DNA of 64,000 nucleotides, from the NCBI GenBank assembly GCA_022449765.1, contig JAKUPZ010000009.1, positions 1-64,000 on the forward strand. The letters are read 5' to 3'. The DNA is from Dehalococcoidia bacterium (GTDB taxonomy: Bacteria; Chloroflexota; Dehalococcoidia; Lucifugimonadales; Australimonadaceae). A program made the position numbers and the translations under genes. Shown here in pieces: positions 1 to 64,000 of this stretch (position 1 is its first letter; each line of letters opens with the position of its first letter). The notes below the pieces were generated by a model. That model made no database searches. It was not told the origin of the DNA and worked only from the letters and a program-made list of their open reading frames with translations.

Positions 1-424
1 CAGGCTGTGGTCCAAGGTATGCAAATACCAAGCCTGCTTTTACTTCTACCGGGTATGCCTTCATCTGGATTTTGTCTTTGAATCGAGCCTCCGGATCTTC
101 TGTCTCTTCATAAGGCTGCTCTGTGCACTGACCAGTTTGATCGTATAACCAGCCATGGTATGGGCAACGGATACCTTCCTGCTCTGGTATTCCGTAAATC
201 ATATTCATGCGACGATGCGCACAATGAGGCTCGATTAGACCATAGGAACCTGAACGGTCTTTGTAGAGAATGAGGTCTTCTCCCAAAAGCCTGACCTTCA
301 TAGTCCATTTATCATTCATCTGTGATACCGCAGCAACTGGATGCCAGTACCGACGCATCAACTCTCCCATTGGTGTGCCCGGTCCAACTCGCGTATATCG
401 ATCGTTTGCTTCATGTGTCAGCAT
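1..424 (-). CDS. Rieske oxygenase, N-terminal part (runs off the window)
   Basis: The first 141 codons are visible; the 3' end lies beyond position 1. Residues 68-90 carry a Rieske [2Fe-2S] site (C68-A-H70 ... C87-PY-H90), preceded by the motif TPMGELMRRYWHP near residue 17. This is the N-terminal arrangement of phthalate 4,5-dioxygenase-type single-subunit oxygenases, in which a catalytic mononuclear-iron domain follows. The ATG at 424 has GGAG six bases upstream, and is preferred to an in-frame ATG at 436. It starts 30 bp after the stop of the complete Rieske gene at 455-1810, and the two proteins are clearly paralogous over the visible part, so they probably form one transcript. The substrate cannot be read from sequence. 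Confidence 0.85.
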   Translation of the reverse strand, partial: MLTHEANDRYTRVGPGTPMGELMRRYWHPVAAVSQMNDKWTMKVRLLGEDLILYKDRSGSYGLIEPHCAHRRMNMIYGIPEQEGIRCPYHGWLYDQTGQCTEQPYEETEDPEARFKDKIQMKAYPVEVKAGLVFAYLGPQP

Positions 425-454
425 CTTTTTCTCCATGCACCTGTTATATAAACT

Positions 455-1810
455 TTACTGGCTAGGTAAGATTCTTTCTTCAAAAGCCCTGTTAGATTCT
501 GAAAGCAATCTGGGAAATTCGTTAGTCTTGCAATTGTGCCAATCCTCAAGAGCATCTTCCCATTTTAAATTAGGCTCAAGAATTGTTGCACATGAACGCA
601 CAAAGTACATTTCGGGATTTTCAGAACCTGGCGGCATTTTGCCTTCCTTTTCAAAAGCAACCGCAGCACGGATCAAACTTCTACGTGCTCTAATAATGCT
701 TGCATCCGTGGTCCCTAAATGCTCTTTTGTACGATCCATAATAGGGCCCATACTATGAATAACGGCAGAATCTTGTAAACGTACCGTAGGTATGCCTGTC
801 ATATTCTTAGTTTTCTTTGCTCGGGCATTGACAAGAAAATCTGAATCTAGTGCTGCTTTAGGCCACCAGTGAGAAAAAAATTTTCCATGTTGCTCGTCCT
901 TCATTGGACCCACCCCTGGAGATAAAGCCCCAATTTCGTCTGCAAGTAATGCTGATGGTCTGCGAGTACCATCCATACGGCCTGATGGCTTCCACCAAAT
1001 TCCCATGTGTAGGGTGTGATAATCATCAATTGGCACATAAATTGATAGAGGAACAACACCATCCTGAGCAGGAAACATTCCATAGAATGGAAAAAGGAAT
1101 TGCGTAGTACGCCAGTATGTGTTTCCGTCAAGTTCCGTACGTTCTGCACCGTAAGTAAAGCCGTATTCTTTATCAACGATATGGAATTTAGCTCTCATGT
1201 CATTGTGGTATAAACCAAAGCGAGGCGAATCAGATGGATCTAAACGCCTATGTAAAAAATAGACGTGAGTAGAATCTAGTTCACCTTCCAAAGCCTGCAT
1301 CCAATTGCATTCATAAACAATTTTCTGAGCATGATTGACGTTTTCTTCAGGGAGCAAGCCCCATTCAAATTGTGGAATTTGTGGCAAGTGCAGTTGGTCA
1401 GCGCCCATATATACCCAAGCTACGCCACCAAAATCAGCACATCTATACGACTTAATTTTTACTTTGTACTTAAAATTACTTTCAGCCGGTTCATTAGGCA
1501 TCTCAATACATTGCCCTGATATATCAAATTTCCAGCCATGATATGCACAGCGTATACCTGATTCTTCATTACGCCCGTAAAAGAAATTCACTCCTCGATG
1601 GGGGCAATTAGGTTGAGTGACAGCCAACTCGCCTTCAGAGGATCTCCAAACAATGAGATCTTCTCCAAGTAGTCGTATACGTTGAGGCTGATCGTTTTCC
1701 TCATACTCCCAGGAATAGCCAAAAGGCAACCAATACTGCCTCATCATTTTCCCCATGGGAGTATCTGCACCAACACGGCAAAGCAAATCTGTATCTTCAG
1801 AAGAAAGCAT
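455..1810 (-). CDS. Rieske (2Fe-2S) aromatic oxygenase, phthalate-dioxygenase type
   Basis: 451 residues, full length for the family. The Rieske cluster ligands are C69-P-H71 and C88-AY-H91. The catalytic mononuclear iron site is seen as E175...D179-ST-H182-VYFL-H187, with D179 the likely electron bridge between subunits and H182/H187 as iron ligands. By family these enzymes hydroxylate or demethylate aromatic or alicyclic acids, using electrons from a separate reductase, and none is encoded next to it. First gene of a leftward pair with the truncated paralogue at 1-424. The upstream 99 bp is shared with the divergent dienelactone hydrolase gene, so the two directions may be co-regulated. Role in the oxygenase island is inferred. 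Confidence 0.9.
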   Translation of the reverse strand: MLSSEDTDLLCRVGADTPMGKMMRQYWLPFGYSWEYEENDQPQRIRLLGEDLIVWRSSEGELAVTQPNCPHRGVNFFYGRNEESGIRCAYHGWKFDISGQCIEMPNEPAESNFKYKVKIKSYRCADFGGVAWVYMGADQLHLPQIPQFEWGLLPEENVNHAQKIVYECNWMQALEGELDSTHVYFLHRRLDPSDSPRFGLYHNDMRAKFHIVDKEYGFTYGAERTELDGNTYWRTTQFLFPFYGMFPAQDGVVPLSIYVPIDDYHTLHMGIWWKPSGRMDGTRRPSALLADEIGALSPGVGPMKDEQHGKFFSHWWPKAALDSDFLVNARAKKTKNMTGIPTVRLQDSAVIHSMGPIMDRTKEHLGTTDASIIRARRSLIRAAVAFEKEGKMPPGSENPEMYFVRSCATILEPNLKWEDALEDWHNCKTNEFPRLLSESNRAFEERILPSQ

Positions 1811-1909
1811 TTATACCTCCGCACCTAGCTTGTATAAAAGCACTGGCACAATCATACTCTTATACGAAAATAAGTTAACAGTCTGCGTATACAAAGATGG
1901 AATTAGTAA

Positions 1910-2686
1910 ATGGAAATCGTTGAAAAAATATCTGCTTCTGGAATGCGAATCTGGTATGCACTTCCTGAATCGGAGCTTTCAGCTCCTTTGATGGTAATGC
2001 TCCATGAACGATATGGGCCTGTAGAGCATAGCTTCAATGTAATCAAGCGAATGGCGTCCTATGGCTACGTCGCTTGCTTTGCTGATTTATTCCACAGATA
2101 TCAAGGGGAAAGAGGACCGCTTGAACGTTCTGAGGCTCGCTACGACCCTACCGATATTCAAACAATCACTGACATTGACGAAACAATTGACTTCATGAAG
2201 CAAAATTCATTTGTAGATAATACAAAAATTGGGATAGTTGGGTTCTGTCAAAGCGGTAGAACACCGCTAGTGTACTCAGCTGCAGGGCGCAAAGTATCTG
2301 CAGTAGCTATTTTCCATGGTGGCGTCTATCCCCGTGATTACGAGCCGACTTTCGAGGGCCAAGAAGGGATTGGGACTGTGTTAACACGGCTTGATTGCCC
2401 TTTACTTGCATGTTTCGGAGAAAATGACAGGCTCGTTCCTTTGGAGAATATAAAAAAGCTACGCGATTCATTAAATACTCTAAACAAGCAAGCTACTTTA
2501 AAAGTATTTGCCAATACTCCTCATGGCTGGATGAATGAAACCAGACCAGACGAATACCAACACGATACATCTGAGCGGTCATGGGCAATACTTAGTGATT
2601 ATTTTCAGCAGATATTCTCTGGTGAAAGTGATGCGGTAGCTGAAGTTGATTTTGAAGCTGATGCGGAAATCAACTTCAGCTTTTAA
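1910..2686 (+). CDS. Dienelactone hydrolase family protein
   Basis: 258 residues, alpha/beta hydrolase fold. The nucleophile elbow reads GFCQSG with C113, followed by D173 (GENDRLVP) and H205 (TPHGW), which is the Cys-Asp-His triad of dienelactone hydrolases (CMBL/ClcD family) that open cyclic enol lactones in aromatic ring-cleavage pathways. No signal peptide, so cytoplasmic. Divergent from the Rieske gene at 455-1810. No good Shine-Dalgarno precedes the ATG. The last ~15 codons form an unusually acidic tail (AEVDFEADAEIN) that coincides with a perfect DNA inverted repeat and looks like a terminator built into the coding sequence. Exact lactone substrate unknown. Confidence 0.85.
   Translation: MEIVEKISASGMRIWYALPESELSAPLMVMLHERYGPVEHSFNVIKRMASYGYVACFADLFHRYQGERGPLERSEARYDPTDIQTITDIDETIDFMKQNSFVDNTKIGIVGFCQSGRTPLVYSAAGRKVSAVAIFHGGVYPRDYEPTFEGQEGIGTVLTRLDCPLLACFGENDRLVPLENIKKLRDSLNTLNKQATLKVFANTPHGWMNETRPDEYQHDTSERSWAILSDYFQQIFSGESDAVAEVDFEADAEINFSF
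2638..2684 (+). terminator. Rho-independent terminator embedded in the end of the dienelactone hydrolase gene
   Basis: A perfect 15-bp inverted repeat has arms at 2638-2652 and 2667-2681, a 14-nt loop, and is followed directly by TTTT whose last T begins the TAA stop (2684-2686). A T-run follows only on the plus strand, so it should stop rightward transcription before the convergent SDR gene that ends at 2694. Confidence 0.75.
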
Positions 2687-2693
2687 GCAGCTT

Positions 2694-3593
2694 CTATCTA
2701 GCTAAAGAAGGATTTTCTGATACGGCAAATCCTTCCAAGTCTTCCCATTCGCTAGGCCCACCTAATCCATGCTCAATATTCCAGGTAAGAGTATCAAAGC
2801 ATTTACCTGTGACCCCACTTTTAGCATCTTGAGATGCCAAAAATAGAGCCAAAGGCACAATATGTTCAGGCCTCATTGGAGGTGGCGCATTGCGGTTTGC
2901 CATACCCATCTCACGACGAGCGATGTTCTGTTCATCAAATCCCGTGGTTCTGGTGTGGCCAGGAACAAGCAGGTTTACAGCAACATTTTGATCTCTAATC
3001 TCGTCTGCCATATAAAACATCATTGTCAAAAGTGCAGCTTTGGTAGATTGATAAGGCATTTCCCTGCTATTAGGACGCAGGGCGTGGTAGGCCCCTCCAT
3101 AAGAATGGTGGAGTGCTCCGCTGCTAATTACAGACATGATGCTTCCGCTCTGTTTTTCTAGCATGGGCTGTACGAATCTACGTGTCACTTTCAACGCTCC
3201 AAAAACGTTGACTGCAAACATTCGTTCCCAATCCTCATCACTGGTTTCAAGAGTAGTTGTTCTACCGGTCGGAGGAAATAAAATTCGCTGGCGCATTGCA
3301 GCATCATTCATCAACGCATCGCATGTTCCCCATTTCTCTATGGTCCTTGCATATGCATCATCTATTTGCCCATCATTTGTCACGTCCACAGTTGCTACTA
3401 TCACATCATCAGGTCGTGACTCTAATTCGCTGAGGAATTCCTTGTCGCTATCTCCAGAAAATCCTGTAGGCTCCCAGGAAATATCCATAGCAACGACTTT
3501 TGCTCCTCTTTCAAGAAAAGAACGAGTAAATGCTCTTCCCATTCCTCTTGCAGCACCAGTAATCGCGATTATTTTTCCTTCTAATTCAGACAT
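2694..3593 (-). CDS. Short-chain dehydrogenase/reductase (SDR)
   Basis: 299 residues. The NAD(P)-binding TGAARGMG is at residues 12-19, the catalytic Ser is in SVISSG (about 155-159), and Y181-x3-K185 completes the active site. The usual NNAG reads NDAA (96-99). An insert before the catalytic Tyr (GGAYHALRPNSREMP) makes it longer than a classical SDR. Start ATG has AGGAG upstream. Third gene of a leftward operon SDR (4714) - amidohydrolase (3618) - SDR, probably oxidising or reducing an alcohol/ketone intermediate of the same pathway. Substrate unknown. Confidence 0.85.
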   Translation of the reverse strand: MSELEGKIIAITGAARGMGRAFTRSFLERGAKVVAMDISWEPTGFSGDSDKEFLSELESRPDDVIVATVDVTNDGQIDDAYARTIEKWGTCDALMNDAAMRQRILFPPTGRTTTLETSDEDWERMFAVNVFGALKVTRRFVQPMLEKQSGSIMSVISSGALHHSYGGAYHALRPNSREMPYQSTKAALLTMMFYMADEIRDQNVAVNLLVPGHTRTTGFDEQNIARREMGMANRNAPPPMRPEHIVPLALFLASQDAKSGVTGKCFDTLTWNIEHGLGGPSEWEDLEGFAVSENPSLAR

Positions 3594-3617
3594 GTTTACT
3601 CCTAGATTCTCTCTTTT

Positions 3618-4703
3618 TTATAGCCCGTACAGTCGTTTAGGATTATCAAAAAGGATTTTTCTTTTGACTTCTTCACTTACATCATTTCGTTGCCTAAAAG
3701 TATTGATGGCGTCGTTTTCACCAGAGATATCCGTGTGCCCGTAATCAGTCCCAATAACAATATTGTCTTCTCCAGCATAAGAAAGTACATACGGTAGATC
3801 ATCGTCGGACTCACAGGAAACAAAAACATTTAACCCTTTCAGTAGGTCTTCAGGCATAGTTCGATTTAGTTTTCGTTCTCTTCTCCTCACTTCTTTAACA
3901 ACCCAAGGGACCCATTGCGAAGAAACTTCTATAAAACCCCACCTTAGTTTAGGGAAATACTCTGGTATGTCGCTCATCATCACAACCAGCGACGAACCTA
4001 CAGTAGGTACTCGAAGCGAATAAAAGCTAGATGCGCGATCGTGTGCAGATTTCATTCCACTAACTACCAATGGATTACCATTGGAAACGTGTACTGCAAT
4101 ACACATGTCTAATTTCTGGGCTTCCTCGTATAGGGGGTAAAAGTGAGGATCTACCAATGAGTGCTCTCCTTCAATAGATCTCATCATCACACCTACAGAG
4201 CCGTTGGCACGAGCATAACGTAATTCTTCAAGAGCCTCTGGAATTGACATGACTGGTACGACACAGGTCCAAGGCAGTCGATCATTTGACTGCTTATAGG
4301 CATCTGCCATCCATCTGTTCCAACCTCTACAAATTGCTATCTCTGCACGAGGATCATCAGTAAATTTTGTGATCCAAAAGCTGTTAAATATTATTTGGGT
4401 ATCTACACCCATCCTGTCCATATCTTTAAGGCGTGCTCCTACATCATCTAAATCTCTTCCTTCCGGGGAAAGATTTAAATCAAATCCTTGCTTTTTCGAA
4501 AGCTCTGATAACTGTTGCTTATTCAAGTTAAAACTAGTTGGTCTAATTAAGTCACCAACTTTCCAGGCAATAGTCCCATCATTTGCCTGATACAAAACGG
4601 GGCGGAATTTTTGATCCGAAGGTTCAATGTAATCCCAAGTACGAGTCGTTTCTACAACATGCGCGTCTGCATCTATTACTTTAGTCGCGATTTCAGTGAC
4701 CAT
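3618..4703 (-). CDS. Amidohydrolase family 2 (ACMSD-like) metal-dependent hydrolase/decarboxylase
   Basis: 361 residues from the ATG at 4703, chosen because GGGAGGAAACT lies immediately upstream; a longer reading from 4730 would overlap the preceding gene's stop. The N-terminal DADAH (residues 11-15), a mid-protein AVHVSNGNP histidine and the C-terminal GTDYGHTD aspartate are metal-site positions of the amidohydrolase-2 TIM barrel. Members hydrolyse C-N or C-C bonds or decarboxylate aromatic and semialdehyde acids. Middle gene of the operon between two SDRs, 10 bp after the upstream SDR. A ring-cleavage or decarboxylation role is inferred from context. Confidence 0.82.
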   Translation of the reverse strand: MVTEIATKVIDADAHVVETTRTWDYIEPSDQKFRPVLYQANDGTIAWKVGDLIRPTSFNLNKQQLSELSKKQGFDLNLSPEGRDLDDVGARLKDMDRMGVDTQIIFNSFWITKFTDDPRAEIAICRGWNRWMADAYKQSNDRLPWTCVVPVMSIPEALEELRYARANGSVGVMMRSIEGEHSLVDPHFYPLYEEAQKLDMCIAVHVSNGNPLVVSGMKSAHDRASSFYSLRVPTVGSSLVVMMSDIPEYFPKLRWGFIEVSSQWVPWVVKEVRRRERKLNRTMPEDLLKGLNVFVSCESDDDLPYVLSYAGEDNIVIGTDYGHTDISGENDAINTFRQRNDVSEEVKRKILFDNPKRLYGL

Positions 4704-4713
4704 AGTTTCCTCC

Positions 4714-5511
4714 CTATTGACGACCGCCATTTATATCAATAACTGCTCCAGTAGTATATGACGCTGCATCAGACACTAAATATAATGCAGCGCCCGAAAT
4801 ATCATCTGCGTCTCCAGTCCGACCTAAGGGGATGTTGTTAGGTCCTCGGCTACCCGGAGGTGCGTACGGATGTACAGCCGCACGGTCGGCATGTGCAATA
4901 GTACCTGGCGCAATAGCGTTCACTCTAATCTTGGGCGCCCATTCCTGAGCCATAGTTAACGTAAAGCTGATTACACCTGCTTTTGCAGCACCATACAGCC
5001 CATTCCCTGGGCTAGCGCCCTGCCCTGAAGCAGAAGCCATGTTAAGAATAGTTCCTTTACCCTGACTGAGCATGTAAGGAGCAACTGCGGAACTGGCGTG
5101 GAAAAAGCTCTTTAAATTAAGGTTCAGGCATTCGTCCAAATCTCCTGAAGTCATTTCTAGTAAGGGGCCCATACGAAAAGTTTCCCCCCAAGTCGCACCC
5201 GCGTTATTAACTAAAATATCGATCTGACCCATTTCATGAATAACCTCTTTCGCCATAGCATGCATTTGCTCAGGATCCCTGACATCGGCAATAATGCCCA
5301 GTCCACGTCGGTCCATACTCCGAATCTCATCAACAACGGGATCTACGGGTTTATGTATTCTTTCAGTTCCAAGGCTCACCGATTCTGGAAGCCTTGCAAT
5401 GATTACAACATCTGCTCCTGCTTTAGCCAATGTAAGTGCAATTGAACGGCCAATACCTTGGCTTCCACCTGTAACAATTGCTACGCGGCCGGATAGATCC
5501 ATAGAGTCCAT
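4714..5511 (-). CDS. Short-chain dehydrogenase/reductase (SDR)
   Basis: 265 residues from the ATG at 5511, which has GAGG at proper spacing; the frame is open further up to a TTG at 5532 with poorer support. TGGSQGIG (14-21), NNAGA (about 102-106), catalytic Ser about 160, Y173-x3-K177 and a C-terminal INGG are all present, a classical SDR of usual length. First gene of the leftward SDR-amidohydrolase-SDR operon, divergent from the ring-hydroxylating dioxygenase genes starting at 5652, with candidate operator repeats in between. It could act on dihydrodiol or hydroxy intermediates from that dioxygenase, but this is inference. Confidence 0.87.
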   Translation of the reverse strand: MDSMDLSGRVAIVTGGSQGIGRSIALTLAKAGADVVIIARLPESVSLGTERIHKPVDPVVDEIRSMDRRGLGIIADVRDPEQMHAMAKEVIHEMGQIDILVNNAGATWGETFRMGPLLEMTSGDLDECLNLNLKSFFHASSAVAPYMLSQGKGTILNMASASGQGASPGNGLYGAAKAGVISFTLTMAQEWAPKIRVNAIAPGTIAHADRAAVHPYAPPGSRGPNNIPLGRTGDADDISGAALYLVSDAASYTTGAVIDINGGRQ

Positions 5512-5526
5512 ATAATCCTCACTTCT

Positions 5527-5606
5527 GCGCAAGTATGGTTATTTTTAGCTAGTAGGTAAAGAGGCGCAATTTCTATTAATTCGGTAATATTAGCGCAATA
5601 GTATTA
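5527..5606. promoter_or_regulatory. Candidate operator repeats in the divergent intergenic region
   Basis: The hexamer GCGCAA occurs at 5527, 5564 and 5593. The last two are extended as GCGCAAT-N4-ATTAAT and GCGCAAT-N3-ATTAAT, 29 bp apart. The repeats lie between the SDR operon (leftward) and the dioxygenase operon (rightward), where a shared regulator would be expected to bind. No regulator gene is adjacent. Confidence 0.35.
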
Positions 5607-5651
5607 ATATGAGTGATTCAGATAACTGCTAAAGTCCGATGAGGGGGCAAT

Positions 5652-7040
5652 ATGGTTTCAATAATACATTCTCGTGGCGATAGATCATTGCGTGATTTAG
5701 TAAATCTAGATGAAGGGTTAATCGCAAGAGAAATTTACGTAAATGAAGCAATATATCAGCAGGAATTAGAGCAAATATTTGCCCGTGCCTGGCTGTTCAT
5801 TGGACATGAAAGCCAAATTCCTAATCCAGGAGATTTTGTCATATCCCGCATGGGTGAGGAAGAGATAATAGTTGTAAGGGATCGCAAAAATCAGATACAC
5901 GCATTTCTTAATACTTGCAGGCATCGGGGAATGAAAGTTTGTCGATATGACGAAGGAAATACTCTTGTATTCACATGCCCTTTCCATGGATGGAGCTATG
6001 ATACTGATGGGCGATTAGTTGGTGTTCCGTACTACAAAGCGGCATATCATGATGAGTTAGATAAATCGCAATGGGGACTGCATGAAGTTGCACAATTATC
6101 AAACTATTATGGGTCTCTTTGGGCAACATGGGACAAAAAAGCACCGTCTTTTGAAGATTATTTAGGAGTTTATGCTCCAACCGTACGTTGGTGTTTCGAA
6201 AGTAGTGGTGGTGAAGATAATGGTGTCGAACTATTCACACCTGCAACTAAATGGCATATCCCTACCAATTGGAAATTCCCTGGGTTCAGTTTCGACGGAG
6301 ACAGCGCACATGGAGCAATGACGCATCGCTCAGTCAACGTTGCAGCTATCGGTCCTCAAGGTGAGCTAGATGGAGGAGGAAGAGGCGGAATTCAAGCGCC
6401 TTTTCCTAAAGAGCCATTTGAAATGATGCTCCCCGAACTCGGCCATGGTGGACATAACCACATGTACGAACTGCCTGGTACTCCTGAGTACGCGAACACC
6501 TGGCAAACTGAACCTCCAGAAGTTGATGAATATTACAAGGCTCAGCGAGAGAAAAAGCAGGCAAAATACAAAGGCACTTACCTACACGCAGGAAATGGCG
6601 GAACTGCGCTGGTCTGGCCAAATGTGAATATACAGCCTCATCGAATTTTAATCTGGCATCCTCATGGGGTCGGAGTTACTGAAAGCTGGCGACAGTACCC
6701 GGTTGATAGGGATGCCCCCCAAGTTGTAAAAGACGCTCAGCGACGGTACATGATGAGGTATGGAGGTCCTACAGGCCTTACTGAATCTGACGACATGGAA
6801 AACTGGAATTATGCATTCCCCGCAAGTTTAGGGACTATTGCACAAAGACTTCCATATAATTTTCAAATGGGTTTGGGGCATGCACATACTGACGAGCGAA
6901 TGGAAGGTATGACATTCAATTATCGTATCGCTGAAGAAAATCAAAGAGCTCGCCTAAGGCGCTGGATTGAATTCATGGAAGCGCCAAGCTGGGATGAGAT
7001 ATTCCCAGTAAATCCTAAAAAAAACACGGAACGAAAATAA
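5652..7040 (+). CDS. Ring-hydroxylating dioxygenase alpha subunit (Rieske)
   Basis: 462 residues, typical for benzoate/biphenyl-type alpha subunits. The Rieske ligands are C89-R-H91 and C109-PF-H112. The catalytic domain shows NWKF followed by D217-SA-H220 ... H225, the bridging Asp and two His iron ligands. Start ATG is preceded by a GAGGGGG Shine-Dalgarno. It is followed without a gap by an 81-residue unknown protein, then the beta subunit, then another unknown protein. No ferredoxin or reductase is encoded in this operon; the Rieske ferredoxin at 39633 is a possible partner. Such enzymes insert both atoms of O2 into an aromatic or cyclic substrate, which is not identifiable here. Confidence 0.92.
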   Translation: MVSIIHSRGDRSLRDLVNLDEGLIAREIYVNEAIYQQELEQIFARAWLFIGHESQIPNPGDFVISRMGEEEIIVVRDRKNQIHAFLNTCRHRGMKVCRYDEGNTLVFTCPFHGWSYDTDGRLVGVPYYKAAYHDELDKSQWGLHEVAQLSNYYGSLWATWDKKAPSFEDYLGVYAPTVRWCFESSGGEDNGVELFTPATKWHIPTNWKFPGFSFDGDSAHGAMTHRSVNVAAIGPQGELDGGGRGGIQAPFPKEPFEMMLPELGHGGHNHMYELPGTPEYANTWQTEPPEVDEYYKAQREKKQAKYKGTYLHAGNGGTALVWPNVNIQPHRILIWHPHGVGVTESWRQYPVDRDAPQVVKDAQRRYMMRYGGPTGLTESDDMENWNYAFPASLGTIAQRLPYNFQMGLGHAHTDERMEGMTFNYRIAEENQRARLRRWIEFMEAPSWDEIFPVNPKKNTERK

Positions 7041-7286
7041 ATGACAAGCAACAACGAGAAACCTAATGCTGATGATTTGATTAATGTAAACAACACTGTC
7101 ATTCTTACTAATTTGCCTGAAGGTCAAAAAGTTAAATTGCGAGATGGGTCCGTGGCGGAAGTTACAGCCAATCCGAGAGACGGCGGGTGGATATTTATAA
7201 AGTTCATTGAGTCACCAGACGATCCTTCACTAGTTGGCACTGAAGATATGGCATTCGCGGCCGATGTTGTCGGCCTGGTGGATTAG
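7041..7286 (+). CDS. Unknown 81-residue protein between dioxygenase alpha and beta genes
   Basis: Not recognised. The ATG directly abuts the alpha-subunit stop (TAA ATG), so translation is probably coupled. The protein has no Cys, no His and no membrane segment. It begins with a polar, disordered-looking stretch (MTSNNEKPNADD), then has a beta-rich segment with VKLRDGSVAEVT and PRDGGWIFIKF, ending in an acidic hydrophobic tail. The pattern resembles a small beta-barrel (SH3/KOW-like) domain, but that is only an impression. Position inside the operon suggests an accessory or assembly subunit of the dioxygenase. Confidence 0.75.
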   Translation: MTSNNEKPNADDLINVNNTVILTNLPEGQKVKLRDGSVAEVTANPRDGGWIFIKFIESPDDPSLVGTEDMAFAADVVGLVD

Positions 7287-7298
7287 GAAGTAGGGAAA

Positions 7299-7838
7299 AT
7301 GAGTAATTATGCTACTGATACTTCAATTGAACGATTGCTATTTGAAAGAGAAATCGAAAAATTCCTTTACTATGAAGCTGAGCTCTTAGATGATCGAAGA
7401 TTTAATGAATGGATTGAACTAATAGCAGACGATATCCACTACCACATGCCCGTTCGTCGGAACGTCAAATTTGGAGAGCAGCATCGTGAAAATTCAGACT
7501 CGAAATCAGAGATTTCATGGTTTGATGAAGGTAAAAGAACATTGGCAGGTCGTGTGCGTCAAATTAATACTGGGTTGCATTGGGCAGAGGAACCTTTTTC
7601 AAGGGTCCGTCACATCATCAGTAACATCGTAGTAGGTGAGCTGTCTGAAAATGAAGTCCCAGTGAGAAGTAATTTCTTTGTTTGGACCAATCGTCTGCAA
7701 ACAGAGGTCAATGTATTCGTCGGAACTAGGCAGGATATTTTAAGAAAAGACGATCAGACAGGATGGAAAATCGCGAAGCGTCTTATTCTCCTAGATCAGA
7801 ATGTCCTTTTGTCAAAGGCCATCACAACTTTTTTCTAA
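7299..7838 (+). CDS. Ring-hydroxylating dioxygenase beta subunit
   Basis: 179 residues, the usual size for beta subunits of BphE/BenB type (SnoaL/NTF2-like fold). Typical features are the N-terminal helix with FEREIEKFLYYEAELLDDRRFNEW, the DDIHYHMPVRR strand, and RVRHIISNI. Beta subunits are structural in the alpha3beta3 hexamer. GTAGGGAAA precedes the ATG. It is separated from the alpha gene by the 81-residue unknown protein, an unusual arrangement, and its TAA overlaps the ATG of the next gene. Confidence 0.9.
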   Translation: MSNYATDTSIERLLFEREIEKFLYYEAELLDDRRFNEWIELIADDIHYHMPVRRNVKFGEQHRENSDSKSEISWFDEGKRTLAGRVRQINTGLHWAEEPFSRVRHIISNIVVGELSENEVPVRSNFFVWTNRLQTEVNVFVGTRQDILRKDDQTGWKIAKRLILLDQNVLLSKAITTFF

Positions 7839-8179
7839 TGCCTTTATCTGCTGAGTGGCGAATTTTCGGGGAATTTGATGTTTTGTTAATTCTCAGAGCT
7901 TCAGGTGAAGTAAAAGAAGCCCTAACAGTTGATGTGAGTAATCTGCATGATTTCCTTACTCAAATGGATAGCACCTTTTCAGTTGCTGGAGATTTGCCAA
8001 TTGAAGGAACAAAACGCAACCCAGAACCTTGGGGAGCTCTTGTGCTGTCTCGTGAACAATCTGGGGAAATTATAGATATGGATCCTGAGAAATTTTGGGA
8101 AGGAGTCCATATATGGTTCCGGTCACATGGTGTAGATTACGATACTCCCATTCGTAACCATCCCAAATTTAACCATTAG
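7838..8179 (+). CDS. Unknown 113-residue protein, translationally coupled to the dioxygenase beta gene
   Basis: Not recognised. The start is the ATG in TAATG overlapping the beta-subunit stop. The frame stays open upstream inside the beta gene, but that is shadow sequence. The protein has mixed alpha/beta character with WRIFGEFDVLLILR near the start and a C-terminal aromatic segment KFWEGVHIWF; one His-rich end (RNHPKFNH) and no Cys. No signal peptide or membrane span. It ends 11 bp into the convergent MFS gene. Coupling to the beta subunit argues for a function in the same oxygenase system. Confidence 0.75.
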   Translation: MPLSAEWRIFGEFDVLLILRASGEVKEALTVDVSNLHDFLTQMDSTFSVAGDLPIEGTKRNPEPWGALVLSREQSGEIIDMDPEKFWEGVHIWFRSHGVDYDTPIRNHPKFNH

Positions 8180-9440
8180 CCCTGTCTGGTGGCCGGGAAA
8201 AAAATACGCAAGCGCTACCTAGAAACGAAACTAAGGAAAATCCAACAAGCGCGAAAAAATAACTTTCAAAAGTGTCATAAGCAACAGCCGCAACTACAGG
8301 TCCTAAAGCCTGTGCAATTGTCTGAAATGCAGTAACTACTCCGCTTATACTACCTAATCTACCGCGACCAAAATAATCAGCAAAAATAATCTTCTGTAAT
8401 GTCATTTGCCCAGTTAGAACGACTCCCCAAAATACTGCCCAAGCAAATGCAAGCCAAATCGCATTAGCTGCGCCCAAAAGAGCAAAAGCACCCACGCCTA
8501 TTAAGGCTGTATCCAATGTAAGGCTACGGCGTGCACCGAATCGATCCGCAGCATAGCCCCAGATTACTGCGCCCAAAACTCCACTTGATGCATAGCACGC
8601 AAGTACAAGCACTGCTAATGATGATGAAAAGCCATGATCCATAAAGAAAGGGATCATATGCAATGTGACTCCCGTCCTGATCAACCAGGTCGTGCAAATA
8701 GAAGCAATAAGCAGATAATAAGAAGGTATTCGCTTAGCCTCATGAAAACCCAAGGAAATCTGAGGTTCTCTGAGGTCTGCTGCAGGCACCGAATTACCCT
8801 CTTGCACCTTTGGAATTACTCCATCAGGGAGCAATCCCAGATCCTCGGGCTGCCTTCTCATGAATATAATTGCTGGGAAAAATGACAGGATCCATATGAC
8901 TATACCTGCAACCACTGCGGCAACGCGCCAGCCGTAAAGGTTTACCAATAGCTGCACATAAAGAGGGGTAATGGTGGATCCTGCTTGAGAACCAATGCTC
9001 CCAAACGCAACTGCGCGCCCTCTTTTTTCAATGAACCATTTGGGGATGATTATTCCTAAGGCTACTCCCGTTACTCCATTCGACATCATGCGTGCGATGG
9101 TCTGTAGAGCATAAAATTCCCATAGCGTTGTGATCCAGTTCATCAGGACAAACGCTGCGCCCACTAAACCAAATGCAATTCCAAGAGCAACTCTTGGACC
9201 AAATCTATCAATCAATGGACCTACGAAAAGAGCTATTGCTCCCCCAAGTAAGGAACCGAGAGACATTGCCCCTGCAAACTGAGTTCGTGTCCAACCAAAT
9301 TCCGCATTCATTGGCGCAAGGAAAACACTCAACACATTGAATGTCTCTGTGCTCTGAGTAAACATACCCAAAGCAGTCACAATGATAATCACCCAGCCGT
9401 AGTAAAACCGGGGCTGATTGTTTGTATTTTTTTTATTCAA
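8169..9440 (-). CDS. MFS transporter, oxalate/formate-antiporter (MCT-like) type
   Basis: 423 residues with about 12 hydrophobic segments. The N-terminus RFYYGWVIIIVTALGMF is typical of the OFA/MCT-like MFS group, and there is a cytoplasmic loop around residue 200 (DLGLLPDG). By family these carry small carboxylates. A homologous carrier with the same FYGWVVV start and GLLPDGE loop is at 53182. The gene overlaps the convergent unknown gene by 11 bp, and follows the Lys-rich membrane protein gene at 9445 by only 4 bp, so those two are probably cotranscribed. Substrate unknown, perhaps an acid handled by the neighbouring oxygenases. Confidence 0.85.
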   Translation of the reverse strand: MNKKNTNNQPRFYYGWVIIIVTALGMFTQSTETFNVLSVFLAPMNAEFGWTRTQFAGAMSLGSLLGGAIALFVGPLIDRFGPRVALGIAFGLVGAAFVLMNWITTLWEFYALQTIARMMSNGVTGVALGIIIPKWFIEKRGRAVAFGSIGSQAGSTITPLYVQLLVNLYGWRVAAVVAGIVIWILSFFPAIIFMRRQPEDLGLLPDGVIPKVQEGNSVPAADLREPQISLGFHEAKRIPSYYLLIASICTTWLIRTGVTLHMIPFFMDHGFSSSLAVLVLACYASSGVLGAVIWGYAADRFGARRSLTLDTALIGVGAFALLGAANAIWLAFAWAVFWGVVLTGQMTLQKIIFADYFGRGRLGSISGVVTAFQTIAQALGPVVAAVAYDTFESYFFALVGFSLVSFLGSACVFFSRPPDRANG

Positions 9441-9444
9441 TAAA

Positions 9445-9978
9445 TTACTTGTGTAAGGCTAACTTCTTATCAGCCTGCTCTCGAGTTAGTTTCCCTGCAT
9501 CAACCATTGATTTGTATTTTTTAGTAAGCAAAGCAAGCTTCTCGTCTGCCTGAATCTGCGTAAGCTTTCCTGCCGTTACCAGATCGCTTAAGCTCTGGGT
9601 TTTCTTTTTTTGGATGTTTATTTTTTTAGCGTAGGTTTTCTTAGATTTATTAGGTGTTATTTTTCCCTTGGATTTACCTATTTTCTTCCTATCTGCCTTT
9701 TCCTTTTTACCTTTTGGCTCATCCTTAAACTTGTTAACAGTGATTTGAGCAGCTCTATTATTTCTCTGAGCCCTGTTTCTAAAAGGTCTTTCCATTTTCG
9801 GGGAAGCGCTTGGGCTTTGCTGAGCATCTATGCGATCTCTACGTACTAGAGGCGCATTTGAGGAGTTCTGCTCGTCCTTCGATTGCATAGCAAATACTAC
9901 CGCGAAAGTGGAAATTCCCAGGGAAATTATTACTAGTACTAATAGACCAATCGTCCAAATTCGAAAATTACTTGCCAT
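9445..9978 (-). CDS. Lys-rich single-span membrane protein with two C-terminal AGKLT..QAD repeats
   Basis: 177 residues, family not recognised with certainty. One N-terminal transmembrane segment (about residues 7-31), then a charged low-complexity region very rich in Lys (about 75-130, many KK and KSK), then two copies of a short helical repeat: LVTAGKLTQIQADEKLAL and MVDAGKLTREQADKKLAL. The repeat resembles the Gly-Lys-Ile-Thr-x-x-x-Ala-Asp motif of DUF2680-like secreted proteins. Topology suggests the basic part is outside the membrane, where it could bind polyanions or the cell surface. It lies 4 bp upstream of the MFS gene in the same direction. Confidence 0.7.
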   Translation of the reverse strand: MASNFRIWTIGLLVLVIISLGISTFAVVFAMQSKDEQNSSNAPLVRRDRIDAQQSPSASPKMERPFRNRAQRNNRAAQITVNKFKDEPKGKKEKADRKKIGKSKGKITPNKSKKTYAKKINIQKKKTQSLSDLVTAGKLTQIQADEKLALLTKKYKSMVDAGKLTREQADKKLALHK

Positions 9979-10012
9979 GTCGTTAAATTACCAGTCTCTT
10001 ACAAATTAGTCA

Positions 10013-10972
10013 CTAAACGATATACCCGCATTCCTTATAATAATCTTGCGCACCCTCATGGATCGGAGCGCCAGTAAAAGATTCGTTCCATTGTTTCTCA
10101 ATAGGCCCGGTCAAAGAGGACCAGTATTTGGTCGTCGTCACTGGTAATCCGCCAGCTTCACCGTTGTCGTAGTCCAGCTGAATTGACGTAAGCTCAATAT
10201 CGCGCTTTTTTTTATCTATTGCTTTTGCCAAGTAATATGCGATTTCAGAATCCAAATCTGCACGGCATGTGACGACAATGTGGGAGTCGTCAAGCGCAAG
10301 TAAATTACTTTCAATGCTTGCCACGAATCCAGAAGGAGTAATTTGACGCCTTAATCCTTTTGACTCCAGACGCTGCATTACGGTTTCATCTATTCCCAGA
10401 AACTTGTATCCGCGTGAACCCACCCATGGCCATGCTGAAAAATCGTAAGCGCTTCCATCACCCCAGAGCCCATCCAATTGATTTGCTTCAAAGCGTTTTT
10501 TTGCTTCTGCTGCTGTATGTTCAATCCGGCGCACCGAGCCGCCCCACTTTTCAATGTCTGCATAGGAAAAGCCATATTCATTTAGCACAGCTTCGCCACC
10601 GCTTCCAGCAATATGTAATGCTGGCTTTTTTTCAGCAATCTGCGCAAATGATGTTATTCCTGTCCAGGGAGCCATGGAAAACAGAAATCTATCCTCTTGA
10701 GGAAGCCAGGCGATTGTGCGTAACCATTCATCCGGAGATGCGCCTGCGTATAACCCTTCTCCAGAAAACCGATGTTCATTCACTACCCATTTTGAAAAAA
10801 TCACATCTACTGCACCTTGCGAAAGCGCACTGTAACCCCCTGGTCCTAAAACATGTGCAGAAGCTTTTATATCCATAAATTCACTCAACCCCCTACCAAT
10901 GGCCTGTGTAAAGCGGAATTGAGTGGACCATGATGTTCCAAATTTTATTTCTCTCGGTTCAGATTTAGTCAT
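10013..10972 (-). CDS. TAXI/NMT1-like solute-binding protein without signal peptide
   Basis: 319 residues similar in layout to TRAP-TAXI receptor proteins: IKFGTSWSTQFRFTQAIGRGLSEF at the N-terminus, GGYSALSQGAVDV, and a C-terminal half with LAKAIDKKK. These normally are secreted and hand substrate to a TRAP permease. Here no signal peptide is present, and an in-frame TAA five codons upstream of the ATG rules out a longer secreted form. No TRAP DctM/DctQ genes are adjacent. It may be a cytoplasmic ligand-binding protein or one exported otherwise. Divergent from the small gene at 11060. Confidence 0.72.
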   Translation of the reverse strand: MTKSEPREIKFGTSWSTQFRFTQAIGRGLSEFMDIKASAHVLGPGGYSALSQGAVDVIFSKWVVNEHRFSGEGLYAGASPDEWLRTIAWLPQEDRFLFSMAPWTGITSFAQIAEKKPALHIAGSGGEAVLNEYGFSYADIEKWGGSVRRIEHTAAEAKKRFEANQLDGLWGDGSAYDFSAWPWVGSRGYKFLGIDETVMQRLESKGLRRQITPSGFVASIESNLLALDDSHIVVTCRADLDSEIAYYLAKAIDKKKRDIELTSIQLDYDNGEAGGLPVTTTKYWSSLTGPIEKQWNESFTGAPIHEGAQDYYKECGYIV

Positions 10973-11024
10973 ATATATATTCTCTTACTTACTGATGATT
11001 TACGAATAAATTTTGCCAATATTC

Positions 11025-11059
11025 ATGACATAGTACATGCCAATTAGTATCCTATAAAT
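11025..11059 (+). promoter_or_regulatory. Promoter giving a probable leaderless mRNA for the 55-residue gene
   Basis: ATGACA (11025-11030, one mismatch to TTGACA), a 17-bp spacer, TATCCT (11048-11053), then exactly 6 nt to the ATG at 11060. No Shine-Dalgarno is visible. The predicted transcription start coincides with the start codon. Confidence 0.5.
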
Positions 11060-11227
11060 ATGTCCAAAAAATCACCGCGTATACCAAAAGACACGAAACC
11101 TGTTGAGGACGACCGTACTCAACTTGATATTCGTGAGTACGGCCGCTTCAGAAAAGAAGAGGACTACAAGCCCACTGATCCACCTGACTATGAAAGCAAG
11201 ATCCATGGGAGCACTCGCAGGATTTAG
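11060..11227 (+). CDS. Small charged protein, 55 residues
   Basis: Not recognised. It reads MSKKSPRIPKDTKP... and ends ...ESKIHGSTRRI. It is highly charged, Pro- and Asp/Glu-rich, without hydrophobic segments or Cys, so probably intrinsically disordered and cytoplasmic. A good promoter places transcription start at its ATG, which supports it being real. The large RND protein gene begins 24 bp after its stop on the same strand, so it may be the first gene of that transcript. Confidence 0.6.
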   Translation: MSKKSPRIPKDTKPVEDDRTQLDIREYGRFRKEEDYKPTDPPDYESKIHGSTRRI

Positions 11228-11251
11228 TCCTATCACTATTAAGAGGCAAGT

Positions 11252-14041
11252 TTGAAGCAGATATTTGCAAATTTTATTGAACGGCGTTCAGGTCTCCTTA
11301 TTGCTGCTTTTTTTACAGCAACCTTATTTCTATCTATACCTGTTGCGACACAAGGCTCTCCAGATTCTGCCTCTACTGAACCTGATGGAGAAGCATTCGA
11401 TCTTCGCGATGACATTGCCTCAAAGCTCGCCTCCCCTATATTTCCCATCGCCTATATTGCTGAATCAAAAAATGGTGACGTTCTTACCAAAGATTCTTTG
11501 TTGACATTATTTCGTGCTGAGGAAGAATTGCGACAAAAAGATGAGCAAGGCCTACTCGCAGTCAATGGGCTGCCGAATAACTCCTACTTAATCAAGTCTT
11601 TCAGTGTTCAGTCGAATTCTGAATATTATGGTGTGAGCACCATCGCAGATATGGCTAACCAGGTCCTTCAAACCCACCCTCTTCTAGGTACAAACCTAGA
11701 AACGGCGTCTGAGGAGCAGGTTAAATTTGCAATCCATTTTCTCCTTGCCAATCCTTTAACATCTTCCCTTCAAAGCCAGCTTTCAACAAAAGCAACTAGG
11801 GAAACCCGTACCGTACTAGGGGAGAACATTGATTGGTGGATTTCACCTGCAATCAATTTTGTCGTAGTTGCAGATAACAAGCTACTGGGAGGCGAAAACA
11901 CGCGCAGTGCAGGTTCCCTTTCCAGTGACGAAACCACGCTAACCAAGGAGCATTTTGCCCGTAATATCCAGTCAATCTTGCGGGTAGACCAAACACACTA
12001 TCAAGTCTGGGGGTTGGCGATAGACCAAAACCTAGAAGCTGAAGACGAGGGCTCTACAGCAGGCATTTTTATAACTCTGACTGTTATTGCCGCCCTGGGC
12101 GTTGTGGGTATCTCTCTTCGAACATATTGGGCAACGGCCTTAGTAGCCATGGGTATTGGGTTTTTAATGATTTGGCTCAAAGGGCTAAGTACACTACTCG
12201 GCATCAAGGGTGGGTTAATCATTGAATTTATCGTACCCATTGCGATGGTTTCCCTAGGAGTGGATTTCGCTGTGCATGCAGTCAGGCGTTATCGAGAAGA
12301 ACGCCTAAACGGTTATGCGCCACGCATGGCACTGCGCATTGGGTTCGCGGGCGTACTCAGCGCACTCGCACTTGCAATGGCAAGCGATGGGATAGCATTT
12401 TTATCAAACGTTCCATCAGGCATAGAAGCTGTAACGCACTTTGGGCTTTCTGCAGGGATAGCCGTTTTTTCTTCCTTTATTGTTCTCGGCATAATTGTCC
12501 CTTTGATACTGATGCGTATTGAAAATCTTGGGCAAAGATCCACCATTCCTAATGCAGCGCTATCCAAAGTCCTGTTTTGGTCAGGACTAATAGGGGTGAT
12601 CACCACAACTGGATTTGCGGTGATACTCACGGTTGCATTAAATATTCAGATTGGAGTGTTAGTGCTTTTCGGAGTAGCCATCATCTTCATAGGCATCCCT
12701 TTGCTTGTTACCAAACGAGATGGTGTACCTTCAGATGAATCTAGCAAATTTCATAAAAAGCGACCCCTTATTGAACGGCTTCTTCCGAAGATTGTTCTGG
12801 TGCTTGCCGAATACAAATATTTCACGCTGCTTCTCACTCTTATCGTTACAGCGCTAAGCATATTTACAGCTCTAAAATTAGAAGCGACATTCGACGTAAA
12901 GGATTTTTTTGAAAATGATTCGGACTTTGTTGTTGGATTAGATAAGCTTGATGAACATGTCGGGGATCGCTCGGGCGAGGGTGGAATAGTTTATATTCGC
13001 GGAGATCTAACTGACCCGGAAGCACTCGTAATGATTGATGAACTAATGTCAAAATTAGGCAGCAATCCCTACGTAGGAAAAGAAGCTGATGGCACTCCAA
13101 GTATTTTCCATAGAAACGTGATCAGCATGGTCAAGCGTATCTCCTTGGATCCTGTGGTTTTTGAAAAAATTACCGGTCAGCAAATTATCGACAACAACAA
13201 TGACGCAATTCCCGACTCAAAAGAACAGATCAAAGCCATCTTTGATTTCATTCGGCTTAACGGGGTGCCGCTAAATCAAGATGTTCTGGTCTACACCGTA
13301 GAAGATGTCAGCACCTCTTTCTTCCATGACCCCAGTGGCTCCGAAGAAAATGTTGCGACACTCATAGTCGGCATTCCGGGTACAAGGGAGCAAGCCGTAG
13401 TGCAGGAGGCAGAGATCTCATTATCGAAAGATTTGGAGTTTTTGGCAGCCAATGTATCCATATCAAAAGTGGGGCTTACAGGAGCACCTTTCACCAGAAA
13501 TGCAGAGCTTACAGCTAGCACTAATGCATTAAGAACATCTTTGCCAATAGCTGTAATTGGCACATTAATTTTTCTTATTCTCAGCATGCGATCATTCAGG
13601 TTTGCTGTTGTCACAGTTATCCCTGTAATACTTGTAGCATCCTGGCTTTATGCGCTCATGTACCTTTTAGGCTTTGCCTTGAACCTTGTTACAGCGACGA
13701 TTGGAGCCTTATCAGTAGGTGTCGGAATCGATTACTCCATACATATGACAGAGCGCTATCGTGAGGAAATGACTCGTTCTTCAAGCAAGTTAGCAGCCAT
13801 CGAATATGCCGCAAAAGAGACTGGCTCAGCATTATTAGCATCTGCAGGTTCCAGTATCGTTGGCTTTACTATCATGGGGTTTGCACCAATGCCTTTGTTC
13901 TCGTCTTACGGTATTTTGACAGCGATAATGATTTTCTTAGCACTTGCTGCGGCACTAGTCGTCCTCCCATCACTCCTAATAATAGCTACTGGTTCTCAAT
14001 ATTCGTCCTCAGAAACAACAATTGACGCCCGCCTAAACTAA
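11252..14041 (+). CDS. RND/MMPL superfamily transporter (patched/SSD-like)
   Basis: 929 residues with two repeats of the RND permease unit. There is an N-terminal membrane anchor (about 13-32), a large extracytoplasmic domain, five to six spans at about 270-490, a second external domain, and a second membrane block at about 755-915. Each block has the conserved acidic fourth span with GVDFAVHAVRRYREE and GVGIDYSIHMTERYREE, matching the proton-relay Asp of MMPL/hopanoid-type exporters. Start is a TTG with AGAGG upstream. Such proteins export lipids or hydrophobic molecules using the proton gradient. Followed 48 bp later by the bicupin gene. Cargo unknown. Confidence 0.85.
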   Translation: MKQIFANFIERRSGLLIAAFFTATLFLSIPVATQGSPDSASTEPDGEAFDLRDDIASKLASPIFPIAYIAESKNGDVLTKDSLLTLFRAEEELRQKDEQGLLAVNGLPNNSYLIKSFSVQSNSEYYGVSTIADMANQVLQTHPLLGTNLETASEEQVKFAIHFLLANPLTSSLQSQLSTKATRETRTVLGENIDWWISPAINFVVVADNKLLGGENTRSAGSLSSDETTLTKEHFARNIQSILRVDQTHYQVWGLAIDQNLEAEDEGSTAGIFITLTVIAALGVVGISLRTYWATALVAMGIGFLMIWLKGLSTLLGIKGGLIIEFIVPIAMVSLGVDFAVHAVRRYREERLNGYAPRMALRIGFAGVLSALALAMASDGIAFLSNVPSGIEAVTHFGLSAGIAVFSSFIVLGIIVPLILMRIENLGQRSTIPNAALSKVLFWSGLIGVITTTGFAVILTVALNIQIGVLVLFGVAIIFIGIPLLVTKRDGVPSDESSKFHKKRPLIERLLPKIVLVLAEYKYFTLLLTLIVTALSIFTALKLEATFDVKDFFENDSDFVVGLDKLDEHVGDRSGEGGIVYIRGDLTDPEALVMIDELMSKLGSNPYVGKEADGTPSIFHRNVISMVKRISLDPVVFEKITGQQIIDNNNDAIPDSKEQIKAIFDFIRLNGVPLNQDVLVYTVEDVSTSFFHDPSGSEENVATLIVGIPGTREQAVVQEAEISLSKDLEFLAANVSISKVGLTGAPFTRNAELTASTNALRTSLPIAVIGTLIFLILSMRSFRFAVVTVIPVILVASWLYALMYLLGFALNLVTATIGALSVGVGIDYSIHMTERYREEMTRSSSKLAAIEYAAKETGSALLASAGSSIVGFTIMGFAPMPLFSSYGILTAIMIFLALAAALVVLPSLLIIATGSQYSSSETTIDARLN

Positions 14042-14089
14042 ATATAACGTCTGCGTATATATCTCTTAGATTCTTTGGGAGGAGAAACT

Positions 14090-15265
14090 ATGACAACAAA
14101 TAACGACCCGGCTCAAGTTCCAGTATTTGAGCGTATCGACAGCTACGAAGAGTGGAAAAGAGATGAGGGTGTCAAATTACACGGAGGGCTATACATAAAA
14201 GACTTGTATAGCTTGGAGTTGGATTACTGGCCAAGAAAAGGCGTTAATGGAGCAGTAGTCTATCTTGATGGAGATGAAGATACTGACGAGCATGTCATCG
14301 AAATAGGTCCAGCAGGGAAAACAAACCCCGAGCACCACATGTACAACGAAGTCATTTACGTCCTTAGCGGGCGAGGAGCTACTTCGGTATGGTATGACGA
14401 ATCAAAGAAGCAAACATTCGAATGGGCTGAAGGTGCCTACTTCTCCATACCAATGAATGCTACCTTCCAGCATTTCAATGGAAGCGGTTCAGAACCAACA
14501 CGCATGGTTTCAGTAACCACCTTGCCAGGTGTATTAAGAAAGTTCATTACCCCAGACTTTATCTGGAATAACCCTTACGTTTTCCCTGATCGTCTCAATA
14601 CGGAAGAAGGATGGGCTTCGGGTTCCGGCTCAATGTACAAAGGGCGTATTTGGGAAACTAATTTTCTTCCTGATGCGGCGAACATGCCTATGCCAGAATG
14701 GCACGAGAGAGGAGCAGGCGGAACTAACATAATGCTTTCTCTTGCTGATAACACAGTTGCTTCTCACATTTCCGAATTCCCAGTAGGAACTTATAAAAAA
14801 GCACATCGGCATGGGCCAGGCGCTCACCTCCTAATCACCGGCGGCGTTGGCTTTGCTCTTGTTTGGAAAAATGAAGACATGTCTGATCTTGTGAAGGCAG
14901 ACTGGCAAAGAGGAAGCCTCTATCTTCCTACGCAGGATGCAGATAATGAATATTTCCATCAGCATTTCAATGTTGGAACCACGCCTGCACGATATATCAA
15001 TATGAGCCCCGCCAATTCTCGAAAATATGCAGTAAGGCGAGGAAGTAACGATATCTCTAAGCAAGGTGAAATCCGCGCGATGGTCAGCATCAAAGAGGGC
15101 GGTATCCAATTAGAGTATGAAGATGAATCACGAAGAGTACATGAGATTTTTGAAGAAGAATTACGTAAGCATGGGCAGGAATGCAGGATGAAAAACTTAA
15201 TCCCCTATTGCACTGGAGTTGAAGGACCCCAGAACAAGAAAGGTGCTCTTAAGGCTTGGGATTAA
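14090..15265 (+). CDS. Bicupin protein, possibly a dioxygenase
   Basis: 391 residues from the ATG at 14090, chosen for the strong GGGAGGAGAAACT before it. Two cupin domains are visible: the first with EHHMYNEVIYVLSGRG (about residues 80-100), the second with AHRHGPGAHLLITGG (about 238-255). The His/Glu spacing fits metal-binding cupins, and the two-domain length is like gentisate or hydroxynaphthoate dioxygenases. The second domain retains HRH. No signal peptide. It lies downstream of the RND protein and ends just before a bidirectional terminator. Ring-cleaving activity is possible but not proven. Confidence 0.78.
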   Translation: MTTNNDPAQVPVFERIDSYEEWKRDEGVKLHGGLYIKDLYSLELDYWPRKGVNGAVVYLDGDEDTDEHVIEIGPAGKTNPEHHMYNEVIYVLSGRGATSVWYDESKKQTFEWAEGAYFSIPMNATFQHFNGSGSEPTRMVSVTTLPGVLRKFITPDFIWNNPYVFPDRLNTEEGWASGSGSMYKGRIWETNFLPDAANMPMPEWHERGAGGTNIMLSLADNTVASHISEFPVGTYKKAHRHGPGAHLLITGGVGFALVWKNEDMSDLVKADWQRGSLYLPTQDADNEYFHQHFNVGTTPARYINMSPANSRKYAVRRGSNDISKQGEIRAMVSIKEGGIQLEYEDESRRVHEIFEEELRKHGQECRMKNLIPYCTGVEGPQNKKGALKAWD

Positions 15266-15285
15266 TCTTGACTTGATTTCTATAG

Positions 15286-15317
15286 AAAATAAGGACCCGC
15301 TTGGGTCCTTATTTTTT
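15286..15317. terminator. Bidirectional rho-independent terminator
   Basis: A 13-bp perfect stem (15286-15298 with 15303-15315), loop GCTT, is A-rich on the left arm and T-rich on the right, so it works for both the bicupin gene and the convergent ABC-F gene, whose stop codon lies inside the right arm. Confidence 0.88.
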
Positions 15318-16919
15318 GCGTTTTTTCTTACGGGAAGGCTGCGTCACTATAACTGGCTCAATAATTCTGGTGTTCGTACAAGAACCATCTTTGACTTCAT
15401 ATACATGAGTCGCAATCGTATCGAGGATCTCAGGATCATGTGACGCACAAACAATAGTGCCATCATATTTATTCAGTGCGCTAACCAAACTGGTTCGTGT
15501 TGCTCTATCCAAGTGGTTAGTGGGCTCATCCAAAAGCAGGACATTGGTAGGCTGAATGAGAAATTTGGCTAGTGCAACTCTGCTTCGCTCCCCTCCGGAA
15601 AGTACTGATACTGGTTTAAAAACATCATCCCCTTTAAACAAAAATTCTCCGAGAACGGTTCTTACCTTCTCCTCAGTTGCCTCAGTGGCAACTGACTGTA
15701 CTTCTTCCAACACTGTTCGGTCGGGATCGAGGGCTTCATCCTGGTGCTGTTCGTAATACCCTGGGCGAGCTCTTTCAGCCCAGTTCACGCTCCCCTCAAC
15801 CGGATCTACCTGACCCATAGCTAATTTGAGTAGCGTCGATTTACCACTACCGTTAGGTCCCACCAGTACAATTTTCTGCCCTCTCTCTACCATCAAGCTA
15901 GTATCCATAAGAACAAAATCGTCGTCGAATGCAACTGAAACTGAGTCAACTGAAAGTACTTTCTGCTCAACTCTACCGTGTGATTTAATGCTGAATTTTG
16001 CGCCAACTTCTCGACGGGGTGCAGATATACGTTGGACTTTAGCAAGGGCTTTCTCCCGGCTTTTAACCTGGGTAGCTTTGGTTGCCTTTGCCCTGAAACG
16101 ATCAATAAACAATTGCTGAGAAGCCAACTGCCGTTGCTGTCTTGCAGCGGCCTGTTCCTGCTGAACCCTTCGTTTTTCCTTTTGTGCCAAGTATTTCGTG
16201 TAATTGCCAGTATAAGAAACAACGCCCTGGCTTCCGACTTCCAGGACTCTCCCCACTACCTTGTCGAGAAACGAACCATCGTGCGTAACCAAAACCAGCG
16301 TTCCCTCATACATACGTAACTCTCTCGCCAGCCAATCCTGTGCATTCTTGTCCAAATGGTTAGTAGGTTCATCTAATAGCAAATGATCAGGAAGTCTTAC
16401 TAAGGCCTTAGCCAGAGAAATTCGCATCCGCCATCCACCGCTAAATGATCCACATTTTTTAAATCTGTCCGTTTTTTTGAAACCTAGCCCGCTGAGGACT
16501 CGATCGACACGAGCATCGATTTCATACCCATCCAAAGTAGAAAACCGTTCATACAGTTCAACTGACTCTTCAACAAGCCTTGAATCAGCGGAGTCGCCAT
16601 TAGCTAACTCGTCTTCAATTTGCTTGATGCGGTTGGAGACAAATAAGGCATCAGGGAAAGCACTCCACATCTCTTCAACCAAGCCATTATCAGGATCAAA
16701 TCCAGATTCTTGTTTGAGATAACCAAGGGTTCCGTTTCTATGCCCCGCTGAGCCAGAAGATGGGTAATCTTCGCCTCCCAGCATTCGTAGCAAGGTGGTT
16801 TTACCTGCTCCATTAGGGCCCACAAGAGCAGTCCGCTCACCGTCAGCTATATTGAAAGAGACATCTTTGAAAAGATCGAATCCCCCAAATGACTTATTAA
16901 CGTTTTCTGCGAATAACAT
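15309..16919 (-). CDS. ABC-F family ATPase (ribosome-associated translation factor type)
   Basis: 536 residues from the ATG at 16919. A TTG at 16937 is an alternative, but the family normally begins as here with the strand LFAENVNKSFGG. Two ABC domains in tandem, no membrane spans: Walker A GPNGAGKTT and GPNGSGKST, signatures FSGGWRMR and LSGGERSR, and two Walker B LLLDEPTNHLD. The linker between them is Arg/Gln/Lys-rich and helical (about 240-300), as in ABC-F proteins that act in the ribosomal E site. C-terminal tail is basic (RKKKRKK). Function: translation quality control or antibiotic protection. Confidence 0.92.
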   Translation of the reverse strand: MLFAENVNKSFGGFDLFKDVSFNIADGERTALVGPNGAGKTTLLRMLGGEDYPSSGSAGHRNGTLGYLKQESGFDPDNGLVEEMWSAFPDALFVSNRIKQIEDELANGDSADSRLVEESVELYERFSTLDGYEIDARVDRVLSGLGFKKTDRFKKCGSFSGGWRMRISLAKALVRLPDHLLLDEPTNHLDKNAQDWLARELRMYEGTLVLVTHDGSFLDKVVGRVLEVGSQGVVSYTGNYTKYLAQKEKRRVQQEQAAARQQRQLASQQLFIDRFRAKATKATQVKSREKALAKVQRISAPRREVGAKFSIKSHGRVEQKVLSVDSVSVAFDDDFVLMDTSLMVERGQKIVLVGPNGSGKSTLLKLAMGQVDPVEGSVNWAERARPGYYEQHQDEALDPDRTVLEEVQSVATEATEEKVRTVLGEFLFKGDDVFKPVSVLSGGERSRVALAKFLIQPTNVLLLDEPTNHLDRATRTSLVSALNKYDGTIVCASHDPEILDTIATHVYEVKDGSCTNTRIIEPVIVTQPSRKKKRKK

Positions 16920-16963
16920 AGAGAGCCTATTATCCAACTTCTATCTTGAGTATTGAACTCAAA

Positions 16964-17001
16964 ACGATGCCCTCTTGGGATTAATCCGTAGAGGGCGTCG
17001 T
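16964..17001 (-). terminator. Terminator of the YceI-like lipoprotein gene
   Basis: A 12-bp inverted repeat (arms 16964-16975 and 16990-17001, one G-T pair) is followed on the minus strand by TTTT, just downstream of the stop at 17034. Confidence 0.7.
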
Positions 17002-17033
17002 AACAACTTATAGATTTTCTTGATCAACCAAAT

Positions 17034-17825
17034 TTAACTTGCAAATGCCTGCAACTTCACTTCGACTCTGATTTCATCTTCAAGGCTTAAAACTGCTCTA
17101 GCTGTTGGAACGGGCATTTTTAGCTGATCCCACGTAACAACGGTTTTACCTGTTATTGAAATATGATCCCCTGAATCAATAGCTACAATGTCAAAATCAA
17201 CAGGGATATCATTCCCTTTAATTTTCAAGATAGAGGCAATTTTAGTGCTTACCTCCACGCCTGTTTCAAAGCCTTTTGGAAGAGTTTCAATTGGTGGCAC
17301 TTCTAATATTGCAGTACGGTTATCTGGAAACATCCTCCTCTTTACATAGCGATCCCTTGAACTTGAATCGCTCGTCAAACTGTGAAGGTCCATTTCTATA
17401 ATAGATTCTCTGCCGTCGAGGAAAATATTCCCCTCTAATTTGCTGGTTGTTAAAACAGCGTCAATTGGAGAGGATAATCGGAACAATTGCTCAGTAACGC
17501 TGAAGGAGATTTTGGAACCTTCTGCAACACTGAACGCCACACCTTCGTAATCTCCCACAGAACGTTTCGCATTCTTACCCTCTTGTTCTTTAGATGCTAC
17601 GGGAGAGGAATCGGGTGTTTGGATAGGAGCAGGAACCGCAGTAGGTGCTGCAGTGGGAGCAGGATTACTAACGGGAGTAGATGTCGGTTTCGCAACCGAA
17701 GCCTCATCTACTAGCGCTGGAGCCACCGATTCAGATGTGCTCTGGACGCTGGGGTCTGGAGAAGAGGAACATGCAACTATAAATGCTAAGGCAATAGTAA
17801 AAGTAATTAGGTTTCGTATTTTCAT
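17034..17825 (-). CDS. YceI-like lipoprotein
   Basis: 263 residues. A signal peptide ends with the lipobox IVAC (Cys about residue 19), then comes a ~60-residue Ser/Pro/Thr/Ala linker (PTSTPVSNPAPTAAPTAVPAP), then a YceI-type beta-barrel domain (about 90-260) with the pattern FLDGRESIIEMDLHSLTSDSSSRDRYVKRRMFPDNRTAILEVP split over two strands. YceI barrels bind isoprenoids or other lipids in the periplasm or cell envelope. No Shine-Dalgarno: TATCCT lies exactly 6 nt before the ATG, so the mRNA may be leaderless. Own terminator downstream. The linker style matches the lipoproteins at 44771 and 55736. Confidence 0.85.
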   Translation of the reverse strand: MKIRNLITFTIALAFIVACSSSPDPSVQSTSESVAPALVDEASVAKPTSTPVSNPAPTAAPTAVPAPIQTPDSSPVASKEQEGKNAKRSVGDYEGVAFSVAEGSKISFSVTEQLFRLSSPIDAVLTTSKLEGNIFLDGRESIIEMDLHSLTSDSSSRDRYVKRRMFPDNRTAILEVPPIETLPKGFETGVEVSTKIASILKIKGNDIPVDFDIVAIDSGDHISITGKTVVTWDQLKMPVPTARAVLSLEDEIRVEVKLQAFAS

Positions 17826-17860
17826 ACGATAAGGATAATATTTTTTGAGGAAAAGGTTAA
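17826..17860 (-). promoter_or_regulatory. Promoter, probable leaderless mRNA of the YceI-like lipoprotein
   Basis: On the minus strand TTAACC (17860-17855), 17-bp spacer, TATCCT (17837-17832), 6 nt, ATG. An alternative -10 TATTAT lies 3 nt further up. There is no Shine-Dalgarno. Confidence 0.4.
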
Positions 17861-17887
17861 CGGTAGTCGTAATTTTTAGTAAAGATA

Positions 17888-17927
17888 AACAATTGGACGC
17901 AGTGAAATTTCACTGCGTCCAATTGTT
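17888..17927 (-). terminator. 40-nt perfect palindrome, terminator of the ammonium transporter gene
   Basis: Positions 17888-17907 are the exact reverse complement of 17908-17927, so the whole element is a perfect 20-bp palindrome, beginning 13 bp downstream of the amt stop. On the minus strand it is followed by TTTATCTTT. It may also work in DNA form as a binding site. Confidence 0.7.
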
Positions 17928-17939
17928 GTGTCACGCTAC

Positions 17940-19118
17940 TTAGTTAAGTTGATATCCAGCTTCGCCATGATCGCTTGAATCTAATCCCGCATCTTCTTCA
18001 GATTCAGCAGATCTTATACCTAGGCCAGGGATTACATCTAAAACTTTCAGTAGAGCAAAAGTTACCACTAGTGAATACACGAACGTACTGACAATCAAAA
18101 CTATGTTGTCCACTAGCAACGCAGAGTCACCTTCAATCAGGCCAATATCTGCGGCAAAAATACCGCAGCCGAGCAGGCCTACCATTCCACCTACACCGTG
18201 GACAGCAAATACATCAAGGGCATCATCAAATCGTAGTTTGTCTTTGAAAAACACCACATAGAAAGTGATGATTCCGGTCACAACGCCTAAAATTAAAGAG
18301 GGGCCAACGCCAATAAATCCGGCAGCTGGTGTGATGGTTGCCAATCCGGCAATTGCACCCGTGGCAGCGCCTACGCCGCTAGCCTTACCGTTGTGGAACA
18401 TACCAAGAAGCACCCAAACCATCATTGCAGTAGCTGCACATGTGTTAGTTACTAAGAATGCACTTACCGCGACTCCATCAGCAGCAAGGCCGGATCCTGC
18501 ATTAAATCCAAACCAACCGAACCACAGAATTGATGCACCTAGCAAAACATAAGGAACATTGTGGGGCAAAATACCATTCTCTATATTCCTGCGCTTGCCA
18601 ACAAGAACTGCTGCAGCAATTGCTGCTACACCAGCATTGATGTGAACCACTGCACCTCCTGCAAAGTCCAGTGCACCTCTTTCGGCCAACCATCCTTCAG
18701 GAGCCCATACCCAGTGTGCTACAGGCGCATAGACGATAGTCACCCATAGAACCAGGAATATGAGGTAGGTCTTGAATTTGAATCGTTCACAAAACGCACC
18801 GGTTATAAGTGCCGGAGTGATGATTGCAAACATCATTTGGAAAATTGCAAACACCTGCTCATCTGCACTATCCACACCGGACAAAGCAAAATTACTCAAG
18901 CTACCGATAAGCGCATTACCACCTTCGCCGAAAGCAAGGCTGTAGCCCCAAAGTACCCAGACGACACTCACAACTCCAAGCGAAATAAATGAGTACATCA
19001 TGGTAGAAACCACGTTTTTACCCCTCACCAAGCCACCGTAAAAAAAGGCCAATCCAGGGGTCATAAGCAATACCAAAGCACTGCATGTCAACATCCAAGC
19101 AATAGATCCAGAATCCAT
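17940..19118 (-). CDS. amt: Ammonium transporter (Amt/MEP/Rh family)
   Basis: 392 residues with about 11 spans. Start taken at the ATG at 19118 (MDSGSIAWML) because a GGGAGG lies upstream and the family starts there; a longer frame up to 19190 is unsupported. Recognisable motifs are TPGLAFFYGGLVR, the GAFCERFKF segment, the first pore His in DFAGGAVVHINAG, and the second in VHGVGG. Trimeric channel for uptake of NH4+/NH3. No adjacent glnK (PII) gene, which is usually linked. A strong palindromic terminator follows. Likely controlled by nitrogen status, but no site for that could be identified. Confidence 0.93.
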   Translation of the reverse strand: MDSGSIAWMLTCSALVLLMTPGLAFFYGGLVRGKNVVSTMMYSFISLGVVSVVWVLWGYSLAFGEGGNALIGSLSNFALSGVDSADEQVFAIFQMMFAIITPALITGAFCERFKFKTYLIFLVLWVTIVYAPVAHWVWAPEGWLAERGALDFAGGAVVHINAGVAAIAAAVLVGKRRNIENGILPHNVPYVLLGASILWFGWFGFNAGSGLAADGVAVSAFLVTNTCAATAMMVWVLLGMFHNGKASGVGAATGAIAGLATITPAAGFIGVGPSLILGVVTGIITFYVVFFKDKLRFDDALDVFAVHGVGGMVGLLGCGIFAADIGLIEGDSALLVDNIVLIVSTFVYSLVVTFALLKVLDVIPGLGIRSAESEEDAGLDSSDHGEAGYQLN

Positions 19119-19251
19119 ACGAAAGATCCTCCCGTCAAGAAATTTAGTCAGAGTTAACCAACGGTAGGACCGTACAGCAAAATTTTTCAAAAATGTTAAA
19201 AAGTATGTTGCGAAAGTGTTACGTATTTGACTGTAGTTTGTCGTTATTTCG

Positions 19252-19995
19252 CTAAAGAAAGCTTGTTAGACCTGAGAGTATCGCAGCAATGGCAGATATA
19301 AGAACCACAGCAAGTCCAATTTTTCTAAAAATTCTTTGTGAAACACGGCTGTGAAGCCAAATCCCTGTTATCAGCCCTCCAAGGCTTCCGGGGAAGAGTA
19401 ATCCAGACAAAATAAAGACTTCAGAAGTCAGTACACCACTAATGAAAAAAGCTGGAAATGCAACAATGCTGACTGATTGCAAATAGAAGGTGATATTCGC
19501 CCGAAAACGCTGTGGCTCAACATCTTGATTAGTAAAAAATAATATGACAGGAGCTCCGGCTAGTCCCGTAGAACCTATGAGCAAGCCGCTTAATGCTCCA
19601 ACAGGAATAGAGAGCAGTTTTTCATTTTTTGCTTTCAATTGGAGCCCTGTAAACATTCCGATGGCGGTCAACCCAACGACTACGCCGATGATCGTTTTCA
19701 AAACTCCTGCGTTCAAATTAACCAAAAAGTAAGTGCCTAATGGCGTGAAAATTATCCCGGATAGAACAAGCGGCCATATCCTTTTGAGGTCAACTAAAGC
19801 GTAAATTTTTATAAGTAGTATTAGTGCTAATAAAAATCCCTGTAGCACAAGTACGGGCACCACCAGAGATGGATCAAAGAGAATTAGCATTATTGGGGCT
19901 GCCACAATAACGAACCCAAAACCTGTGGTCCCCTGGATCATTGCAGAGAAAAATACTGCCACCCCTGCAAAAATAATTAAATTTATCTCCGGCAT
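19252..19995 (-). CDS. TauE/SafE family membrane protein (putative sulfite/organosulfonate exporter)
   Basis: 247 residues, about 8 hydrophobic spans in two repeats; GTTGFGFVIVAAPIML and GALSGLLIGSTGLAGAP are the duplicated TauE motif. Family members export sulfite or sulfoacetate made during organosulfur breakdown, or move other anions. No Shine-Dalgarno upstream; TATGCT lies exactly 6 nt before the ATG, so the message may be leaderless. It precedes amt on the same strand with a 133-bp gap. Divergent from the MFS gene at 20064. Confidence 0.83.
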   Translation of the reverse strand: MPEINLIIFAGVAVFFSAMIQGTTGFGFVIVAAPIMLILFDPSLVVPVLVLQGFLLALILLIKIYALVDLKRIWPLVLSGIIFTPLGTYFLVNLNAGVLKTIIGVVVGLTAIGMFTGLQLKAKNEKLLSIPVGALSGLLIGSTGLAGAPVILFFTNQDVEPQRFRANITFYLQSVSIVAFPAFFISGVLTSEVFILSGLLFPGSLGGLITGIWLHSRVSQRIFRKIGLAVVLISAIAAILSGLTSFL

Positions 19996-20007
19996 CGATT
20001 AAGCATA
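19996..20007 (-). promoter_or_regulatory. -10 element with probable leaderless start for the TauE/SafE gene
   Basis: On the minus strand TATGCT (20007-20002) is followed by 6 nt and the ATG (19995). No good -35 at 16-18 bp, so weaker than the other cases. Confidence 0.3.
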
Positions 20008-20063
20008 TAGCAAAAATGCCTTATCGACTGTTAACTGTTAAGCTGCTGCTGAATAGGAACCTG

Positions 20064-21308
20064 ATGCTTCGATTTACATCTATCCCCGCGATCTCAAAAT
20101 ATTTCCTCGCATTCCGTAGTGCTGACTTTAGGTGGTTATGGATTGGAGGACTTGGCGGTCATTCTGCATATTGGGGGCTTATTGTTGTTCGAGGGGTACT
20201 GGTCTTACAAGTAACGGATTCGCCCAGCATGGTAGGAATAACTACTTTTGCTGCAATGGCTCCTCGGTTCGTTACCCCTCCATTAGCTGGGTATTTTTCT
20301 GATCGGTACACGAGACGAACAGTTTTACTGACAGGTTATATAGCTCAAATATTGCATAGTGTGCTTCTCACAAGCTTAGGAGTCTTGGGAGTATTAGGTC
20401 CTTGGATAATTGTACTTCTGGCAGTATTTAACGGTGCAGTACGCTCATTTCAAATGACTGCAACGCAATCCCTTATTCCAAATGTAGTACCGAAAGAACA
20501 TTTACTAAACGCCGTGTCCTTGAACATGATTTCCACTCATGGAAGTAAACTTTTAGGTCCCGGCTTGATGGCTATCCCTCTCATTTTTTGGAGTGCTACA
20601 TGGGGGTTTGCAATATGTGGACTACTCTATATGGCTGGATTGATTGGAATACTTTGTATAAAAGCACGAACGACAGGCGGCATACAAAAAGGGACAAGCT
20701 TTGGCGCTAGTCAAAAAGAAGCAATTATATATATCTACAAAAATAGATCACTCCGCACATTATTTCTATTAATTATGCTCCACTGCTCTTTAACAATGGC
20801 CTATGAATCAATACTACCGATATTTGCAAAAGTCGTGCTTGATGATCCTGTTAGCGGCGTCAGTTATCTAATGATGGGCGTAGGGACGGGCTCAGTGCTG
20901 TTTGCCTTGTATGTAGCAGGAATGAGTAGTGCTCGACTCCGGGGCAGCATGCTTCTAGTTTTAGGGGCACTAAGTGGCTTATCGCTCTTTGGATTAGCGT
21001 TATCAGATAATTTTGCCTCAGCCATTTTCTGTACCGCAATCATGGGAGGTTCGCAGGTAGGTTTCATGGCAATTGCTAATTCAATGGTTCAGACAATAGC
21101 TCCTGATGAATTGAGAGGACGGATTACTGGGCTTAATCAAATCAATATAGGTGGAACAATGGCGGTATTAAATCTCTTCAACGGCATTATTGCTGGAGAA
21201 ATTGGGCCCACATTAGTTCTCGTCACATGGGGGGCATTATTTAGCGCAGTAGTGATTGCTAGTCTGGCTTTCCCCACGCCCCGCGCGCTCTACGCTGGTC
21301 GTACTTAG
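20064..21308 (+). CDS. MFS transporter (EntS-like)
   Basis: 414 residues from the ATG at 20064, which has AGGAACCTG upstream; an in-frame ATG at 20016 lacks a Shine-Dalgarno and would only add a basic N-terminus. About 11-12 spans. The segment FRSADFRWLWIGG and SDRYTRRTVLLTG in the loop after span 2 match the MFS_3/EntS group of drug or siderophore exporters. Convergent with the SDR gene at 21342. Substrate unknown. Confidence 0.8.
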   Translation: MLRFTSIPAISKYFLAFRSADFRWLWIGGLGGHSAYWGLIVVRGVLVLQVTDSPSMVGITTFAAMAPRFVTPPLAGYFSDRYTRRTVLLTGYIAQILHSVLLTSLGVLGVLGPWIIVLLAVFNGAVRSFQMTATQSLIPNVVPKEHLLNAVSLNMISTHGSKLLGPGLMAIPLIFWSATWGFAICGLLYMAGLIGILCIKARTTGGIQKGTSFGASQKEAIIYIYKNRSLRTLFLLIMLHCSLTMAYESILPIFAKVVLDDPVSGVSYLMMGVGTGSVLFALYVAGMSSARLRGSMLLVLGALSGLSLFGLALSDNFASAIFCTAIMGGSQVGFMAIANSMVQTIAPDELRGRITGLNQINIGGTMAVLNLFNGIIAGEIGPTLVLVTWGALFSAVVIASLAFPTPRALYAGRT

Positions 21309-21341
21309 GGTAATTCTAAGAAGGCAAATTTAGAGGAAGAG

Positions 21342-22151
21342 CTAATACCTGCCTTGGCTTGCCCATGAAGCTCCGTCCACTGGTAGCCAAATTCCACTTA
21401 TAAATTGTGCTTCGTCAGAATGCAGGAATAGTGCAGCGTAAGCTACATCCCAAGCAGTACCCATTCGATTTCCGAGCGGTACTCGAGCATTTCGAGAGGC
21501 TATAACTTGCTCACGTGGAGTACCTGCCGCTACACGTGCTTCAATTGCCATTGGAGTATTCATCAATCCAGGTAGTATTGCATTGACACGAATTGCAGCA
21601 TCTGCATGTGCCATTGCAAGATTCTGTGTCATAGCAATTATTGCAGTTTTCATTGTTTTGTAACCCAAATAAGGGTAACCCTCCAACACAGCTAACGAGG
21701 AAATGTTCACTATTGAACCGCCTCCTTGTTCTCTCATTATCGGAATCACATGCTTACATGCCATCCAATGACTCTTTAAATTAACTGCAAAACTACGGTC
21801 AAACGCCTCTTCAGTAAGATCAACAGCAACAGCATCTCCCAGTGCTAAGCTTGCACCGACATTATTGTGAAGAATATCTATCGTTCCATAATTTTTTTTG
21901 ATGCGATTTACCAGAATCCTTACAGATTCTTCGCTAACAGCATCAACTAATTCAAAAATAGCCTCATTGCCTTCGGCAATTATCATATCGACGGTTTCTT
22001 GCCCAGAGATGAGATCCTGATCTGCAACCACCACTTTTGCTCCTTCTCGAGCAAGCAAAATTGCAGTAGCACGGCCATTCCCAATGGTATCCCCTGGGGT
22101 TTGGCCAGCCCCAATTACAATCGCAATTTTATTTTCAACGCGTCCTGGCAT
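21342..22151 (-). CDS. Short-chain dehydrogenase/reductase (SDR)
   Basis: 269 residues. The cofactor site is unusual at the start: GAGQTPGDTIGNGRA in place of the compact TGxxxGIG, a loop insertion of several residues. The rest is classical: NNVG (for NNAG), ISSLAV with catalytic Ser, YLGYKTMK with Tyr-x3-Lys (Y-K-T-M-K) and a C-terminal PVDGG-like end (LPVDGASW). Start ATG has GGAGG. Followed 56 bp later on the same strand by... no gene: its upstream neighbour is the alpha/beta hydrolase at 22208, which reads in the same direction and probably shares its transcript. Substrate unknown. Confidence 0.83.
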   Translation of the reverse strand: MPGRVENKIAIVIGAGQTPGDTIGNGRATAILLAREGAKVVVADQDLISGQETVDMIIAEGNEAIFELVDAVSEESVRILVNRIKKNYGTIDILHNNVGASLALGDAVAVDLTEEAFDRSFAVNLKSHWMACKHVIPIMREQGGGSIVNISSLAVLEGYPYLGYKTMKTAIIAMTQNLAMAHADAAIRVNAILPGLMNTPMAIEARVAAGTPREQVIASRNARVPLGNRMGTAWDVAYAALFLHSDEAQFISGIWLPVDGASWASQGRY

Positions 22152-22207
22152 AGTTCTACCTCCAGCAGCCTCATTTTCTCTTGCGTGTGATTTTATAAAT
22201 GACTAGG

Positions 22208-23020
22208 TTAAGTAGTAAAAAACTCAAGTGCCGTTTTATTGAATTCTTCAGCAGACTGCTGAGGAAGCATGTGGCCTATTCCTTCAAATGTCTCTAAGCG
22301 GGCTCCGGGAATGCTAGACGCTGTAAGTTTGCCCATTTCGTAATCATTCACTTGATCGTCGGTACCCCAGCAAACCAATGTAGGAGCTTTTATAAGTGGC
22401 ATTCTGCGCAACGTGTTATACCTTAATCTTGTGTCAGGGTTAGTCATGTGCCTCATGACACCAGCGAATGCCTCTCCATGGCCAGGCAGAGAATTCTTTT
22501 TAACAAAAGTTGCTACCAATTCATCAATTTCAACTGTTCCTTCCGGAAATCGATGTATAAATTGTTCTCTAATTTGCACTTCAGTAGGTACATTAAATTC
22601 GACCATGCTCTGAAGGGGACGAGTTGATGTACCGCCGCCAGCCACGTTGATCACTTTGTTCACTCTTTCCGGGCTCTCATACGACAATAACGTAACGATC
22701 CATCCGCCCATAGAATGACCAATAAAATTAGCCTTCTCAATTCCCATCACATCCAAAAATTCACGAACATGATCTACAAGATAGGCGAATGAAAAATCCT
22801 GAAGAAAAATATCGCCAAGGCCCCAATTAAGGCAATCGATGGCATAAACATGTAGGCTCGCAGAAAGAGGGCCAATGTTTCGCACCCACGTTTCACAGCC
22901 ACTGGTCCAACCTGCGCCGTGGATCAAAACTGTCGGGAACCCAGATCCAGCTTCCCAGTACCGTGTTCTCCCATGACTCATATCTGCGTAATTCTCTACC
23001 CAAGTTTTAGGCAAGCTCAC
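22208..23020 (-). CDS. Alpha/beta hydrolase
   Basis: 270 residues, beginning with GTG preceded by GGAG. The oxyanion region HGAGW (about 34-38), nucleophile elbow GHSMGGW (Ser about 101), the acid in CWGTDDQVND and catalytic His in GIGHMLPQQ identify a serine alpha/beta hydrolase, similar to meta-cleavage product hydrolases and related esterases. No signal peptide. Same direction as the SDR at 21342, with a 56-bp gap. A role in hydrolysing a ring-cleavage product or ester is inferred. Confidence 0.85.
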   Translation of the reverse strand: MSLPKTWVENYADMSHGRTRYWEAGSGFPTVLIHGAGWTSGCETWVRNIGPLSASLHVYAIDCLNWGLGDIFLQDFSFAYLVDHVREFLDVMGIEKANFIGHSMGGWIVTLLSYESPERVNKVINVAGGGTSTRPLQSMVEFNVPTEVQIREQFIHRFPEGTVEIDELVATFVKKNSLPGHGEAFAGVMRHMTNPDTRLRYNTLRRMPLIKAPTLVCWGTDDQVNDYEMGKLTASSIPGARLETFEGIGHMLPQQSAEEFNKTALEFFTT

Positions 23021-23072
23021 AAAATTTTCTCCAAGGAAGGTGTAGGAACTTTGAACAATAGAAAATCATATA

Positions 23073-23148
<76 letters not shown>

Positions 23149-23204
23149 ACACTGTACCCGCTAAGTATAACGAAAATTGCTGAGAATCGTTAGGCCAGAA
23201 AAAT

Positions 23205-25070
23205 CTACAGGTTTAAACCTTCTAGTGTCTCTTGCACTACACTAAATCTTTCGAAAGGAGGCATGAAGTACGCTCCTGCGATTTTACCTGAGAGCTCCTG
23301 TAATAATTCCTTGCTAATGTCTATACCAATAGATGCAGATTTATCACCTGCCTGCTCTAGGCGCTTTACTATGTCGCTAGGCACGAAAATACCTGGGACC
23401 TCGTTGTGCAAGAATAACGCATGGCGGGTATTTCTTAAAGGTAAAACTCCTAAAATCACAGGAACAGGGAATTTGCCCAAAACTGAATAGACTCGATCGA
23501 ATTGTTCCATCGAATATATAGGCTGGGTCAGTAAGAAATGAGCACCTGCAGCTATTTTTCTCTCTAAAACCTTAAGCTCTCGGTCTATGTCGGGTGCATT
23601 GAAATTAAACGCTGCTCCAATGAAAAAAGAAGTAGGGGAGTCTATTTCCCGTCCGTTAGCATCAACACCGTTATTGAATCCGGACATCAAGCGAATAAGC
23701 CCTGACGCAGTAACGTCTGATATTGCTGTTGCTTGAGGGTAGTCACCGCTCTGTGGAATATCTCCCATTACAGTGAATACATTGCGAATACCCAGAGCAT
23801 GAGCACCTAGAAGATCAGAATGTAACGCAAGAAGATTCCTGTGCCTTATGGCAGCATGCATTATTGATTCTATTCCGAGTTTTGATTGAATCAGGCTCCC
23901 GGTAGCAAGCGCGCTCATACGCCCTTGTGCGCGGGGGCTATCAGCGACATTTACCGCATCTATGTGACCTGCAATACCGCGCAATTTATCAACAGTGTCG
24001 CTTATATCAAACCCTCTTGGTGGTGAAAGTTCTACAGTGACTACAAACTCACCTTTAGCAATCTTTTCTGCAAGTCCTGTAGCGGGCTTGCCTTCATCTT
24101 CATGCTTGGAATGCTTTTGGGGTGCTTTCGGTATTTTTGCAAACGTACGCTGAGGTATTACTCCTTTTATTTCGTCTCTTACAGAAGAAATATGCTTAGG
24201 CGTAGTACCACAGCATCCTCCAAGGATTGTTGCTCCGCTATATGCAATGTCTTTTAAAACTTCAGCAAAATAAGATGACTCTGCAGTATATTGAAGCTGA
24301 CCGTCGACGTACGAAGGAAGCCCTGCATTTGGCTGCGCTATTAAAGGGAGATTGGTATTTTGAGCCATTCTTTCAATAACACTTCTAAGTAAATCAGGGC
24401 CAATACTACAATTAGCTCCTATAGCAAGTAGGCTGCTTTCATTTAGAGTAGTGGCGATTTCTTCAGGTGTATCCCCAGCAGGAGTCAATCCATCATTATT
24501 GAATGTTAGCGTTGCCATCAAAGGAAGGTTGGAGACGGAACGCACTGCATCCAAAGCTAACCTTAGTTGAGTGAGAGAAGTAAATGTCTCAAGTATCAAT
24601 ACGTCTGCGCCTGATTCAGACAGAATTGATGCCTGTTCGGCAAAAACATTATGCGCGGCAGCAGAACCTAAAATTTCCGCGGCAAAAGAATCGACAGCCA
24701 ATGGTCCCATTGCGGCAGCAACCCAAGCCTGTTGACCATTCAATCGTATAGCCTCACGTGCTAAAGCAACTCCCGTACGATTCAATTCTTCAGTTTGCGA
24801 TGAAATACCATGACTGGCCAATCGCGATGAATTTGCCCCAAAAGTATTAGTAGCTATTAACTCTGATCCTGCCTGCAAATAGCTACGGTGAATAGCCTTA
24901 ACAATTTCAGGCCTCTCCAAATTCGCAGCTTCTATAGGCACTCCTGTAATACCTTGGGCGTAAAGTTGCGTACCCATAGCTCCATCAGAGAGTAATGAAC
25001 CTCTCGATAGTCGTTCGATTAATGATGAATTACCCATATGGAACTTAATTGTACAGTTAAATTGCTGCAT
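23205..25070 (-). CDS. Bifunctional homocysteine S-methyltransferase / methylenetetrahydrofolate reductase
   Basis: 621 residues, a fusion. Residues about 12-310 are a zinc homocysteine methyltransferase domain (DGAMGTQLYAQG, then zinc Cys in GANCSIG and the GGCCGTTPKHI pair). Residues about 335-620 are a MetF-type flavoprotein domain (VTVELSPPRGFD, DSPRAQGRMSALA). The same architecture is seen in YitJ-like proteins. It couples making 5-methyl-THF to methionine synthesis without the B12 domain of MetH. The ATG at 25070 has no clear Shine-Dalgarno; an ATG at 25037 is an alternative. Divergent from the lactate permease gene. Confidence 0.9.
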   Translation of the reverse strand: MQQFNCTIKFHMGNSSLIERLSRGSLLSDGAMGTQLYAQGITGVPIEAANLERPEIVKAIHRSYLQAGSELIATNTFGANSSRLASHGISSQTEELNRTGVALAREAIRLNGQQAWVAAAMGPLAVDSFAAEILGSAAAHNVFAEQASILSESGADVLILETFTSLTQLRLALDAVRSVSNLPLMATLTFNNDGLTPAGDTPEEIATTLNESSLLAIGANCSIGPDLLRSVIERMAQNTNLPLIAQPNAGLPSYVDGQLQYTAESSYFAEVLKDIAYSGATILGGCCGTTPKHISSVRDEIKGVIPQRTFAKIPKAPQKHSKHEDEGKPATGLAEKIAKGEFVVTVELSPPRGFDISDTVDKLRGIAGHIDAVNVADSPRAQGRMSALATGSLIQSKLGIESIMHAAIRHRNLLALHSDLLGAHALGIRNVFTVMGDIPQSGDYPQATAISDVTASGLIRLMSGFNNGVDANGREIDSPTSFFIGAAFNFNAPDIDRELKVLERKIAAGAHFLLTQPIYSMEQFDRVYSVLGKFPVPVILGVLPLRNTRHALFLHNEVPGIFVPSDIVKRLEQAGDKSASIGIDISKELLQELSGKIAGAYFMPPFERFSVVQETLEGLNL

Positions 25071-25129
25071 AGTGCGTTGCGAGTATTGAATAGAGGGACT
25101 ATGCTGCTCGGACTTGAGAGTTAAACCCT

Positions 25130-26722
25130 ATGAATGGTCCTGATTTAAGCCTTACCAATTGGCTCCTAGCCAGTTCGCCAGTCGTGATACTTGTAGTAGC
25201 GATTTTATGGCGAAATTGGGGAGCACCTAAAGCTGGTGCAGCAGCATGGATACTTGCTGCAGTACTGTCTTATTTTGTTTTTGGCAGCAATACTGATCAT
25301 GTGGCAATTGCAACCGCTAAAGGGCTCAGTCTTTCTGTATTCGTCCTCACAATTGTTTGGACCTCTGTTTATATGTTCAATCTAGTTGATCGACTAAAAG
25401 GAATTAACGTCATAGGCCAAACTATGGCAAGGTTAACCGAAGACAAGCTTATGCAGGCCTTGTTAGTGGGATGGGGATTTTCTAGTTTCATCCAGGGCAT
25501 AACTGGGTTTGGTGTTCCTGTAGCAGTTTCTGCCCCCCTTTTGATCATGCTCGGCTTTAAACCTGCCAGAGCTGCCGCCATGGCCTTGGTCGGACATGGA
25601 TGGGCTGTAACTTTTGGTTCAATGGGGTCTTCCTATTACACTATTCAACTCGTTACAGGAATTGAAGGTAGCGTGATAGCACCTCATATGGCGCTGCTAT
25701 TTGCTCCTATCATAATCTTGAGCGGGTTTCTTGTAGCTCATATTTTTGGAGGATTTTATGCAGTCCGGCGCAGCTTTTTTGTGGTAATAATTGCCGGTAG
25801 CGCCATGGCCGTTAGTATGTACTGGCTAGCAAATATAGGCGCGCCTCAAATTGCATCAAGCGTCCCAGCTGTTTTGGGCATGATAATTATTGGGGTACTT
25901 TCCAAAACTCCGTTATCTTTGAAATCAGCCGATGATAAAAATATTGAAGCAAAGAAAACGACCTCTCCTGAAGACATGTCCTTCCTTCTCGCATTCATGC
26001 CCTATATCCTTCTTATTGGCTTAAGTGTCATCTCCCAAATAACAATCATTAAAGAGGCTGTTACTCACATCCGATGGGGACTTGATTACCCAAGTTTTGC
26101 AACATCTTCTGGCTTCATTGTTCCAGCAGTAGAAAGTTACGCGCCTATAAGAATCCTCAATCACCCTGCTCCACTCATCGCATTCTCAGTATTGTTTAGT
26201 GCAGCAATTTACCTCGTAGCAGGCAGGTGGCAAAAAGGGGCAGCGTGGCAGTCGTTAAAACTAACTTATAACCAATGCCTGGGAACAACAGTAGGTGTTG
26301 CAACCATGGTGATGATGGCTGTGGTTATGGCAGATTCAGGTATGACCGTATTACTTGCAAAAGGCATTGCTAATGTCTCGGGCCCAGTTTTTCCGTTAGT
26401 TTCACCATTCATAGGGCTACTAGGCTCATTTATGAGCGGAAGTAACACAAATTCCAATGTAATGTTTGGCTTATTGCAACTTGAAACTGCGAATGCCTTA
26501 GGAATCGGCCCTGTTACTATTTCCAGCATTCAGTCGATCGGCGCATCTGTCGGAAGTCCCATGGCTCCTGCCAAAGTTCTTGTAGGAGCAGCTGTAGTCG
26601 GATTAGCTGGAAAAGAAAGAGATATATTTAAGATTGTAATACCGTATATATTGGCGTTGGTATTGCTTGCGGGGATTGAAGCCATACTTATCATTGAACT
26701 AATGCCAAACTGGGAAAGGTAA
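25130..26722 (+). CDS. lctP: L-lactate permease family transporter
   Basis: 530 residues with about 12-14 spans. The sequence follows the LctP/GlcA family: WRNWGAPKAGAAAWILAA near the start, SFIQGITGFGVPVAVSAPLL, and near the end GSFMSGSNTNSNVMFGLLQ plus GASVGSPMAPAKVLVGAA. The family imports lactate, glycolate and related 2-hydroxy acids with protons. A 56-residue two-span protein follows 1 bp after the stop and is probably cotranscribed. Divergent from the methionine gene. Confidence 0.9.
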   Translation: MNGPDLSLTNWLLASSPVVILVVAILWRNWGAPKAGAAAWILAAVLSYFVFGSNTDHVAIATAKGLSLSVFVLTIVWTSVYMFNLVDRLKGINVIGQTMARLTEDKLMQALLVGWGFSSFIQGITGFGVPVAVSAPLLIMLGFKPARAAAMALVGHGWAVTFGSMGSSYYTIQLVTGIEGSVIAPHMALLFAPIIILSGFLVAHIFGGFYAVRRSFFVVIIAGSAMAVSMYWLANIGAPQIASSVPAVLGMIIIGVLSKTPLSLKSADDKNIEAKKTTSPEDMSFLLAFMPYILLIGLSVISQITIIKEAVTHIRWGLDYPSFATSSGFIVPAVESYAPIRILNHPAPLIAFSVLFSAAIYLVAGRWQKGAAWQSLKLTYNQCLGTTVGVATMVMMAVVMADSGMTVLLAKGIANVSGPVFPLVSPFIGLLGSFMSGSNTNSNVMFGLLQLETANALGIGPVTISSIQSIGASVGSPMAPAKVLVGAAVVGLAGKERDIFKIVIPYILALVLLAGIEAILIIELMPNWER

Positions 26723-26723
26723 T

Positions 26724-26894
26724 ATGATCTCTGCGAATTGGAAGAAAAAATTACGTCACTTAGTGCTCGTAGGAACTTTAATCAGCTTTCCTCTTTTATA
26801 CATGGGACCTGTCACTCTAGAAAGCTCTCTAGTGACAATGGCAGGGCTAGTAGTAGCAACTATTACAGCGATCATAGCCTGGCTAGTATTTTAA
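26724..26894 (+). CDS. Small two-span membrane protein, 56 residues
   Basis: Not recognised. The ATG is one base after the permease stop and has AAAGGT upstream. It reads MISANWKKKLRHLVLVG..., with a basic start, a first hydrophobic span (about 11-28), a short polar turn (TLESS), and a second span (about 36-56) that ends the protein. The positive-inside rule puts the N-terminus in the cytoplasm. Linkage suggests an accessory to the lactate permease. Confidence 0.65.
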   Translation: MISANWKKKLRHLVLVGTLISFPLLYMGPVTLESSLVTMAGLVVATITAIIAWLVF

Positions 26895-26910
26895 GACTGA
26901 GTGGTACTAA

Positions 26911-27693
26911 ATGAATTCTAATCAAGAACCCAAGGTATCCGCTCAAAGCCAATTTGGACGCCTAGCGGAATCGTATAAAAACAGTAAAACACACACTCAA
27001 TCCAATGCTCTTGCATCTGCGGCCTCCTATCTCTCTGGTAGGAGCTACCAAACTGCAGTCGACATCGGTGCAGGCCCTGGCTTTACAGCGTTCGATATTT
27101 CCCCGCAATGTGCACGGGTAATTGCGACTGATATCACACCAGAAATGCTCGAACAGGTAAGGACTTTGCGCATAGATAAAGGTGCGCCTGATACAGAAAT
27201 GATGTTGGTGCAAGCCGAATCTCTACCATACGCTGATGATTCAATAGATTTGATCACATGCAGAACTGCATCACACCACTTTGTAAACGTTAAAGATTGG
27301 ATGAATGAGGTATCTCGCGTACTTTCCCAGAGTGGAGAGTTAATTGTGATCGATACTATTTCTCCAGTAAATCAAAAAGCGGCCGATTGGATGCATGAGA
27401 TAGAAATTTGGCGAGATCCTTCACACGTCAAAAATTTTTCACTCGCTGAATGGCAGACCTTAGCTAATTTGGCTGGATTAAAAATTGAAGTAGAAGTAAT
27501 TTCAGAAGTGCTTTTAGAGTACCCTGATTGGACTCAGCGGGCAGGCATGGACGACGCTGAGGCGGTGAAGCTAGGCCTAGCATTAGAAAATGCACCCCTT
27601 GAAGCGAAAGAAGCCTTCAACATAAAAGGGACTCAAGAAAACGGGATTAATTTTTCCTGGCCCGTTATTAATCTTCGAGCAATCAAAATTTAA
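26911..27693 (+). CDS. Class I SAM-dependent methyltransferase
   Basis: 260 residues. Motif I DIGAGPGFTAFDIS (about 51-64), acidic ATDITPEMLEQ, and the later AESLPYADDSIDLITCRTASHHF are typical of the UbiE/Methyltransf_11 type. The GGAE-like N-terminal part (FGRLAESY) resembles UbiE-like small-molecule methyltransferases. Weak Shine-Dalgarno. It ends by sharing TTAA with the stop of the convergent aminotransferase gene. Acceptor unknown; the permease upstream does not clarify it. Confidence 0.83.
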   Translation: MNSNQEPKVSAQSQFGRLAESYKNSKTHTQSNALASAASYLSGRSYQTAVDIGAGPGFTAFDISPQCARVIATDITPEMLEQVRTLRIDKGAPDTEMMLVQAESLPYADDSIDLITCRTASHHFVNVKDWMNEVSRVLSQSGELIVIDTISPVNQKAADWMHEIEIWRDPSHVKNFSLAEWQTLANLAGLKIEVEVISEVLLEYPDWTQRAGMDDAEAVKLGLALENAPLEAKEAFNIKGTQENGINFSWPVINLRAIKI

Positions 27694-28874
27694 TCGATAT
27701 TCCTCAAGGATCTTTGTGCGGCTGCAACCCCTGAGCCTGAATTAATTTCAAACCCTTGTGAAGCCAATGCTTCTTCTAAAGCGCTAAGCACCATAAGAAC
27801 GTTGTTTGCCGTACTATTATGACCCATCATTCCAATCCGCCATACTTTCCCAGCCAAGGGTCCAAGCCCTCCACTAAGCTCAATATTATGATTCTCAAGA
27901 AGGAATTTCCTTGCATCCGCTTCATTGACACTATCCGGTGAGCGGACGGTTGTCACACTCGGAAGAGCAATAGATGCGTCTGCAACAATGCTAAGTCCCA
28001 TTGCGTTCAATCCTGAGCGCAGTGCAGCTGCATTACGTTTATGCCTCAGCCATCGATTTTCTATTCCTTCTTCTGTCACCAAAGTAAGGGCCTCTTGAAG
28101 CGCATATATCATCGAAATGGGAGCTGTATGATGATAGGCTCTTCGGTCCCAGTAGCTTCCTAATTCTGTTAAATCAAGGTAAAAGCTTCTGACTTTAGAT
28201 TTCCTATTGGTTACTACTTCCATTGCGCGAGGACTCATTGTAAAAGGAGCAAGACCTGGAGGTGCTCCGATACATTTCTGTGTACAGCTATAGCAAATAT
28301 CAATTCCCCATTCATCAACGTGCAATTCGACTCCACCCAAAGAGGTCACCGCATCCACAATTAGCAATGCTCCTGCTTCGTGAGCAATATCGGCTATTTC
28401 TTTTATAGGACTAGCTACCCCTGTCGAAGTTTCCGCATGAACTATACCTACTGCTTTAACCTTCCCAGAAGTTGCTAGTGCCTCTTTAACGCGAGCAGGG
28501 TCGACAGCTTCTCCAAATTCATGACCTACAAAGACCACGTTAGCTCCATTTCGTTCAGCAATATCTGCGAGCCTTTGGCCAAAATAACCATTTGCTGCCA
28601 TCACAAATGTGTCACCGGGCTCTATAACGTTAACTATTGCAGCCTCCATTCCGGCGGTCCCAGTCCCTGAAATGGGTATAGTCACAGGATTCTCAGTTCT
28701 AAATACATACCGCAGTTTGCTACGGACATCGTCCATAACTCCAAGAAAGTGTGGATCTAAATGGCCTAAAAGAGATGAGCTCATGGCCTGCAACACTCGA
28801 GGGTGTACGTTACAAGGTCCCGCCCCTAATAGGAGGCGATTTGGAGGTGATGATAAGCCGATATTTTGTGTCAT
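27690..28874 (-). CDS. Class V aminotransferase (alanine/serine-glyoxylate aminotransferase type)
   Basis: 394 residues. It begins LLLGAGPCNVHPRVLQAM, as in serine-pyruvate/alanine-glyoxylate aminotransferases; VDAVTSLGG holds the PLP-contacting Asp, and SCTQKCIGAPPG carries the PLP Schiff-base Lys. Fold type I, cytoplasmic. The reaction is transamination of glyoxylate with alanine or serine, linking C2 acid metabolism to amino acids; this would fit the neighbouring permease if that imports glycolate, which is inference. Shares its stop with the convergent methyltransferase gene. Confidence 0.88.
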   Translation of the reverse strand: MTQNIGLSSPPNRLLLGAGPCNVHPRVLQAMSSSLLGHLDPHFLGVMDDVRSKLRYVFRTENPVTIPISGTGTAGMEAAIVNVIEPGDTFVMAANGYFGQRLADIAERNGANVVFVGHEFGEAVDPARVKEALATSGKVKAVGIVHAETSTGVASPIKEIADIAHEAGALLIVDAVTSLGGVELHVDEWGIDICYSCTQKCIGAPPGLAPFTMSPRAMEVVTNRKSKVRSFYLDLTELGSYWDRRAYHHTAPISMIYALQEALTLVTEEGIENRWLRHKRNAAALRSGLNAMGLSIVADASIALPSVTTVRSPDSVNEADARKFLLENHNIELSGGLGPLAGKVWRIGMMGHNSTANNVLMVLSALEEALASQGFEINSGSGVAAAQRSLRNID

Positions 28875-29257
28875 ATTTTACTCACAGTTAGTAGCACAAC
28901 GTATATTTGGGAATTCAAAGCATTATAACAAGCATAGCGTATCGTTACACTTTTCGTTGCTTTCAAGCATGTACCTAGAGGTAAATCCCATTGTATTAAT
29001 TTTTATATTTTTTGAACAAAAATTAAAAAATCAACTACTCATAGTAGTAGCAAATGTATTTCGTACTGTCCGTAGTAGTAGCGTCCTCAGCTTATAATCA
29101 GTACAACTATAATGGTAATCGCCTGTTGCATCCAACCAAATCGAACATAATAAAAGTCGTTGAATTGCTAACCAAATGCATTGTAAAAGTTTTAAACAAT
29201 GACTAAATTTTTATATGTCTTGATATTTGGTTGTTCGTAGAAAAGGAGTTCTACCGA
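28875..29257. other. 383-bp intergenic region upstream of rsmH-ftsA-ftsZ
   Basis: AT-rich, no convincing gene. It holds two exact copies of TAGTAGTAGC (29042-29051 and 29073-29082, 31 bp apart) and two perfect TATAAT hexamers (29093-29098, 29108-29113), without recognisable -35 boxes at normal spacing. It must hold the promoters for the division genes and for the aminotransferase. No mraZ and no mraZ-type GTGGG repeats are visible. Confidence 0.5.
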
Positions 29258-30130
29258 ATGCAACAGCTAGATGGCATTCATCACACACCTGTGATGCTTA
29301 GGCAGGTTGTGAGTGGTCTAAACGTTTGCCCAGGTGGTAAATATGTAGACTGCACGCTTGGCGATGGTGGGCACACTTCCGAAATTTTAGCTAAAAGTTC
29401 ACCCGCGGGAGCAGTGCTTGGAATCGACGCCGATCCTGAAGCAATTCAACAAACCATGAATCGCTTACACAATTATGGTGATCGAATAGTTGCTGTTAAT
29501 GCGAATTTTGGAAGCGTTGCTTCATTAGCACACAAGAACGGCTTTATTCCAGTTGACGGAATTTTGTTCGACTTAGGGCTTTCCTCAAGGCAACTTGACT
29601 TAGAGGACCGGGGGTTTAGCTTCCGCCGGTCTGCTCCACTCGACATGCGGTTCGGTATTACTGGAACTACCGCATCTGAATTGGTAAATGATCTTAGCGA
29701 GCAAAATTTAGCAAACCTGATATATGAATTTGGTGAAGAGCGAAAATCACGCCGAATTGCACGTGCAATAGTTAATTCTAGGCCAATTGAAGACTCCCTT
29801 CAGCTTGCAGAAATCGTTGCTAAGGCAGCTGGTTACAAAAAAGGTAGAACTCATCCTGCAACTCGAACATTTCAAGCGCTGAGAATTGTTACGAATAACG
29901 AAATCGAAAACCTTCGCTCTGGGCTAGATCAAGCTGTAAGTATTCTCAAAACTGGAGGTAGGTTAGTAACAATTGCTTACCACTCTTTAGAGGATCGGGA
30001 AATAAAAAAGTTTTTTGCCCATCAAAACCTCCAGCCTCTAAGCAAAAAAGTTCTGAAGCCCGAGCCTGAAGAAATTTCAAACAACAGGCGCAGCAGAAGC
30101 GCACGTATGCGAGTCGCAGAGAGAGTGTAG
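29258..30130 (+). CDS. rsmH: 16S rRNA (cytosine(1402)-N(4))-methyltransferase RsmH
   Basis: 290 residues from the ATG at 29258, preceded by AAAGGAG; a TTG at 29231 upstream is less likely. HHTPVMLRQVVSGL and CTLGDGGHTSEIL (SAM site) near the start, GILFDLGLSSRQLDLEDRGFSFR in the middle, TRTFQALRIVTNNE and AYHSLEDREIKKFF near the end are the MraW/RsmH signature. It methylates N4 of C1402 in the ribosomal P site. It heads a short division cluster with ftsA 10 bp downstream; ftsL, ftsI and the mur genes normally next are absent. Confidence 0.96.
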   Translation: MQQLDGIHHTPVMLRQVVSGLNVCPGGKYVDCTLGDGGHTSEILAKSSPAGAVLGIDADPEAIQQTMNRLHNYGDRIVAVNANFGSVASLAHKNGFIPVDGILFDLGLSSRQLDLEDRGFSFRRSAPLDMRFGITGTTASELVNDLSEQNLANLIYEFGEERKSRRIARAIVNSRPIEDSLQLAEIVAKAAGYKKGRTHPATRTFQALRIVTNNEIENLRSGLDQAVSILKTGGRLVTIAYHSLEDREIKKFFAHQNLQPLSKKVLKPEPEEISNNRRSRSARMRVAERV

Positions 30131-30140
30131 GCAAAGATTT

Positions 30141-31409
30141 ATGGTAGTGAGCAAAAAAGAAAGAATTTATACGGCTATAGACATCGGGACCACTAAAGTT
30201 GCCACTTTGGTGTGCCGCATGGGACCTGGAGGTATCGAAATACTTGCAGCAGGTCATTCCCGTTCAGAAGGCATGCAAAAAGGGCTCGTTGTAGAACCTG
30301 ACCTCCTCAAGCAAAGCGTTTCCGCGTCTGTAAAAGACGCCGAGTCTTTACTTGGAAAGCGTTTGTCTTCAGCCCATATTGGCGTAACTGGAGCTCATCT
30401 ATCTTGCGCCAACGCAGAAGGTTCATTTACCAGTAATAGTAAAATTAATCAGCCTAAGTCTTTCACTCTAGACGATGTGGACACGTTACTCAAATCTACT
30501 GCAGGGTCTAGCCTACCTGGGCAGCAACTAGTCCAGATCATTCCTAGGTCCTTCGTTGTAGATGGGGTCACAAAAGTACTAGATCCAGTAGGAATCAAGG
30601 GCTCTAGGCTCAGTGTAGAATCTCACGTTGTAGTAGGTGATTCTGAGCCACTCGAATCACTTGCAAGGGTTATACGATCCGCAGGTATTGAAATCAAATC
30701 AATGGTTTTAGAACACCTGGCTAGCGCTGAGGCAGTATTAACTGCAAACGAAAAGGAAACTGGAGTAATTTTGGTTGATATCGGGGGTGGGACTTCCGAT
30801 ATGGTCGTTTATAAAAACGGTTCAATTTGGTATACGAATGCAATCCCAGTAGCTGGTCAACATTTCACAAGCGATATTGTTACTGGGTTAGGGCTTTTAC
30901 CTTCAATTGCAGAGTCTACAAAAGTCAATTATGGATCCGCGCTAACTGAAGGTGTCGACAATGAAGCAGCCATCGAGGTTGAAACAGGCTTAGGCGGTCA
31001 TACCCGCTTCGTTTCACAACTCGCTTTAAACAGACTTATACGAGACAGAGCAACAGAGCTTGCTCGAATGATCATGCATAAACTTGCAGAAACTGGGCTT
31101 AAGCATTTACCGCCTGCAGGAATCGTGCTGACTGGAGGGAGTGCAGCACTACCTGGAATTATTGAGATTGTTGCAGAGCAAGGTAAATGCCCTGTCCGAT
31201 TAGGCGCGCCATCACACGCTTTGGGCCTGCCGGGGGAATTGGAGCATTCAAGTTTTTCGACCGCTATCGGTTTATTACTGTGGACATTAAAACACAAGCA
31301 TGCAGGTACTTTTGTACCCTCAATAAAAATGTCAGAAAGAGTGACATTGCATGCTAAGCGTCTAGTAGCTCGCTTAGAAATGGAGCAACCAACACAAATA
31401 AACGTGTAA
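30141..31409 (+). CDS. ftsA: Cell division protein FtsA
   Basis: 422 residues. Actin-fold ATPase with phosphate 1 AIDIGTTKVATLVC (about 11-24), the SHS2/1C subdomain after it, phosphate 2 VDIGGGTSDMVVY (about 212-224), and adenosine motif VLTGGSAALPG (about 330-340). FtsA tethers FtsZ to the membrane, normally through a C-terminal amphipathic helix; here the C-terminus is HAKRLVARLEM followed by a short tail, which fits. Between rsmH and ftsZ, same strand. Confidence 0.95.
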   Translation: MVVSKKERIYTAIDIGTTKVATLVCRMGPGGIEILAAGHSRSEGMQKGLVVEPDLLKQSVSASVKDAESLLGKRLSSAHIGVTGAHLSCANAEGSFTSNSKINQPKSFTLDDVDTLLKSTAGSSLPGQQLVQIIPRSFVVDGVTKVLDPVGIKGSRLSVESHVVVGDSEPLESLARVIRSAGIEIKSMVLEHLASAEAVLTANEKETGVILVDIGGGTSDMVVYKNGSIWYTNAIPVAGQHFTSDIVTGLGLLPSIAESTKVNYGSALTEGVDNEAAIEVETGLGGHTRFVSQLALNRLIRDRATELARMIMHKLAETGLKHLPPAGIVLTGGSAALPGIIEIVAEQGKCPVRLGAPSHALGLPGELEHSSFSTAIGLLLWTLKHKHAGTFVPSIKMSERVTLHAKRLVARLEMEQPTQINV

Positions 31410-31511
31410 TCAACTAAAGCAGGTTCTCAGTAGCCGGGGATCCTGCCTAGCGACGTAAGGAATACATAAAGCTTTCTTTCAATAGAAGCGTAAATAAAAG
31501 GGGTTGTACTT

Positions 31512-32600
31512 ATGGTAATGGATATATTTGATAGCTCTAGAGATCCACAAATTGGATTGGCACAAGTGAAGGTTATTGGTGTAGGCGGCGGTGGTTCAAA
31601 TGCCGTCAACCGCATGTACCGTGAACGTGTTGCAGGAGTTGAATACTTAGCGGTCAATACAGATGCACAGCATCTGCTTCGATTAGATATTCCTGTGAAA
31701 ATTAGAGTAGGAGACAAGCTGACACGCGGATTAGGTGTTGGAGGTGATCCTGAAATTGGGAAAGCTGCAGCCGAAGAATCACGTGAGGAACTCTACGAAG
31801 CAGTTCGTGGAGCAGACATGGTTTTCATTGCCTCAGGTATGGGAGGGGGTACAGGTACAGGTGCCGCACCGGTAGTTGCTGAGGTAGCAAGAGAGACCGG
31901 GGCTCTTACTATTGGAGTAGTGACCAAGCCATTCGGTTTTGAAGGCAGGAGGCGTGAAAAAAACGCCGATGACGGCTTAAGAAGACTTCAAGAACATGTT
32001 GATACATTATTAGTAATTCCCAATGACAAGCTAACTAGCATGTGTGACGAAACTGTAACAGCAGATACAGCGTTTAAAATGGCCGATGAAGTATTGCGCC
32101 AAGGCGTCCAATCAATAGCTGAGTTAGTCACTACTCCAGGAGAAATAAACCTGGATTTCGCAGATGTCAAAACTATTATGACCGGTGCAGGCCCAGCATG
32201 GATGTCGATAGGTGCAGCTCAAGGCGAAAATCGTGCTATCGAGGCTGCACAGAACGCAATTAATAGCCCAATGCTTGATGTAAGTATAGAAGGAGCGCGG
32301 GGAGTCCTATTCAACATTACTGGCGGGACAGATATGACTTTGAAAGAAGTGCAGCAAGCGGCTGATGTAATTTCAAGAGCTGTTGACCCAGAAGCAAATA
32401 TTATTTTTGGAATGGTAACGGACATGAAGATGGTTGAGGAAGTTAGAGTAACCATCATAGCTACGGGACTACCAACTATAGAATCAGCAAATTTGCCTGA
32501 CGACGGTATAGCAGAAATTCTTAGAGGTGCTTTCGGAGAGCAAGCAGAGCTTGACCTTCCTCCTTTCCTCAGAGAAAACCGTAACAGCTTGATCAGTTAG
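31512..32600 (+). CDS. ftsZ: Cell division protein FtsZ
   Basis: 362 residues. Tubulin-like GTPase: [13 protein letters not shown] (23-35), NTDAQ (49-53), the GTP signature GGGTGTG (111-117), and the T7-loop region [11 protein letters not shown]. The C-terminal linker is very short, with the conserved peptide [12 protein letters not shown] at the end, which binds FtsA. Upstream GGGGT serves as Shine-Dalgarno. 102 bp after ftsA, which could hold its own promoter. A strong terminator follows. Confidence 0.97.
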
Positions 32601-32612
32601 ATCGATACAGAG

Positions 32613-32653
32613 TTATAAAAAAAGGCTGCTTTAAAGGCAGCCTTTTTTTATAA
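32613..32653 (+). terminator. Rho-independent terminator after ftsZ
   Basis: A perfect 17-bp stem (32613-32629 with 32637-32653), 7-nt loop, GC core GGCTGC/GCAGCC, and seven T on the right arm. It ends the rsmH-ftsA-ftsZ transcript. Confidence 0.92.
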
Positions 32654-32819
32654 CCTATTCATATCTCCTCAAACTACCTCTTGACGTGACTATCCCCTTA
32701 AGTGATAAATTCCATATGAAATTTGAATGGCTTATCTAGTAGCCGTTGCACTTTAAAATACACTATATTGTAAGTATTAATGAAAACAATTGCCTATATA
32801 CCATTGGCGGGTGGTCAAA

Positions 32820-33419
32820 ATGCGTTGTCCCAAATGTAATGCACCAGACAGTAGAGTTACAGACTCTAGAGATACAGGTCAAGAAATACGAAGGCGTCGA
32901 GAATGTTCAGAGTGTGGAAGCCGATTCACAACTTACGAACGTTTGCAAAGCGCAGCGTTACAGGTAGTCAAGCGCGACGGGAGGCGAGACAGTTTTGATG
33001 GCGAGAAATTACTTCGAAGCGTACGCCTTGCCTGTGTCAAACGTCCTTTACCTGGCGGTACTTTAGAAAAATTAGTCGAAGACATTGAAAGCGATCTTCA
33101 AGCACTTGGCAAGAATGAAATCCCAGCGTTTGTGATCGGGCAGACAACGCTTGCTCGGCTCAGAGAAATTGACCCTGTTGCATATGTGCGCTACGCAAGT
33201 GTCTACAGGGATTTCGATACTTTGGATGGTTTTATCAAAGAAATTCAGCAATACCAAATTAATGATGTCTCAGCTAATACTTCGTCTAGTCAACTTGAAC
33301 TCATTCCTAATGAATTTGCTATACCTCGAAAGCCAAAAGCGCGTCGAGGTAGAAAACCGAGCATAAACGTTCCGAATGAGAAAGATAGGAACAACGCAAG
33401 TACGGATGATACAGAGTAA
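32820..33419 (+). CDS. nrdR: Transcriptional regulator NrdR
   Basis: 199 residues from the ATG at 32820, where the family begins (MRCPKCNAPDSRVTDSRD). The zinc ribbon uses C3/C6 and C29/C32, followed by an ATP-cone domain (about 48-140: VVKRDGRRDSFDGEKLLRSV). NrdR senses ATP/dATP and represses ribonucleotide reductase genes. The usual length is about 150-160; here a polar C-terminal extension of ~45 residues ends basic then acidic (KPKARRGRKPSINVPNEKD). No nrd genes in the window. A NrdR-box-like sequence lies about 47 bp before the start, suggesting autoregulation. Confidence 0.93.
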   Translation: MRCPKCNAPDSRVTDSRDTGQEIRRRRECSECGSRFTTYERLQSAALQVVKRDGRRDSFDGEKLLRSVRLACVKRPLPGGTLEKLVEDIESDLQALGKNEIPAFVIGQTTLARLREIDPVAYVRYASVYRDFDTLDGFIKEIQQYQINDVSANTSSSQLELIPNEFAIPRKPKARRGRKPSINVPNEKDRNNASTDDTE

Positions 33420-33447
33420 TTATCCGTAGCAATAAATAAAAATAATC

Positions 33448-33570
33448 CTCCGATATTCGGAGTCCCGGACACTCATCTCCCCTGAGATGTCCATCGTACC
33501 CTCCTCCGCAGGCCCCTTCCGAAGCGCCACGGGAGTGGGCCAACGGGCCCCGTGGGAATCACGGGGCCCG
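33448..33570 (+). other. GC-rich structured intergenic element before pdxA (candidate leader RNA)
   Basis: Three hairpins in a row in an unusually GC-rich stretch: 33448-33462 (6-bp stem, 3-nt loop), 33467-33492 (GGACA-CTCA against TGAG-A-TGTCC, one bulge), and 33544-33570 (perfect 11-bp stem, loop GGAAT), then CCCTTTATAT and 33 bp to pdxA. No known riboswitch class was recognised. It could be the nrdR terminator plus a pdxA leader, or a small RNA. Confidence 0.5.
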
Positions 33571-33603
33571 CCCTTTATATCAATTCGAAACAAAGGAGCT
33601 CCA

Positions 33604-34617
33604 ATGATTTCAAAAGCTCGTATAGCAATCACTTTAGGAGATCCAACTGGTATTGGGCCTGAGGTTGTAGCTAAAGCGCTTTCAAGTGAATCTATCTCTC
33701 AACTCGCGACGCCAATAATTATAGGTTCGGTAGATGTGCTAAATCGTGAATTTGAACGACTACAAAGTTCATTACAAGCCAAACTTATTGAGAGTGCTGA
33801 TCAATCATTGCCAAATGGCAAAATTGGAGTGATATCTCCAATTGATAACCCACATTTAGTACATCTTCCGTTTGGAGAGATCTCGAATGAAGCTGGTGAA
33901 GCAGCGGTATCATGGGCACGAACTGCAGGAAAATTAGCCTTATCTGGAAAAGTTGACGCAATTGCGACCGCACCGATAAGTAAGGAGGCTGCTCGTCTTG
34001 CCGGGTACGAAGATTTCGGGCATCAGGAAATTTACCAACACCTTGCTGGAGTAGCCAGGGTTCTCACGATGCTGATAACAACCAATCTTCGAGTCGTACA
34101 TTTAACTACTCATCATTCTCTCGCTAGATCCGTTGATTATGTCCACAAGCAAGGTATTACCGAAGCCATAGGCATGGTTGACCTTTTTCTAAAATCTTAT
34201 GGCTTCACTTCCCCTAGAATTGGAGTTGCTGCATTAAATCCTCATGGTGGCGAAGGTGGGCTTATTGGATCAGAGGAAATCGACGAAATTTCCCCGGCAA
34301 TTCAAGCGTCGGTAGAAAATGGAATACAAGCGTTTGGCCCAATTCCTGCCGACACTGTTTTCGGTCAGGCAGTCGAAGGCCAGTACGAAGCAGTACTTGC
34401 CATGTACCACGACCAGGGGCACATTGCGGTAAAAATGCATAACTGGGCCGAAAGCTTGACCCTGAATATTGGCCTTCCCTTTTTACGAACGTCCGTAGAT
34501 CACGGCACCGCATTTAACATTGCAGGAAAAGGGATTGCCGATCCTACAGGAATGATTGAAGCCATTAATTATGCCGCAGAAGTTGCCAGCACTTCTATTT
34601 TGCCTGGCGCAAAATGA
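33604..34617 (+). CDS. pdxA: 4-hydroxythreonine-4-phosphate dehydrogenase PdxA
   Basis: 337 residues from the ATG at 33604, which follows AAAGGAGCTCC; the open frame upstream runs through the structured leader and is not coding. TLGDPTGIGPEV (8-19), GHQEIYQH, LNPHGGEGG and YHDQGHIAVKM are PdxA signatures, with the His residues binding the divalent metal. It oxidises and decarboxylates 4-phosphohydroxythreonine in pyridoxal phosphate synthesis. PdxA2-type paralogues act on other phosphorylated acids, so the substrate should be confirmed. proC follows 58 bp downstream. Confidence 0.9.
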   Translation: MISKARIAITLGDPTGIGPEVVAKALSSESISQLATPIIIGSVDVLNREFERLQSSLQAKLIESADQSLPNGKIGVISPIDNPHLVHLPFGEISNEAGEAAVSWARTAGKLALSGKVDAIATAPISKEAARLAGYEDFGHQEIYQHLAGVARVLTMLITTNLRVVHLTTHHSLARSVDYVHKQGITEAIGMVDLFLKSYGFTSPRIGVAALNPHGGEGGLIGSEEIDEISPAIQASVENGIQAFGPIPADTVFGQAVEGQYEAVLAMYHDQGHIAVKMHNWAESLTLNIGLPFLRTSVDHGTAFNIAGKGIADPTGMIEAINYAAEVASTSILPGAK

Positions 34618-34675
34618 TCAAAATAGGTTGCTGGTATACTCCCAGTGCAAACGGATCTAAAACCACGGGGGGAAA

Positions 34676-35485
34676 GTGCGAGTAGCATTTATTGGCGGAG
34701 GTGTCATGGCAGAAGCAATGCTCAGCAGGGCATTAGCTAGTGAAATTTGTTCCGCCGCCGATATTTATGTTACCGAGCTTTTAGATACACGTATAAACTA
34801 TTTAAACCATCAATATGGCATTAATGTTAGTAATAAAAGAATTAACACTGAGACGTACGAAGGTTTAGTAGTTTTAGCAGTAAAGCCCCAGCAAATCACG
34901 CAAGTATATTCTGATCTTGGTGGTTCTTTTAACCAAAACCAGACAGTAGTTTCAATTGCTGCAGGAATTACAATAAATTCGCTAGTTAACGGCTTGCAGC
35001 ATGATCGGGTTGTTCGAGTTATGCCCAATACTCCTGCTCAGATTGGGCAAGGAATGTCAGTCTGGACCGCAACTGAAAATGTGCCTATGCAAGATAAACA
35101 ATATGTTAAAACCCTATTGTCCACATTGGGTAGTGAGTGGTTTGTAGAAGACGAAGATTTTATCGACATGGCGACTGCTATTTCGGGAAGCGGACCTGCG
35201 TATGTTTTTGCATTTATTGAAAGTTTAATCAACGCAGGGATCTCTATAGGCATGCCTTCTGAAATGGCAGAAACTCTTGTAAAAGAAACGTTCGCAGGAT
35301 CTTCCAATTTAGCTAAAATATCCGAGCACAGTCCTTCTAAACTTAGAGAAATGGTCACTTCTCCCGGTGGTACTACAGCGGCTGCACTGCCAGAGCTTGT
35401 AAACGGAGGACTCGAAAACATTGTTGCTAACGCCGCAAAAGCTGCGCTAAATCGCGCCAAAGAACTAGGAAAACCAAATGATTAA
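34676..35485 (+). CDS. proC: Pyrroline-5-carboxylate reductase
   Basis: 269 residues, starting with GTG after a GGGGGGAAA stretch. The N-terminal Rossmann motif VAFIGGGVMAEAML, VRVMPNTPA in the middle and SGSGPAYVFAFIE plus TSPGGTTAAAL in the C-terminal dimer domain are ProC signatures. It catalyses the last step of proline synthesis with NAD(P)H. Its stop overlaps the yggT start by 8 bp, so proC-yggT-degV form an operon, and proC-yggT linkage is common in bacteria. Confidence 0.95.
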   Translation: MRVAFIGGGVMAEAMLSRALASEICSAADIYVTELLDTRINYLNHQYGINVSNKRINTETYEGLVVLAVKPQQITQVYSDLGGSFNQNQTVVSIAAGITINSLVNGLQHDRVVRVMPNTPAQIGQGMSVWTATENVPMQDKQYVKTLLSTLGSEWFVEDEDFIDMATAISGSGPAYVFAFIESLINAGISIGMPSEMAETLVKETFAGSSNLAKISEHSPSKLREMVTSPGGTTAAALPELVNGGLENIVANAAKAALNRAKELGKPND

Positions 35486-35738
35486 AGAAATTGTTTTAAC
35501 ACTTCTCAACGTAATGACGTATGCGCTTCTAGCTTATGTCATACTTTCATGGCTGATAACTGCAAGAATTGGCGGGCAAACAGTAGCTCGTATATATATA
35601 AGTTTAGGCCAATTAGTAGAACCTCTTCTAACCCCTATCCGAAAAGTTGTACCTGTGTTCAGTTCAATCGATCTCGCGCCCTTGATTGCTTTCGTAATCT
35701 TACGCGTACTAAGTGCTTGGATTAATCGGGTTCTTTAA
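35478..35738 (+). CDS. yggT: YggT family membrane protein
   Basis: 86 residues, with two hydrophobic segments (about 3-26 and 65-84) and the family core ILSWLITARIGGQ and LVEPLLTPIRKVVP. YggT/CCB3-like proteins are linked to osmotic stress, division-site and cytochrome assembly functions in different organisms. Here it is between proC, overlapped by 8 bp, and a DegV gene. Confidence 0.88.
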   Translation: MIKEIVLTLLNVMTYALLAYVILSWLITARIGGQTVARIYISLGQLVEPLLTPIRKVVPVFSSIDLAPLIAFVILRVLSAWINRVL

Positions 35739-35752
35739 ACGGAATAATTGTA

Positions 35753-36613
35753 ATGGCTTTAGCCATAGTCACAGACTCCAATATTTCACTACCTAAACAA
35801 GTTTTTGAAAATTTACCTATTTTCATAGCGCCACTTGAAATCCATTTCGACGGGTGTTCATACATTGATGGGGTTGATTTAAATGCTGAGGAATTTTATC
35901 GGATAATCTCAACTCAAAAGAAGGCTATTACCACCTCTGCCCCTAGGCCTCAAGCCTTTTTAGAAGCATTCGAAAAAGCCAGTGACCAATACGATGAGAT
36001 TATATGCATAAGTCTTTCTTCAAAATTAAGTGCCACCTACACATGTGCCCAGCAGGCAATTGACATTGCAGCAACCAAATTGGCAAGGGTAAAAATAAAA
36101 CTAATAGACTCGGAGACGGCAGGGCTGGCACAAGGCTTGATGGTTTTAACTTGCGCCCGGCAGGCACAGCGTGGTGAAAGCTTAGACTCTATCGTAAAAA
36201 ATCTACAGGAAACTAAGGATTCTTATAGCATGATTGGATGCGTCGGCTCATTGGATTACCTGGCCAAAAGCGGGAGAATTCCAAATATATATAAATGGAT
36301 ATCCAATCTAGCTAATATTAAGCCCTTAGTTCAGTTCTCTTCTGGAGAAATTAAGATGGTTTCACGACATCGAGGTATTTCGAAAGCTCTAAATCACATG
36401 GTAACTGTTGCCAAAACGAGCATAGGTGATGCCCCTGCTTTTGGAGCAGTAATGCATTCAGATGATTTAAAAAACGCTATCCGCTTATCTGACAAGCTCC
36501 GTTCTCAAATCGATTTTGAAGAGTTGTTTATTACTGAATTAACTCCTGTAATTGGAGCACATGTCGGTAATGGATTAGTAGGATGCGCCTTCTCTCCGAT
36601 CTCGAAGCATTAG
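35753..36613 (+). CDS. DegV family fatty-acid-binding protein
   Basis: 286 residues. It starts with IVTDSNISLPKQVFENLPIFIAPL; contains ITTSAPRPQAFLEAFEKA, SLSSKLSATYTCA, and VGSLDYLAKSGRI, all DegV (FakB) landmarks. FakB proteins bind a fatty acid and present it to the kinase FakA, feeding phospholipid synthesis; no fakA gene is here. The Ser/Thr-rich ligand pocket residues appear conserved. Third gene of the proC operon; the stop overlaps the convergent GNAT gene stop by 4 bp. Confidence 0.9.
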   Translation: MALAIVTDSNISLPKQVFENLPIFIAPLEIHFDGCSYIDGVDLNAEEFYRIISTQKKAITTSAPRPQAFLEAFEKASDQYDEIICISLSSKLSATYTCAQQAIDIAATKLARVKIKLIDSETAGLAQGLMVLTCARQAQRGESLDSIVKNLQETKDSYSMIGCVGSLDYLAKSGRIPNIYKWISNLANIKPLVQFSSGEIKMVSRHRGISKALNHMVTVAKTSIGDAPAFGAVMHSDDLKNAIRLSDKLRSQIDFEELFITELTPVIGAHVGNGLVGCAFSPISKH

Positions 36614-37008
36614 CGCCTTCTTTTAAGTCTAAAGGCCCTTTCCACACGCTCCCATCCTAAATGCTCATAAAATGGCTCACCTTCTTCAGATGACGTTAAT
36701 ACCAAATTAACTTCTTCTCCAGCCTCTTGCTGTACCAAATCGAGCATCCTCTTCCCTATACCCTGACCTTTTGATTCAATCGCTACTACAACCTCAGCAA
36801 CTAAACAGTAGTATGAACCGTCACTAATCGCTCGACAAAAACCCACTAGTCGATTGTTATTTCTAACTGTGACCGTGATATTGCCATGATCTAGCATCCG
36901 CTGTACACGCTGAAGATCTTCGAGAGGGCGTAAAAATCCGCCCTCTATCAAGAGCTCCGCAACTTCCTTAGGTTCGGGAATTAAATCTAGGCTATAGGAA
37001 ATTGTCAT
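36610..37008 (-). CDS. GNAT family N-acetyltransferase
   Basis: 132 residues, a compact GNAT domain. VEVVVAIESKGQGIGKRMLDLV reads as strand 4 and the acetyl-CoA loop (ESKGQGIGKRM matches the R/Q-x-x-G-x-G/A motif), followed by strand 5 and a terminal SSEEGEPFYEHLGWERV. Substrate cannot be predicted. GAGG precedes the ATG with a wide spacing. Convergent with degV, divergent from pepA. Confidence 0.8.
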   Translation of the reverse strand: MTISYSLDLIPEPKEVAELLIEGGFLRPLEDLQRVQRMLDHGNITVTVRNNNRLVGFCRAISDGSYYCLVAEVVVAIESKGQGIGKRMLDLVQQEAGEEVNLVLTSSEEGEPFYEHLGWERVERAFRLKRRR

Positions 37009-37063
37009 TAGTTAAATAACCTCAAATCTTAATTTAGACAAAATAGGAGATGTTCCTTATTGT

Positions 37064-37092
37064 TTGACACAGACAAATTAGAATCCTAGCAT
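37064..37092 (+). promoter_or_regulatory. Sigma-70-type promoter for pepA
   Basis: TTGACA at 37064-37069, spacer of 17 bp, TAGCAT at 37087-37092, about 44 nt before the pepA ATG. It is the best consensus -35/-10 pair found in the window. Confidence 0.5.
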
Positions 37093-37135
37093 TCGATATT
37101 AAATAATATATTCATCAATTTCAGAAGAGGGTTTC

Positions 37136-38662
37136 ATGACTGTAATTAATGTAGAGAAGGGCGACATTACCAAAAGCCCTTCTGACGCCATCGTGGTCAA
37201 TTTATTTGAAGGTGTTGCGTCACCTGAGGGTGGTACTGGTGCGATAGACAAAGCGCTCGGGGGTGCTATTTCAGAACTAATCAAAGAAAAAGAAATTACT
37301 GGGAAGCTTGGGGAATCCACATTAATCCATACTTTAGGGAAGATTCCTGCTAAGCGCATTTTAATAATGGGTTTAGGAAAGCGAGAGAAATTTTCCACAT
37401 CTGTAGTCCGTTCTATCTCTGGGCATGCTGCTCGATATCTCAGGCAAAAAGGAATTAAGCACGCTGCATCGATAACGCACGGTGCGGGGATTGGCCAGCT
37501 GGATACTAGTGATTCAGCTCAAGCAATCGCTGAAGGGGTAACTCTGGGGCTTTATGAATTCAAGAACTATCAAAGCAAAAAAAGCGAATCATCATCAAAC
37601 GAGAAATCGTTGGAAAGCTTCACCCTAATAGAGCAGGACGAAGGAAGAATAAGCGCATTAAAAGCAGGCGTGGTGAGAGGAACGGTCATTTCCACAAGCG
37701 CACTGCTAGCAAGGAACTTAGTTAACGAACCTGCTAACGTGGTCAATCCCGTAAAAATGGCGCAAGTGGCGTCCGCAATGGCGCTGGAGGCAGGTATCCC
37801 GATTGAAATACTTGGACGCGAAGACCTTATGCAAAACGAGATGGGTGCAATGCTTGCGGTAAGCGCAGGATCAGCAAATGAACCTCAACTTATCATAATG
37901 GAATATCTAGGCGACCCGGAAAATCCTGAAAATAATATTGCACTTGTGGGCAAAGGGATAACTTTTGATTCCGGAGGAATTTCAATTAAACCAAGTGCAA
38001 GCATGTGGGAAATGAAAGGTGATATGAGTGGCGGAGCTTCTGTAATTGGAGCCATGAAAGGTATTTCTGAATTAAAGCCAAAAATAAATGTATATGGCGT
38101 TGTACCTGCTGTTGAGAACATGCCGTCAGGTACCGCACAGCGCCCTGGCGATATCATCCGTGCGATGAATGGAAAGACGATTGAAGTCGATAATACGGAT
38201 GCTGAAGGCAGGCTGATACTTGCTGATGCAATTTCTTACATACGCCACACTAAAAATGTCAGGAGGGTTGTAGATATCGCGACACTCACAGGTGCGATAG
38301 TAATTGCATTAGGGCATGTAGCTAGTGGTGTAATGGGTACTTCGCAAACGCTTGTAGATGCGGTCTTAAGTGCATCAAAATCAACTGATGAAAAAATGTG
38401 GCAACTGCCATTATTCGAAGAATATAAGCGTCAGAACCATTCAGATTATGCTGATGTGAAGAATACCGGTGGAAGACCTGCCGGCAGTATTACTGCAGCT
38501 TTATTTATCGGGGAATTCACTGAAGGCGTCGAGTGGGCGCATTTGGATATAGCAGGTACATTTTTATCAGAAAAAACAACCGGGCATATGATCAAAGGAG
38601 CAACTGGAGTACCCACTCGAACTTTAATCAAATTAGTTGAAGACCTAGCACAAACATCCTAA
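37136..38662 (+). CDS. pepA: Leucyl aminopeptidase (M17)
   Basis: 508 residues. The N-terminal macro-like domain is followed by the M17 catalytic domain: VGKGITFDSGGISIKPS with metal-binding Lys and Asp, then the signature NTDAEGRLILADA with Asp and Glu ligands, and TLTGAIVIALG. It is a hexameric dizinc/manganese exopeptidase removing N-terminal residues. AGAGGG precedes the ATG, and a good promoter is upstream. Some PepA proteins also bind DNA. Followed by tRNA-His. Confidence 0.95.
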   Translation: MTVINVEKGDITKSPSDAIVVNLFEGVASPEGGTGAIDKALGGAISELIKEKEITGKLGESTLIHTLGKIPAKRILIMGLGKREKFSTSVVRSISGHAARYLRQKGIKHAASITHGAGIGQLDTSDSAQAIAEGVTLGLYEFKNYQSKKSESSSNEKSLESFTLIEQDEGRISALKAGVVRGTVISTSALLARNLVNEPANVVNPVKMAQVASAMALEAGIPIEILGREDLMQNEMGAMLAVSAGSANEPQLIIMEYLGDPENPENNIALVGKGITFDSGGISIKPSASMWEMKGDMSGGASVIGAMKGISELKPKINVYGVVPAVENMPSGTAQRPGDIIRAMNGKTIEVDNTDAEGRLILADAISYIRHTKNVRRVVDIATLTGAIVIALGHVASGVMGTSQTLVDAVLSASKSTDEKMWQLPLFEEYKRQNHSDYADVKNTGGRPAGSITAALFIGEFTEGVEWAHLDIAGTFLSEKTTGHMIKGATGVPTRTLIKLVEDLAQTS

Positions 38663-38706
38663 TAAGTTTGACCATGCGATTTAAGACCTATAACATTTCA
38701 TTTCTT

Positions 38707-38783
38707 GGTGGGCGTGGTCGAGGGGTTAAGACGCCTGGTTGTGGCCCAGGAGATCGAGGGTTCAATTCCCTCCGCTCACCCCA
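38707..38783 (+). tRNA. tRNA-His (anticodon GTG), G-1 and CCA encoded
   Basis: 77 nt including the extra 5' G at 38707 that is diagnostic for tRNA-His and pairs with discriminator C. Acceptor GTGGGCG pairs with CGCTCAC; anticodon stem CCTGG/CCAGG encloses TTGTGGC with GTG at 34-36; the T-arm has GGTTCAATTCC. Confidence 0.97.
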
Positions 38784-38868
38784 TTTATTCAGTCTTTTCA
38801 GCCTTTACTGAGTTGACTTAAACTCTGGCTCAACAAAAAAGACAAGTTGTCCGAGAGGGAGGAAATTC

Positions 38869-39612
38869 ATGGGAAGATTAGAGAATAAGGTTGCAGTTAT
38901 TGTCGGCGGTGGTCGAAATATAGGCAGAGCCACTTCTAAGCTTTTTGCATCAGAAGGTGCGAAAATCGCAATATTTGACCTAGATGAGGATAGGGCTGCT
39001 GCTGTAACAGAAGAAGTTGCTGAGCAAGGCGGTGAATGCATGTACGTCACCGGCGAGGTCCAAAAAGTCAGCGATGTCCAAAATATGGTAGCTAAAGTAG
39101 TCGCTCACTATGGGAAAATCGACGTTCTTATCAATTGTGCTGCCATCTCAGATCGTTCACCGATGCTTGAACTTGAAAATGATGAATACCATCGAGTGAT
39201 TGATGTGACTATGAATGGCACTTACTACACCTGCAAATATGTATCCGAGCAAATGGTAAAGCAAGGGCATGGTGGATCCATAGTTAACTTCTCTTCAGGC
39301 TCCGCATTCCAAGGAAACACACGAAGAGTAGCGTATGACATGGCAAAAGGAGCAATTGTTGTGCTTACCATGGATATGGCTGCTCAACTAGCTCAATATG
39401 GAATACGTACTAACGCGATTGCCCCAGGCCAAACCGGATCTCAAGTTGGAGGTAAGATTGCCTTCGAGGATCGTCATTCAAATAACTTAGTAGGGGGAAG
39501 AGCGGGCTACCCAGAAGAACAGGCTAGCGTCGCGCTTTTCCTTGCAAGTGATGATGCAAGGCACTTATATGGCCAGACGCTCCAAAACGATGGTGGCAGC
39601 TCCATAGTCTAG
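38869..39612 (+). CDS. Short-chain dehydrogenase/reductase (SDR)
   Basis: 247 residues. Cofactor site GGGRNIGRA (about 12-20) replaces the usual TGxxxGIG Thr with Gly. NCAAI takes the NNAG place, catalytic Ser in NFSSGSA, and YDMAK the Tyr-x3-Lys; ends NDGGSSIV. Strong Shine-Dalgarno GAGGGAGGAAATTC. The Rieske ferredoxin follows 20 bp later, so the pair may serve the same oxidative pathway. Located just after tRNA-His. Confidence 0.85.
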   Translation: MGRLENKVAVIVGGGRNIGRATSKLFASEGAKIAIFDLDEDRAAAVTEEVAEQGGECMYVTGEVQKVSDVQNMVAKVVAHYGKIDVLINCAAISDRSPMLELENDEYHRVIDVTMNGTYYTCKYVSEQMVKQGHGGSIVNFSSGSAFQGNTRRVAYDMAKGAIVVLTMDMAAQLAQYGIRTNAIAPGQTGSQVGGKIAFEDRHSNNLVGGRAGYPEEQASVALFLASDDARHLYGQTLQNDGGSSIV

Positions 39613-39632
39613 CCAGATGAATTGAGGTAGAG

Positions 39633-39956
39633 ATGGCCGAGGAATACAAAAAAGTTGCTAGGCGAGATGAAATCAAACCCAGTGAGTTGAAACTTGTCGA
39701 TGTTGGTGAAAATCAAATCGTATTAACTGAACTTAATGGGGAAGTTATAGCATTCGATAATTTGTGCACTCATGAAGATTGCGACCTAGTTTATGGCGCG
39801 ATCGACGAAGACAATGAGATTGAATGCGACTGCCATGGAGCGCGTTTCAACGTTTTAACTGGAGAGGTAACTTGCCCTCCTGCTGATATCCCTTTGCCGG
39901 TATACAAAGTGACAGTTAATGGCGATGAGGTCACTATCGGACCCAAGAAAAACTAA
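39633..39956 (+). CDS. Rieske-type ferredoxin
   Basis: 107 residues, a stand-alone Rieske domain of the BphF/NirD type. C-T-H (in DNLCTHEDCDL) and C-D-C-H (in ECDCHGARF) supply the two Cys and two His of the [2Fe-2S] cluster. Cytoplasmic electron carrier, usually delivering electrons to a ring-hydroxylating oxygenase. Coded 20 bp after an SDR, with no oxygenase adjacent; it might serve the three Rieske oxygenases at 1-7040. Stop abuts the convergent unknown gene. Confidence 0.92.
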   Translation: MAEEYKKVARRDEIKPSELKLVDVGENQIVLTELNGEVIAFDNLCTHEDCDLVYGAIDEDNEIECDCHGARFNVLTGEVTCPPADIPLPVYKVTVNGDEVTIGPKKN

Positions 39957-40601
39957 TTAGTACGTCGAGCCAAGAGCAACACTCACAACTTGGCGCTCCA
40001 GTGAGAGTGCCAAGTCTTTAGCTAGCTCCAAATTTTGGGTTTCCCCTAGGGTAACAACAAAGGTTACTCCCAATAGTCGACCGATTGAAAAATCTACAAT
40101 CGTAGAACCAAGAGTACCGTTGGGAATCTCATGAACTGCAAAAATGGACGCCGATTTGCCGTAAAAGCCTGAGAGTTCAACCTGTTCTGCGTGTATAAGC
40201 TCGTGCCCGTTATCGTTCAAATTCCCGACACTTCCTAAGAATTCTTTAAGGAAGATGTCATCAATCCATTCAGATGGGCCGTTATCAGTTTCAAATAAAT
40301 GAATCACAGTGCCAACAGTTATCAAATCTCCATCAAGAGCAGTCTCAAGTTCTTCCGGAGCAAATTCGCGTACATACCCTGTGATCCTGCCACGAGCTCC
40401 AATTGATTCTACAGTCTGACCTGGAAAGCCGTGATCTGCCATCGTAGTGTTGTCGAGGATCCCTTCTCTCGCAATTTCAAATCCGGTTAGCTCGCTAGGC
40501 AAATCATCAATATCTAAAAGCATGTGTTCGAGATCTTCTTCGCGTACTGCGTCCGTAGCACGCTTTAAAGGGTCATCGCGTTTGATTTCTTGCTGTACCA
40601 A
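39957..40601 (-). CDS. Unknown acidic protein, 214 residues
   Basis: Not recognised. It begins with TTG preceded by TTAGGAG. No signal peptide or membrane segment. The N-terminal third is charged (DLEHMLLDIDDLPSELTGFEI), then an alternating beta-like pattern with AVHEIPNGTLGSTIVDFSIGRLLGVTFVVTL split over two strands. The overall look (a DLPSELTGF line, then sensitivity to net hydrophobic strands) resembles lipoprotein- or LpqN-like beta-sandwich proteins, without evidence of export. It lies between the Rieske ferredoxin and tRNA-Arg. Confidence 0.65.
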   Translation of the reverse strand: MVQQEIKRDDPLKRATDAVREEDLEHMLLDIDDLPSELTGFEIAREGILDNTTMADHGFPGQTVESIGARGRITGYVREFAPEELETALDGDLITVGTVIHLFETDNGPSEWIDDIFLKEFLGSVGNLNDNGHELIHAEQVELSGFYGKSASIFAVHEIPNGTLGSTIVDFSIGRLLGVTFVVTLGETQNLELAKDLALSLERQVVSVALGSTY

Positions 40602-40681
40602 AAGACGGCTCCTAATAAATACTGAGTTTAGTTTATCAATAAATGTGACTAGAAACTAGCAAAAATAGTAGAATTGATGTA

Positions 40682-40757
<76 letters not shown>

Positions 40758-40834
40758 TTTTTTAGATTCAAATCGCTAAGGGAACCCAAATTACTATCGC
40801 TCAGGAAATTTAAAGTCCTTAATCTGATCCGGAT

Positions 40835-42181
40835 ATGAAAAACAACAAAACTAATTATTTATTTTACGTATTACTCATCACCATCATGGGTTGCATTGTT
40901 GCGTGCGGAAGTGGTGCGGACAATGAAGAGAGCATCTCAAGTACCAAAAACCATACGTCTAAGCCTTCATCTGAAATCGAGATTAAAGCAAAGGAATCAC
41001 CTTCGGTATCATTACCCGAACTAGGTGTAAAAGTTGAGTACTCAGATAAGGTGAAATTATGGGGCGAGAATTGCACGAATGACCCTTTTTATGGGACAGT
41101 CGAAATACCGATAATAGACTATTTTAAGGATTTAGAAGATAAAAGTTGGGACGTCGCTCGTAACGAAACATATACATTTCGAGATGGCGATAAAGTCATG
41201 AGAAACGGGCCATTTACTACTTGGTACTTCGAAATGTTCTTGCAAGATGTTTCAAGCAATGTCCCTAAAAAATTCGAATCGATTTCTTTCGGATCACATC
41301 CTGAGTACTTTTGGGAAGACTACGTTAATTATGTAGTTACCGTATGTGAAACATTCCATGGCCGAGATACCTTAAGGAACGCGGTACTCGCCCATTCCAA
41401 ATTAATGAACTGGCGAACCAGCTGGCCGGCGCATGCTTCAAAATGGGAATCATTCCCATACATTGAAACGGGCCGTGAAGTAATCAAGGCACCTAGTCCC
41501 AGCGGCCTTGAACACTATACGAAATATATAACAGCATCAGGAGTCATTATTGTAGGAGGAGAAAAAGTACCAGCTCGTGCGATGCTGGCTGCCTATGATC
41601 GTGTGAATTATATGCTCTCTGCTCGACCAGAGTTTCACGACATTCTTAAAGAGAACAACGTCCGTATATCTTTGTTTGGACCAGGTTCAGGAAGCACAAC
41701 CTCTGAACTACCAGAATTCGAAGGTGAAGACGAGCCGGGCGGAATGTCAATGGGAGTCACTGATGCTGCGATGACTGCCAACGCAGAGTGGTTGTGTTAC
41801 CCGGGAAATCCAGATCGGGGTGGTGACCCTGTTATGCATGAATTAGTTCATTCACTTAACGGTATTGTCTTTGAGCAAATAAACGAGTTGTATTTCTATG
41901 AGCGAATACATGACCTTGCGCTGTCAGCTATCGACAAGGGAATATTTGCCACCAACTATACGCAGCACCTTCAGGATGGCGAAGAACAAGGTATACAACA
42001 CTACGTTGGAGAGTACTGGGCCACGACAGTTGAAGGTTATTTAATGGACATGGAAGGATTTAAGAATTCGCACGACACGCATGAATGGATCAAGGAGAAT
42101 GATCCTGAGTTATACGATTTAATTATCAGATATTTCCCTACTCAAAAATGGGACCTATGCACTGGGGAACTCAAGAAATGA
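40835..42181 (+). CDS. Lipoprotein with HExxH zinc-peptidase motif
   Basis: 448 residues, family not recognised. Signal peptide with hydrophobic core and lipobox (CIVAC, Cys about residue 25), then a Ser/Thr/Lys-rich linker. The mature part contains H335-E-L-V-H339 within GDPVMHELVHSLNG, the zincin metal-binding motif, followed by EYWATTVEGYL, where a Glu 60 or so residues later could be the third ligand. So an extracytoplasmic, lipid-anchored metalloprotease-like protein. No Shine-Dalgarno. Its TGA overlaps the ATG of a 41-residue membrane protein. Activity is inferred from the motif only. Confidence 0.75.
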   Translation: MKNNKTNYLFYVLLITIMGCIVACGSGADNEESISSTKNHTSKPSSEIEIKAKESPSVSLPELGVKVEYSDKVKLWGENCTNDPFYGTVEIPIIDYFKDLEDKSWDVARNETYTFRDGDKVMRNGPFTTWYFEMFLQDVSSNVPKKFESISFGSHPEYFWEDYVNYVVTVCETFHGRDTLRNAVLAHSKLMNWRTSWPAHASKWESFPYIETGREVIKAPSPSGLEHYTKYITASGVIIVGGEKVPARAMLAAYDRVNYMLSARPEFHDILKENNVRISLFGPGSGSTTSELPEFEGEDEPGGMSMGVTDAAMTANAEWLCYPGNPDRGGDPVMHELVHSLNGIVFEQINELYFYERIHDLALSAIDKGIFATNYTQHLQDGEEQGIQHYVGEYWATTVEGYLMDMEGFKNSHDTHEWIKENDPELYDLIIRYFPTQKWDLCTGELKK

Positions 42182-42303
42182 AGACAATAAAATGGCGTGG
42201 GATTCCAGTAAATCTACCCAACAAGCGTCGTGAGTGGATCTTACTGCTAGGTGTTGAAGGCACTGTTTTGCTGGTGCTTGCTTACGCACTGATATCCAGA
42301 TAA
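42178..42303 (+). CDS. Small single-span membrane protein, 41 residues
   Basis: Not recognised. ATGA overlap with the end of the HExxH lipoprotein gene signals translational coupling. The sequence starts basic (MKTIKWRGIPVNLPNKRREW) and continues with one hydrophobic span to the end (WILLLGVEGTVLLVLAYALI), ending SR. N-in topology expected. Followed by a long bidirectional hairpin. Confidence 0.6.
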   Translation: MKTIKWRGIPVNLPNKRREWILLLGVEGTVLLVLAYALISR

Positions 42304-42323
42304 ACCGATGCAACTAATGGTCG

Positions 42324-42373
42324 TTGTGGAAGAAGGACCTAGGATCGATTGATTCTAGGTCCTTCTTCCACAA
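42324..42373. terminator. Long bidirectional terminator hairpin
   Basis: A 23-bp stem (42324-42346 with 42351-42373, a single G-T pair), loop GATT, between convergent genes ending at 42303 and 42400. The stem carries AGAAGGACCT. T-runs are poor, so the length of the stem must do the work. Confidence 0.72.
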
Positions 42374-42399
42374 GCAAATCAGATTAAAAGTATTCCGTC

Positions 42400-43035
42400 C
42401 TAATCCTTATCTCGTAAAGTTATGACTCCCAAAGCCCCTGATACGAAAAACATACCCATCCAGGTAACTATCCCAAGTACATCATTACCTGTGGTGAAAA
42501 TACCAAACAAATGACCTATACCAATAATCACATAAAGAGATCCAATAACTCTGTGTAAAAGATCAGCGTACCGGTCAGCAAGCGAAATTCCGAACAGAGC
42601 AAAAGCAATACCCATGATCAATCCAACACCTTCAGTTAGATGGTAGCCAACAAGATATATCGCATTTGCAGATTCAACTGAGTTCGGATGAATTCCTAAA
42701 GCCCCAAAATTTAATCCAACTGACGCAGCCATCACCGCTATACATAGCGGGAAAAGAATTCCAGATGGTGTAGCTAATGCAGACCATTTAGTGCTTCCAT
42801 CAGTTGATCGTGCTGACATTGAAAGTGTTCGCGACGACATTGAAAGGCCTGTAAAAAGCAAAATAATCCCAGTAAGAAACAAAACCATAATTGCTTTGCT
42901 AAATGAAGGATCTTTAACTAATGCAATCAATTCCCCCTCGGCAGTATCCTCGCCTACTGGCCATCCTATGAATGCTCCAAGTATGAGAATCGGACCAAGT
43001 ATCAATAGTGTTCCGGTAAGATTCTTTGTGCTCAT
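42400..43035 (-). CDS. DUF4386-like multi-span membrane protein
   Basis: 211 residues from the ATG at 43035, which has GGAGG five bases upstream; a TTG at 43047 would add four residues. About six hydrophobic spans in a hairpin-like order, with TGTLLILGPILILGAFIGWPVG first and ending with LFGIFTTGNDVLGIVTWMGMFFVSGALGVITLRD. It resembles DUF4386-type proteins of unknown function. Monocistronic between two hairpin/gene ends. Confidence 0.65.
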   Translation of the reverse strand: MSTKNLTGTLLILGPILILGAFIGWPVGEDTAEGELIALVKDPSFSKAIMVLFLTGIILLFTGLSMSSRTLSMSARSTDGSTKWSALATPSGILFPLCIAVMAASVGLNFGALGIHPNSVESANAIYLVGYHLTEGVGLIMGIAFALFGISLADRYADLLHRVIGSLYVIIGIGHLFGIFTTGNDVLGIVTWMGMFFVSGALGVITLRDKD

Positions 43036-43152
43036 AATTACCTCCAATTAATTTTGTCAGAGACAAAATAATCTCAAAATGTTGATAAAACCAGCATGCA
43101 TATCTTCATTTATGCGCCAATCGACTTTTCTTAAAGGAGGTTTTTAGCAAAA

Positions 43153-43575
43153 TCAAACATTATGGCCAATGATTCGAGTGGGTTTGAGGGATATTGCTAT
43201 ACGCTTCTGTTCAATCATAACCTTGTCATATTCTGCCCAATCGGGATGCTCTTTACCGGCAGCTGCCCTATATATCCCCTGGAGAATCTGTCGTAGTTCC
43301 TCTGGGTCAGTATTAGTAGGAGTGGAGACTTCTGCAATTCCATCCAATACAGCAAAAGTCCGACGATCGGTGCTTATGATCATAAGTGCACACCGTGGGT
43401 CCCTAGTGAGGTTAAAAGCTTTAGCATTTCGAGATCGTGTAGTGAATACCAGACTGTTATCAATTTTTCCTACGGTCACAAGGCTTTGCTGCGGCATGCC
43501 GTCACGACGATAAGTAGTAAACACCACTACGTTATTCTGACTCAGCAAAGAATCTAAATCCTCAAGTGTTAGCAT
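43153..43575 (-). CDS. PPOX-class FMN/F420-binding split-barrel protein
   Basis: 140 residues from the ATG at 43575 (GGAGG upstream). The split-barrel pattern VVVFTTYRRDGMPQQSLVTVGKIDNSLVF..., TRSRNAKAFNLTRDPRCALMI and DGIAEV is that of the pyridoxamine-phosphate-oxidase-like family, in particular the F420-dependent TIGR03618/Rv1155 type, common in Actinobacteria and Chloroflexota. Function: reduction or oxidation of an unknown substrate with FMN or F420. Confidence 0.82.
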   Translation of the reverse strand: MLTLEDLDSLLSQNNVVVFTTYRRDGMPQQSLVTVGKIDNSLVFTTRSRNAKAFNLTRDPRCALMIISTDRRTFAVLDGIAEVSTPTNTDPEELRQILQGIYRAAAGKEHPDWAEYDKVMIEQKRIAISLKPTRIIGHNV

Positions 43576-43637
43576 CACTACCTCCTAGAGTGCGTCGATA
43601 CTAGGTGCGTGCTTGTACTTTGTCAAAAGTTTTTAAA

Positions 43638-43672
43638 TTGGAAATCGATATCAATTTCGGTATTCTCTCTAT
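43638..43672 (+). promoter_or_regulatory. Promoter giving a probable leaderless mRNA
   Basis: TTGGAA (43638-43643), 17-bp spacer, TATTCT (43661-43666), 6 nt, then the ATG at 43673. No Shine-Dalgarno is present. It supports the first ATG as start for the lipoprotein gene. Confidence 0.55.
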
Positions 43673-44752
43673 ATGTTGAGAATCCACATGCAAGTAGCTA
43701 TGAAATCAATTCCCCTAACTGCCCTTGTTTGCTTATTAGTACTCATCCTCATTGGGTGCAATTCACATTCCGAAGAGGCTAGCCAAAAGAATACTAAAAC
43801 CCAAACACAGCAATCCGGGCAAACTCAAAGAGCCAATAATCAAGAAATTGGCTCCAAAGTAAGTTCTGCAGAAGATGGAGGCCCCGAGGGTTCAGGTAAA
43901 TCTAGTTCCAATTCAGTGGCAAATGAAGCAAGGCATGGCAATGCTTCTTCGCAATCCAAAGATTCCTATGGAAATAATAAAAATTCAGATGATCCTGTAC
44001 GCTTTGAAACACCCAGTCTGGAAAATATCCTTATCCAAGACTTCGGGCCAATCGGCAATGAGAAAAATGCTTATGGGGCCATAGTTTTTAAAGACAATTT
44101 ACCTGGGCTCATATTTGATGAATTTGGCAGAAAAGATTTGCATAATCCCTCTGCAGGATCATTGAATACTAGTTTTAAATTCAGGGCACCGCTAGAAACA
44201 ATACTCGTCGCCCCTATCAGCGGCTCCATCACTTACATTGAGTGGCAGCCTAATAAAAACCATTCATCTGGCGATTGGGAAATACATATTAGCGCTGATA
44301 CTTCCTCGCCATGGACGGTCATTATTGACCATCTTGTAAGCTTAGAATGCAGGCGTACCTCTAGCACAGTTGTTCCCTGTGAATCAGATCTCAACATATT
44401 AGGCAATCCTATTGATATCGGTGCGAAAATAGAAGCAGGTCAGCCTATCGGGTACATTGGTAACTGGCTTTACGACAATGATGGACCGACCTATGGGCAT
44501 ACCGAATTGAGTATTCTAAAGTACTCAGAAGACAGGAATAGTGCATCTGTTTATTGTCCAATCCCCTACATTCAACCAAGTAAACAAGAGTATTATGTAG
44601 ATGCCGTAGCGGACTTAATGAAATTCTACGAGCAATGGGCTGGGGACGGAACGGTATATTTGGAAGATCAAATGCCATACCCCGGTTGCCTTTATGAAAA
44701 AATTGATTTAAACCCTGATGGCACTACTGTAGTTGAGAACTTACAAGGCTAA
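43673..44752 (+). CDS. Lipoprotein with a degenerate M23-like domain
   Basis: 359 residues. Signal peptide with lipobox ILIGC (Cys about residue 29), then a ~80-residue Ser/Asn/Gly-rich linker. The C-terminal half (about 130-320) has the strand order of M23/LytM peptidases: LVAPISGSITYIEWQP, WTVIIDHLVSLEC, GAKIEAGQPIGYIGNW, and YGHTELSIL. The zinc ligands are mostly missing (no HxH and N in place of Asp in HNPSAGSLN), so it should bind rather than cut. The upstream promoter places RNA start at this ATG; ATGs at 43688 and 43700 are alternatives. Followed 18 bp later by the beta-lactamase-like lipoprotein. Confidence 0.7.
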   Translation: MLRIHMQVAMKSIPLTALVCLLVLILIGCNSHSEEASQKNTKTQTQQSGQTQRANNQEIGSKVSSAEDGGPEGSGKSSSNSVANEARHGNASSQSKDSYGNNKNSDDPVRFETPSLENILIQDFGPIGNEKNAYGAIVFKDNLPGLIFDEFGRKDLHNPSAGSLNTSFKFRAPLETILVAPISGSITYIEWQPNKNHSSGDWEIHISADTSSPWTVIIDHLVSLECRRTSSTVVPCESDLNILGNPIDIGAKIEAGQPIGYIGNWLYDNDGPTYGHTELSILKYSEDRNSASVYCPIPYIQPSKQEYYVDAVADLMKFYEQWAGDGTVYLEDQMPYPGCLYEKIDLNPDGTTVVENLQG

Positions 44753-44770
44753 AAAGGAGCGTAGGCATTT

Positions 44771-46378
44771 ATGCGATTTGTACTGATTTTGATAGTTCTA
44801 TTCACTCTGGTATCCGCGTGTGGTAACTCAAACACACCAGATCAAAACACATCGACCGCATCAAGTAGCGAAGTTCCAAAAGAAATACCTGCTTCAAGTT
44901 CTTCACTTTCAAAGGAATCTGAAAATTCCAGCAGCCAAATAAGCAACTCTGAGCCCAAAGAACACGCGGACGCTGAAAAAACTGTATCCACTCAAGAAAA
45001 AGATGAACAAAAAGAGTTACCGACTCCAACTCCTAAGTCGGCCGTCATTGCTCCTACTGCTACTCCATTACCGGAAGTAGATAAAGATCAAATCGCGACC
45101 CCTACTGCCCAGCCAGAAGGATCTTCTCCACCAGCTAAGGCCACATCTACACCAACACCTAGCCCAAAACCGTTCCCTCTAGATGTTCAGTTCCCTCTCG
45201 ACTTCAGCCCTTCAGGTAGATATCAGAATTTCTCAAGTTCTGCGCAAACAGCTTTCCAAAATGCAATAAAAGTCAATTTCGATAAGGCCACTCAAAAAGC
45301 CGGTGTTAGCGCTGCAGTATTTGACGGAACTCAATTGTGGACAGGAGCTGAGGGAAAGGCTTCATCAACAGACAAGATGACTGCTGAGACTCCAATGATT
45401 ATTCGAAGCACTTCAAAGACAATTTTGGGGGCTCTTATGGTTTCCCAAGTTGATCGAGGGTTATATAGCCTGGATGACACCATAGAATCTTTACTTGCAA
45501 ATCATCCTGATTACAGCCTGATCAATACCCCCAATGTAAATACTCAAGTCACTGTCAGGCAATTACTAACTATGACTTCCGGGATTTATGACTGGTCTAA
45601 ACCTGCTGATTTGAACAGGCGAATGTCAATAATGGCAGATCAAAACTGGAAACCTGCAAATAACCTAAAGCAAATTATCAAAAAATTTACCAGTCCAGGA
45701 TCCTATAACTATTCGTATGCCAATAGCATACTTCTAGGTTTGATCGCATCTCATCTTGAGAAAAAAGATTTGAACGATATATACCAAGAACAGTTTTTCA
45801 AACCTTTAGGAATTACAGCCGGGCTGCTTCCTGAAATAGCAACGCCAGAGAATACCGCGATTGCTCATGATGATCTATCTCTTTACCAAGGAGGAACCGG
45901 CTTTGGTGCTCTGAACACCGGGTTAGCGGGGCAATTCTACGGGTTAGATCCAAAAATTAGCTGGGCTGGTGCTGGAATAGTATCTACACCTGAAAACATT
46001 GCTCGGTGGGGTTATGAGCTCTATAGCTCGTCAGGTTCCGCGGTCTCCCCTTCTGTCCGTACTAAATTAATTGAAGCTATGACCGTTCCTACGGATCCTG
46101 GGCTCACTAGCTTGGGAATGCATACTTATGGCTACTATATGGGTACAGGTGAAGTTACTCTGCCGGATAAGTCATCCCTGAAAGTCTACACTCACCCAGG
46201 CGGTGGTGGAGGCCGAACATCTTGGATTTACTACTCACCTCAGTTGGATGTATCCGTATCATTACTCGCAAATTCACAAATGCTGCATAACCCTGGGAGT
46301 TGTGGCTATAAAGGCCAGATCTTCATGACTAATGGAGAATGCATGGCAGGGAGCATTTTCAATGCACTCAAGAAATAG
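44771..46378 (+). CDS. Serine beta-lactamase-like (class C / D-Ala-D-Ala carboxypeptidase) lipoprotein
   Basis: 535 residues. Lipobox LVSAC (Cys about residue 17), followed by a ~130-residue Ser/Pro/Thr linker (PTPTPKSAVIAPTATP). The catalytic domain starts about residue 140 with the active-site S213-T-S-K216, YSYAN (about 314-317) as the Y-x-N motif, and HPGGGGG (about 475) in place of KTG, the pattern of the beta-lactamase/EstB/AmpH superfamily. Acts in the periplasmic or outer space; peptidase, esterase or amidase activity possible. AAGGAG upstream. Operon with the M23-like lipoprotein. Confidence 0.85.
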   Translation: MRFVLILIVLFTLVSACGNSNTPDQNTSTASSSEVPKEIPASSSSLSKESENSSSQISNSEPKEHADAEKTVSTQEKDEQKELPTPTPKSAVIAPTATPLPEVDKDQIATPTAQPEGSSPPAKATSTPTPSPKPFPLDVQFPLDFSPSGRYQNFSSSAQTAFQNAIKVNFDKATQKAGVSAAVFDGTQLWTGAEGKASSTDKMTAETPMIIRSTSKTILGALMVSQVDRGLYSLDDTIESLLANHPDYSLINTPNVNTQVTVRQLLTMTSGIYDWSKPADLNRRMSIMADQNWKPANNLKQIIKKFTSPGSYNYSYANSILLGLIASHLEKKDLNDIYQEQFFKPLGITAGLLPEIATPENTAIAHDDLSLYQGGTGFGALNTGLAGQFYGLDPKISWAGAGIVSTPENIARWGYELYSSSGSAVSPSVRTKLIEAMTVPTDPGLTSLGMHTYGYYMGTGEVTLPDKSSLKVYTHPGGGGGRTSWIYYSPQLDVSVSLLANSQMLHNPGSCGYKGQIFMTNGECMAGSIFNALKK

Positions 46379-46693
46379 ACGTATTTAATATATAAAACGG
46401 TAATTCTCTATTCTCGAAGAAGGACTTTATAGTTAATTCAATTTCTAAAGAATCATTAACTACTAATTTTACTTTGATAAAGGGTGTTACTTGTTCTAAG
46501 TACAAGTATTTATATGCACCGTACTGCGGGCTTGGCCCAATACGTCCGAATTTTTCCCAATACGGTTTGGCCGTGGCAGATAATGCATACGACATACAAT
46601 CACAAGTGTTAACCCATCCTGGTACCATCAGGCAATCGTACAATCGCGACCGCTAAGCAAGTAATAGGCAATTGTCTTAACAGCGCTAAAGGA
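46379..46693. other. 315-bp intergenic region without a confident gene
   Basis: Open frames exist on both strands (plus 46474-46656, minus 46368-46643), but neither has a Shine-Dalgarno, a recognisable domain or plausible neighbours, and they overlap each other. The minus one starts with TTG and overlaps the preceding gene's end by 11 bp. It may be an eroded gene or a control region; nothing else is seen. Confidence 0.5.
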
Positions 46694-47191
46694 TTAGCGG
46701 TGGAGTTTGCTGACTCCATGATCAGAGCGCCCTGAATCATCCAGGACCTCGTCCCATTCAAAGACTTTGCCTTTACCTTCGCGGTTAATCATGAATTTCT
46801 TTGCTGACAAAGGTTCTAGTAGCTCGCAGTAAATTTCGATTCTGTTTCCGTCAGGATCATTTATATAAAAAGAGCGAGTGTATCCGTAATCTATCATTGG
46901 TAGAATTTCCACGCCTTTGCTAACAAGATCATCATGTATAGCTTTAAGTTCTTCGGTTCCACCTTCAATCACGAATGCAACGTGACCCAATCCTAATGTA
47001 CCGCGAGTATGCTCTCCTCTCGCTTTAAACAAACCTATGTCATGATGCTGCCGTCCAAATGACATAAATGCGCCTGGGTTTTCTTCCCATCTGGTGACTT
47101 CCATGCCCAATTTATCTCTATAAAATTCGACTGCTGTAGCCACATCACTAACATTCAAAACTGTATGACCAACTCTTTCAATCCGAGGCAT
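46694..47191 (-). CDS. VOC-family protein (glyoxalase/extradiol dioxygenase fold)
   Basis: 165 residues from the ATG at 47191 (AAAGGAGGTATGT upstream). A single VOC domain: RVGHTVLNVSDVATAVEFYRDKLGMEV..., GHVAFVIE, FYINDPDGNRIEIYCE, with His at the first strand and the Glu in NRIEIYCE in metal-ligand positions. Fosfomycin resistance, lactoylglutathione lyase or catechol extradiol cleavage are all known roles. Last gene of the leftward AKR-SDR-racemase-like operon, so a ring or C-C cleavage role is a reasonable guess. Confidence 0.82.
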   Translation of the reverse strand: MPRIERVGHTVLNVSDVATAVEFYRDKLGMEVTRWEENPGAFMSFGRQHHDIGLFKARGEHTRGTLGLGHVAFVIEGGTEELKAIHDDLVSKGVEILPMIDYGYTRSFYINDPDGNRIEIYCELLEPLSAKKFMINREGKGKVFEWDEVLDDSGRSDHGVSKLHR

Positions 47192-47269
47192 ACATACCTC
47201 CTTTGATATCAAATTATACTCTTCTAAGTCATTGAAATTATATTCGAAAAATCAAAGTTTCAAGTTTAT

Positions 47270-48010
47270 TTAGTCTAGCAACCGTCCCGCATTTGGTACC
47301 CGAACCGAACATCCTAGTAAGCGCATAATGTACCAAATACTAGCCTGTATGCCCCCTACAACAGGAATTCCTAAGTCTTTTTCCAATCTCAAGATGGCAG
47401 GCATTACTCTCCATGCGCCTCCAAATAGGTAAATTCCGTCACATTTTTTGTGTACCGAAAGTGCCTCAAGGGAAAATTCATACACTTGCTCTGGTGTAAT
47501 CCTGTCAGCATGCTCAAACGCAGATTGAATTCCATTCATTGCAAGTACATTGAATCCTGCATCTGAAAGATATTTGGTAAAAACTTGATTCTGCTCTTCA
47601 GGGGTATAAGTTATACCCACCAAATTATTTATATTTAAAAATTTGAGCGCATTTGTTAAAGCCTGTGGTGCAAATGCCACAGGGATTTCATATTTTTCAG
47701 TAAGTTCAAGAGAGAGTTCTTCAGCTTTTTGGTACCCGAGGATCATTGAAGGCGGAGCACCTTCAACATAAATAGCATCTACCTCAAGTTCTGCAAGCTC
47801 TTCAATACGCTCAAGCACCGGACTCAGGATTTTTTTAAACTCAGATGTTGAACCCTGCCTGACACCTGCATGCATCGGAATGACACCAACACCTTCCGGG
47901 AGGTAACGGATTGTTTCCTCTAACGATCCGGGTCTGTAGGTTGGCTTGATTAAGCCAACCGTTCCTTTGACCCCATACGCCCATCGTCTATCAGTATCAT
48001 TTTGATTCAT
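47270..48010 (-). CDS. Asp/Glu racemase-superfamily protein (maleate isomerase/arylmalonate decarboxylase-like) lacking both catalytic Cys
   Basis: 246 residues; the pattern GTVGLIKPTYRPG, YVEGAPPS, GITYTPEEQNQVFTKYL and YLFGGAWRVMPAIL is the maleate isomerase/AMDase branch. Catalytic Cys is expected in the first loop (YVEGAPPS, 81-88) and in the second (FGGAWR, 196-201), but both lack it; the only cysteines are C190 and C234. So either the chemistry is different, or it is a non-catalytic binder. 22 bp downstream of the SDR gene, same operon. Confidence 0.75.
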   Translation of the reverse strand: MNQNDTDRRWAYGVKGTVGLIKPTYRPGSLEETIRYLPEGVGVIPMHAGVRQGSTSEFKKILSPVLERIEELAELEVDAIYVEGAPPSMILGYQKAEELSLELTEKYEIPVAFAPQALTNALKFLNINNLVGITYTPEEQNQVFTKYLSDAGFNVLAMNGIQSAFEHADRITPEQVYEFSLEALSVHKKCDGIYLFGGAWRVMPAILRLEKDLGIPVVGGIQASIWYIMRLLGCSVRVPNAGRLLD

Positions 48011-48032
48011 TGGTATTAAAACCTACGCTTAT

Positions 48033-48827
48033 TTAACCCCACTTAGCACCACCATATATATCCAATGCCGTGCCATTAACCCACTCAGCGGCGTCAGAAG
48101 CGAGGTAAACTGCAGCATTTGCAACGTCCTGGGGCGTTCCAAAGCGCTCTACTCCAATACCCATCCGAATGCCATCAAGGACCTCTTCTGTTCTGCCTTC
48201 ACGTATGACGGGAGAGTCAATAAACCCTGGATTTATGCAATTTACTCTTACAAGAGGAGCCCATTGCGTAGCCATTGCCTTGGACAAGTAGATCACCGCT
48301 GCTTTAGTGATGTTGTAGACGGTCATATGCGGAGGACCCCAACCCCCCCAGCCACGACCTACACCGCCCATGGATCCCATATTTATTATGGTCCCCCCAC
48401 CTTGTTTTTGCATCTGCGGCACCACCAAAGCAGATGCTCTTATGAGGCTTTTCACATTGAGATCTAGGCAACCCATGATGTCCTGATCAGTAAGATCTAA
48501 AAGAGGAGCTCTTTTGAAATCCTCAGCCACTGCGCCCCCGGCATTATTTACTAGAACATCAATTCTTCCATAATGCTCGATGGTTTGCTGTACCATAGCC
48601 TCAAGTTGAGCCGAATCCCTGACGTTCGTTGGCACAGTAAGGCAATCTCCACCCTCATTTTCAATTTCTAGCCTTATTGCGTCGAGTTTCTCAGGTGTCC
48701 GTGCTGCAACAACAACTTTCGCACCATTCCTCGCGTATTCAAGCGCAATACCTCTGCCTATGGTTTCACTACCACCCGTTACGATAGTAACTTTCCCATT
48801 TAATGAAAAATCTACTGGCTTGCTCAA
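48033..48827 (-). CDS. Short-chain dehydrogenase/reductase (SDR)
   Basis: 264 residues. TTG start preceded by GAGGAGG. TGGSETIGRG is the cofactor site (about 17-26), NNAGG, NMGSMGGVG with the catalytic Ser region, then YNITKAA with Tyr-x3-Lys and a final DIYGGAKWG. Similar to the SDR at 4714 in the segment before the active site (LLDLTDQDI versus LLEMTSGDL), so possibly a paralogue. Second gene of the leftward operon after the aldo/keto reductase. Confidence 0.85.
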   Translation of the reverse strand: MSKPVDFSLNGKVTIVTGGSETIGRGIALEYARNGAKVVVAARTPEKLDAIRLEIENEGGDCLTVPTNVRDSAQLEAMVQQTIEHYGRIDVLVNNAGGAVAEDFKRAPLLDLTDQDIMGCLDLNVKSLIRASALVVPQMQKQGGGTIINMGSMGGVGRGWGGWGPPHMTVYNITKAAVIYLSKAMATQWAPLVRVNCINPGFIDSPVIREGRTEEVLDGIRMGIGVERFGTPQDVANAAVYLASDAAEWVNGTALDIYGGAKWG

Positions 48828-48859
48828 TTAGAGCCTCCTCAAAAATTATTATTAATTCC

Positions 48860-49789
48860 TTATGGTGTAGTTCCTGCTGCAGTTAATCGTCGTTTTGCCT
48901 CTTCGTAGAGATCAGGAATTAAAGGGCCTTTCGATGAAGCATTAAGGTTAGCCTGCAGATGTTCGATATTCACTGTCCCAACGATATTAGTGTTCATATG
49001 TGGGTGTGATTCAGTAAATCGGATAATGAATTCCATTCGGGATTGCCCATGGTCGAGCAAATCATCCATCCCAGCCTTTTCCCACACATCAAGTAATTCA
49101 GGATTTCTCTCAGCTGCTCTTTGCTCTTTGCTTGGCGCACCACGCGCAGCTCCACCACGAATGATAGTTCCTGCACCTGCACCAGATGCCATTGATATCA
49201 AATCTTCATGCTCTCTTTGTGAAGCAGAGTACGGGATTTGAAAAGCGTCAAATGCTCCCATCTCTATATGATCAGCCAAGTTAGGTATTGTACCTGACAT
49301 ACCTAAAAATCTTATCTTGCCCTGCGCCTGCAGTTCTTTCATTGTCCCTATCGTGTCATTCTCATCCAAAACTTGTTTACTCGGTGTCATATGCACCTGA
49401 AGCAAGTCCAAATAATCAGTGTTCAAACGCTGGAGGCTCTGCTCTACACCTGCAACAATATTTTCTTTTGTATATAAATGAGGTCCTCCGCCCCGCTCAT
49501 TCGCCTTGTCAACCGGGCTTGGCACTATGCATCCGCATTTACTTGCCAGGAAGTATTCGTCTCGACGATGTGATATATGACGACCTATACGTTCTTCACT
49601 CATTCCGTAATCGATGGACGTATCGATATAATTTATTCCTAAATCCAATACAGTGTTTAATATTTTCGCAGCATCTTCTTCAGAAACGTCACGGCCTCGA
49701 GGTAAACCTCTTAGTTCCATAGCTCCATACCCAAGGGTTGTAACTTCTACACCAGTACGTCCCAATACGCGCTTATTTAAATTTGGCAT
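48860..49789 (-). CDS. Aldo/keto reductase
   Basis: 310 residues from the ATG at 49789, with GGGAG upstream; the frame is open further to 49858 without support. VLGRTGVEVTTLGYGAMELRG at the start, then the catalytic tetrad Asp and Tyr in YIDTSIDYGMSEERIG, Lys in FLASKCG and His in LDLLQVHM. NAD(P)H-dependent reduction of aldehydes or ketones. First gene of a four-gene leftward catabolic operon, divergent from the molybdenum hydroxylase gene. Confidence 0.87.
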   Translation of the reverse strand: MPNLNKRVLGRTGVEVTTLGYGAMELRGLPRGRDVSEEDAAKILNTVLDLGINYIDTSIDYGMSEERIGRHISHRRDEYFLASKCGCIVPSPVDKANERGGGPHLYTKENIVAGVEQSLQRLNTDYLDLLQVHMTPSKQVLDENDTIGTMKELQAQGKIRFLGMSGTIPNLADHIEMGAFDAFQIPYSASQREHEDLISMASGAGAGTIIRGGAARGAPSKEQRAAERNPELLDVWEKAGMDDLLDHGQSRMEFIIRFTESHPHMNTNIVGTVNIEHLQANLNASSKGPLIPDLYEEAKRRLTAAGTTP

Positions 49790-49870
49790 CTCAACTCCCT
49801 TTTCTTTCAAGCGAGTATAGCAATCACGAGTTGCTTCCTCCATCCCAAAAAGGAGCAAAGGGATTTAGTG

Positions 49871-49905
49871 TTTTACGAATTGACTAAACCGATTACAATC
49901 AGTCT
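49871..49905 (+). promoter_or_regulatory. Probable leaderless promoter of the molybdenum hydroxylase gene
   Basis: TACAAT (49894-49899), then 6 nt, then the ATG at 49906. A 4/6 -35 match TTTACG lies at 16-bp spacing. There is no Shine-Dalgarno before the ATG. Confidence 0.42.
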
Positions 49906-52221
49906 ATGACTACCCAAGGTTATGTTGGCCAAAGCGTACTAAGAACTGAAGATGAACGTCTCCTTAGAGGAGCGGGTAGCTTCACCGCGGATATTCATTT
50001 AACTGGGCTCCTCCATCTTGTTATAGTACGAAGCCCTCACGCACACGCGAATATATTGAATATTGATGCCTCTGCAGTTTTAGCATCATCTGGTGTAGTA
50101 GGTGTGCTTACTAGCGATGATCTTCAAGAAGTAGGTTGGCTCAGTAGTATCGGTAGGCCTGGGATGGAAATTAAGCAAGGTGGAGACCATCCTATTTTGG
50201 CTAATGGCCGTGCTCTTTATGCTGGACAGCCGGTTGCAGCAGTTATAGCTAACAGCCTGGCTGAAGCTATAGATGCATCCTTAGAGTTTGACATAACCTA
50301 TGAACCTTTACCTGCGGTAAATGACCTTGAAGAGGCATTAAGCAATAAGTTCGCTCCTCTACATGAAATTATGGGCGACAATATCTGTGCTTATCAACGC
50401 ACAGGTGGCGGCAATGTAGAAGCAGCATTTGAAAGTGCTACAAAAGTCATAACAGGGAATTTCCACGTTCCTCGTATTGCTCCAATGGCTATGGAAGGCA
50501 GAGCCTGCATTTCCAGCTACGATTCGAATTCTGGAAATTTAACTTTTTATTCCTCAAATCAATCGGCCCATGACATAGAACATCATTTACACGAAATAAT
50601 TACTGTACCTGGGCATATACGGGTGTTCGCGCCAGACGTAGGAGGCGGCTTCGGTCATAAGCATCATATTTACCCAGAAGAAGTATGCGCTATTGTTTAC
50701 TCAATAAGATCGGGGCTTCCGGTTAAATGGGTAGAATCCCGTAGCGAAAACATCCATTCTTCGCACTCACGTGGATTAGAAGCTTCCTTAAGTGCAGCAG
50801 TTAATCCGAATGGGAAAATACTTGGCCTCAAAGGTCGTTTTCTTTCAGATATGGGCGCATTCTGGATCAGTGGGGCATTCACTTCACCTGATAATGCAGC
50901 TAAAAGGATAACCGGCCCATACGATATTCAAGCGTATGATGGCGAACAATTCTGCTTAATGACGAATAGGCCGCCAATGACTTCCTATCGAGGGGCGGGA
51001 CAACCAGAAGGCACTTTCTGCATGGAAAGACTGATGGATTTAATTGCAAGGGAATTAGATATTGACCCCATTGAAGTGCGGCGGGTTAATCTCATAAGCC
51101 CTAAGAGTTTTCCGTATAAAACTGTGGCAGGAATACCGTATGTCGATGGTGATTATGAACCAGTTATCGATAGAGCCATTGAAAAAAGCCAGTATCAAGA
51201 ACTTCTTAGGCAGAGGGATGAAGATAGAAAGTCAGGTAAATTAGTTGGGGTCGGAGTTGCTATTTCTACAAAAGGTTCTGGGGGGACTGGTGGCGATGCA
51301 GCTCGTTCCAGTGCAGCAAAAATCTCTATCGATCGTGATGGAGGAGTTTTGATTGCTACTGACATTTCGCCACATGGCCAAGGCAATGCAACTACTTTTG
51401 CACAAATTGCTGCAGATACTTTGGGCGTTGTAATTGAAGATATCACTGTCCAGTGGGGCGATTCCCATCTGATAGAACCATTTGGGCCCGGAGCAGGTAC
51501 TTATGCGAGTCGCGGATTGGTAATAGGAGGTCATGCAGTACATCAAACTGCAGAGCAATTACGTGAATCCCTAGTGGAAACGGGAGCAAGGGTTCTCGAA
51601 ACCAGTAGCGCTAATATCCGTATATCATCAGGGCGAATTCATTCGATTCAGGATCCCTCTCACTATCTCTCTATCGGGCAAGTTGCATGCATGATAGGTG
51701 ATGAGTTTAACGGCTGTGAACATTATTCCACTTTCACTTTACCTCCAGGAAGCTTCGCCTTTGCTATGCATGTGGCGTACGTTGAAATAGACATAGAAAC
51801 TGGGCATGTACAAGTCAAGGACTTTACTGCCGTACATGATGTTGGGAATTTAATTAATCCAATGATTGTAAATGGCCAAATACATGGTGGGATAGTCCAA
51901 GGTTTTGGAGAAGCGATGCTAGAGGGAATTTCATATGCTGAAGATGGTCGGCCTAATGAATGGTCTTTCATGGATTACTCAATGCCTTTGGCGGAAGATT
52001 TACCTAAAATGAAAATTGAAACATATGCGACCGAAGCAAGGAATGGTGCTCTAGGAGTTAGAGGCATTGGGGAAATGCCATCCGTCACTGCTCCAGTAGT
52101 GCTTGCAAATGCAGTACATGACGCACTCAGCAGCATTGGCGCTTCAATGGTTGAAATTCCTTTGTCGCAGGAAAAAGTATGGAAAGCTATTAATGCTACA
52201 AGCGGAAAAGCTGCTGATTAA
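49906..52221 (+). CDS. Molybdenum hydroxylase large subunit (xanthine dehydrogenase/CoxL family)
   Basis: 771 residues, with the molybdopterin-binding subunit layout: VGQSVLRTEDERLLRGAGSF at the start, VGGGFGHKHHIYPEE, SYRGAGQPEG (about residue 357-366), GQGNATTFAQIA, and GVRGIGEMP near the end with the catalytic Glu at about 723. The CoxL-specific AYRCSFR loop is absent, so it is not a form I CO dehydrogenase but an aldehyde oxidase/hydroxylase type. Medium (FAD) and small (2Fe-2S) subunits are not in this window, though normally adjacent. Followed by a PAC2 protein and an MFS gene. Confidence 0.88.
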   Translation: MTTQGYVGQSVLRTEDERLLRGAGSFTADIHLTGLLHLVIVRSPHAHANILNIDASAVLASSGVVGVLTSDDLQEVGWLSSIGRPGMEIKQGGDHPILANGRALYAGQPVAAVIANSLAEAIDASLEFDITYEPLPAVNDLEEALSNKFAPLHEIMGDNICAYQRTGGGNVEAAFESATKVITGNFHVPRIAPMAMEGRACISSYDSNSGNLTFYSSNQSAHDIEHHLHEIITVPGHIRVFAPDVGGGFGHKHHIYPEEVCAIVYSIRSGLPVKWVESRSENIHSSHSRGLEASLSAAVNPNGKILGLKGRFLSDMGAFWISGAFTSPDNAAKRITGPYDIQAYDGEQFCLMTNRPPMTSYRGAGQPEGTFCMERLMDLIARELDIDPIEVRRVNLISPKSFPYKTVAGIPYVDGDYEPVIDRAIEKSQYQELLRQRDEDRKSGKLVGVGVAISTKGSGGTGGDAARSSAAKISIDRDGGVLIATDISPHGQGNATTFAQIAADTLGVVIEDITVQWGDSHLIEPFGPGAGTYASRGLVIGGHAVHQTAEQLRESLVETGARVLETSSANIRISSGRIHSIQDPSHYLSIGQVACMIGDEFNGCEHYSTFTLPPGSFAFAMHVAYVEIDIETGHVQVKDFTAVHDVGNLINPMIVNGQIHGGIVQGFGEAMLEGISYAEDGRPNEWSFMDYSMPLAEDLPKMKIETYATEARNGALGVRGIGEMPSVTAPVVLANAVHDALSSIGASMVEIPLSQEKVWKAINATSGKAAD

Positions 52222-52269
52222 TGCGTCCGAAGACTTGCAAATATCTTTAATGAGGATGAAGATGCACTC

Positions 52270-53178
52270 ATGCGAATAGGCGAATTTGAACTACTCGACT
52301 CAATGCCAGAACTGCGTAATCCTCACATTATTGCAACTCTTACTCCTTGGATTGATGCAGGAAGCGTGGGCTCACTTAGCGTAGAACGCTTAGAGCGATT
52401 CATGGGAGCAGAAGATCTCGGAGGTCTTGTAAAACCTGGACGCTATTTTGACTTCACTCGCTATAGGCCAGTCATGTACTACGAAGATGGCAAACGCCAA
52501 ATGCGTATTCCAAATGCCGATTTAAGATGGGCAAAAGGTCCTAATGATCACGATTTTATTTTTCTTCACATGCTAGAACCTCACTCCAATTCAGAGGAAT
52601 ATGTTGATGCATTAGTGGAAGTTATTCAGCATTTAAAAGTGCAGCGATTCTGTAGAATTGGTGCTATGTATGATGCCGTACCTCATACACGTCCATTGTT
52701 AATCATGGGAACCTTAAATGGTCAACCAATGGAAAACTATGAAGGCATACAAGGAAATCGACGACGCCCGTACCAAGGACCTACTTCAATAATGAATTTG
52801 GTAAGTGAGAGGCTTGGGCAATCGGATATTGATCACATGATGCTAATGTGTCGCCTACCCCATTACGTAGAGCTTGAAGCTGATTTTGCAGGCCGTACTC
52901 AAATGCTCAAGGTTATCTGTTCACTCTACGATTTACCTTCGGAATACCACATTAGTAGACGTGATACCCAGCAGTACGACAGGGTTACTGCAGAAATGGA
53001 AAAAAACCCTCAAGTTAAATCCTTAGTTGCTCGACTGGAAGCTGACTACGATGCTCGTCGTCAAAGAAGAAACCCCGGTGACGGCAAGGAATCAGCTGAT
53101 ACGTTACCTCCCCTTCCCCCATCCGTCGAAGAGTTCCTTGGTGAACTCACAAGTCTGAATGACGGTGAAGGTAATTAA
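52270..53178 (+). CDS. PAC2 (proteasome assembly chaperone-like) family protein
   Basis: 302 residues: MRIGEFELLDSMPELRNPHIIATLTPWIDAGSVGSL split around residue 20 is the PAC2 start, then YRPVMYYEDGKRQ, DFIFLHMLEPH, RFCRIGAMYDAVPHTRP and a P-rich C-terminal tail (PPLPPSVEEFLGEL). Bacterial PAC2 proteins are often found in Actinobacteria and Chloroflexota with unknown function. 48 bp after the Mo enzyme gene and 3 bp before the MFS gene, a likely operon. Confidence 0.78.
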   Translation: MRIGEFELLDSMPELRNPHIIATLTPWIDAGSVGSLSVERLERFMGAEDLGGLVKPGRYFDFTRYRPVMYYEDGKRQMRIPNADLRWAKGPNDHDFIFLHMLEPHSNSEEYVDALVEVIQHLKVQRFCRIGAMYDAVPHTRPLLIMGTLNGQPMENYEGIQGNRRRPYQGPTSIMNLVSERLGQSDIDHMMLMCRLPHYVELEADFAGRTQMLKVICSLYDLPSEYHISRRDTQQYDRVTAEMEKNPQVKSLVARLEADYDARRQRRNPGDGKESADTLPPLPPSVEEFLGELTSLNDGEGN

Positions 53179-53181
53179 TTT

Positions 53182-54477
53182 GTGAGCCCCAATAGGGTCT
53201 CATCTAACCTAAATGAACCACCACCAAATCCAAGATTTTTCTATGGATGGGTTGTAGTTGCCGTACTAGGAATAATAGGCGGGATTAGCACTTTCATCGG
53301 AGTTGGAAACTTCGGGGTATTTGTTGTCCCAATGAGTGAAGATCTTGGAGTAGGCAATAGTTATTTTGGCTGGGCACTCTCTGCAAGACTTTTCGGGTTT
53401 GCTATTTCCGGTCCATTAATAGGACGTTGCATAGACAAATATGGCACTCGGCTTCCTCTTGCTATTGGTGGTTTTTTATTTGGCGGTAGTGCGATCGCAT
53501 TCTTTTTCATAGAAGCCGGTTGGCAAATGATAGGTATAACATTATTTGCTGGCATCACTGGGTTTTGGGGAAGCAGCACACTCTATTTAACAGTCCCTAT
53601 AGCTAAATGGTTTGTTAAAAAAAGAGGTAGGGCAATGTCTCTATTCTTCCCTTGTGTCCCTTTAGGAATTGGCCTAGGCAGTCCCGCCACACAGTTGGTT
53701 ATCGACGCGTTCGGATGGAGAGGAGCTTGGCTAGTACTAGGTGTGGTTGGGGGATTAAGTATCACGATTCTTTCACTTGTTTTTGTTAGAAATGATCCTA
53801 GCAGCATAGGGTTACTGCCTGATGGTGAAGTCAAGTCCATTGGAAATGCCCAATCTGCTAATTCTTCTATTGACGAATATCCTTGGACTCTCCGGGAGGC
53901 AATGGCGACTGGTGCGTTCTGGAAAATCAGCGCTTCATACGGGCTCTTAATGGCAGCAATGGGATCGGTCGGAGTATTTTGGATTCCATTTCTTCGATCG
54001 ATAGATATAAGCCCGCATATAGCGGCATTAGCTTTCTCAACTCAAGCCTTCACGCAAGTGATCGCTGCAATACTCATCGCACCTTGGATAGACCGGATTT
54101 CGCCTCGTTATCTTGCGATGTCTGGCTTTACAAGTGTAGCTATTGCATTGGTAATAGCAGCCAATGCATCTGAGGCGTGGCATGGGTTCCTTGGAGCAAC
54201 GCTTATTGGCCTAGGAATCGGTACTGCTATGTTAATGCAAACACACATATGGCCAGTCTATTTTGGGAGAGTAAATATTGGCGCTATCAGAGGAGCTGCG
54301 ACACCAATAACGCTTGTAATGACAGCTATTGGTGCCCCAATACTAAGTATCCTTTTCGATAATTATGGATTTGCGACAGGATGGGTAGTCGCGGGGGTGG
54401 CCCTAACTGTTGGAATTGCACTATTGCTGATTTCGCCCAAGCCATTCATCTCCGTACCTGGTAAAAACAACTCTTAA
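53182..54477 (+). CDS. MFS transporter, oxalate/formate-antiporter (MCT-like) type
   Basis: 431 residues, GTG start 3 bp after the PAC2 stop. About 12 spans; RFFYGWVVVAVLGIIGG and VRNDPSSIGLLPDGE match the MFS gene at 8169, so the two are paralogues of one carrier family. Probably imports a carboxylate for the Mo enzyme upstream; this is inference. Stop shares TTAA with the convergent oxidase gene. Confidence 0.85.
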   Translation: MSPNRVSSNLNEPPPNPRFFYGWVVVAVLGIIGGISTFIGVGNFGVFVVPMSEDLGVGNSYFGWALSARLFGFAISGPLIGRCIDKYGTRLPLAIGGFLFGGSAIAFFFIEAGWQMIGITLFAGITGFWGSSTLYLTVPIAKWFVKKRGRAMSLFFPCVPLGIGLGSPATQLVIDAFGWRGAWLVLGVVGGLSITILSLVFVRNDPSSIGLLPDGEVKSIGNAQSANSSIDEYPWTLREAMATGAFWKISASYGLLMAAMGSVGVFWIPFLRSIDISPHIAALAFSTQAFTQVIAAILIAPWIDRISPRYLAMSGFTSVAIALVIAANASEAWHGFLGATLIGLGIGTAMLMQTHIWPVYFGRVNIGAIRGAATPITLVMTAIGAPILSILFDNYGFATGWVVAGVALTVGIALLLISPKPFISVPGKNNS

Positions 54478-55607
54478 TGGAATCGAGATGGTGAAAAAAT
54501 AGAAATATCGTTTGAAGATTCTCGATATTCTGCTAAATCAGCCATAACTTCGCCCACGGTACTGCAAAATTTAAAACCATGTCCTGAAAAACCTGCAGCA
54601 TACGAAACTTGTGGGTATTCTTGGTGCAATCCGATAACAAAATTATGATCAGGTGAATTTGTGAACATGCAAACAACCATTCTTAGCATCTTTCCTTCAG
54701 CTGCAGGAAAATGATTACGTGTAAATGACCGAAGCATCTCTTCATCCTCTTGCCGAAAGTCACGGTCAAGATTATCAGGATCTGAAATTTCTCCAACATG
54801 GTGGAATTTCCCTACTTTGTAGCCAGGAACACCAAAAGCTGGAAACCCATAATATTCTTCCTCATCTGAAGTAATTATAAATACAGGAAAGTTAGCAGGG
54901 CTAAACATTTCAATATTTGATGGCTCAAACCATGCAACAACCTGCCGTTCAGGAACCGCAATCGATTCAAGTTCTGGAATAAGCTTTCCTGCCCAGGCTC
55001 CCGCCGTAAATACCAAGGCATCAGCATAGTATTCTGCTTGATCAGTAATAATTTTAACTCCCGAATCGACAGGCTCCCAATGTATTACTCGCTCTCCTTC
55101 ATGTATCTGAGCGCCCCATTGAGCAGCGAGCTTAACATGGCCCTCTATACATTTCTCAGGAACCAAAAACCCACCGTCTTCTTGAAAAACTGCCATCATA
55201 TCTTCTGGTAATTGGTATCCTGGGAATTTTTTATGCAGCTCCGAAGAGGTAAAAATTTGATGTGGAATATTTTGATCAATACAGGCACCTAAGGTATTTT
55301 GAAAACCACTAGACTCTGGTAATCCTGCGTGAACAGAACCTGTAATATGCAGTATTTTTTCTCCCATTTCTGCTTGCAAAGTTCCCCAAAGTTCATAAGC
55401 TCTTTTGCCAAACGCTACATACTCGGGACCTTCATGGTATGCAAGACGAATAATGCGAGATAAACCATGAGACGAGCCAAGTTCATGTGCAATCTGAAAT
55501 TGTTCGATCCCGAGAACTTTTTTCCCACGTTTTGCTAATTGGTAGACAGTAGCACTACCCATACCGCCAACGCCAACAACTATTACGTCATATTTTTGAA
55601 TAGCCAT
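54474..55607 (-). CDS. FAD-dependent amine oxidase, N-methyltryptophan/sarcosine oxidase (MTOX) type
   Basis: 377 residues from the ATG at 55607; the TTG at 55634 is less likely. Dinucleotide fold VVGVGGMGSATVYQLAKRG at the start, GSSHGLSRIIRLAYHEG, and near the end VVCMFTNSPDHNF, where the Cys matches the covalent FAD-binding Cys of monomeric sarcosine oxidase, followed by AAGFSGHGFKFCSTVGEVMADL split by the FAD. It oxidises N-methyl amino acids to formaldehyde, amine acid and H2O2. Divergent from the tctC gene. Confidence 0.88.
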   Translation of the reverse strand: MAIQKYDVIVVGVGGMGSATVYQLAKRGKKVLGIEQFQIAHELGSSHGLSRIIRLAYHEGPEYVAFGKRAYELWGTLQAEMGEKILHITGSVHAGLPESSGFQNTLGACIDQNIPHQIFTSSELHKKFPGYQLPEDMMAVFQEDGGFLVPEKCIEGHVKLAAQWGAQIHEGERVIHWEPVDSGVKIITDQAEYYADALVFTAGAWAGKLIPELESIAVPERQVVAWFEPSNIEMFSPANFPVFIITSDEEEYYGFPAFGVPGYKVGKFHHVGEISDPDNLDRDFRQEDEEMLRSFTRNHFPAAEGKMLRMVVCMFTNSPDHNFVIGLHQEYPQVSYAAGFSGHGFKFCSTVGEVMADLAEYRESSNDISIFSPSRFH

Positions 55608-55735
55608 AATCTTTTTCACCTCTAAATATATCAAAACTGTTGCCGTTGATTAACAGTGGATGCTAACATCCGGCCCTCCGAGGCATGCATATATAATGCC
55701 ACGGAACTTTACGATTGATTTTGGGAGGACCGCTC

Positions 55736-56944
55736 ATGTCTTGGGCAAAACAAATTTCTGGGCTCCTAGTTTTGAGTGCAGCATTAATGGTTGCAGTAGT
55801 TGCGTGTGGAGGAGATGATCCCACACCGACTCCTAAACCTGCTGCAGCTGCTCCGGCCGCATCGGCCCCAACTGCAACACCTGTACCTGCAAAGCCTACA
55901 GCCACACCAAAGCCGGCTGCAAAAGAAGAAGCTCCGGCACCAACTGCAACTCCGGTACCTGCTTTTGATGCAGAAAGCTACTTCAAAGGTAAGACCGTGA
56001 AAATTATTGTTGGTTTTTCTCCTGGTGGAGGATATGACACCTATGCAAGATTGATTGCAGCGACCATATCTGATTACATTCCAGGTAAGCCTCGAGTAAT
56101 AGTACAGAACCTACCTGGTGGTGGTGGCCTCAGAGGCCTGCAGACAGCAATGGCTGCCAAGCCTGATGGGCTTACAGCGGTGACCATGGCAAATAGGTGG
56201 CCTGCTCGGGAAGCTGCAGGAGAGGACGTCAAAGGTTTTGACCCTTACACTGCCGAGTATATTGGTACTCCTAGCTACACAAACAAATGGACTGCGCTTT
56301 GTGTAAGGTCTGATGTTGCAACGAACTGGGAAGAAGTAGTCGCCCTTGGTAGGAATATCACAACAGGTACTTCTGCCCCTGGTGGTGACATGATCGGTGG
56401 TGAGTTTGTTTCTTCAATCGGCCTACCCGTTAAAGTAATTTACGGATATGAAGGTACTTCAGAAGTGCTTGCCGCAGTAGATCGAAAAGAACTAGACGCT
56501 ACCACAAGGTGCCCTGGTGAATTCTGGCTAAGCCTTTACCCTGAATGGGAAGAGCAGAAGATGCTAAAGCCTCTATTCTACTGGAAAGATCCTATTCCTG
56601 AAGCTGAATTAACCAGAATGGGTGTTACGGGTTCAGTGCCTCATGTGTTTGACGTAACAAAGGCCAATGCAGAGCAGCAAGCAGCTTTCAATCTAGCTGA
56701 AAAGTTAGAATCTATGACAAGGATGTACACTCTGCCTCCTAAAACACCTAAGGACATTGTCGAAACATGGCGTTCAGCATTCAAATCTACTTTGACTGAT
56801 GCGAAGTTCGTCGAGCGCGCCTCGCAGCTTGAACGTGAAATTAATTACGGTGACCCTGAAGATTTCGTTGCAGCCGTACAGGCAGGAAAGGGATTGAGTA
56901 CTGAGGGACGAGAATTGTTCAAAGCCCTCTATGGATTAAAGTAA
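55736..56944 (+). CDS. tctC: TctC-type tripartite tricarboxylate transporter binding lipoprotein
   Basis: 402 residues from the ATG at 55736 (GGGAGG upstream). Lipobox VVAC with Cys at about residue 24, then a Pro/Ala/Thr-rich linker (PTPTPKPAAAAPAASAP) and the Bug/TctC domain: KTVKIIVGFSPGGGYDTYARLIA and QNLPGGGGLRGLQTAMAAKPDG, the Bug signatures for carboxylate binding. It is lipid-anchored instead of free-periplasmic, as expected in a monoderm. A terminator follows, and then tctA and tctB. Confidence 0.92.
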   Translation: MSWAKQISGLLVLSAALMVAVVACGGDDPTPTPKPAAAAPAASAPTATPVPAKPTATPKPAAKEEAPAPTATPVPAFDAESYFKGKTVKIIVGFSPGGGYDTYARLIAATISDYIPGKPRVIVQNLPGGGGLRGLQTAMAAKPDGLTAVTMANRWPAREAAGEDVKGFDPYTAEYIGTPSYTNKWTALCVRSDVATNWEEVVALGRNITTGTSAPGGDMIGGEFVSSIGLPVKVIYGYEGTSEVLAAVDRKELDATTRCPGEFWLSLYPEWEEQKMLKPLFYWKDPIPEAELTRMGVTGSVPHVFDVTKANAEQQAAFNLAEKLESMTRMYTLPPKTPKDIVETWRSAFKSTLTDAKFVERASQLEREINYGDPEDFVAAVQAGKGLSTEGRELFKALYGLK

Positions 56945-56968
56945 ATCCTTCTCTACTCAAATTAGAGT

Positions 56969-57008
56969 GAAACAAGGGCAGCATTTGCTGCCCTTGTTTC
57001 TTTAATGT
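56969..57008 (+). terminator. Terminator/attenuator between tctC and tctA
   Basis: A perfect 14-bp stem (56969-56982 with 56987-57000), loop ATTT, followed by TTTAATGTTTTTT. It would let tctC be expressed more than the membrane genes downstream. Confidence 0.8.
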
Positions 57009-57085
57009 TTTTTAGGTGTTGACTTGGAGTCGATACGCACGTAGTTTACGCATGTTTTAAAGTTCTCTTATCAATCGAGGTTTAA

Positions 57086-58618
57086 GTGGACGGAGATTTT
57101 CTTAAAGCTGCCCTTGACGGCGCGGATCAATTATTTTCTGTTGGACCGATGATTGCATTTGCAATCATGATTCCAATTGCTCTCATTTCCGGGCTGATGC
57201 CTGGAGGCGGTCTCCCATTCCTAGTTGTGGTTTTATCATTCGCAACTGAACTAGACCCATTTATCGCAATGCCGATGGTAATTGGCTATATGGCTGCAAA
57301 TGACTTAACGGAACCAATCCCATCTATCCTTCTAGGCATACCAGGTGCACGATCATCGCAAGCAACAATTCTTGATGGATACCCTCTTGCCAGGCAAGGC
57401 CATGCAGGCCGTGCATTAGGTGCCGCTTACACATCCTCGTTAATTGGAGGAATTGTAGGTGGACTAGCATTGTTCATGGTATTGCCATTTGCCCGAGAGC
57501 TACTGAAGTTATTCGGTTCTCCAGAATTTTTCTTACTCTCGTTTCTGGGGATAGCATCTGTGGGTATAGTCAGTGCTGGAGCTATGACGAAGGGGATGCT
57601 CACCGCATCATTAGGCCTATTAATTGGCATGATAGGTTTTGTGGGAGTAGCTGCTACTGAGCGTGCTACTTTTGGCATTCAATACCTTTACGATGGGATT
57701 CATATCGTTCCTGTAGTCGTAGGGTTATTTGCAATTCCTGAAATCGCAGATCTTATCATTTCCGACAAACCGGTTGCTAAAGATCGCTTATCTGAGATGC
57801 TGAAAGAAGGAAATAAAGATGTCTATTTAGGTATGCGCGATGCGCTTCGTCATAAATTCCTTATTGCTCGCTCTGCTCTCATTGGTGTTTTTATCGGTGC
57901 AATGCCTGGATTAGGACCTACCCCAGCACATTGGATTGCTTACGCTCAAGCGAGACAGACAGAGAAAGGGGCTCGCGAAACATTTGGAACTGGGGATATA
58001 AGAGGTGTTATAGCTCCAGAGGCTTCGAATAACGCTACAGACGGTGGAGTGCTAATGCCTACGGTACTTTTTGGTATACCAGGTAGTGCTCCTATGGCCA
58101 TAGTACTAGGATTTTTAATTCTCGTTGGTATTACACCAGGGCCCAATATGGTAAATGCCGATCTTGATCTAACCATTTCTCTCGTCTATGCAATTATTCT
58201 AGCGAATATCATTGTTGTCCCCATAGTTTTAAGATTCTCTGCATTACTCACAAAAGTTGCTGCAGTGCCTCCAAGAGTATTAGCTCCATTAGTAATTGGT
58301 ATTGTCACAATCTCTGCTTTTCAAGCCACTTATAGCTATCCAGACCTCATTGTGGTTGGAGCCTTCGCGTTGTTGGGCATGTTCATGAAAGCATTTGCAT
58401 GGCCACGCCCGCCAATTCTTATAGCAATTGTTCTTGCAGGTCCTTTGGAAAAATACCTAAGCATTTCAATCCAATCACGTGGAGCATCTTTGCTCTGGCA
58501 GCCAGCATTCATAGGAATAATTATTTTTGTTGTAATTGCAGTTTGGTTCGCACTTAGAGTTCAAAAAGGCACGCAAGCGTACTCCGAGACTGTTGAAAAA
58601 GAAGGCAATGATGAGTAG
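57086..58618 (+). CDS. tctA: TctA-type tripartite tricarboxylate transporter large membrane subunit
   Basis: 510 residues, GTG start with GAGG upstream. About 12 spans in two repeats; the twin motif is GLMPGGGLPFLVVVLSF near the start and GAMPGLGPTPAHWIAY in the middle, plus ATILDGYPLARQGHAGRALGAAY. It is the cation-coupled permease partner of TctC. The last 8 bp overlap the tctB start. Substrates of the family include citrate, tartrate, phthalate and other carboxylates; here the decarboxylase genes downstream point to an aromatic or unsaturated acid. Confidence 0.93.
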   Translation: MDGDFLKAALDGADQLFSVGPMIAFAIMIPIALISGLMPGGGLPFLVVVLSFATELDPFIAMPMVIGYMAANDLTEPIPSILLGIPGARSSQATILDGYPLARQGHAGRALGAAYTSSLIGGIVGGLALFMVLPFARELLKLFGSPEFFLLSFLGIASVGIVSAGAMTKGMLTASLGLLIGMIGFVGVAATERATFGIQYLYDGIHIVPVVVGLFAIPEIADLIISDKPVAKDRLSEMLKEGNKDVYLGMRDALRHKFLIARSALIGVFIGAMPGLGPTPAHWIAYAQARQTEKGARETFGTGDIRGVIAPEASNNATDGGVLMPTVLFGIPGSAPMAIVLGFLILVGITPGPNMVNADLDLTISLVYAIILANIIVVPIVLRFSALLTKVAAVPPRVLAPLVIGIVTISAFQATYSYPDLIVVGAFALLGMFMKAFAWPRPPILIAIVLAGPLEKYLSISIQSRGASLLWQPAFIGIIIFVVIAVWFALRVQKGTQAYSETVEKEGNDE

Positions 58619-59180
58619 CGATAAGGATAAGACTAATCAAGAAAGAAATATTTCATGGACATCCATTGAAATAATCGGTGAGCTTATTCTGCTTGGCTTT
58701 ATGATGGTCCTCATTATTGCTTACTTAATTGAACTTCCTGAGATTAAATGGGCTGGAAGATACCTTCCGCTTCTCGCAATAACAATGGGATTACCATTCT
58801 GGTTCCTGAGGGTAAGAACTGTACTTGCTAGAAAGTCAGCATTACAGCAAGGAATGGTAATGGATCTTGGATTCAAGCTTGGTGAAGACCCCAGCGGGGA
58901 GAAGCAGCGAGCAATACTATACATAGGGTCAATACTCGGACTTTTCATCTTAGTTTGGGTAATAGGGTTTCATATCGGGCTTCCTGCATGGGTGGTTGGT
59001 TATTTAGTTGTTTATGCCAAGATGAAATGGCGCTACGCATTAATAGCAGGAATTGGGTTTGAAGCATTTATCATCGCTATCCTTGATTTAACAATAGATA
59101 TTGGATGGCCTGAGCCTCTCATCTTCAAATTGATTAATATTGCATACCCTTTCAACGATATGTTCAGCAGAGCTTTTTAG
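58611..59180 (+). CDS. tctB: TctB-type tripartite tricarboxylate transporter small membrane subunit
   Basis: 189 residues from the ATG at 58611 with AAGG upstream, overlapping tctA by 8 bp; a second ATG at 58608 is equivalent. Four to five hydrophobic segments: ELILLGFMMVLIIAYLIEL, LPLLAITMGLPFWFL, then two in the C-terminal half. Sequence conservation in TctB is low, so the assignment is mostly from position, size and topology. Confidence 0.82.
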   Translation: MSSDKDKTNQERNISWTSIEIIGELILLGFMMVLIIAYLIELPEIKWAGRYLPLLAITMGLPFWFLRVRTVLARKSALQQGMVMDLGFKLGEDPSGEKQRAILYIGSILGLFILVWVIGFHIGLPAWVVGYLVVYAKMKWRYALIAGIGFEAFIIAILDLTIDIGWPEPLIFKLINIAYPFNDMFSRAF

Positions 59181-59248
59181 GAAAGGGAAATAATCGGATC
59201 TAGCAATTCAATTTGAATGGTGATTTGATTTCAAAGGAGAAAAGTAGC

Positions 59249-60715
59249 ATGGCTGATCGAAAACCCGTTCCATATAACGATTTACGTGGCTATCTGAAAT
59301 TGCTTGAAGACAAGGGCATGCTTGTCCGAATTTCTGCTGAAGTTAACCTCGATGGAGAGCTCGGAGCAATAGCATATCGAGATCTTGTAAGAGATGGGCC
59401 TGCGCTTTGGTTCGACAACATAAAGGATTACCCTGGAATGCCTTTGGTCGCAAATATTATGTATAGAGAAGATCAACTGGCACTTGCGCTCAATGGTGAA
59501 GCAGATTGGGCTAATCTCCGGGACATCATCCATGAAGGAATGCAAGACAGGACTGCGAGCAACATCGTAGAAACTGGTCCTGTAAAAGAAGTCAAAATCA
59601 TGGGGGAAGATGTTGACCTCGACATGCTACCCACACCTCGTTGGCATGAGGAGGATGGCGGACGCTATATTGGCACTACGGCGGGTTTTGTCACAAAAGA
59701 TCCATTAAATGGAAACCTTAATATGGGTCAATATCGCTCAATGATCATAGACAAAAATACTACTACCGTAGAAATCATGGGGGATTGGGAAGTAGGTGCA
59801 AAACCACCCCAAGCCTCCAACTATGGTGGCGTAGGTGACCGCAATGGAGTTGTTCATATACTAGAAAATGAGGAAAAGGGGCTGCCCACCCCATGCGCAA
59901 TAGTACTGGGTATGGACCCCCTATTGACTCTTTCATGTGGAACTGCAGTTCCGCATGATGAAAATGGGCACGGAGAATATGAAGCTGCTGGTAGCTGGGC
60001 TGGTAGACCAGTTGATCTTGTCAAATGTGAAACTAGTGACCTGATGGTACCGGCTAACGCAGAAATAGTGCTAGAAGGAGAAATTGTCCCTTACGAGCGA
60101 GTTAACGATGGTCCGCATGGAGAGTCTACAGGCTTTTATAACCAGCATCCTTCTACATTTATGGTCAGGATTAAAGCAATCACTCATCGGAAGAATCCAA
60201 TCAGCTTCGGCCTTATCTGTGGTCGTATTGAAGACTACCCCCGACCACTAATGCGCTCAAATACCTTACTTGATGTACTTATAGCAAAATCTGGATTGAC
60301 CAATATTAAGGAAGTTTTTTTTCCTGATGCAGGAAGATCAGGTTTTCTCATCATACGTGCACAAATCACAAACCCTGAGCAACCAAAGCAAATTATTGAT
60401 GCTGCATATGAGCATATGCGGTATCGTTGGGTTATAGTCGTCGATGAGGACTGTAACGTAAGAGATTGGAATGATGTACTTTGGCGTATTGTCTCGTCAG
60501 TAGTCCCAGATCGAGACATATATCGAGGGAAGGAATATGAATATCGGACACCTCATCCGGGTTCAATTGAATTTGTCCCGCCAACGTACGGGATGGCGTT
60601 TGACGCAACCTTTGAATTCAAAGAATATGAGCACCCTCGTCCAGGCGTAGCTCAGCCAAGTATGAAGATGATGGAGCATGTTGCTTCAAGATGGAAAGAT
60701 TTCGGGCTTAGTTAA
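59249..60715 (+). CDS. UbiD family decarboxylase (prFMN-dependent), copy 1
   Basis: 488 residues from the ATG at 59249, preceded by AAAGGAG; a TTG at 59213 is less likely. DLRGYLKLLEDKGMLVRI at the start, NMGQYRSMIID (the prFMN/metal-site Arg), VPANAEIVLEGEIVPYERVNDGPHGESTGFY and GRIEDYPRPLMRS are UbiD signatures. UbiD enzymes reversibly decarboxylate unsaturated or aromatic acids with prenylated FMN. Directly followed by a second ubiD, then ubiX, the cofactor maker. Substrate unknown. Confidence 0.92.
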   Translation: MADRKPVPYNDLRGYLKLLEDKGMLVRISAEVNLDGELGAIAYRDLVRDGPALWFDNIKDYPGMPLVANIMYREDQLALALNGEADWANLRDIIHEGMQDRTASNIVETGPVKEVKIMGEDVDLDMLPTPRWHEEDGGRYIGTTAGFVTKDPLNGNLNMGQYRSMIIDKNTTTVEIMGDWEVGAKPPQASNYGGVGDRNGVVHILENEEKGLPTPCAIVLGMDPLLTLSCGTAVPHDENGHGEYEAAGSWAGRPVDLVKCETSDLMVPANAEIVLEGEIVPYERVNDGPHGESTGFYNQHPSTFMVRIKAITHRKNPISFGLICGRIEDYPRPLMRSNTLLDVLIAKSGLTNIKEVFFPDAGRSGFLIIRAQITNPEQPKQIIDAAYEHMRYRWVIVVDEDCNVRDWNDVLWRIVSSVVPDRDIYRGKEYEYRTPHPGSIEFVPPTYGMAFDATFEFKEYEHPRPGVAQPSMKMMEHVASRWKDFGLS

Positions 60716-60736
60716 TTTTTTAAGTGGAGGGCAGAG

Positions 60737-62212
60737 GTGACAACCTCAGAAAACAGAAAAGCAGTATCGTACAAAAGTATGCGCGAATTTATGATGATTC
60801 TTGAAGAACGAGGTCTCTTAAAGCGTATTAATGCAGAGGTAGATTTAGATTTTGAGGTTGGAGCTATCAGCTACCGATCTCTGACTCGCACGGGCCCTGG
60901 TTTACTTTTTGAAAATATAAAGGAAAACCCTGACAAGCAGCTTGTCACAAACATCATGTATTCACTTGATCAGCTTGCTGTAGCATTTAACGGCCCGAAA
61001 GATTGGGTTAAGTTGCACGATATAGTCAAGGAAGGCATGGCAGACCGTCTGCCTAGCGTCAAGGTAGATGATGGTCCTGTTAAAGAAGTGAAGATTTTTG
61101 GCGAAGACGTAGACCTCGCCGAAATCCCCACTCCGTTGTGGCACGAGTTAGATGCCGGGCGCTATATTGCCACCACTGCAGGCGTCATAACAGTGGACCC
61201 CAAAACAGGTGCACACAATATGGGGCAGTATCGATCAATGATTATTGATCGCAACCACACCACAGTAAAAATCCAAGGAGATTTTGCGGTTGGCGCCAAA
61301 CCTCCAACAGGTTCTACTTACGGAGGAGTCGGAGATCGCAATAGCGCTGTGCATATCTTAGAAAACGAAGCTTTAGGTAAAAACACTCCATGTGCAATCG
61401 CACTAGGCATGGATCCATTGCTTGTCCTAGCCGCTGGAACTGCCGTACCAGAAAATGACCAAGGTTTGGCAGAATATGATGCCGCAGGTGCATGGGCTGG
61501 TAGGCCTGTTGAACTTGTCAAATGCGACACGATTGATGTCTGGGTTCCCGCTGAGTCCGAGTATATTCTTGAAGGAGAAATACTTGCAGGCGAGCGACAT
61601 TTTGATGGTCCTCATGGTGAATCCTCGGGCTTTTATAATAAAAATTATGCAGCATTTGTATTTCGAGTAAATGCTATAACACATAGGAAAAGCCCAATCA
61701 ATTTCGGACTCATCTGCGGTCGTATTGAGGATTACCCGAGACCATTAATGCGATCAGGTTCTATTCTTCAAACACTAGTAAGCAAGTCGGGATTGACTAA
61801 TATTCTGGAGGTTCATTTCCCCGATGCTGGTGCTGGTGGCGTCATTGTTATACGTGCAAAAATAGAGAAAGAGGGTCAAGCCCGACAGATTCTGGACGCA
61901 GCATATCAGCACCTCCGGTATCGATGGGTAGTGTTGGTGGACGAAGACTGTGACGTCCGTGATTGGAACGACATATGGTGGCGCATCGTTTCTTTCTGTG
62001 AGCCAGGGGATAATACTTTCATTGGGCCAGAGCACCCAAGGCACCTTGGACGACCAGGGGAAATGGATTTCGTACCACCTCCTCATGGTATGGGCATTGA
62101 TGCCACACGGGAGCACAAGAAAACAGAATACCCAGTGCCACCTCCGTCTAAACCAACTATGGAAATATTAGACAAGGTCGGCGAGCGTTGGGATGAACTA
62201 GCTCTATCCTAG
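60737..62212 (+). CDS. UbiD family decarboxylase (prFMN-dependent), copy 2
   Basis: 491 residues, GTG start with GGAGGG upstream. It has the same landmarks as copy 1: KSMREFMMILEERGLLKRI, NMGQYRSMIIDRN, VPAESEYILEGEILAGERHFDGPHGESSGFY and GRIEDYPRPLMRSG. The two copies are collinear and highly similar, and start 21 bp apart, so they are a tandem duplication with divergence. They may form a heteromer or use different acids. Confidence 0.92.
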   Translation: MTTSENRKAVSYKSMREFMMILEERGLLKRINAEVDLDFEVGAISYRSLTRTGPGLLFENIKENPDKQLVTNIMYSLDQLAVAFNGPKDWVKLHDIVKEGMADRLPSVKVDDGPVKEVKIFGEDVDLAEIPTPLWHELDAGRYIATTAGVITVDPKTGAHNMGQYRSMIIDRNHTTVKIQGDFAVGAKPPTGSTYGGVGDRNSAVHILENEALGKNTPCAIALGMDPLLVLAAGTAVPENDQGLAEYDAAGAWAGRPVELVKCDTIDVWVPAESEYILEGEILAGERHFDGPHGESSGFYNKNYAAFVFRVNAITHRKSPINFGLICGRIEDYPRPLMRSGSILQTLVSKSGLTNILEVHFPDAGAGGVIVIRAKIEKEGQARQILDAAYQHLRYRWVVLVDEDCDVRDWNDIWWRIVSFCEPGDNTFIGPEHPRHLGRPGEMDFVPPPHGMGIDATREHKKTEYPVPPPSKPTMEILDKVGERWDELALS

Positions 62213-62226
62213 GAATTTAGCCATTT

Positions 62227-62252
62227 AGAAGGGGCATTAACTTGCCCCTTCT
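62227..62252 (+). promoter_or_regulatory. Hairpin in the ubiD-ubiX junction
   Basis: AGAAGGGGCA (62227-62236) pairs with TGCCCCTTCT (62243-62252) around a 6-nt loop, 15 bp after the ubiD stop; the ubiX Shine-Dalgarno GGAG follows at 62254. It may terminate, protect the RNA 3' end or tune ubiX translation. Confidence 0.5.
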
Positions 62253-62265
62253 TGGAGACCAGCTT

Positions 62266-62847
62266 TTGAGAAAAATAATTGTAGGTATTAGCGGTTCCTC
62301 TGCTCCTCATTATGGGATCTATACACTTAAGGCTCTACAAGCAATTGATGACGTAGAGACACACTTAATTCTGTCTGAAGGAGCCCACCTTTCCATTAAA
62401 TATGAGGCCCCTGAATGGTCCATAAGTGATATTGAAGGCCTTGCAGATATCGTTCATAGCCCCAAAAACATGGCAGCCAGTGTCTCAAGCGGATCATTTA
62501 AAACGGATGGAATGGTTGTTGTTCCATGTTCTATGAAAACCCTTGCAGGGATTGCTAATTCTTACAACAATGATCTCATTACAAGAGCAGCTGATGTATG
62601 CCTTAAAGAACGTCGCAAACTCGTTGTTGTAGCAAGAGAAACACCTCTACATAGAGGGCATTTAACTAACATGCTAGCGGTCTCCGACATGGGCGGCATC
62701 ATACTTCCTCCAATACCAGGGTTTTACTCAGGGCCACAAACCATAGATGACATCATCAATCACACCGTAGGGAAAATTCTAGATCTGCTTGATATCGAAA
62801 ATAACCAGTTCAAAAGATGGGAAGGAAAAGATCCTTCATCTGATTGA
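62266..62847 (+). CDS. ubiX: Flavin prenyltransferase UbiX
   Basis: 193 residues from the TTG at 62266 (MRKIIVGISG...), preceded by GGAG at good spacing. An upstream TTG at 62242 is inside a hairpin. GISGSSAPHYG is the flavin-binding loop of UbiX (usually GASG), then the VVPCSMKTLAGIANSYNNDLITRAADVCLKERRKLVVVARETPLH core, split by sheets, and the DMGGIILPPIPGFY end. It prenylates FMN with dimethylallyl phosphate to make the prFMN used by the two UbiD proteins coded upstream. Confidence 0.93.
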   Translation: MRKIIVGISGSSAPHYGIYTLKALQAIDDVETHLILSEGAHLSIKYEAPEWSISDIEGLADIVHSPKNMAASVSSGSFKTDGMVVVPCSMKTLAGIANSYNNDLITRAADVCLKERRKLVVVARETPLHRGHLTNMLAVSDMGGIILPPIPGFYSGPQTIDDIINHTVGKILDLLDIENNQFKRWEGKDPSSD

Positions 62848-62857
62848 AGGCTGAGCA

Positions 62858-63310
62858 ATGTCTGAAGACTTAGGAAATATCATCCCAGATGACTTATATA
62901 ACGCTTTGCTCCATGAAAATGTAACAATTTCTCCTGGTAAAGCAATATTGATCACTACTTCTGACTCCAGCGGCTGGCCCCACCCAGCATTGCTTTCATT
63001 TAGAGAAGTAGGGGTTAAAGATCGAAATACTATTCGCATAAAGACTTATTCAGGGTCGAATACTACTCAAAACCTCAAGGATAATGGGGTGATAACTTTA
63101 GTTTTTATCGATCCCACAATGACTTATTATGTAAAAGGCCTTGCTACGATACTCCAATCTCAGGCAGAAGATGCGCTTGACATGCTTACCGCCATGGATA
63201 TATCTATCCGACAAGTTTTGCGCGATTTTACTTCTGAGGATGAAGAAGGCGCATTCATCACTTCGGGAATAATGTTCCACAATCCGTGGGATTCTGAAAG
63301 ACGCATATAA
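62858..63310 (+). CDS. Pyridoxamine-phosphate-oxidase-like FMN-binding split-barrel protein
   Basis: 150 residues. KAILITTSDSSGWPHPALLSFREVGVKDRNTIRIKTYSGSNTTQNLKDNG has the alternating pattern of the PPOX/FMN-binding split barrel; VKGLATI follows. 10 bp after ubiX and 13 bp before the enolase-superfamily gene. It might supply reduced flavin or accept electrons for this pathway, but a specific function cannot be stated. Confidence 0.72.
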   Translation: MSEDLGNIIPDDLYNALLHENVTISPGKAILITTSDSSGWPHPALLSFREVGVKDRNTIRIKTYSGSNTTQNLKDNGVITLVFIDPTMTYYVKGLATILQSQAEDALDMLTAMDISIRQVLRDFTSEDEEGAFITSGIMFHNPWDSERRI

Positions 63311-63323
63311 CTAATGGGGAAAT

Positions 63324-64000
63324 AATGAAAGTCACAAAAATTTCGGCCACAACGGCAGTTATTCCACTGCGTAATGTAACTTCCTTTTCAACTCGTACGG
63401 TAAGCGAGCGTCATTACACTATCGTAAAAATTCTTACTGATGAAGGAATAGAAGGTATTGGTTTTTGCTATTGCGGAAATGCAGCCGGATCAATTGTTAC
63501 CAGTGCAGTGCGCAATCTATTAGCAAAACATGTAATTGGACAGGACCCTCATAACACAGAATTCATTTGGGACGCGATGTACAAAGACGCATTGTTAATG
63601 GGTCGTCGCGGTGCAGTTGTCAGGGCAATTAGTGCAATTGACAACGCACTTTGGGATATCAATGCAAAACATGCAAAGCTTCCTCTGTATCAATACTTAG
63701 GTGGTTTTTACCAAGATGTTGTACCTGCTTATGCAAGCGGGGGTTATTACCTTGATGGGAAAACCCCGGAGCATCTTGCAGAGGAGTGTCTCAGTTATGT
63801 CGATATGGGATTCAAAGCGGTAAAAATTAAAGTAGGTCGCGTGAGTGCAATCGAGGATGCAGCACGGATAGAAGCAGTACGTAATGCAATTGGCGATGAG
63901 GTTGAATTATTTACTGATGCTAACAATGCTTGGAATGATGCTACTTCGGCGATTCGCGCAATCAGGCTTTGGGAAGATTACGATCTTGGATGGGTTGAAG
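63324..64000 (+). CDS. Mandelate racemase/muconate lactonizing enzyme family protein (partial)
   Basis: The first 225 residues are visible; the gene continues beyond the window. GGGGA precedes the ATG. The N-terminal capping domain (TEEG-like DEGIEGIGFCYCG) is followed by GRRGAVVRAISAIDNALWDINAKHAKLPLYQYLGG split by loops, then the catalytic K167-I-K169 (AVKIKVG) and metal-ligand D198-A-N200 (LFTDANNAW). These place it in the enolase superfamily, MR/MLE branch, which removes the alpha proton of a carboxylate (racemisation, dehydration or cycloisomerisation). Last visible gene of the tct-ubiD operon. Confidence 0.92.

Follow-up and report, generated by a model that had tools for sequence, protein, structure and literature searches.

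The genes at the end of the window (the whole stretch of DNA that we analysed, 64,000 nucleotides long) form an operon that is a PhdABC-like module plus an importer. The best explanation of its gene content is probably a self-contained module for decarboxylation with the rare cofactor prenylated FMN (prFMN), equipped with its own transporter. The source genome is a marine SAR202 (Chloroflexota) MAG. The genes run in the order TctC, TctA, TctB-like, UbiD1, UbiD2, UbiX, a split-barrel "PPOX" gene and a mandelate-racemase (MR)-type enolase, all on the + strand, and an ORF check finds each of them as an open frame. The features are as follows:

55736..56944, + strand: TctC-like solute-binding lipoprotein (Pfam TctC below cut-off, motif, synteny)
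56969..57000, no strand: 14-bp hairpin in the TctC-TctA gap (consensus scan only)
57086..58618, + strand: TctA, large membrane subunit of a tripartite tricarboxylate transporter (Pfam, synteny)
58611..59180, + strand: TctB-like small membrane subunit (position and synteny), overlapping TctA by 8 bp
59249..60715, + strand: UbiD1, prFMN-dependent decarboxylase (Pfam, alignment, clade D1)
60737..62212, + strand: UbiD2, paralogous prFMN-dependent decarboxylase (Pfam, alignment, clade D2)
62242..62847, + strand: UbiX flavin prenyltransferase (NCBIfam cut-offs)
62858..63310, + strand: PhdC-like split-barrel protein, probable prFMN maturase (PDB sequence match, Foldseek, UbiX adjacency)
63325..64000, continuing to contig position 64443 (372 aa), + strand: enolase-superfamily enzyme of the mandelate-racemase subgroup (Pfam MR_MLE_N/MR_MLE_C)
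contig 64466-65620, just beyond the window, + strand: Amidohydro_2 gene (Pfam), 3' of the enolase gene

The intergenic spacing ranges from the 8-bp overlap of TctA and TctB up to 141 bp between TctC and TctA, and the remaining gaps are 10-68 bp; the frames, strands and coordinates thus bear out the original prediction of a gene set in one direction with short gaps. The hairpin between TctC and TctA is a possible attenuator or processing site. A TTG at 55715 is a possible alternative start of TctC, and the orthologues of UbiX start a few residues further in. We also examined the gene order after position 64,000: beyond the Amidohydro_2 gene, the strand flips and an FtsZ-like gene follows.

The order TctCAB-UbiD1-UbiD2-UbiX-PPOX recurs in relatives (L005-L008, and partly L011 and L012 where the contigs allow), with TctC as the first operon gene there too; because of this recurrence, the operon is not a chance arrangement. 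Gene identities and synteny support the earlier reading that import, synthesis of prFMN and decarboxylation are encoded together, in an operon that proves to be conserved. Of the two outcomes named beforehand as refuting that reading, UbiD copies within the ubiquinone clade and a gene order that is not conserved, neither was observed. One of the genomes that carry the operon, MPMJ01 (L011/G301), is a member of SAR202 group VII (PMC6946804). In G306, no transporter lies beside the UbiD pair and UbiX-PPOX is located elsewhere, and therefore the link to a tripartite tricarboxylate transporter (TTT) is not universal. Relatives also contain a second cluster, TTT-UbiD-amidohydrolase, with a LigXa-type oxygenase.

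UbiX scores above the cut-offs of two curated family models (NF004685, 253.6 bits, cut-off 188; TIGR00421, 225.6 bits, cut-off 108.9). It is the single UbiX in the genome; the other PF02441 gene lies within a 417-aa frame and is CoaBC-like, as judged by size. The gene next to UbiX had been described as encoding a flavin-fold protein. The fold stands (Pfam PNPOx_N 35.8 bits, cut-off 28.1), and the description can be sharpened: the gene looks like a PhdC-type prFMN maturase, an assignment that is new here. The best PDB match of the protein by sequence is PhdC (profile E=2e-4), Foldseek ranks 1-9 are all PhdC, and by both methods PhdC outscores every other PPOX structure. Glu47 of PhdC corresponds to E50, which is invariant in 8 orthologues. 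Glu136, in the C-terminal ExW motif of PhdC, has no certain counterpart position: the loop that leads into the C-terminal helix has the invariant residues E129 and W144 but no ExW motif, and the alignment there is unsure. YclD also lacks the Trp of ExW (PMC13040415). In all 11 of the 11 family genomes that carry it, the PhdC-like gene directly adjoins UbiX, and its presence or absence matches that of UbiD in 15 of the 16 family genomes compared (one-sided Fisher p 0.003, with related genomes counted as independent).

Instead of a maturase, the protein might be a common type of flavin reductase, or an F420/FMN split-barrel protein, whose role is to give UbiX its reduced FMN; we consider this possible but unlikely. 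UbiX does require reduced FMN and the fold is common to many such proteins; in VIA-align, the uncharacterised split-barrel (PPOX) proteins 2htd and 2q9k are level with PhdC (Z 10-11). However, the first place of PhdC among PPOX structures by sequence and Foldseek, the retention of its Glu47 and the strict pairing of the gene with UbiX all argue for a maturase.

Both UbiDs have the attributes of the UbiD (de)carboxylase family, namely the domains (Pfam UbiD 182 and 177 bits for UbiD1 and UbiD2, cut-off 23.3; UbiD, UbiD_N and UbiD_C all matched in UbiD1), the E(D)-R-E triad (in the wording of PMC8988006) and the Asn/His/Glu metal site. By alignment, the triad is R163, D287 and E292 in UbiD1 and R166, D290 and E295 in UbiD2, and the metal site is N158, H203 and E243 in the former and N161, H206 and E246 in the latter. 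In a pairwise alignment the metal-site His seemed to be missing; this was an artefact, and relatives without the insertion put this His at H203. Among PDB sequences, UbiD1 is matched best by PhdA (7pda, E=1e-52). The AlphaFold model of UbiD1 is too poor (mean pLDDT 59) for its pocket to be read, and its Foldseek list confirms the UbiD fold only. The two proteins, 60% identical, are the only UbiDs of the genome. Homologues in the plasmid collection are all under about 34% identity among the matches listed.

In the phylogenetic tree, the two UbiDs fall within a separate 28-row Chloroflexota clade (support 100/100), apart from the ubiquinone, VdcC, AroY, HmfF and PhdA enzymes; PhdA itself clusters with UbiDs from Streptomyces and from other Chloroflexota (100/100). 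The tree was built without Fdc1 and PA0254, so that their branch is absent, and it leaves out the third UbiD-like gene of L010, whose 447-aa product diverges after EGPW. UbiD1 belongs to clade D1 and UbiD2 to clade D2, and the duplication is older than the genera. Both lie outside the clade of AroY and HmfF, and the EEH/REH pocket stretch of these enzymes is replaced by EDYPR. The VdcC model NF041204 gives 205 and 180 bits (cut-off 650).

It is doubtful that UbiD1 and UbiD2 form one hetero-oligomeric (de)carboxylase, like the alpha and beta subunits of phenylphosphate carboxylase, rather than two independent enzymes. The tandem genes with their 21-bp gap would suit such a complex, as would the presence of both paralogues wherever either occurs among the genomes compared. 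However, the full triad and metal site in both proteins mean that neither resembles a dead subunit; the G307 orthologues lie on separate contigs, each adjoining a TctC gene or remnant; and the scores with the phenylphosphate carboxylase models (158 bits, cut-off 564.6; 125 bits, cut-off 468.95) stay well below threshold.

The importer is identified as a TTT system by its TctA subunit (Pfam TctA 356 bits, cut-off 28.9), which is 76-95% identical in syntenic relatives. TctC matches its Pfam family weakly (24.3 bits, just below the cut-off of 27); its VGFSPGGGYD...R stretch is invariant, and VGFSPGGGYD is kept in 7 relatives. The TctB-like gene, which had no match in the Pfam and NCBIfam profile search, is named by position and synteny, with orthologues of 53-79% identity in the same position. 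The likeliest substrate is an aromatic acid, given that the genome also codes for about 30 Rieske oxygenases of the LigXa type and for 5 LigB dioxygenases; two TctA genes of the genome lie no more than 1.5 kb from a LigXa gene. There are no genes for ring-modifying enzymes inside the operon.

As a self-contained decarboxylation module, the operon would work as follows. TctCAB would import a carboxylic acid, in all likelihood an aromatic or heteroaromatic one, and UbiX would produce reduced prFMN. The PhdC-like protein may oxidise either this product or its dead-end radical and so yield the cofactor in its active iminium form. With this cofactor, UbiD1 and UbiD2, presumably acting in the direction of decarboxylation, would release CO2 from the imported acid or from a pair of related acids. 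Rieske oxygenases and extradiol dioxygenases, whose genes lie in other parts of the genome, may then take over the product.

A more specific proposal is that the two UbiDs take two carboxyls in turn off an imported (hetero)aromatic dicarboxylic acid. We think that the chances of this are slim, and we are equally sceptical of its extension to a route not previously described, in which successive twin-UbiD decarboxylation of such an acid is combined with a maturase lineage of the Chloroflexota's own. Terephthalate is an example of the dicarboxylates that TTT systems are known to take up (PMC8556258), and 56 positions are fixed differently between the paralogues, for example L411/W414, S417/F420 and N338/G341 (UbiD1/UbiD2). 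However, the sole hint from the pocket, an Arg in the GRIEDYPRPLMRS loop that matched HmfF Arg304 in one pairwise alignment, was displaced by two columns when multiple sequences were aligned, and it was dropped.

Although UbiD and UbiX are best known for quinone biosynthesis, a role of these UbiDs in ubiquinone or menaquinone synthesis is highly improbable: UbiD1 and UbiD2 score 170 and 172 bits with the ubiquinone model NF008175 (cut-off 788) and 171 and 179 bits with the menaquinone model TIGR03701 (cut-off 495.9), their clade is separate from E. coli UbiD, as the original prediction required, the futalosine-pathway gene VitK2_biosynth was looked for and not found, and G308, a related genome of 97% completeness, lacks UbiD altogether.

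The enolase exceeds the cut-offs of both Pfam MR_MLE_N and MR_MLE_C, and in the profile search it reached no NCBIfam equivalog or function-level cut-off. Its sequence contains the motifs KAVKIKVG (164), DANNAW (198), WVEEP (223), ATGEI (248), IIQPDAG (270) and IAPHW (298), which we take to be the KxK, D/N, E and E ligands and the Asp-His dyad, and which place it in the mandelate-racemase subgroup by motif. It occurs in the operon only within the genus of the source MAG (L005); in another genus, one genome (L100) has it beside UbiX-PPOX, and relatives elsewhere have a different gene in this position. The enolase and the amidohydrolase are thus lineage-limited. The operon had been read as a complete pathway; this goes too far, since the enolase is confined to one genus and L100, and steps beyond decarboxylation are not established.

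The closest known system is PhdA-PhdB-PhdC, the phenazine-1-carboxylate decarboxylase operon of Mycolicibacterium fortuitum (PMC13040415; PDB 7pda, 9srg, 9nk0). Both operons have the trio of a UbiD decarboxylase, UbiX and a small split-barrel maturase, and PhdA and PhdC are the nearest PDB sequences to UbiD1 and the PPOX protein, respectively. In contrast to PhdABC, the SAR202 operon has two UbiDs instead of one, which belong to a separate clade, and a TTT importer; its PhdC-like protein shares about 20-24% identity with PhdC, and the relatives of PhdC that BLAST detects are all from Actinomycetota (PMC13040415). The VdcBCD/YclD systems of Bacillaceae and Sedimentibacter (PMC8379154) likewise combine UbiX and UbiD in an operon for aromatic acids, and YclD is a distant PhdC-like activator (PMC13040415), but the SAR202 operon genes include no VdcD-like gene, and VdcC/ShdC are on another branch. 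E. coli UbiD, of ubiquinone synthesis, shares the fold, triad and prFMN use, whereas its clade is different and its function-level cut-off is missed. Many ring oxygenases and ring decarboxylases have already been reported from SAR202 group VII (PMC6123686, PMC6946804), whose aromatic-degradation gene sets come from the same type of genome; the passages checked in these two papers do not mention UbiD, TTT, a maturase or the operon. In the literature searched on SAR202 and UbiD, we found no description of this operon. The parts are of known kinds, and what appears undescribed is their combination and a PhdC-type activator outside the distant bacteria from which such proteins have been reported.

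Since the binding protein, both decarboxylases and everything needed to supply the cofactor are encoded together, the operon can be expressed and screened for its substrate. If the maturase assignment is true, PhdC-type activation of prFMN would extend beyond the Actinomycetota, and this would bear on the inactivity of many UbiDs when they are expressed alone.

The original prediction read eight genes of the window (55736-64000, forward strand) as a single operon, in the order TctC, TctA, TctB, UbiD1, UbiD2, UbiX, PPOX (a split-barrel gene at 62858..63310) and an enolase, and all eight are open frames on the same strand. The families it named were largely matched, except that TctC scored slightly below the Pfam cut-off and TctB gave no hit. 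Further features of the contig are as follows.

455-1810, reverse: LigXa-type gene with a LigXa_C domain
Between TctC and TctA: 14-bp hairpin
End at 64443, past the window edge at 64000, in the operon direction: enolase
64466-65620, same direction, directly after the enolase: Amidohydro_2 gene
65628-67819 (11629-13820 of locus L004), opposite strand, just past the operon: FtsZ-like protein with an N-terminal extension, and a small partner gene

The FtsZ-like gene and this partner gene keep their placement in relatives, and an FtsA-FtsZ pair is also present at 30141-32600. Just upstream of the operon, in a position kept in relatives, is an FAD oxidase (54474-55604, reverse) that passes the N-methyl-L-tryptophan oxidase cut-off (457.6 bits against 257). 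The window also contains a lone CoxL-like molybdopterin dehydrogenase large subunit (49906-52221, forward), followed by a PAC2 protein; a scan of its neighbours found neither the medium nor the small subunit. Also present is an arylmalonate-decarboxylase-like gene of the Asp/Glu racemase fold (47270-48010, reverse), which is under the arylmalonate decarboxylase cut-off.

In close relatives, which are SAR202/Dehalococcoidia MAGs, the predicted gene order is conserved up to PPOX: TctC-TctA-TctB-UbiD1-UbiD2-UbiX-PPOX is kept in loci L005-L008, and likewise in L011 and L012 up to where their contigs end. The enolase and amidohydrolase are inside the operon only in L005, from the same genus as the window; L007, L008, L011 and L012 have a different gene after PPOX, which encodes a putative DUF3179 protein. 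Since an enolase 73% identical is placed after UbiX-PPOX in a genome of another genus (G310), the link of the enolase to the operon is real but patchy. In G306 (locus L009), the UbiD pair is found without the transporter, beside CoA-transferase, acyl-CoA-dehydrogenase-like and binding-protein genes, and UbiX-PPOX is located elsewhere. A UbiD-like gene adjoining UbiX-PPOX at another locus (L010 7588-8928, reverse; the same as L062 11355-12179) becomes divergent past EGPW, with neither the second triad Glu nor a normal C-terminal half; it is either a decayed gene or an assembly error.

UbiD1 and UbiD2 are the only UbiDs in the genome, and in the alignment both keep the metal-site residues and the catalytic triad, written E(D)-R-E in the literature. 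Both scored far under the cut-offs of all function-level models, and the broad TIGR00148 subfamily cut-off was just passed by UbiD1 alone, not by UbiD2. A phylogenetic comparison of the kind proposed with the original prediction was run on 48 sequences, in a tree that has long branches for some of the references and lacks Fdc1/PA0254; it placed both proteins outside the ubiquinone clade, in a separate Chloroflexota clade (100/100) that excludes E. coli UbiD, VdcC/ShdC, AroY, HmfF and PhdA. A quinone role is unlikely. Two motifs mark the Chloroflexota clade: W-R-[IV]-x-S replaces W-A-x-x-T-R, and EDYPR occupies the position of the EEH/REH of AroY/HmfF-type enzymes. The UbiD1 orthologues form one clade and the UbiD2 orthologues another, with full or near-full support, so the duplication is older than the split of the window's genus from genera g179 and g180, with both copies retained; 56 positions show fixed differences between them.

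Among 250 genomes of the order, these UbiDs were found in one family only (2 genomes of the window's genus, 6 of g179 and 1 of g180), and other Chloroflexota have more distant members, at about 43-50% identity. One of the carriers, G301, matches MPMJ01, which is described as a sponge symbiont of group VII that encodes 62 ring-hydroxylating oxygenases (PMC6946804).

By sequence, and also by profile search, the top PDB match of the PPOX protein is PhdC, of the phenazine-1-carboxylate decarboxylase trio of Mycolicibacterium fortuitum. With the AlphaFold model (mean pLDDT 75), PhdC took Foldseek ranks 1-9, and in VIA-align it tied with two uncharacterised split-barrel proteins. PhdC turns the inactive prenylated FMN (prFMN) radical into the active iminium; Glu136 is its proposed base, and Glu47 is next to that residue (PMC13040415). 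E50 of the PPOX protein is equivalent to Glu47 and is invariant among the orthologues aligned; Glu136 has no sure counterpart position. Each of the 11 family genomes with the gene has it directly downstream of UbiX, and its presence tracks that of UbiD in 15 of 16 genomes of the family; the one departure is a MAG that is 76% complete. The published PhdC-like set is Actinomycetota throughout, whereas this gene, on sequence and modelled structure, looks like a PhdC-type maturase in Chloroflexota.

In the 1.6-Mb genome, the LigXa_C Rieske-oxygenase domain gives 36 matches, spread over about 32 places; most exceed the Pfam cut-off, and 14 control genomes have none. The genome also has five LigB extradiol (ring-cleavage) dioxygenase genes, several adjoining a LigXa gene, only three MR-type enolases, and seven TctA genes (contigs C6, C9, C11 twice, C15, C18 and C1). 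Two of the latter (C11, C1) are 1.2-1.4 kb from a LigXa-type oxygenase gene, which suggests that several of the tripartite tricarboxylate transporter (TTT) systems take up aromatic acids. In a second cluster in g179 (L054 8284-17504; L055), an amidohydrolase and a UbiD are divergent from TctA-TctB-TctC, which is followed by a LigXa-type Rieske oxygenase and a PhdA-clade UbiD. Because of this cluster and the LigXa, LigB and TctA context, an aromatic substrate is our best guess for the operon. The richness of SAR202 group VII genomes in aromatic-ring oxygenases and ring decarboxylases has already been published (PMC6123686; PMC6946804).

As would follow from the gene families, a carboxylic acid would be taken up by the TTT system, UbiX would prenylate the flavin, the PhdC-like protein would mature prFMN, and the UbiDs would decarboxylate the imported acid. 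The parts are ordinary, and their combination is apparently undescribed.
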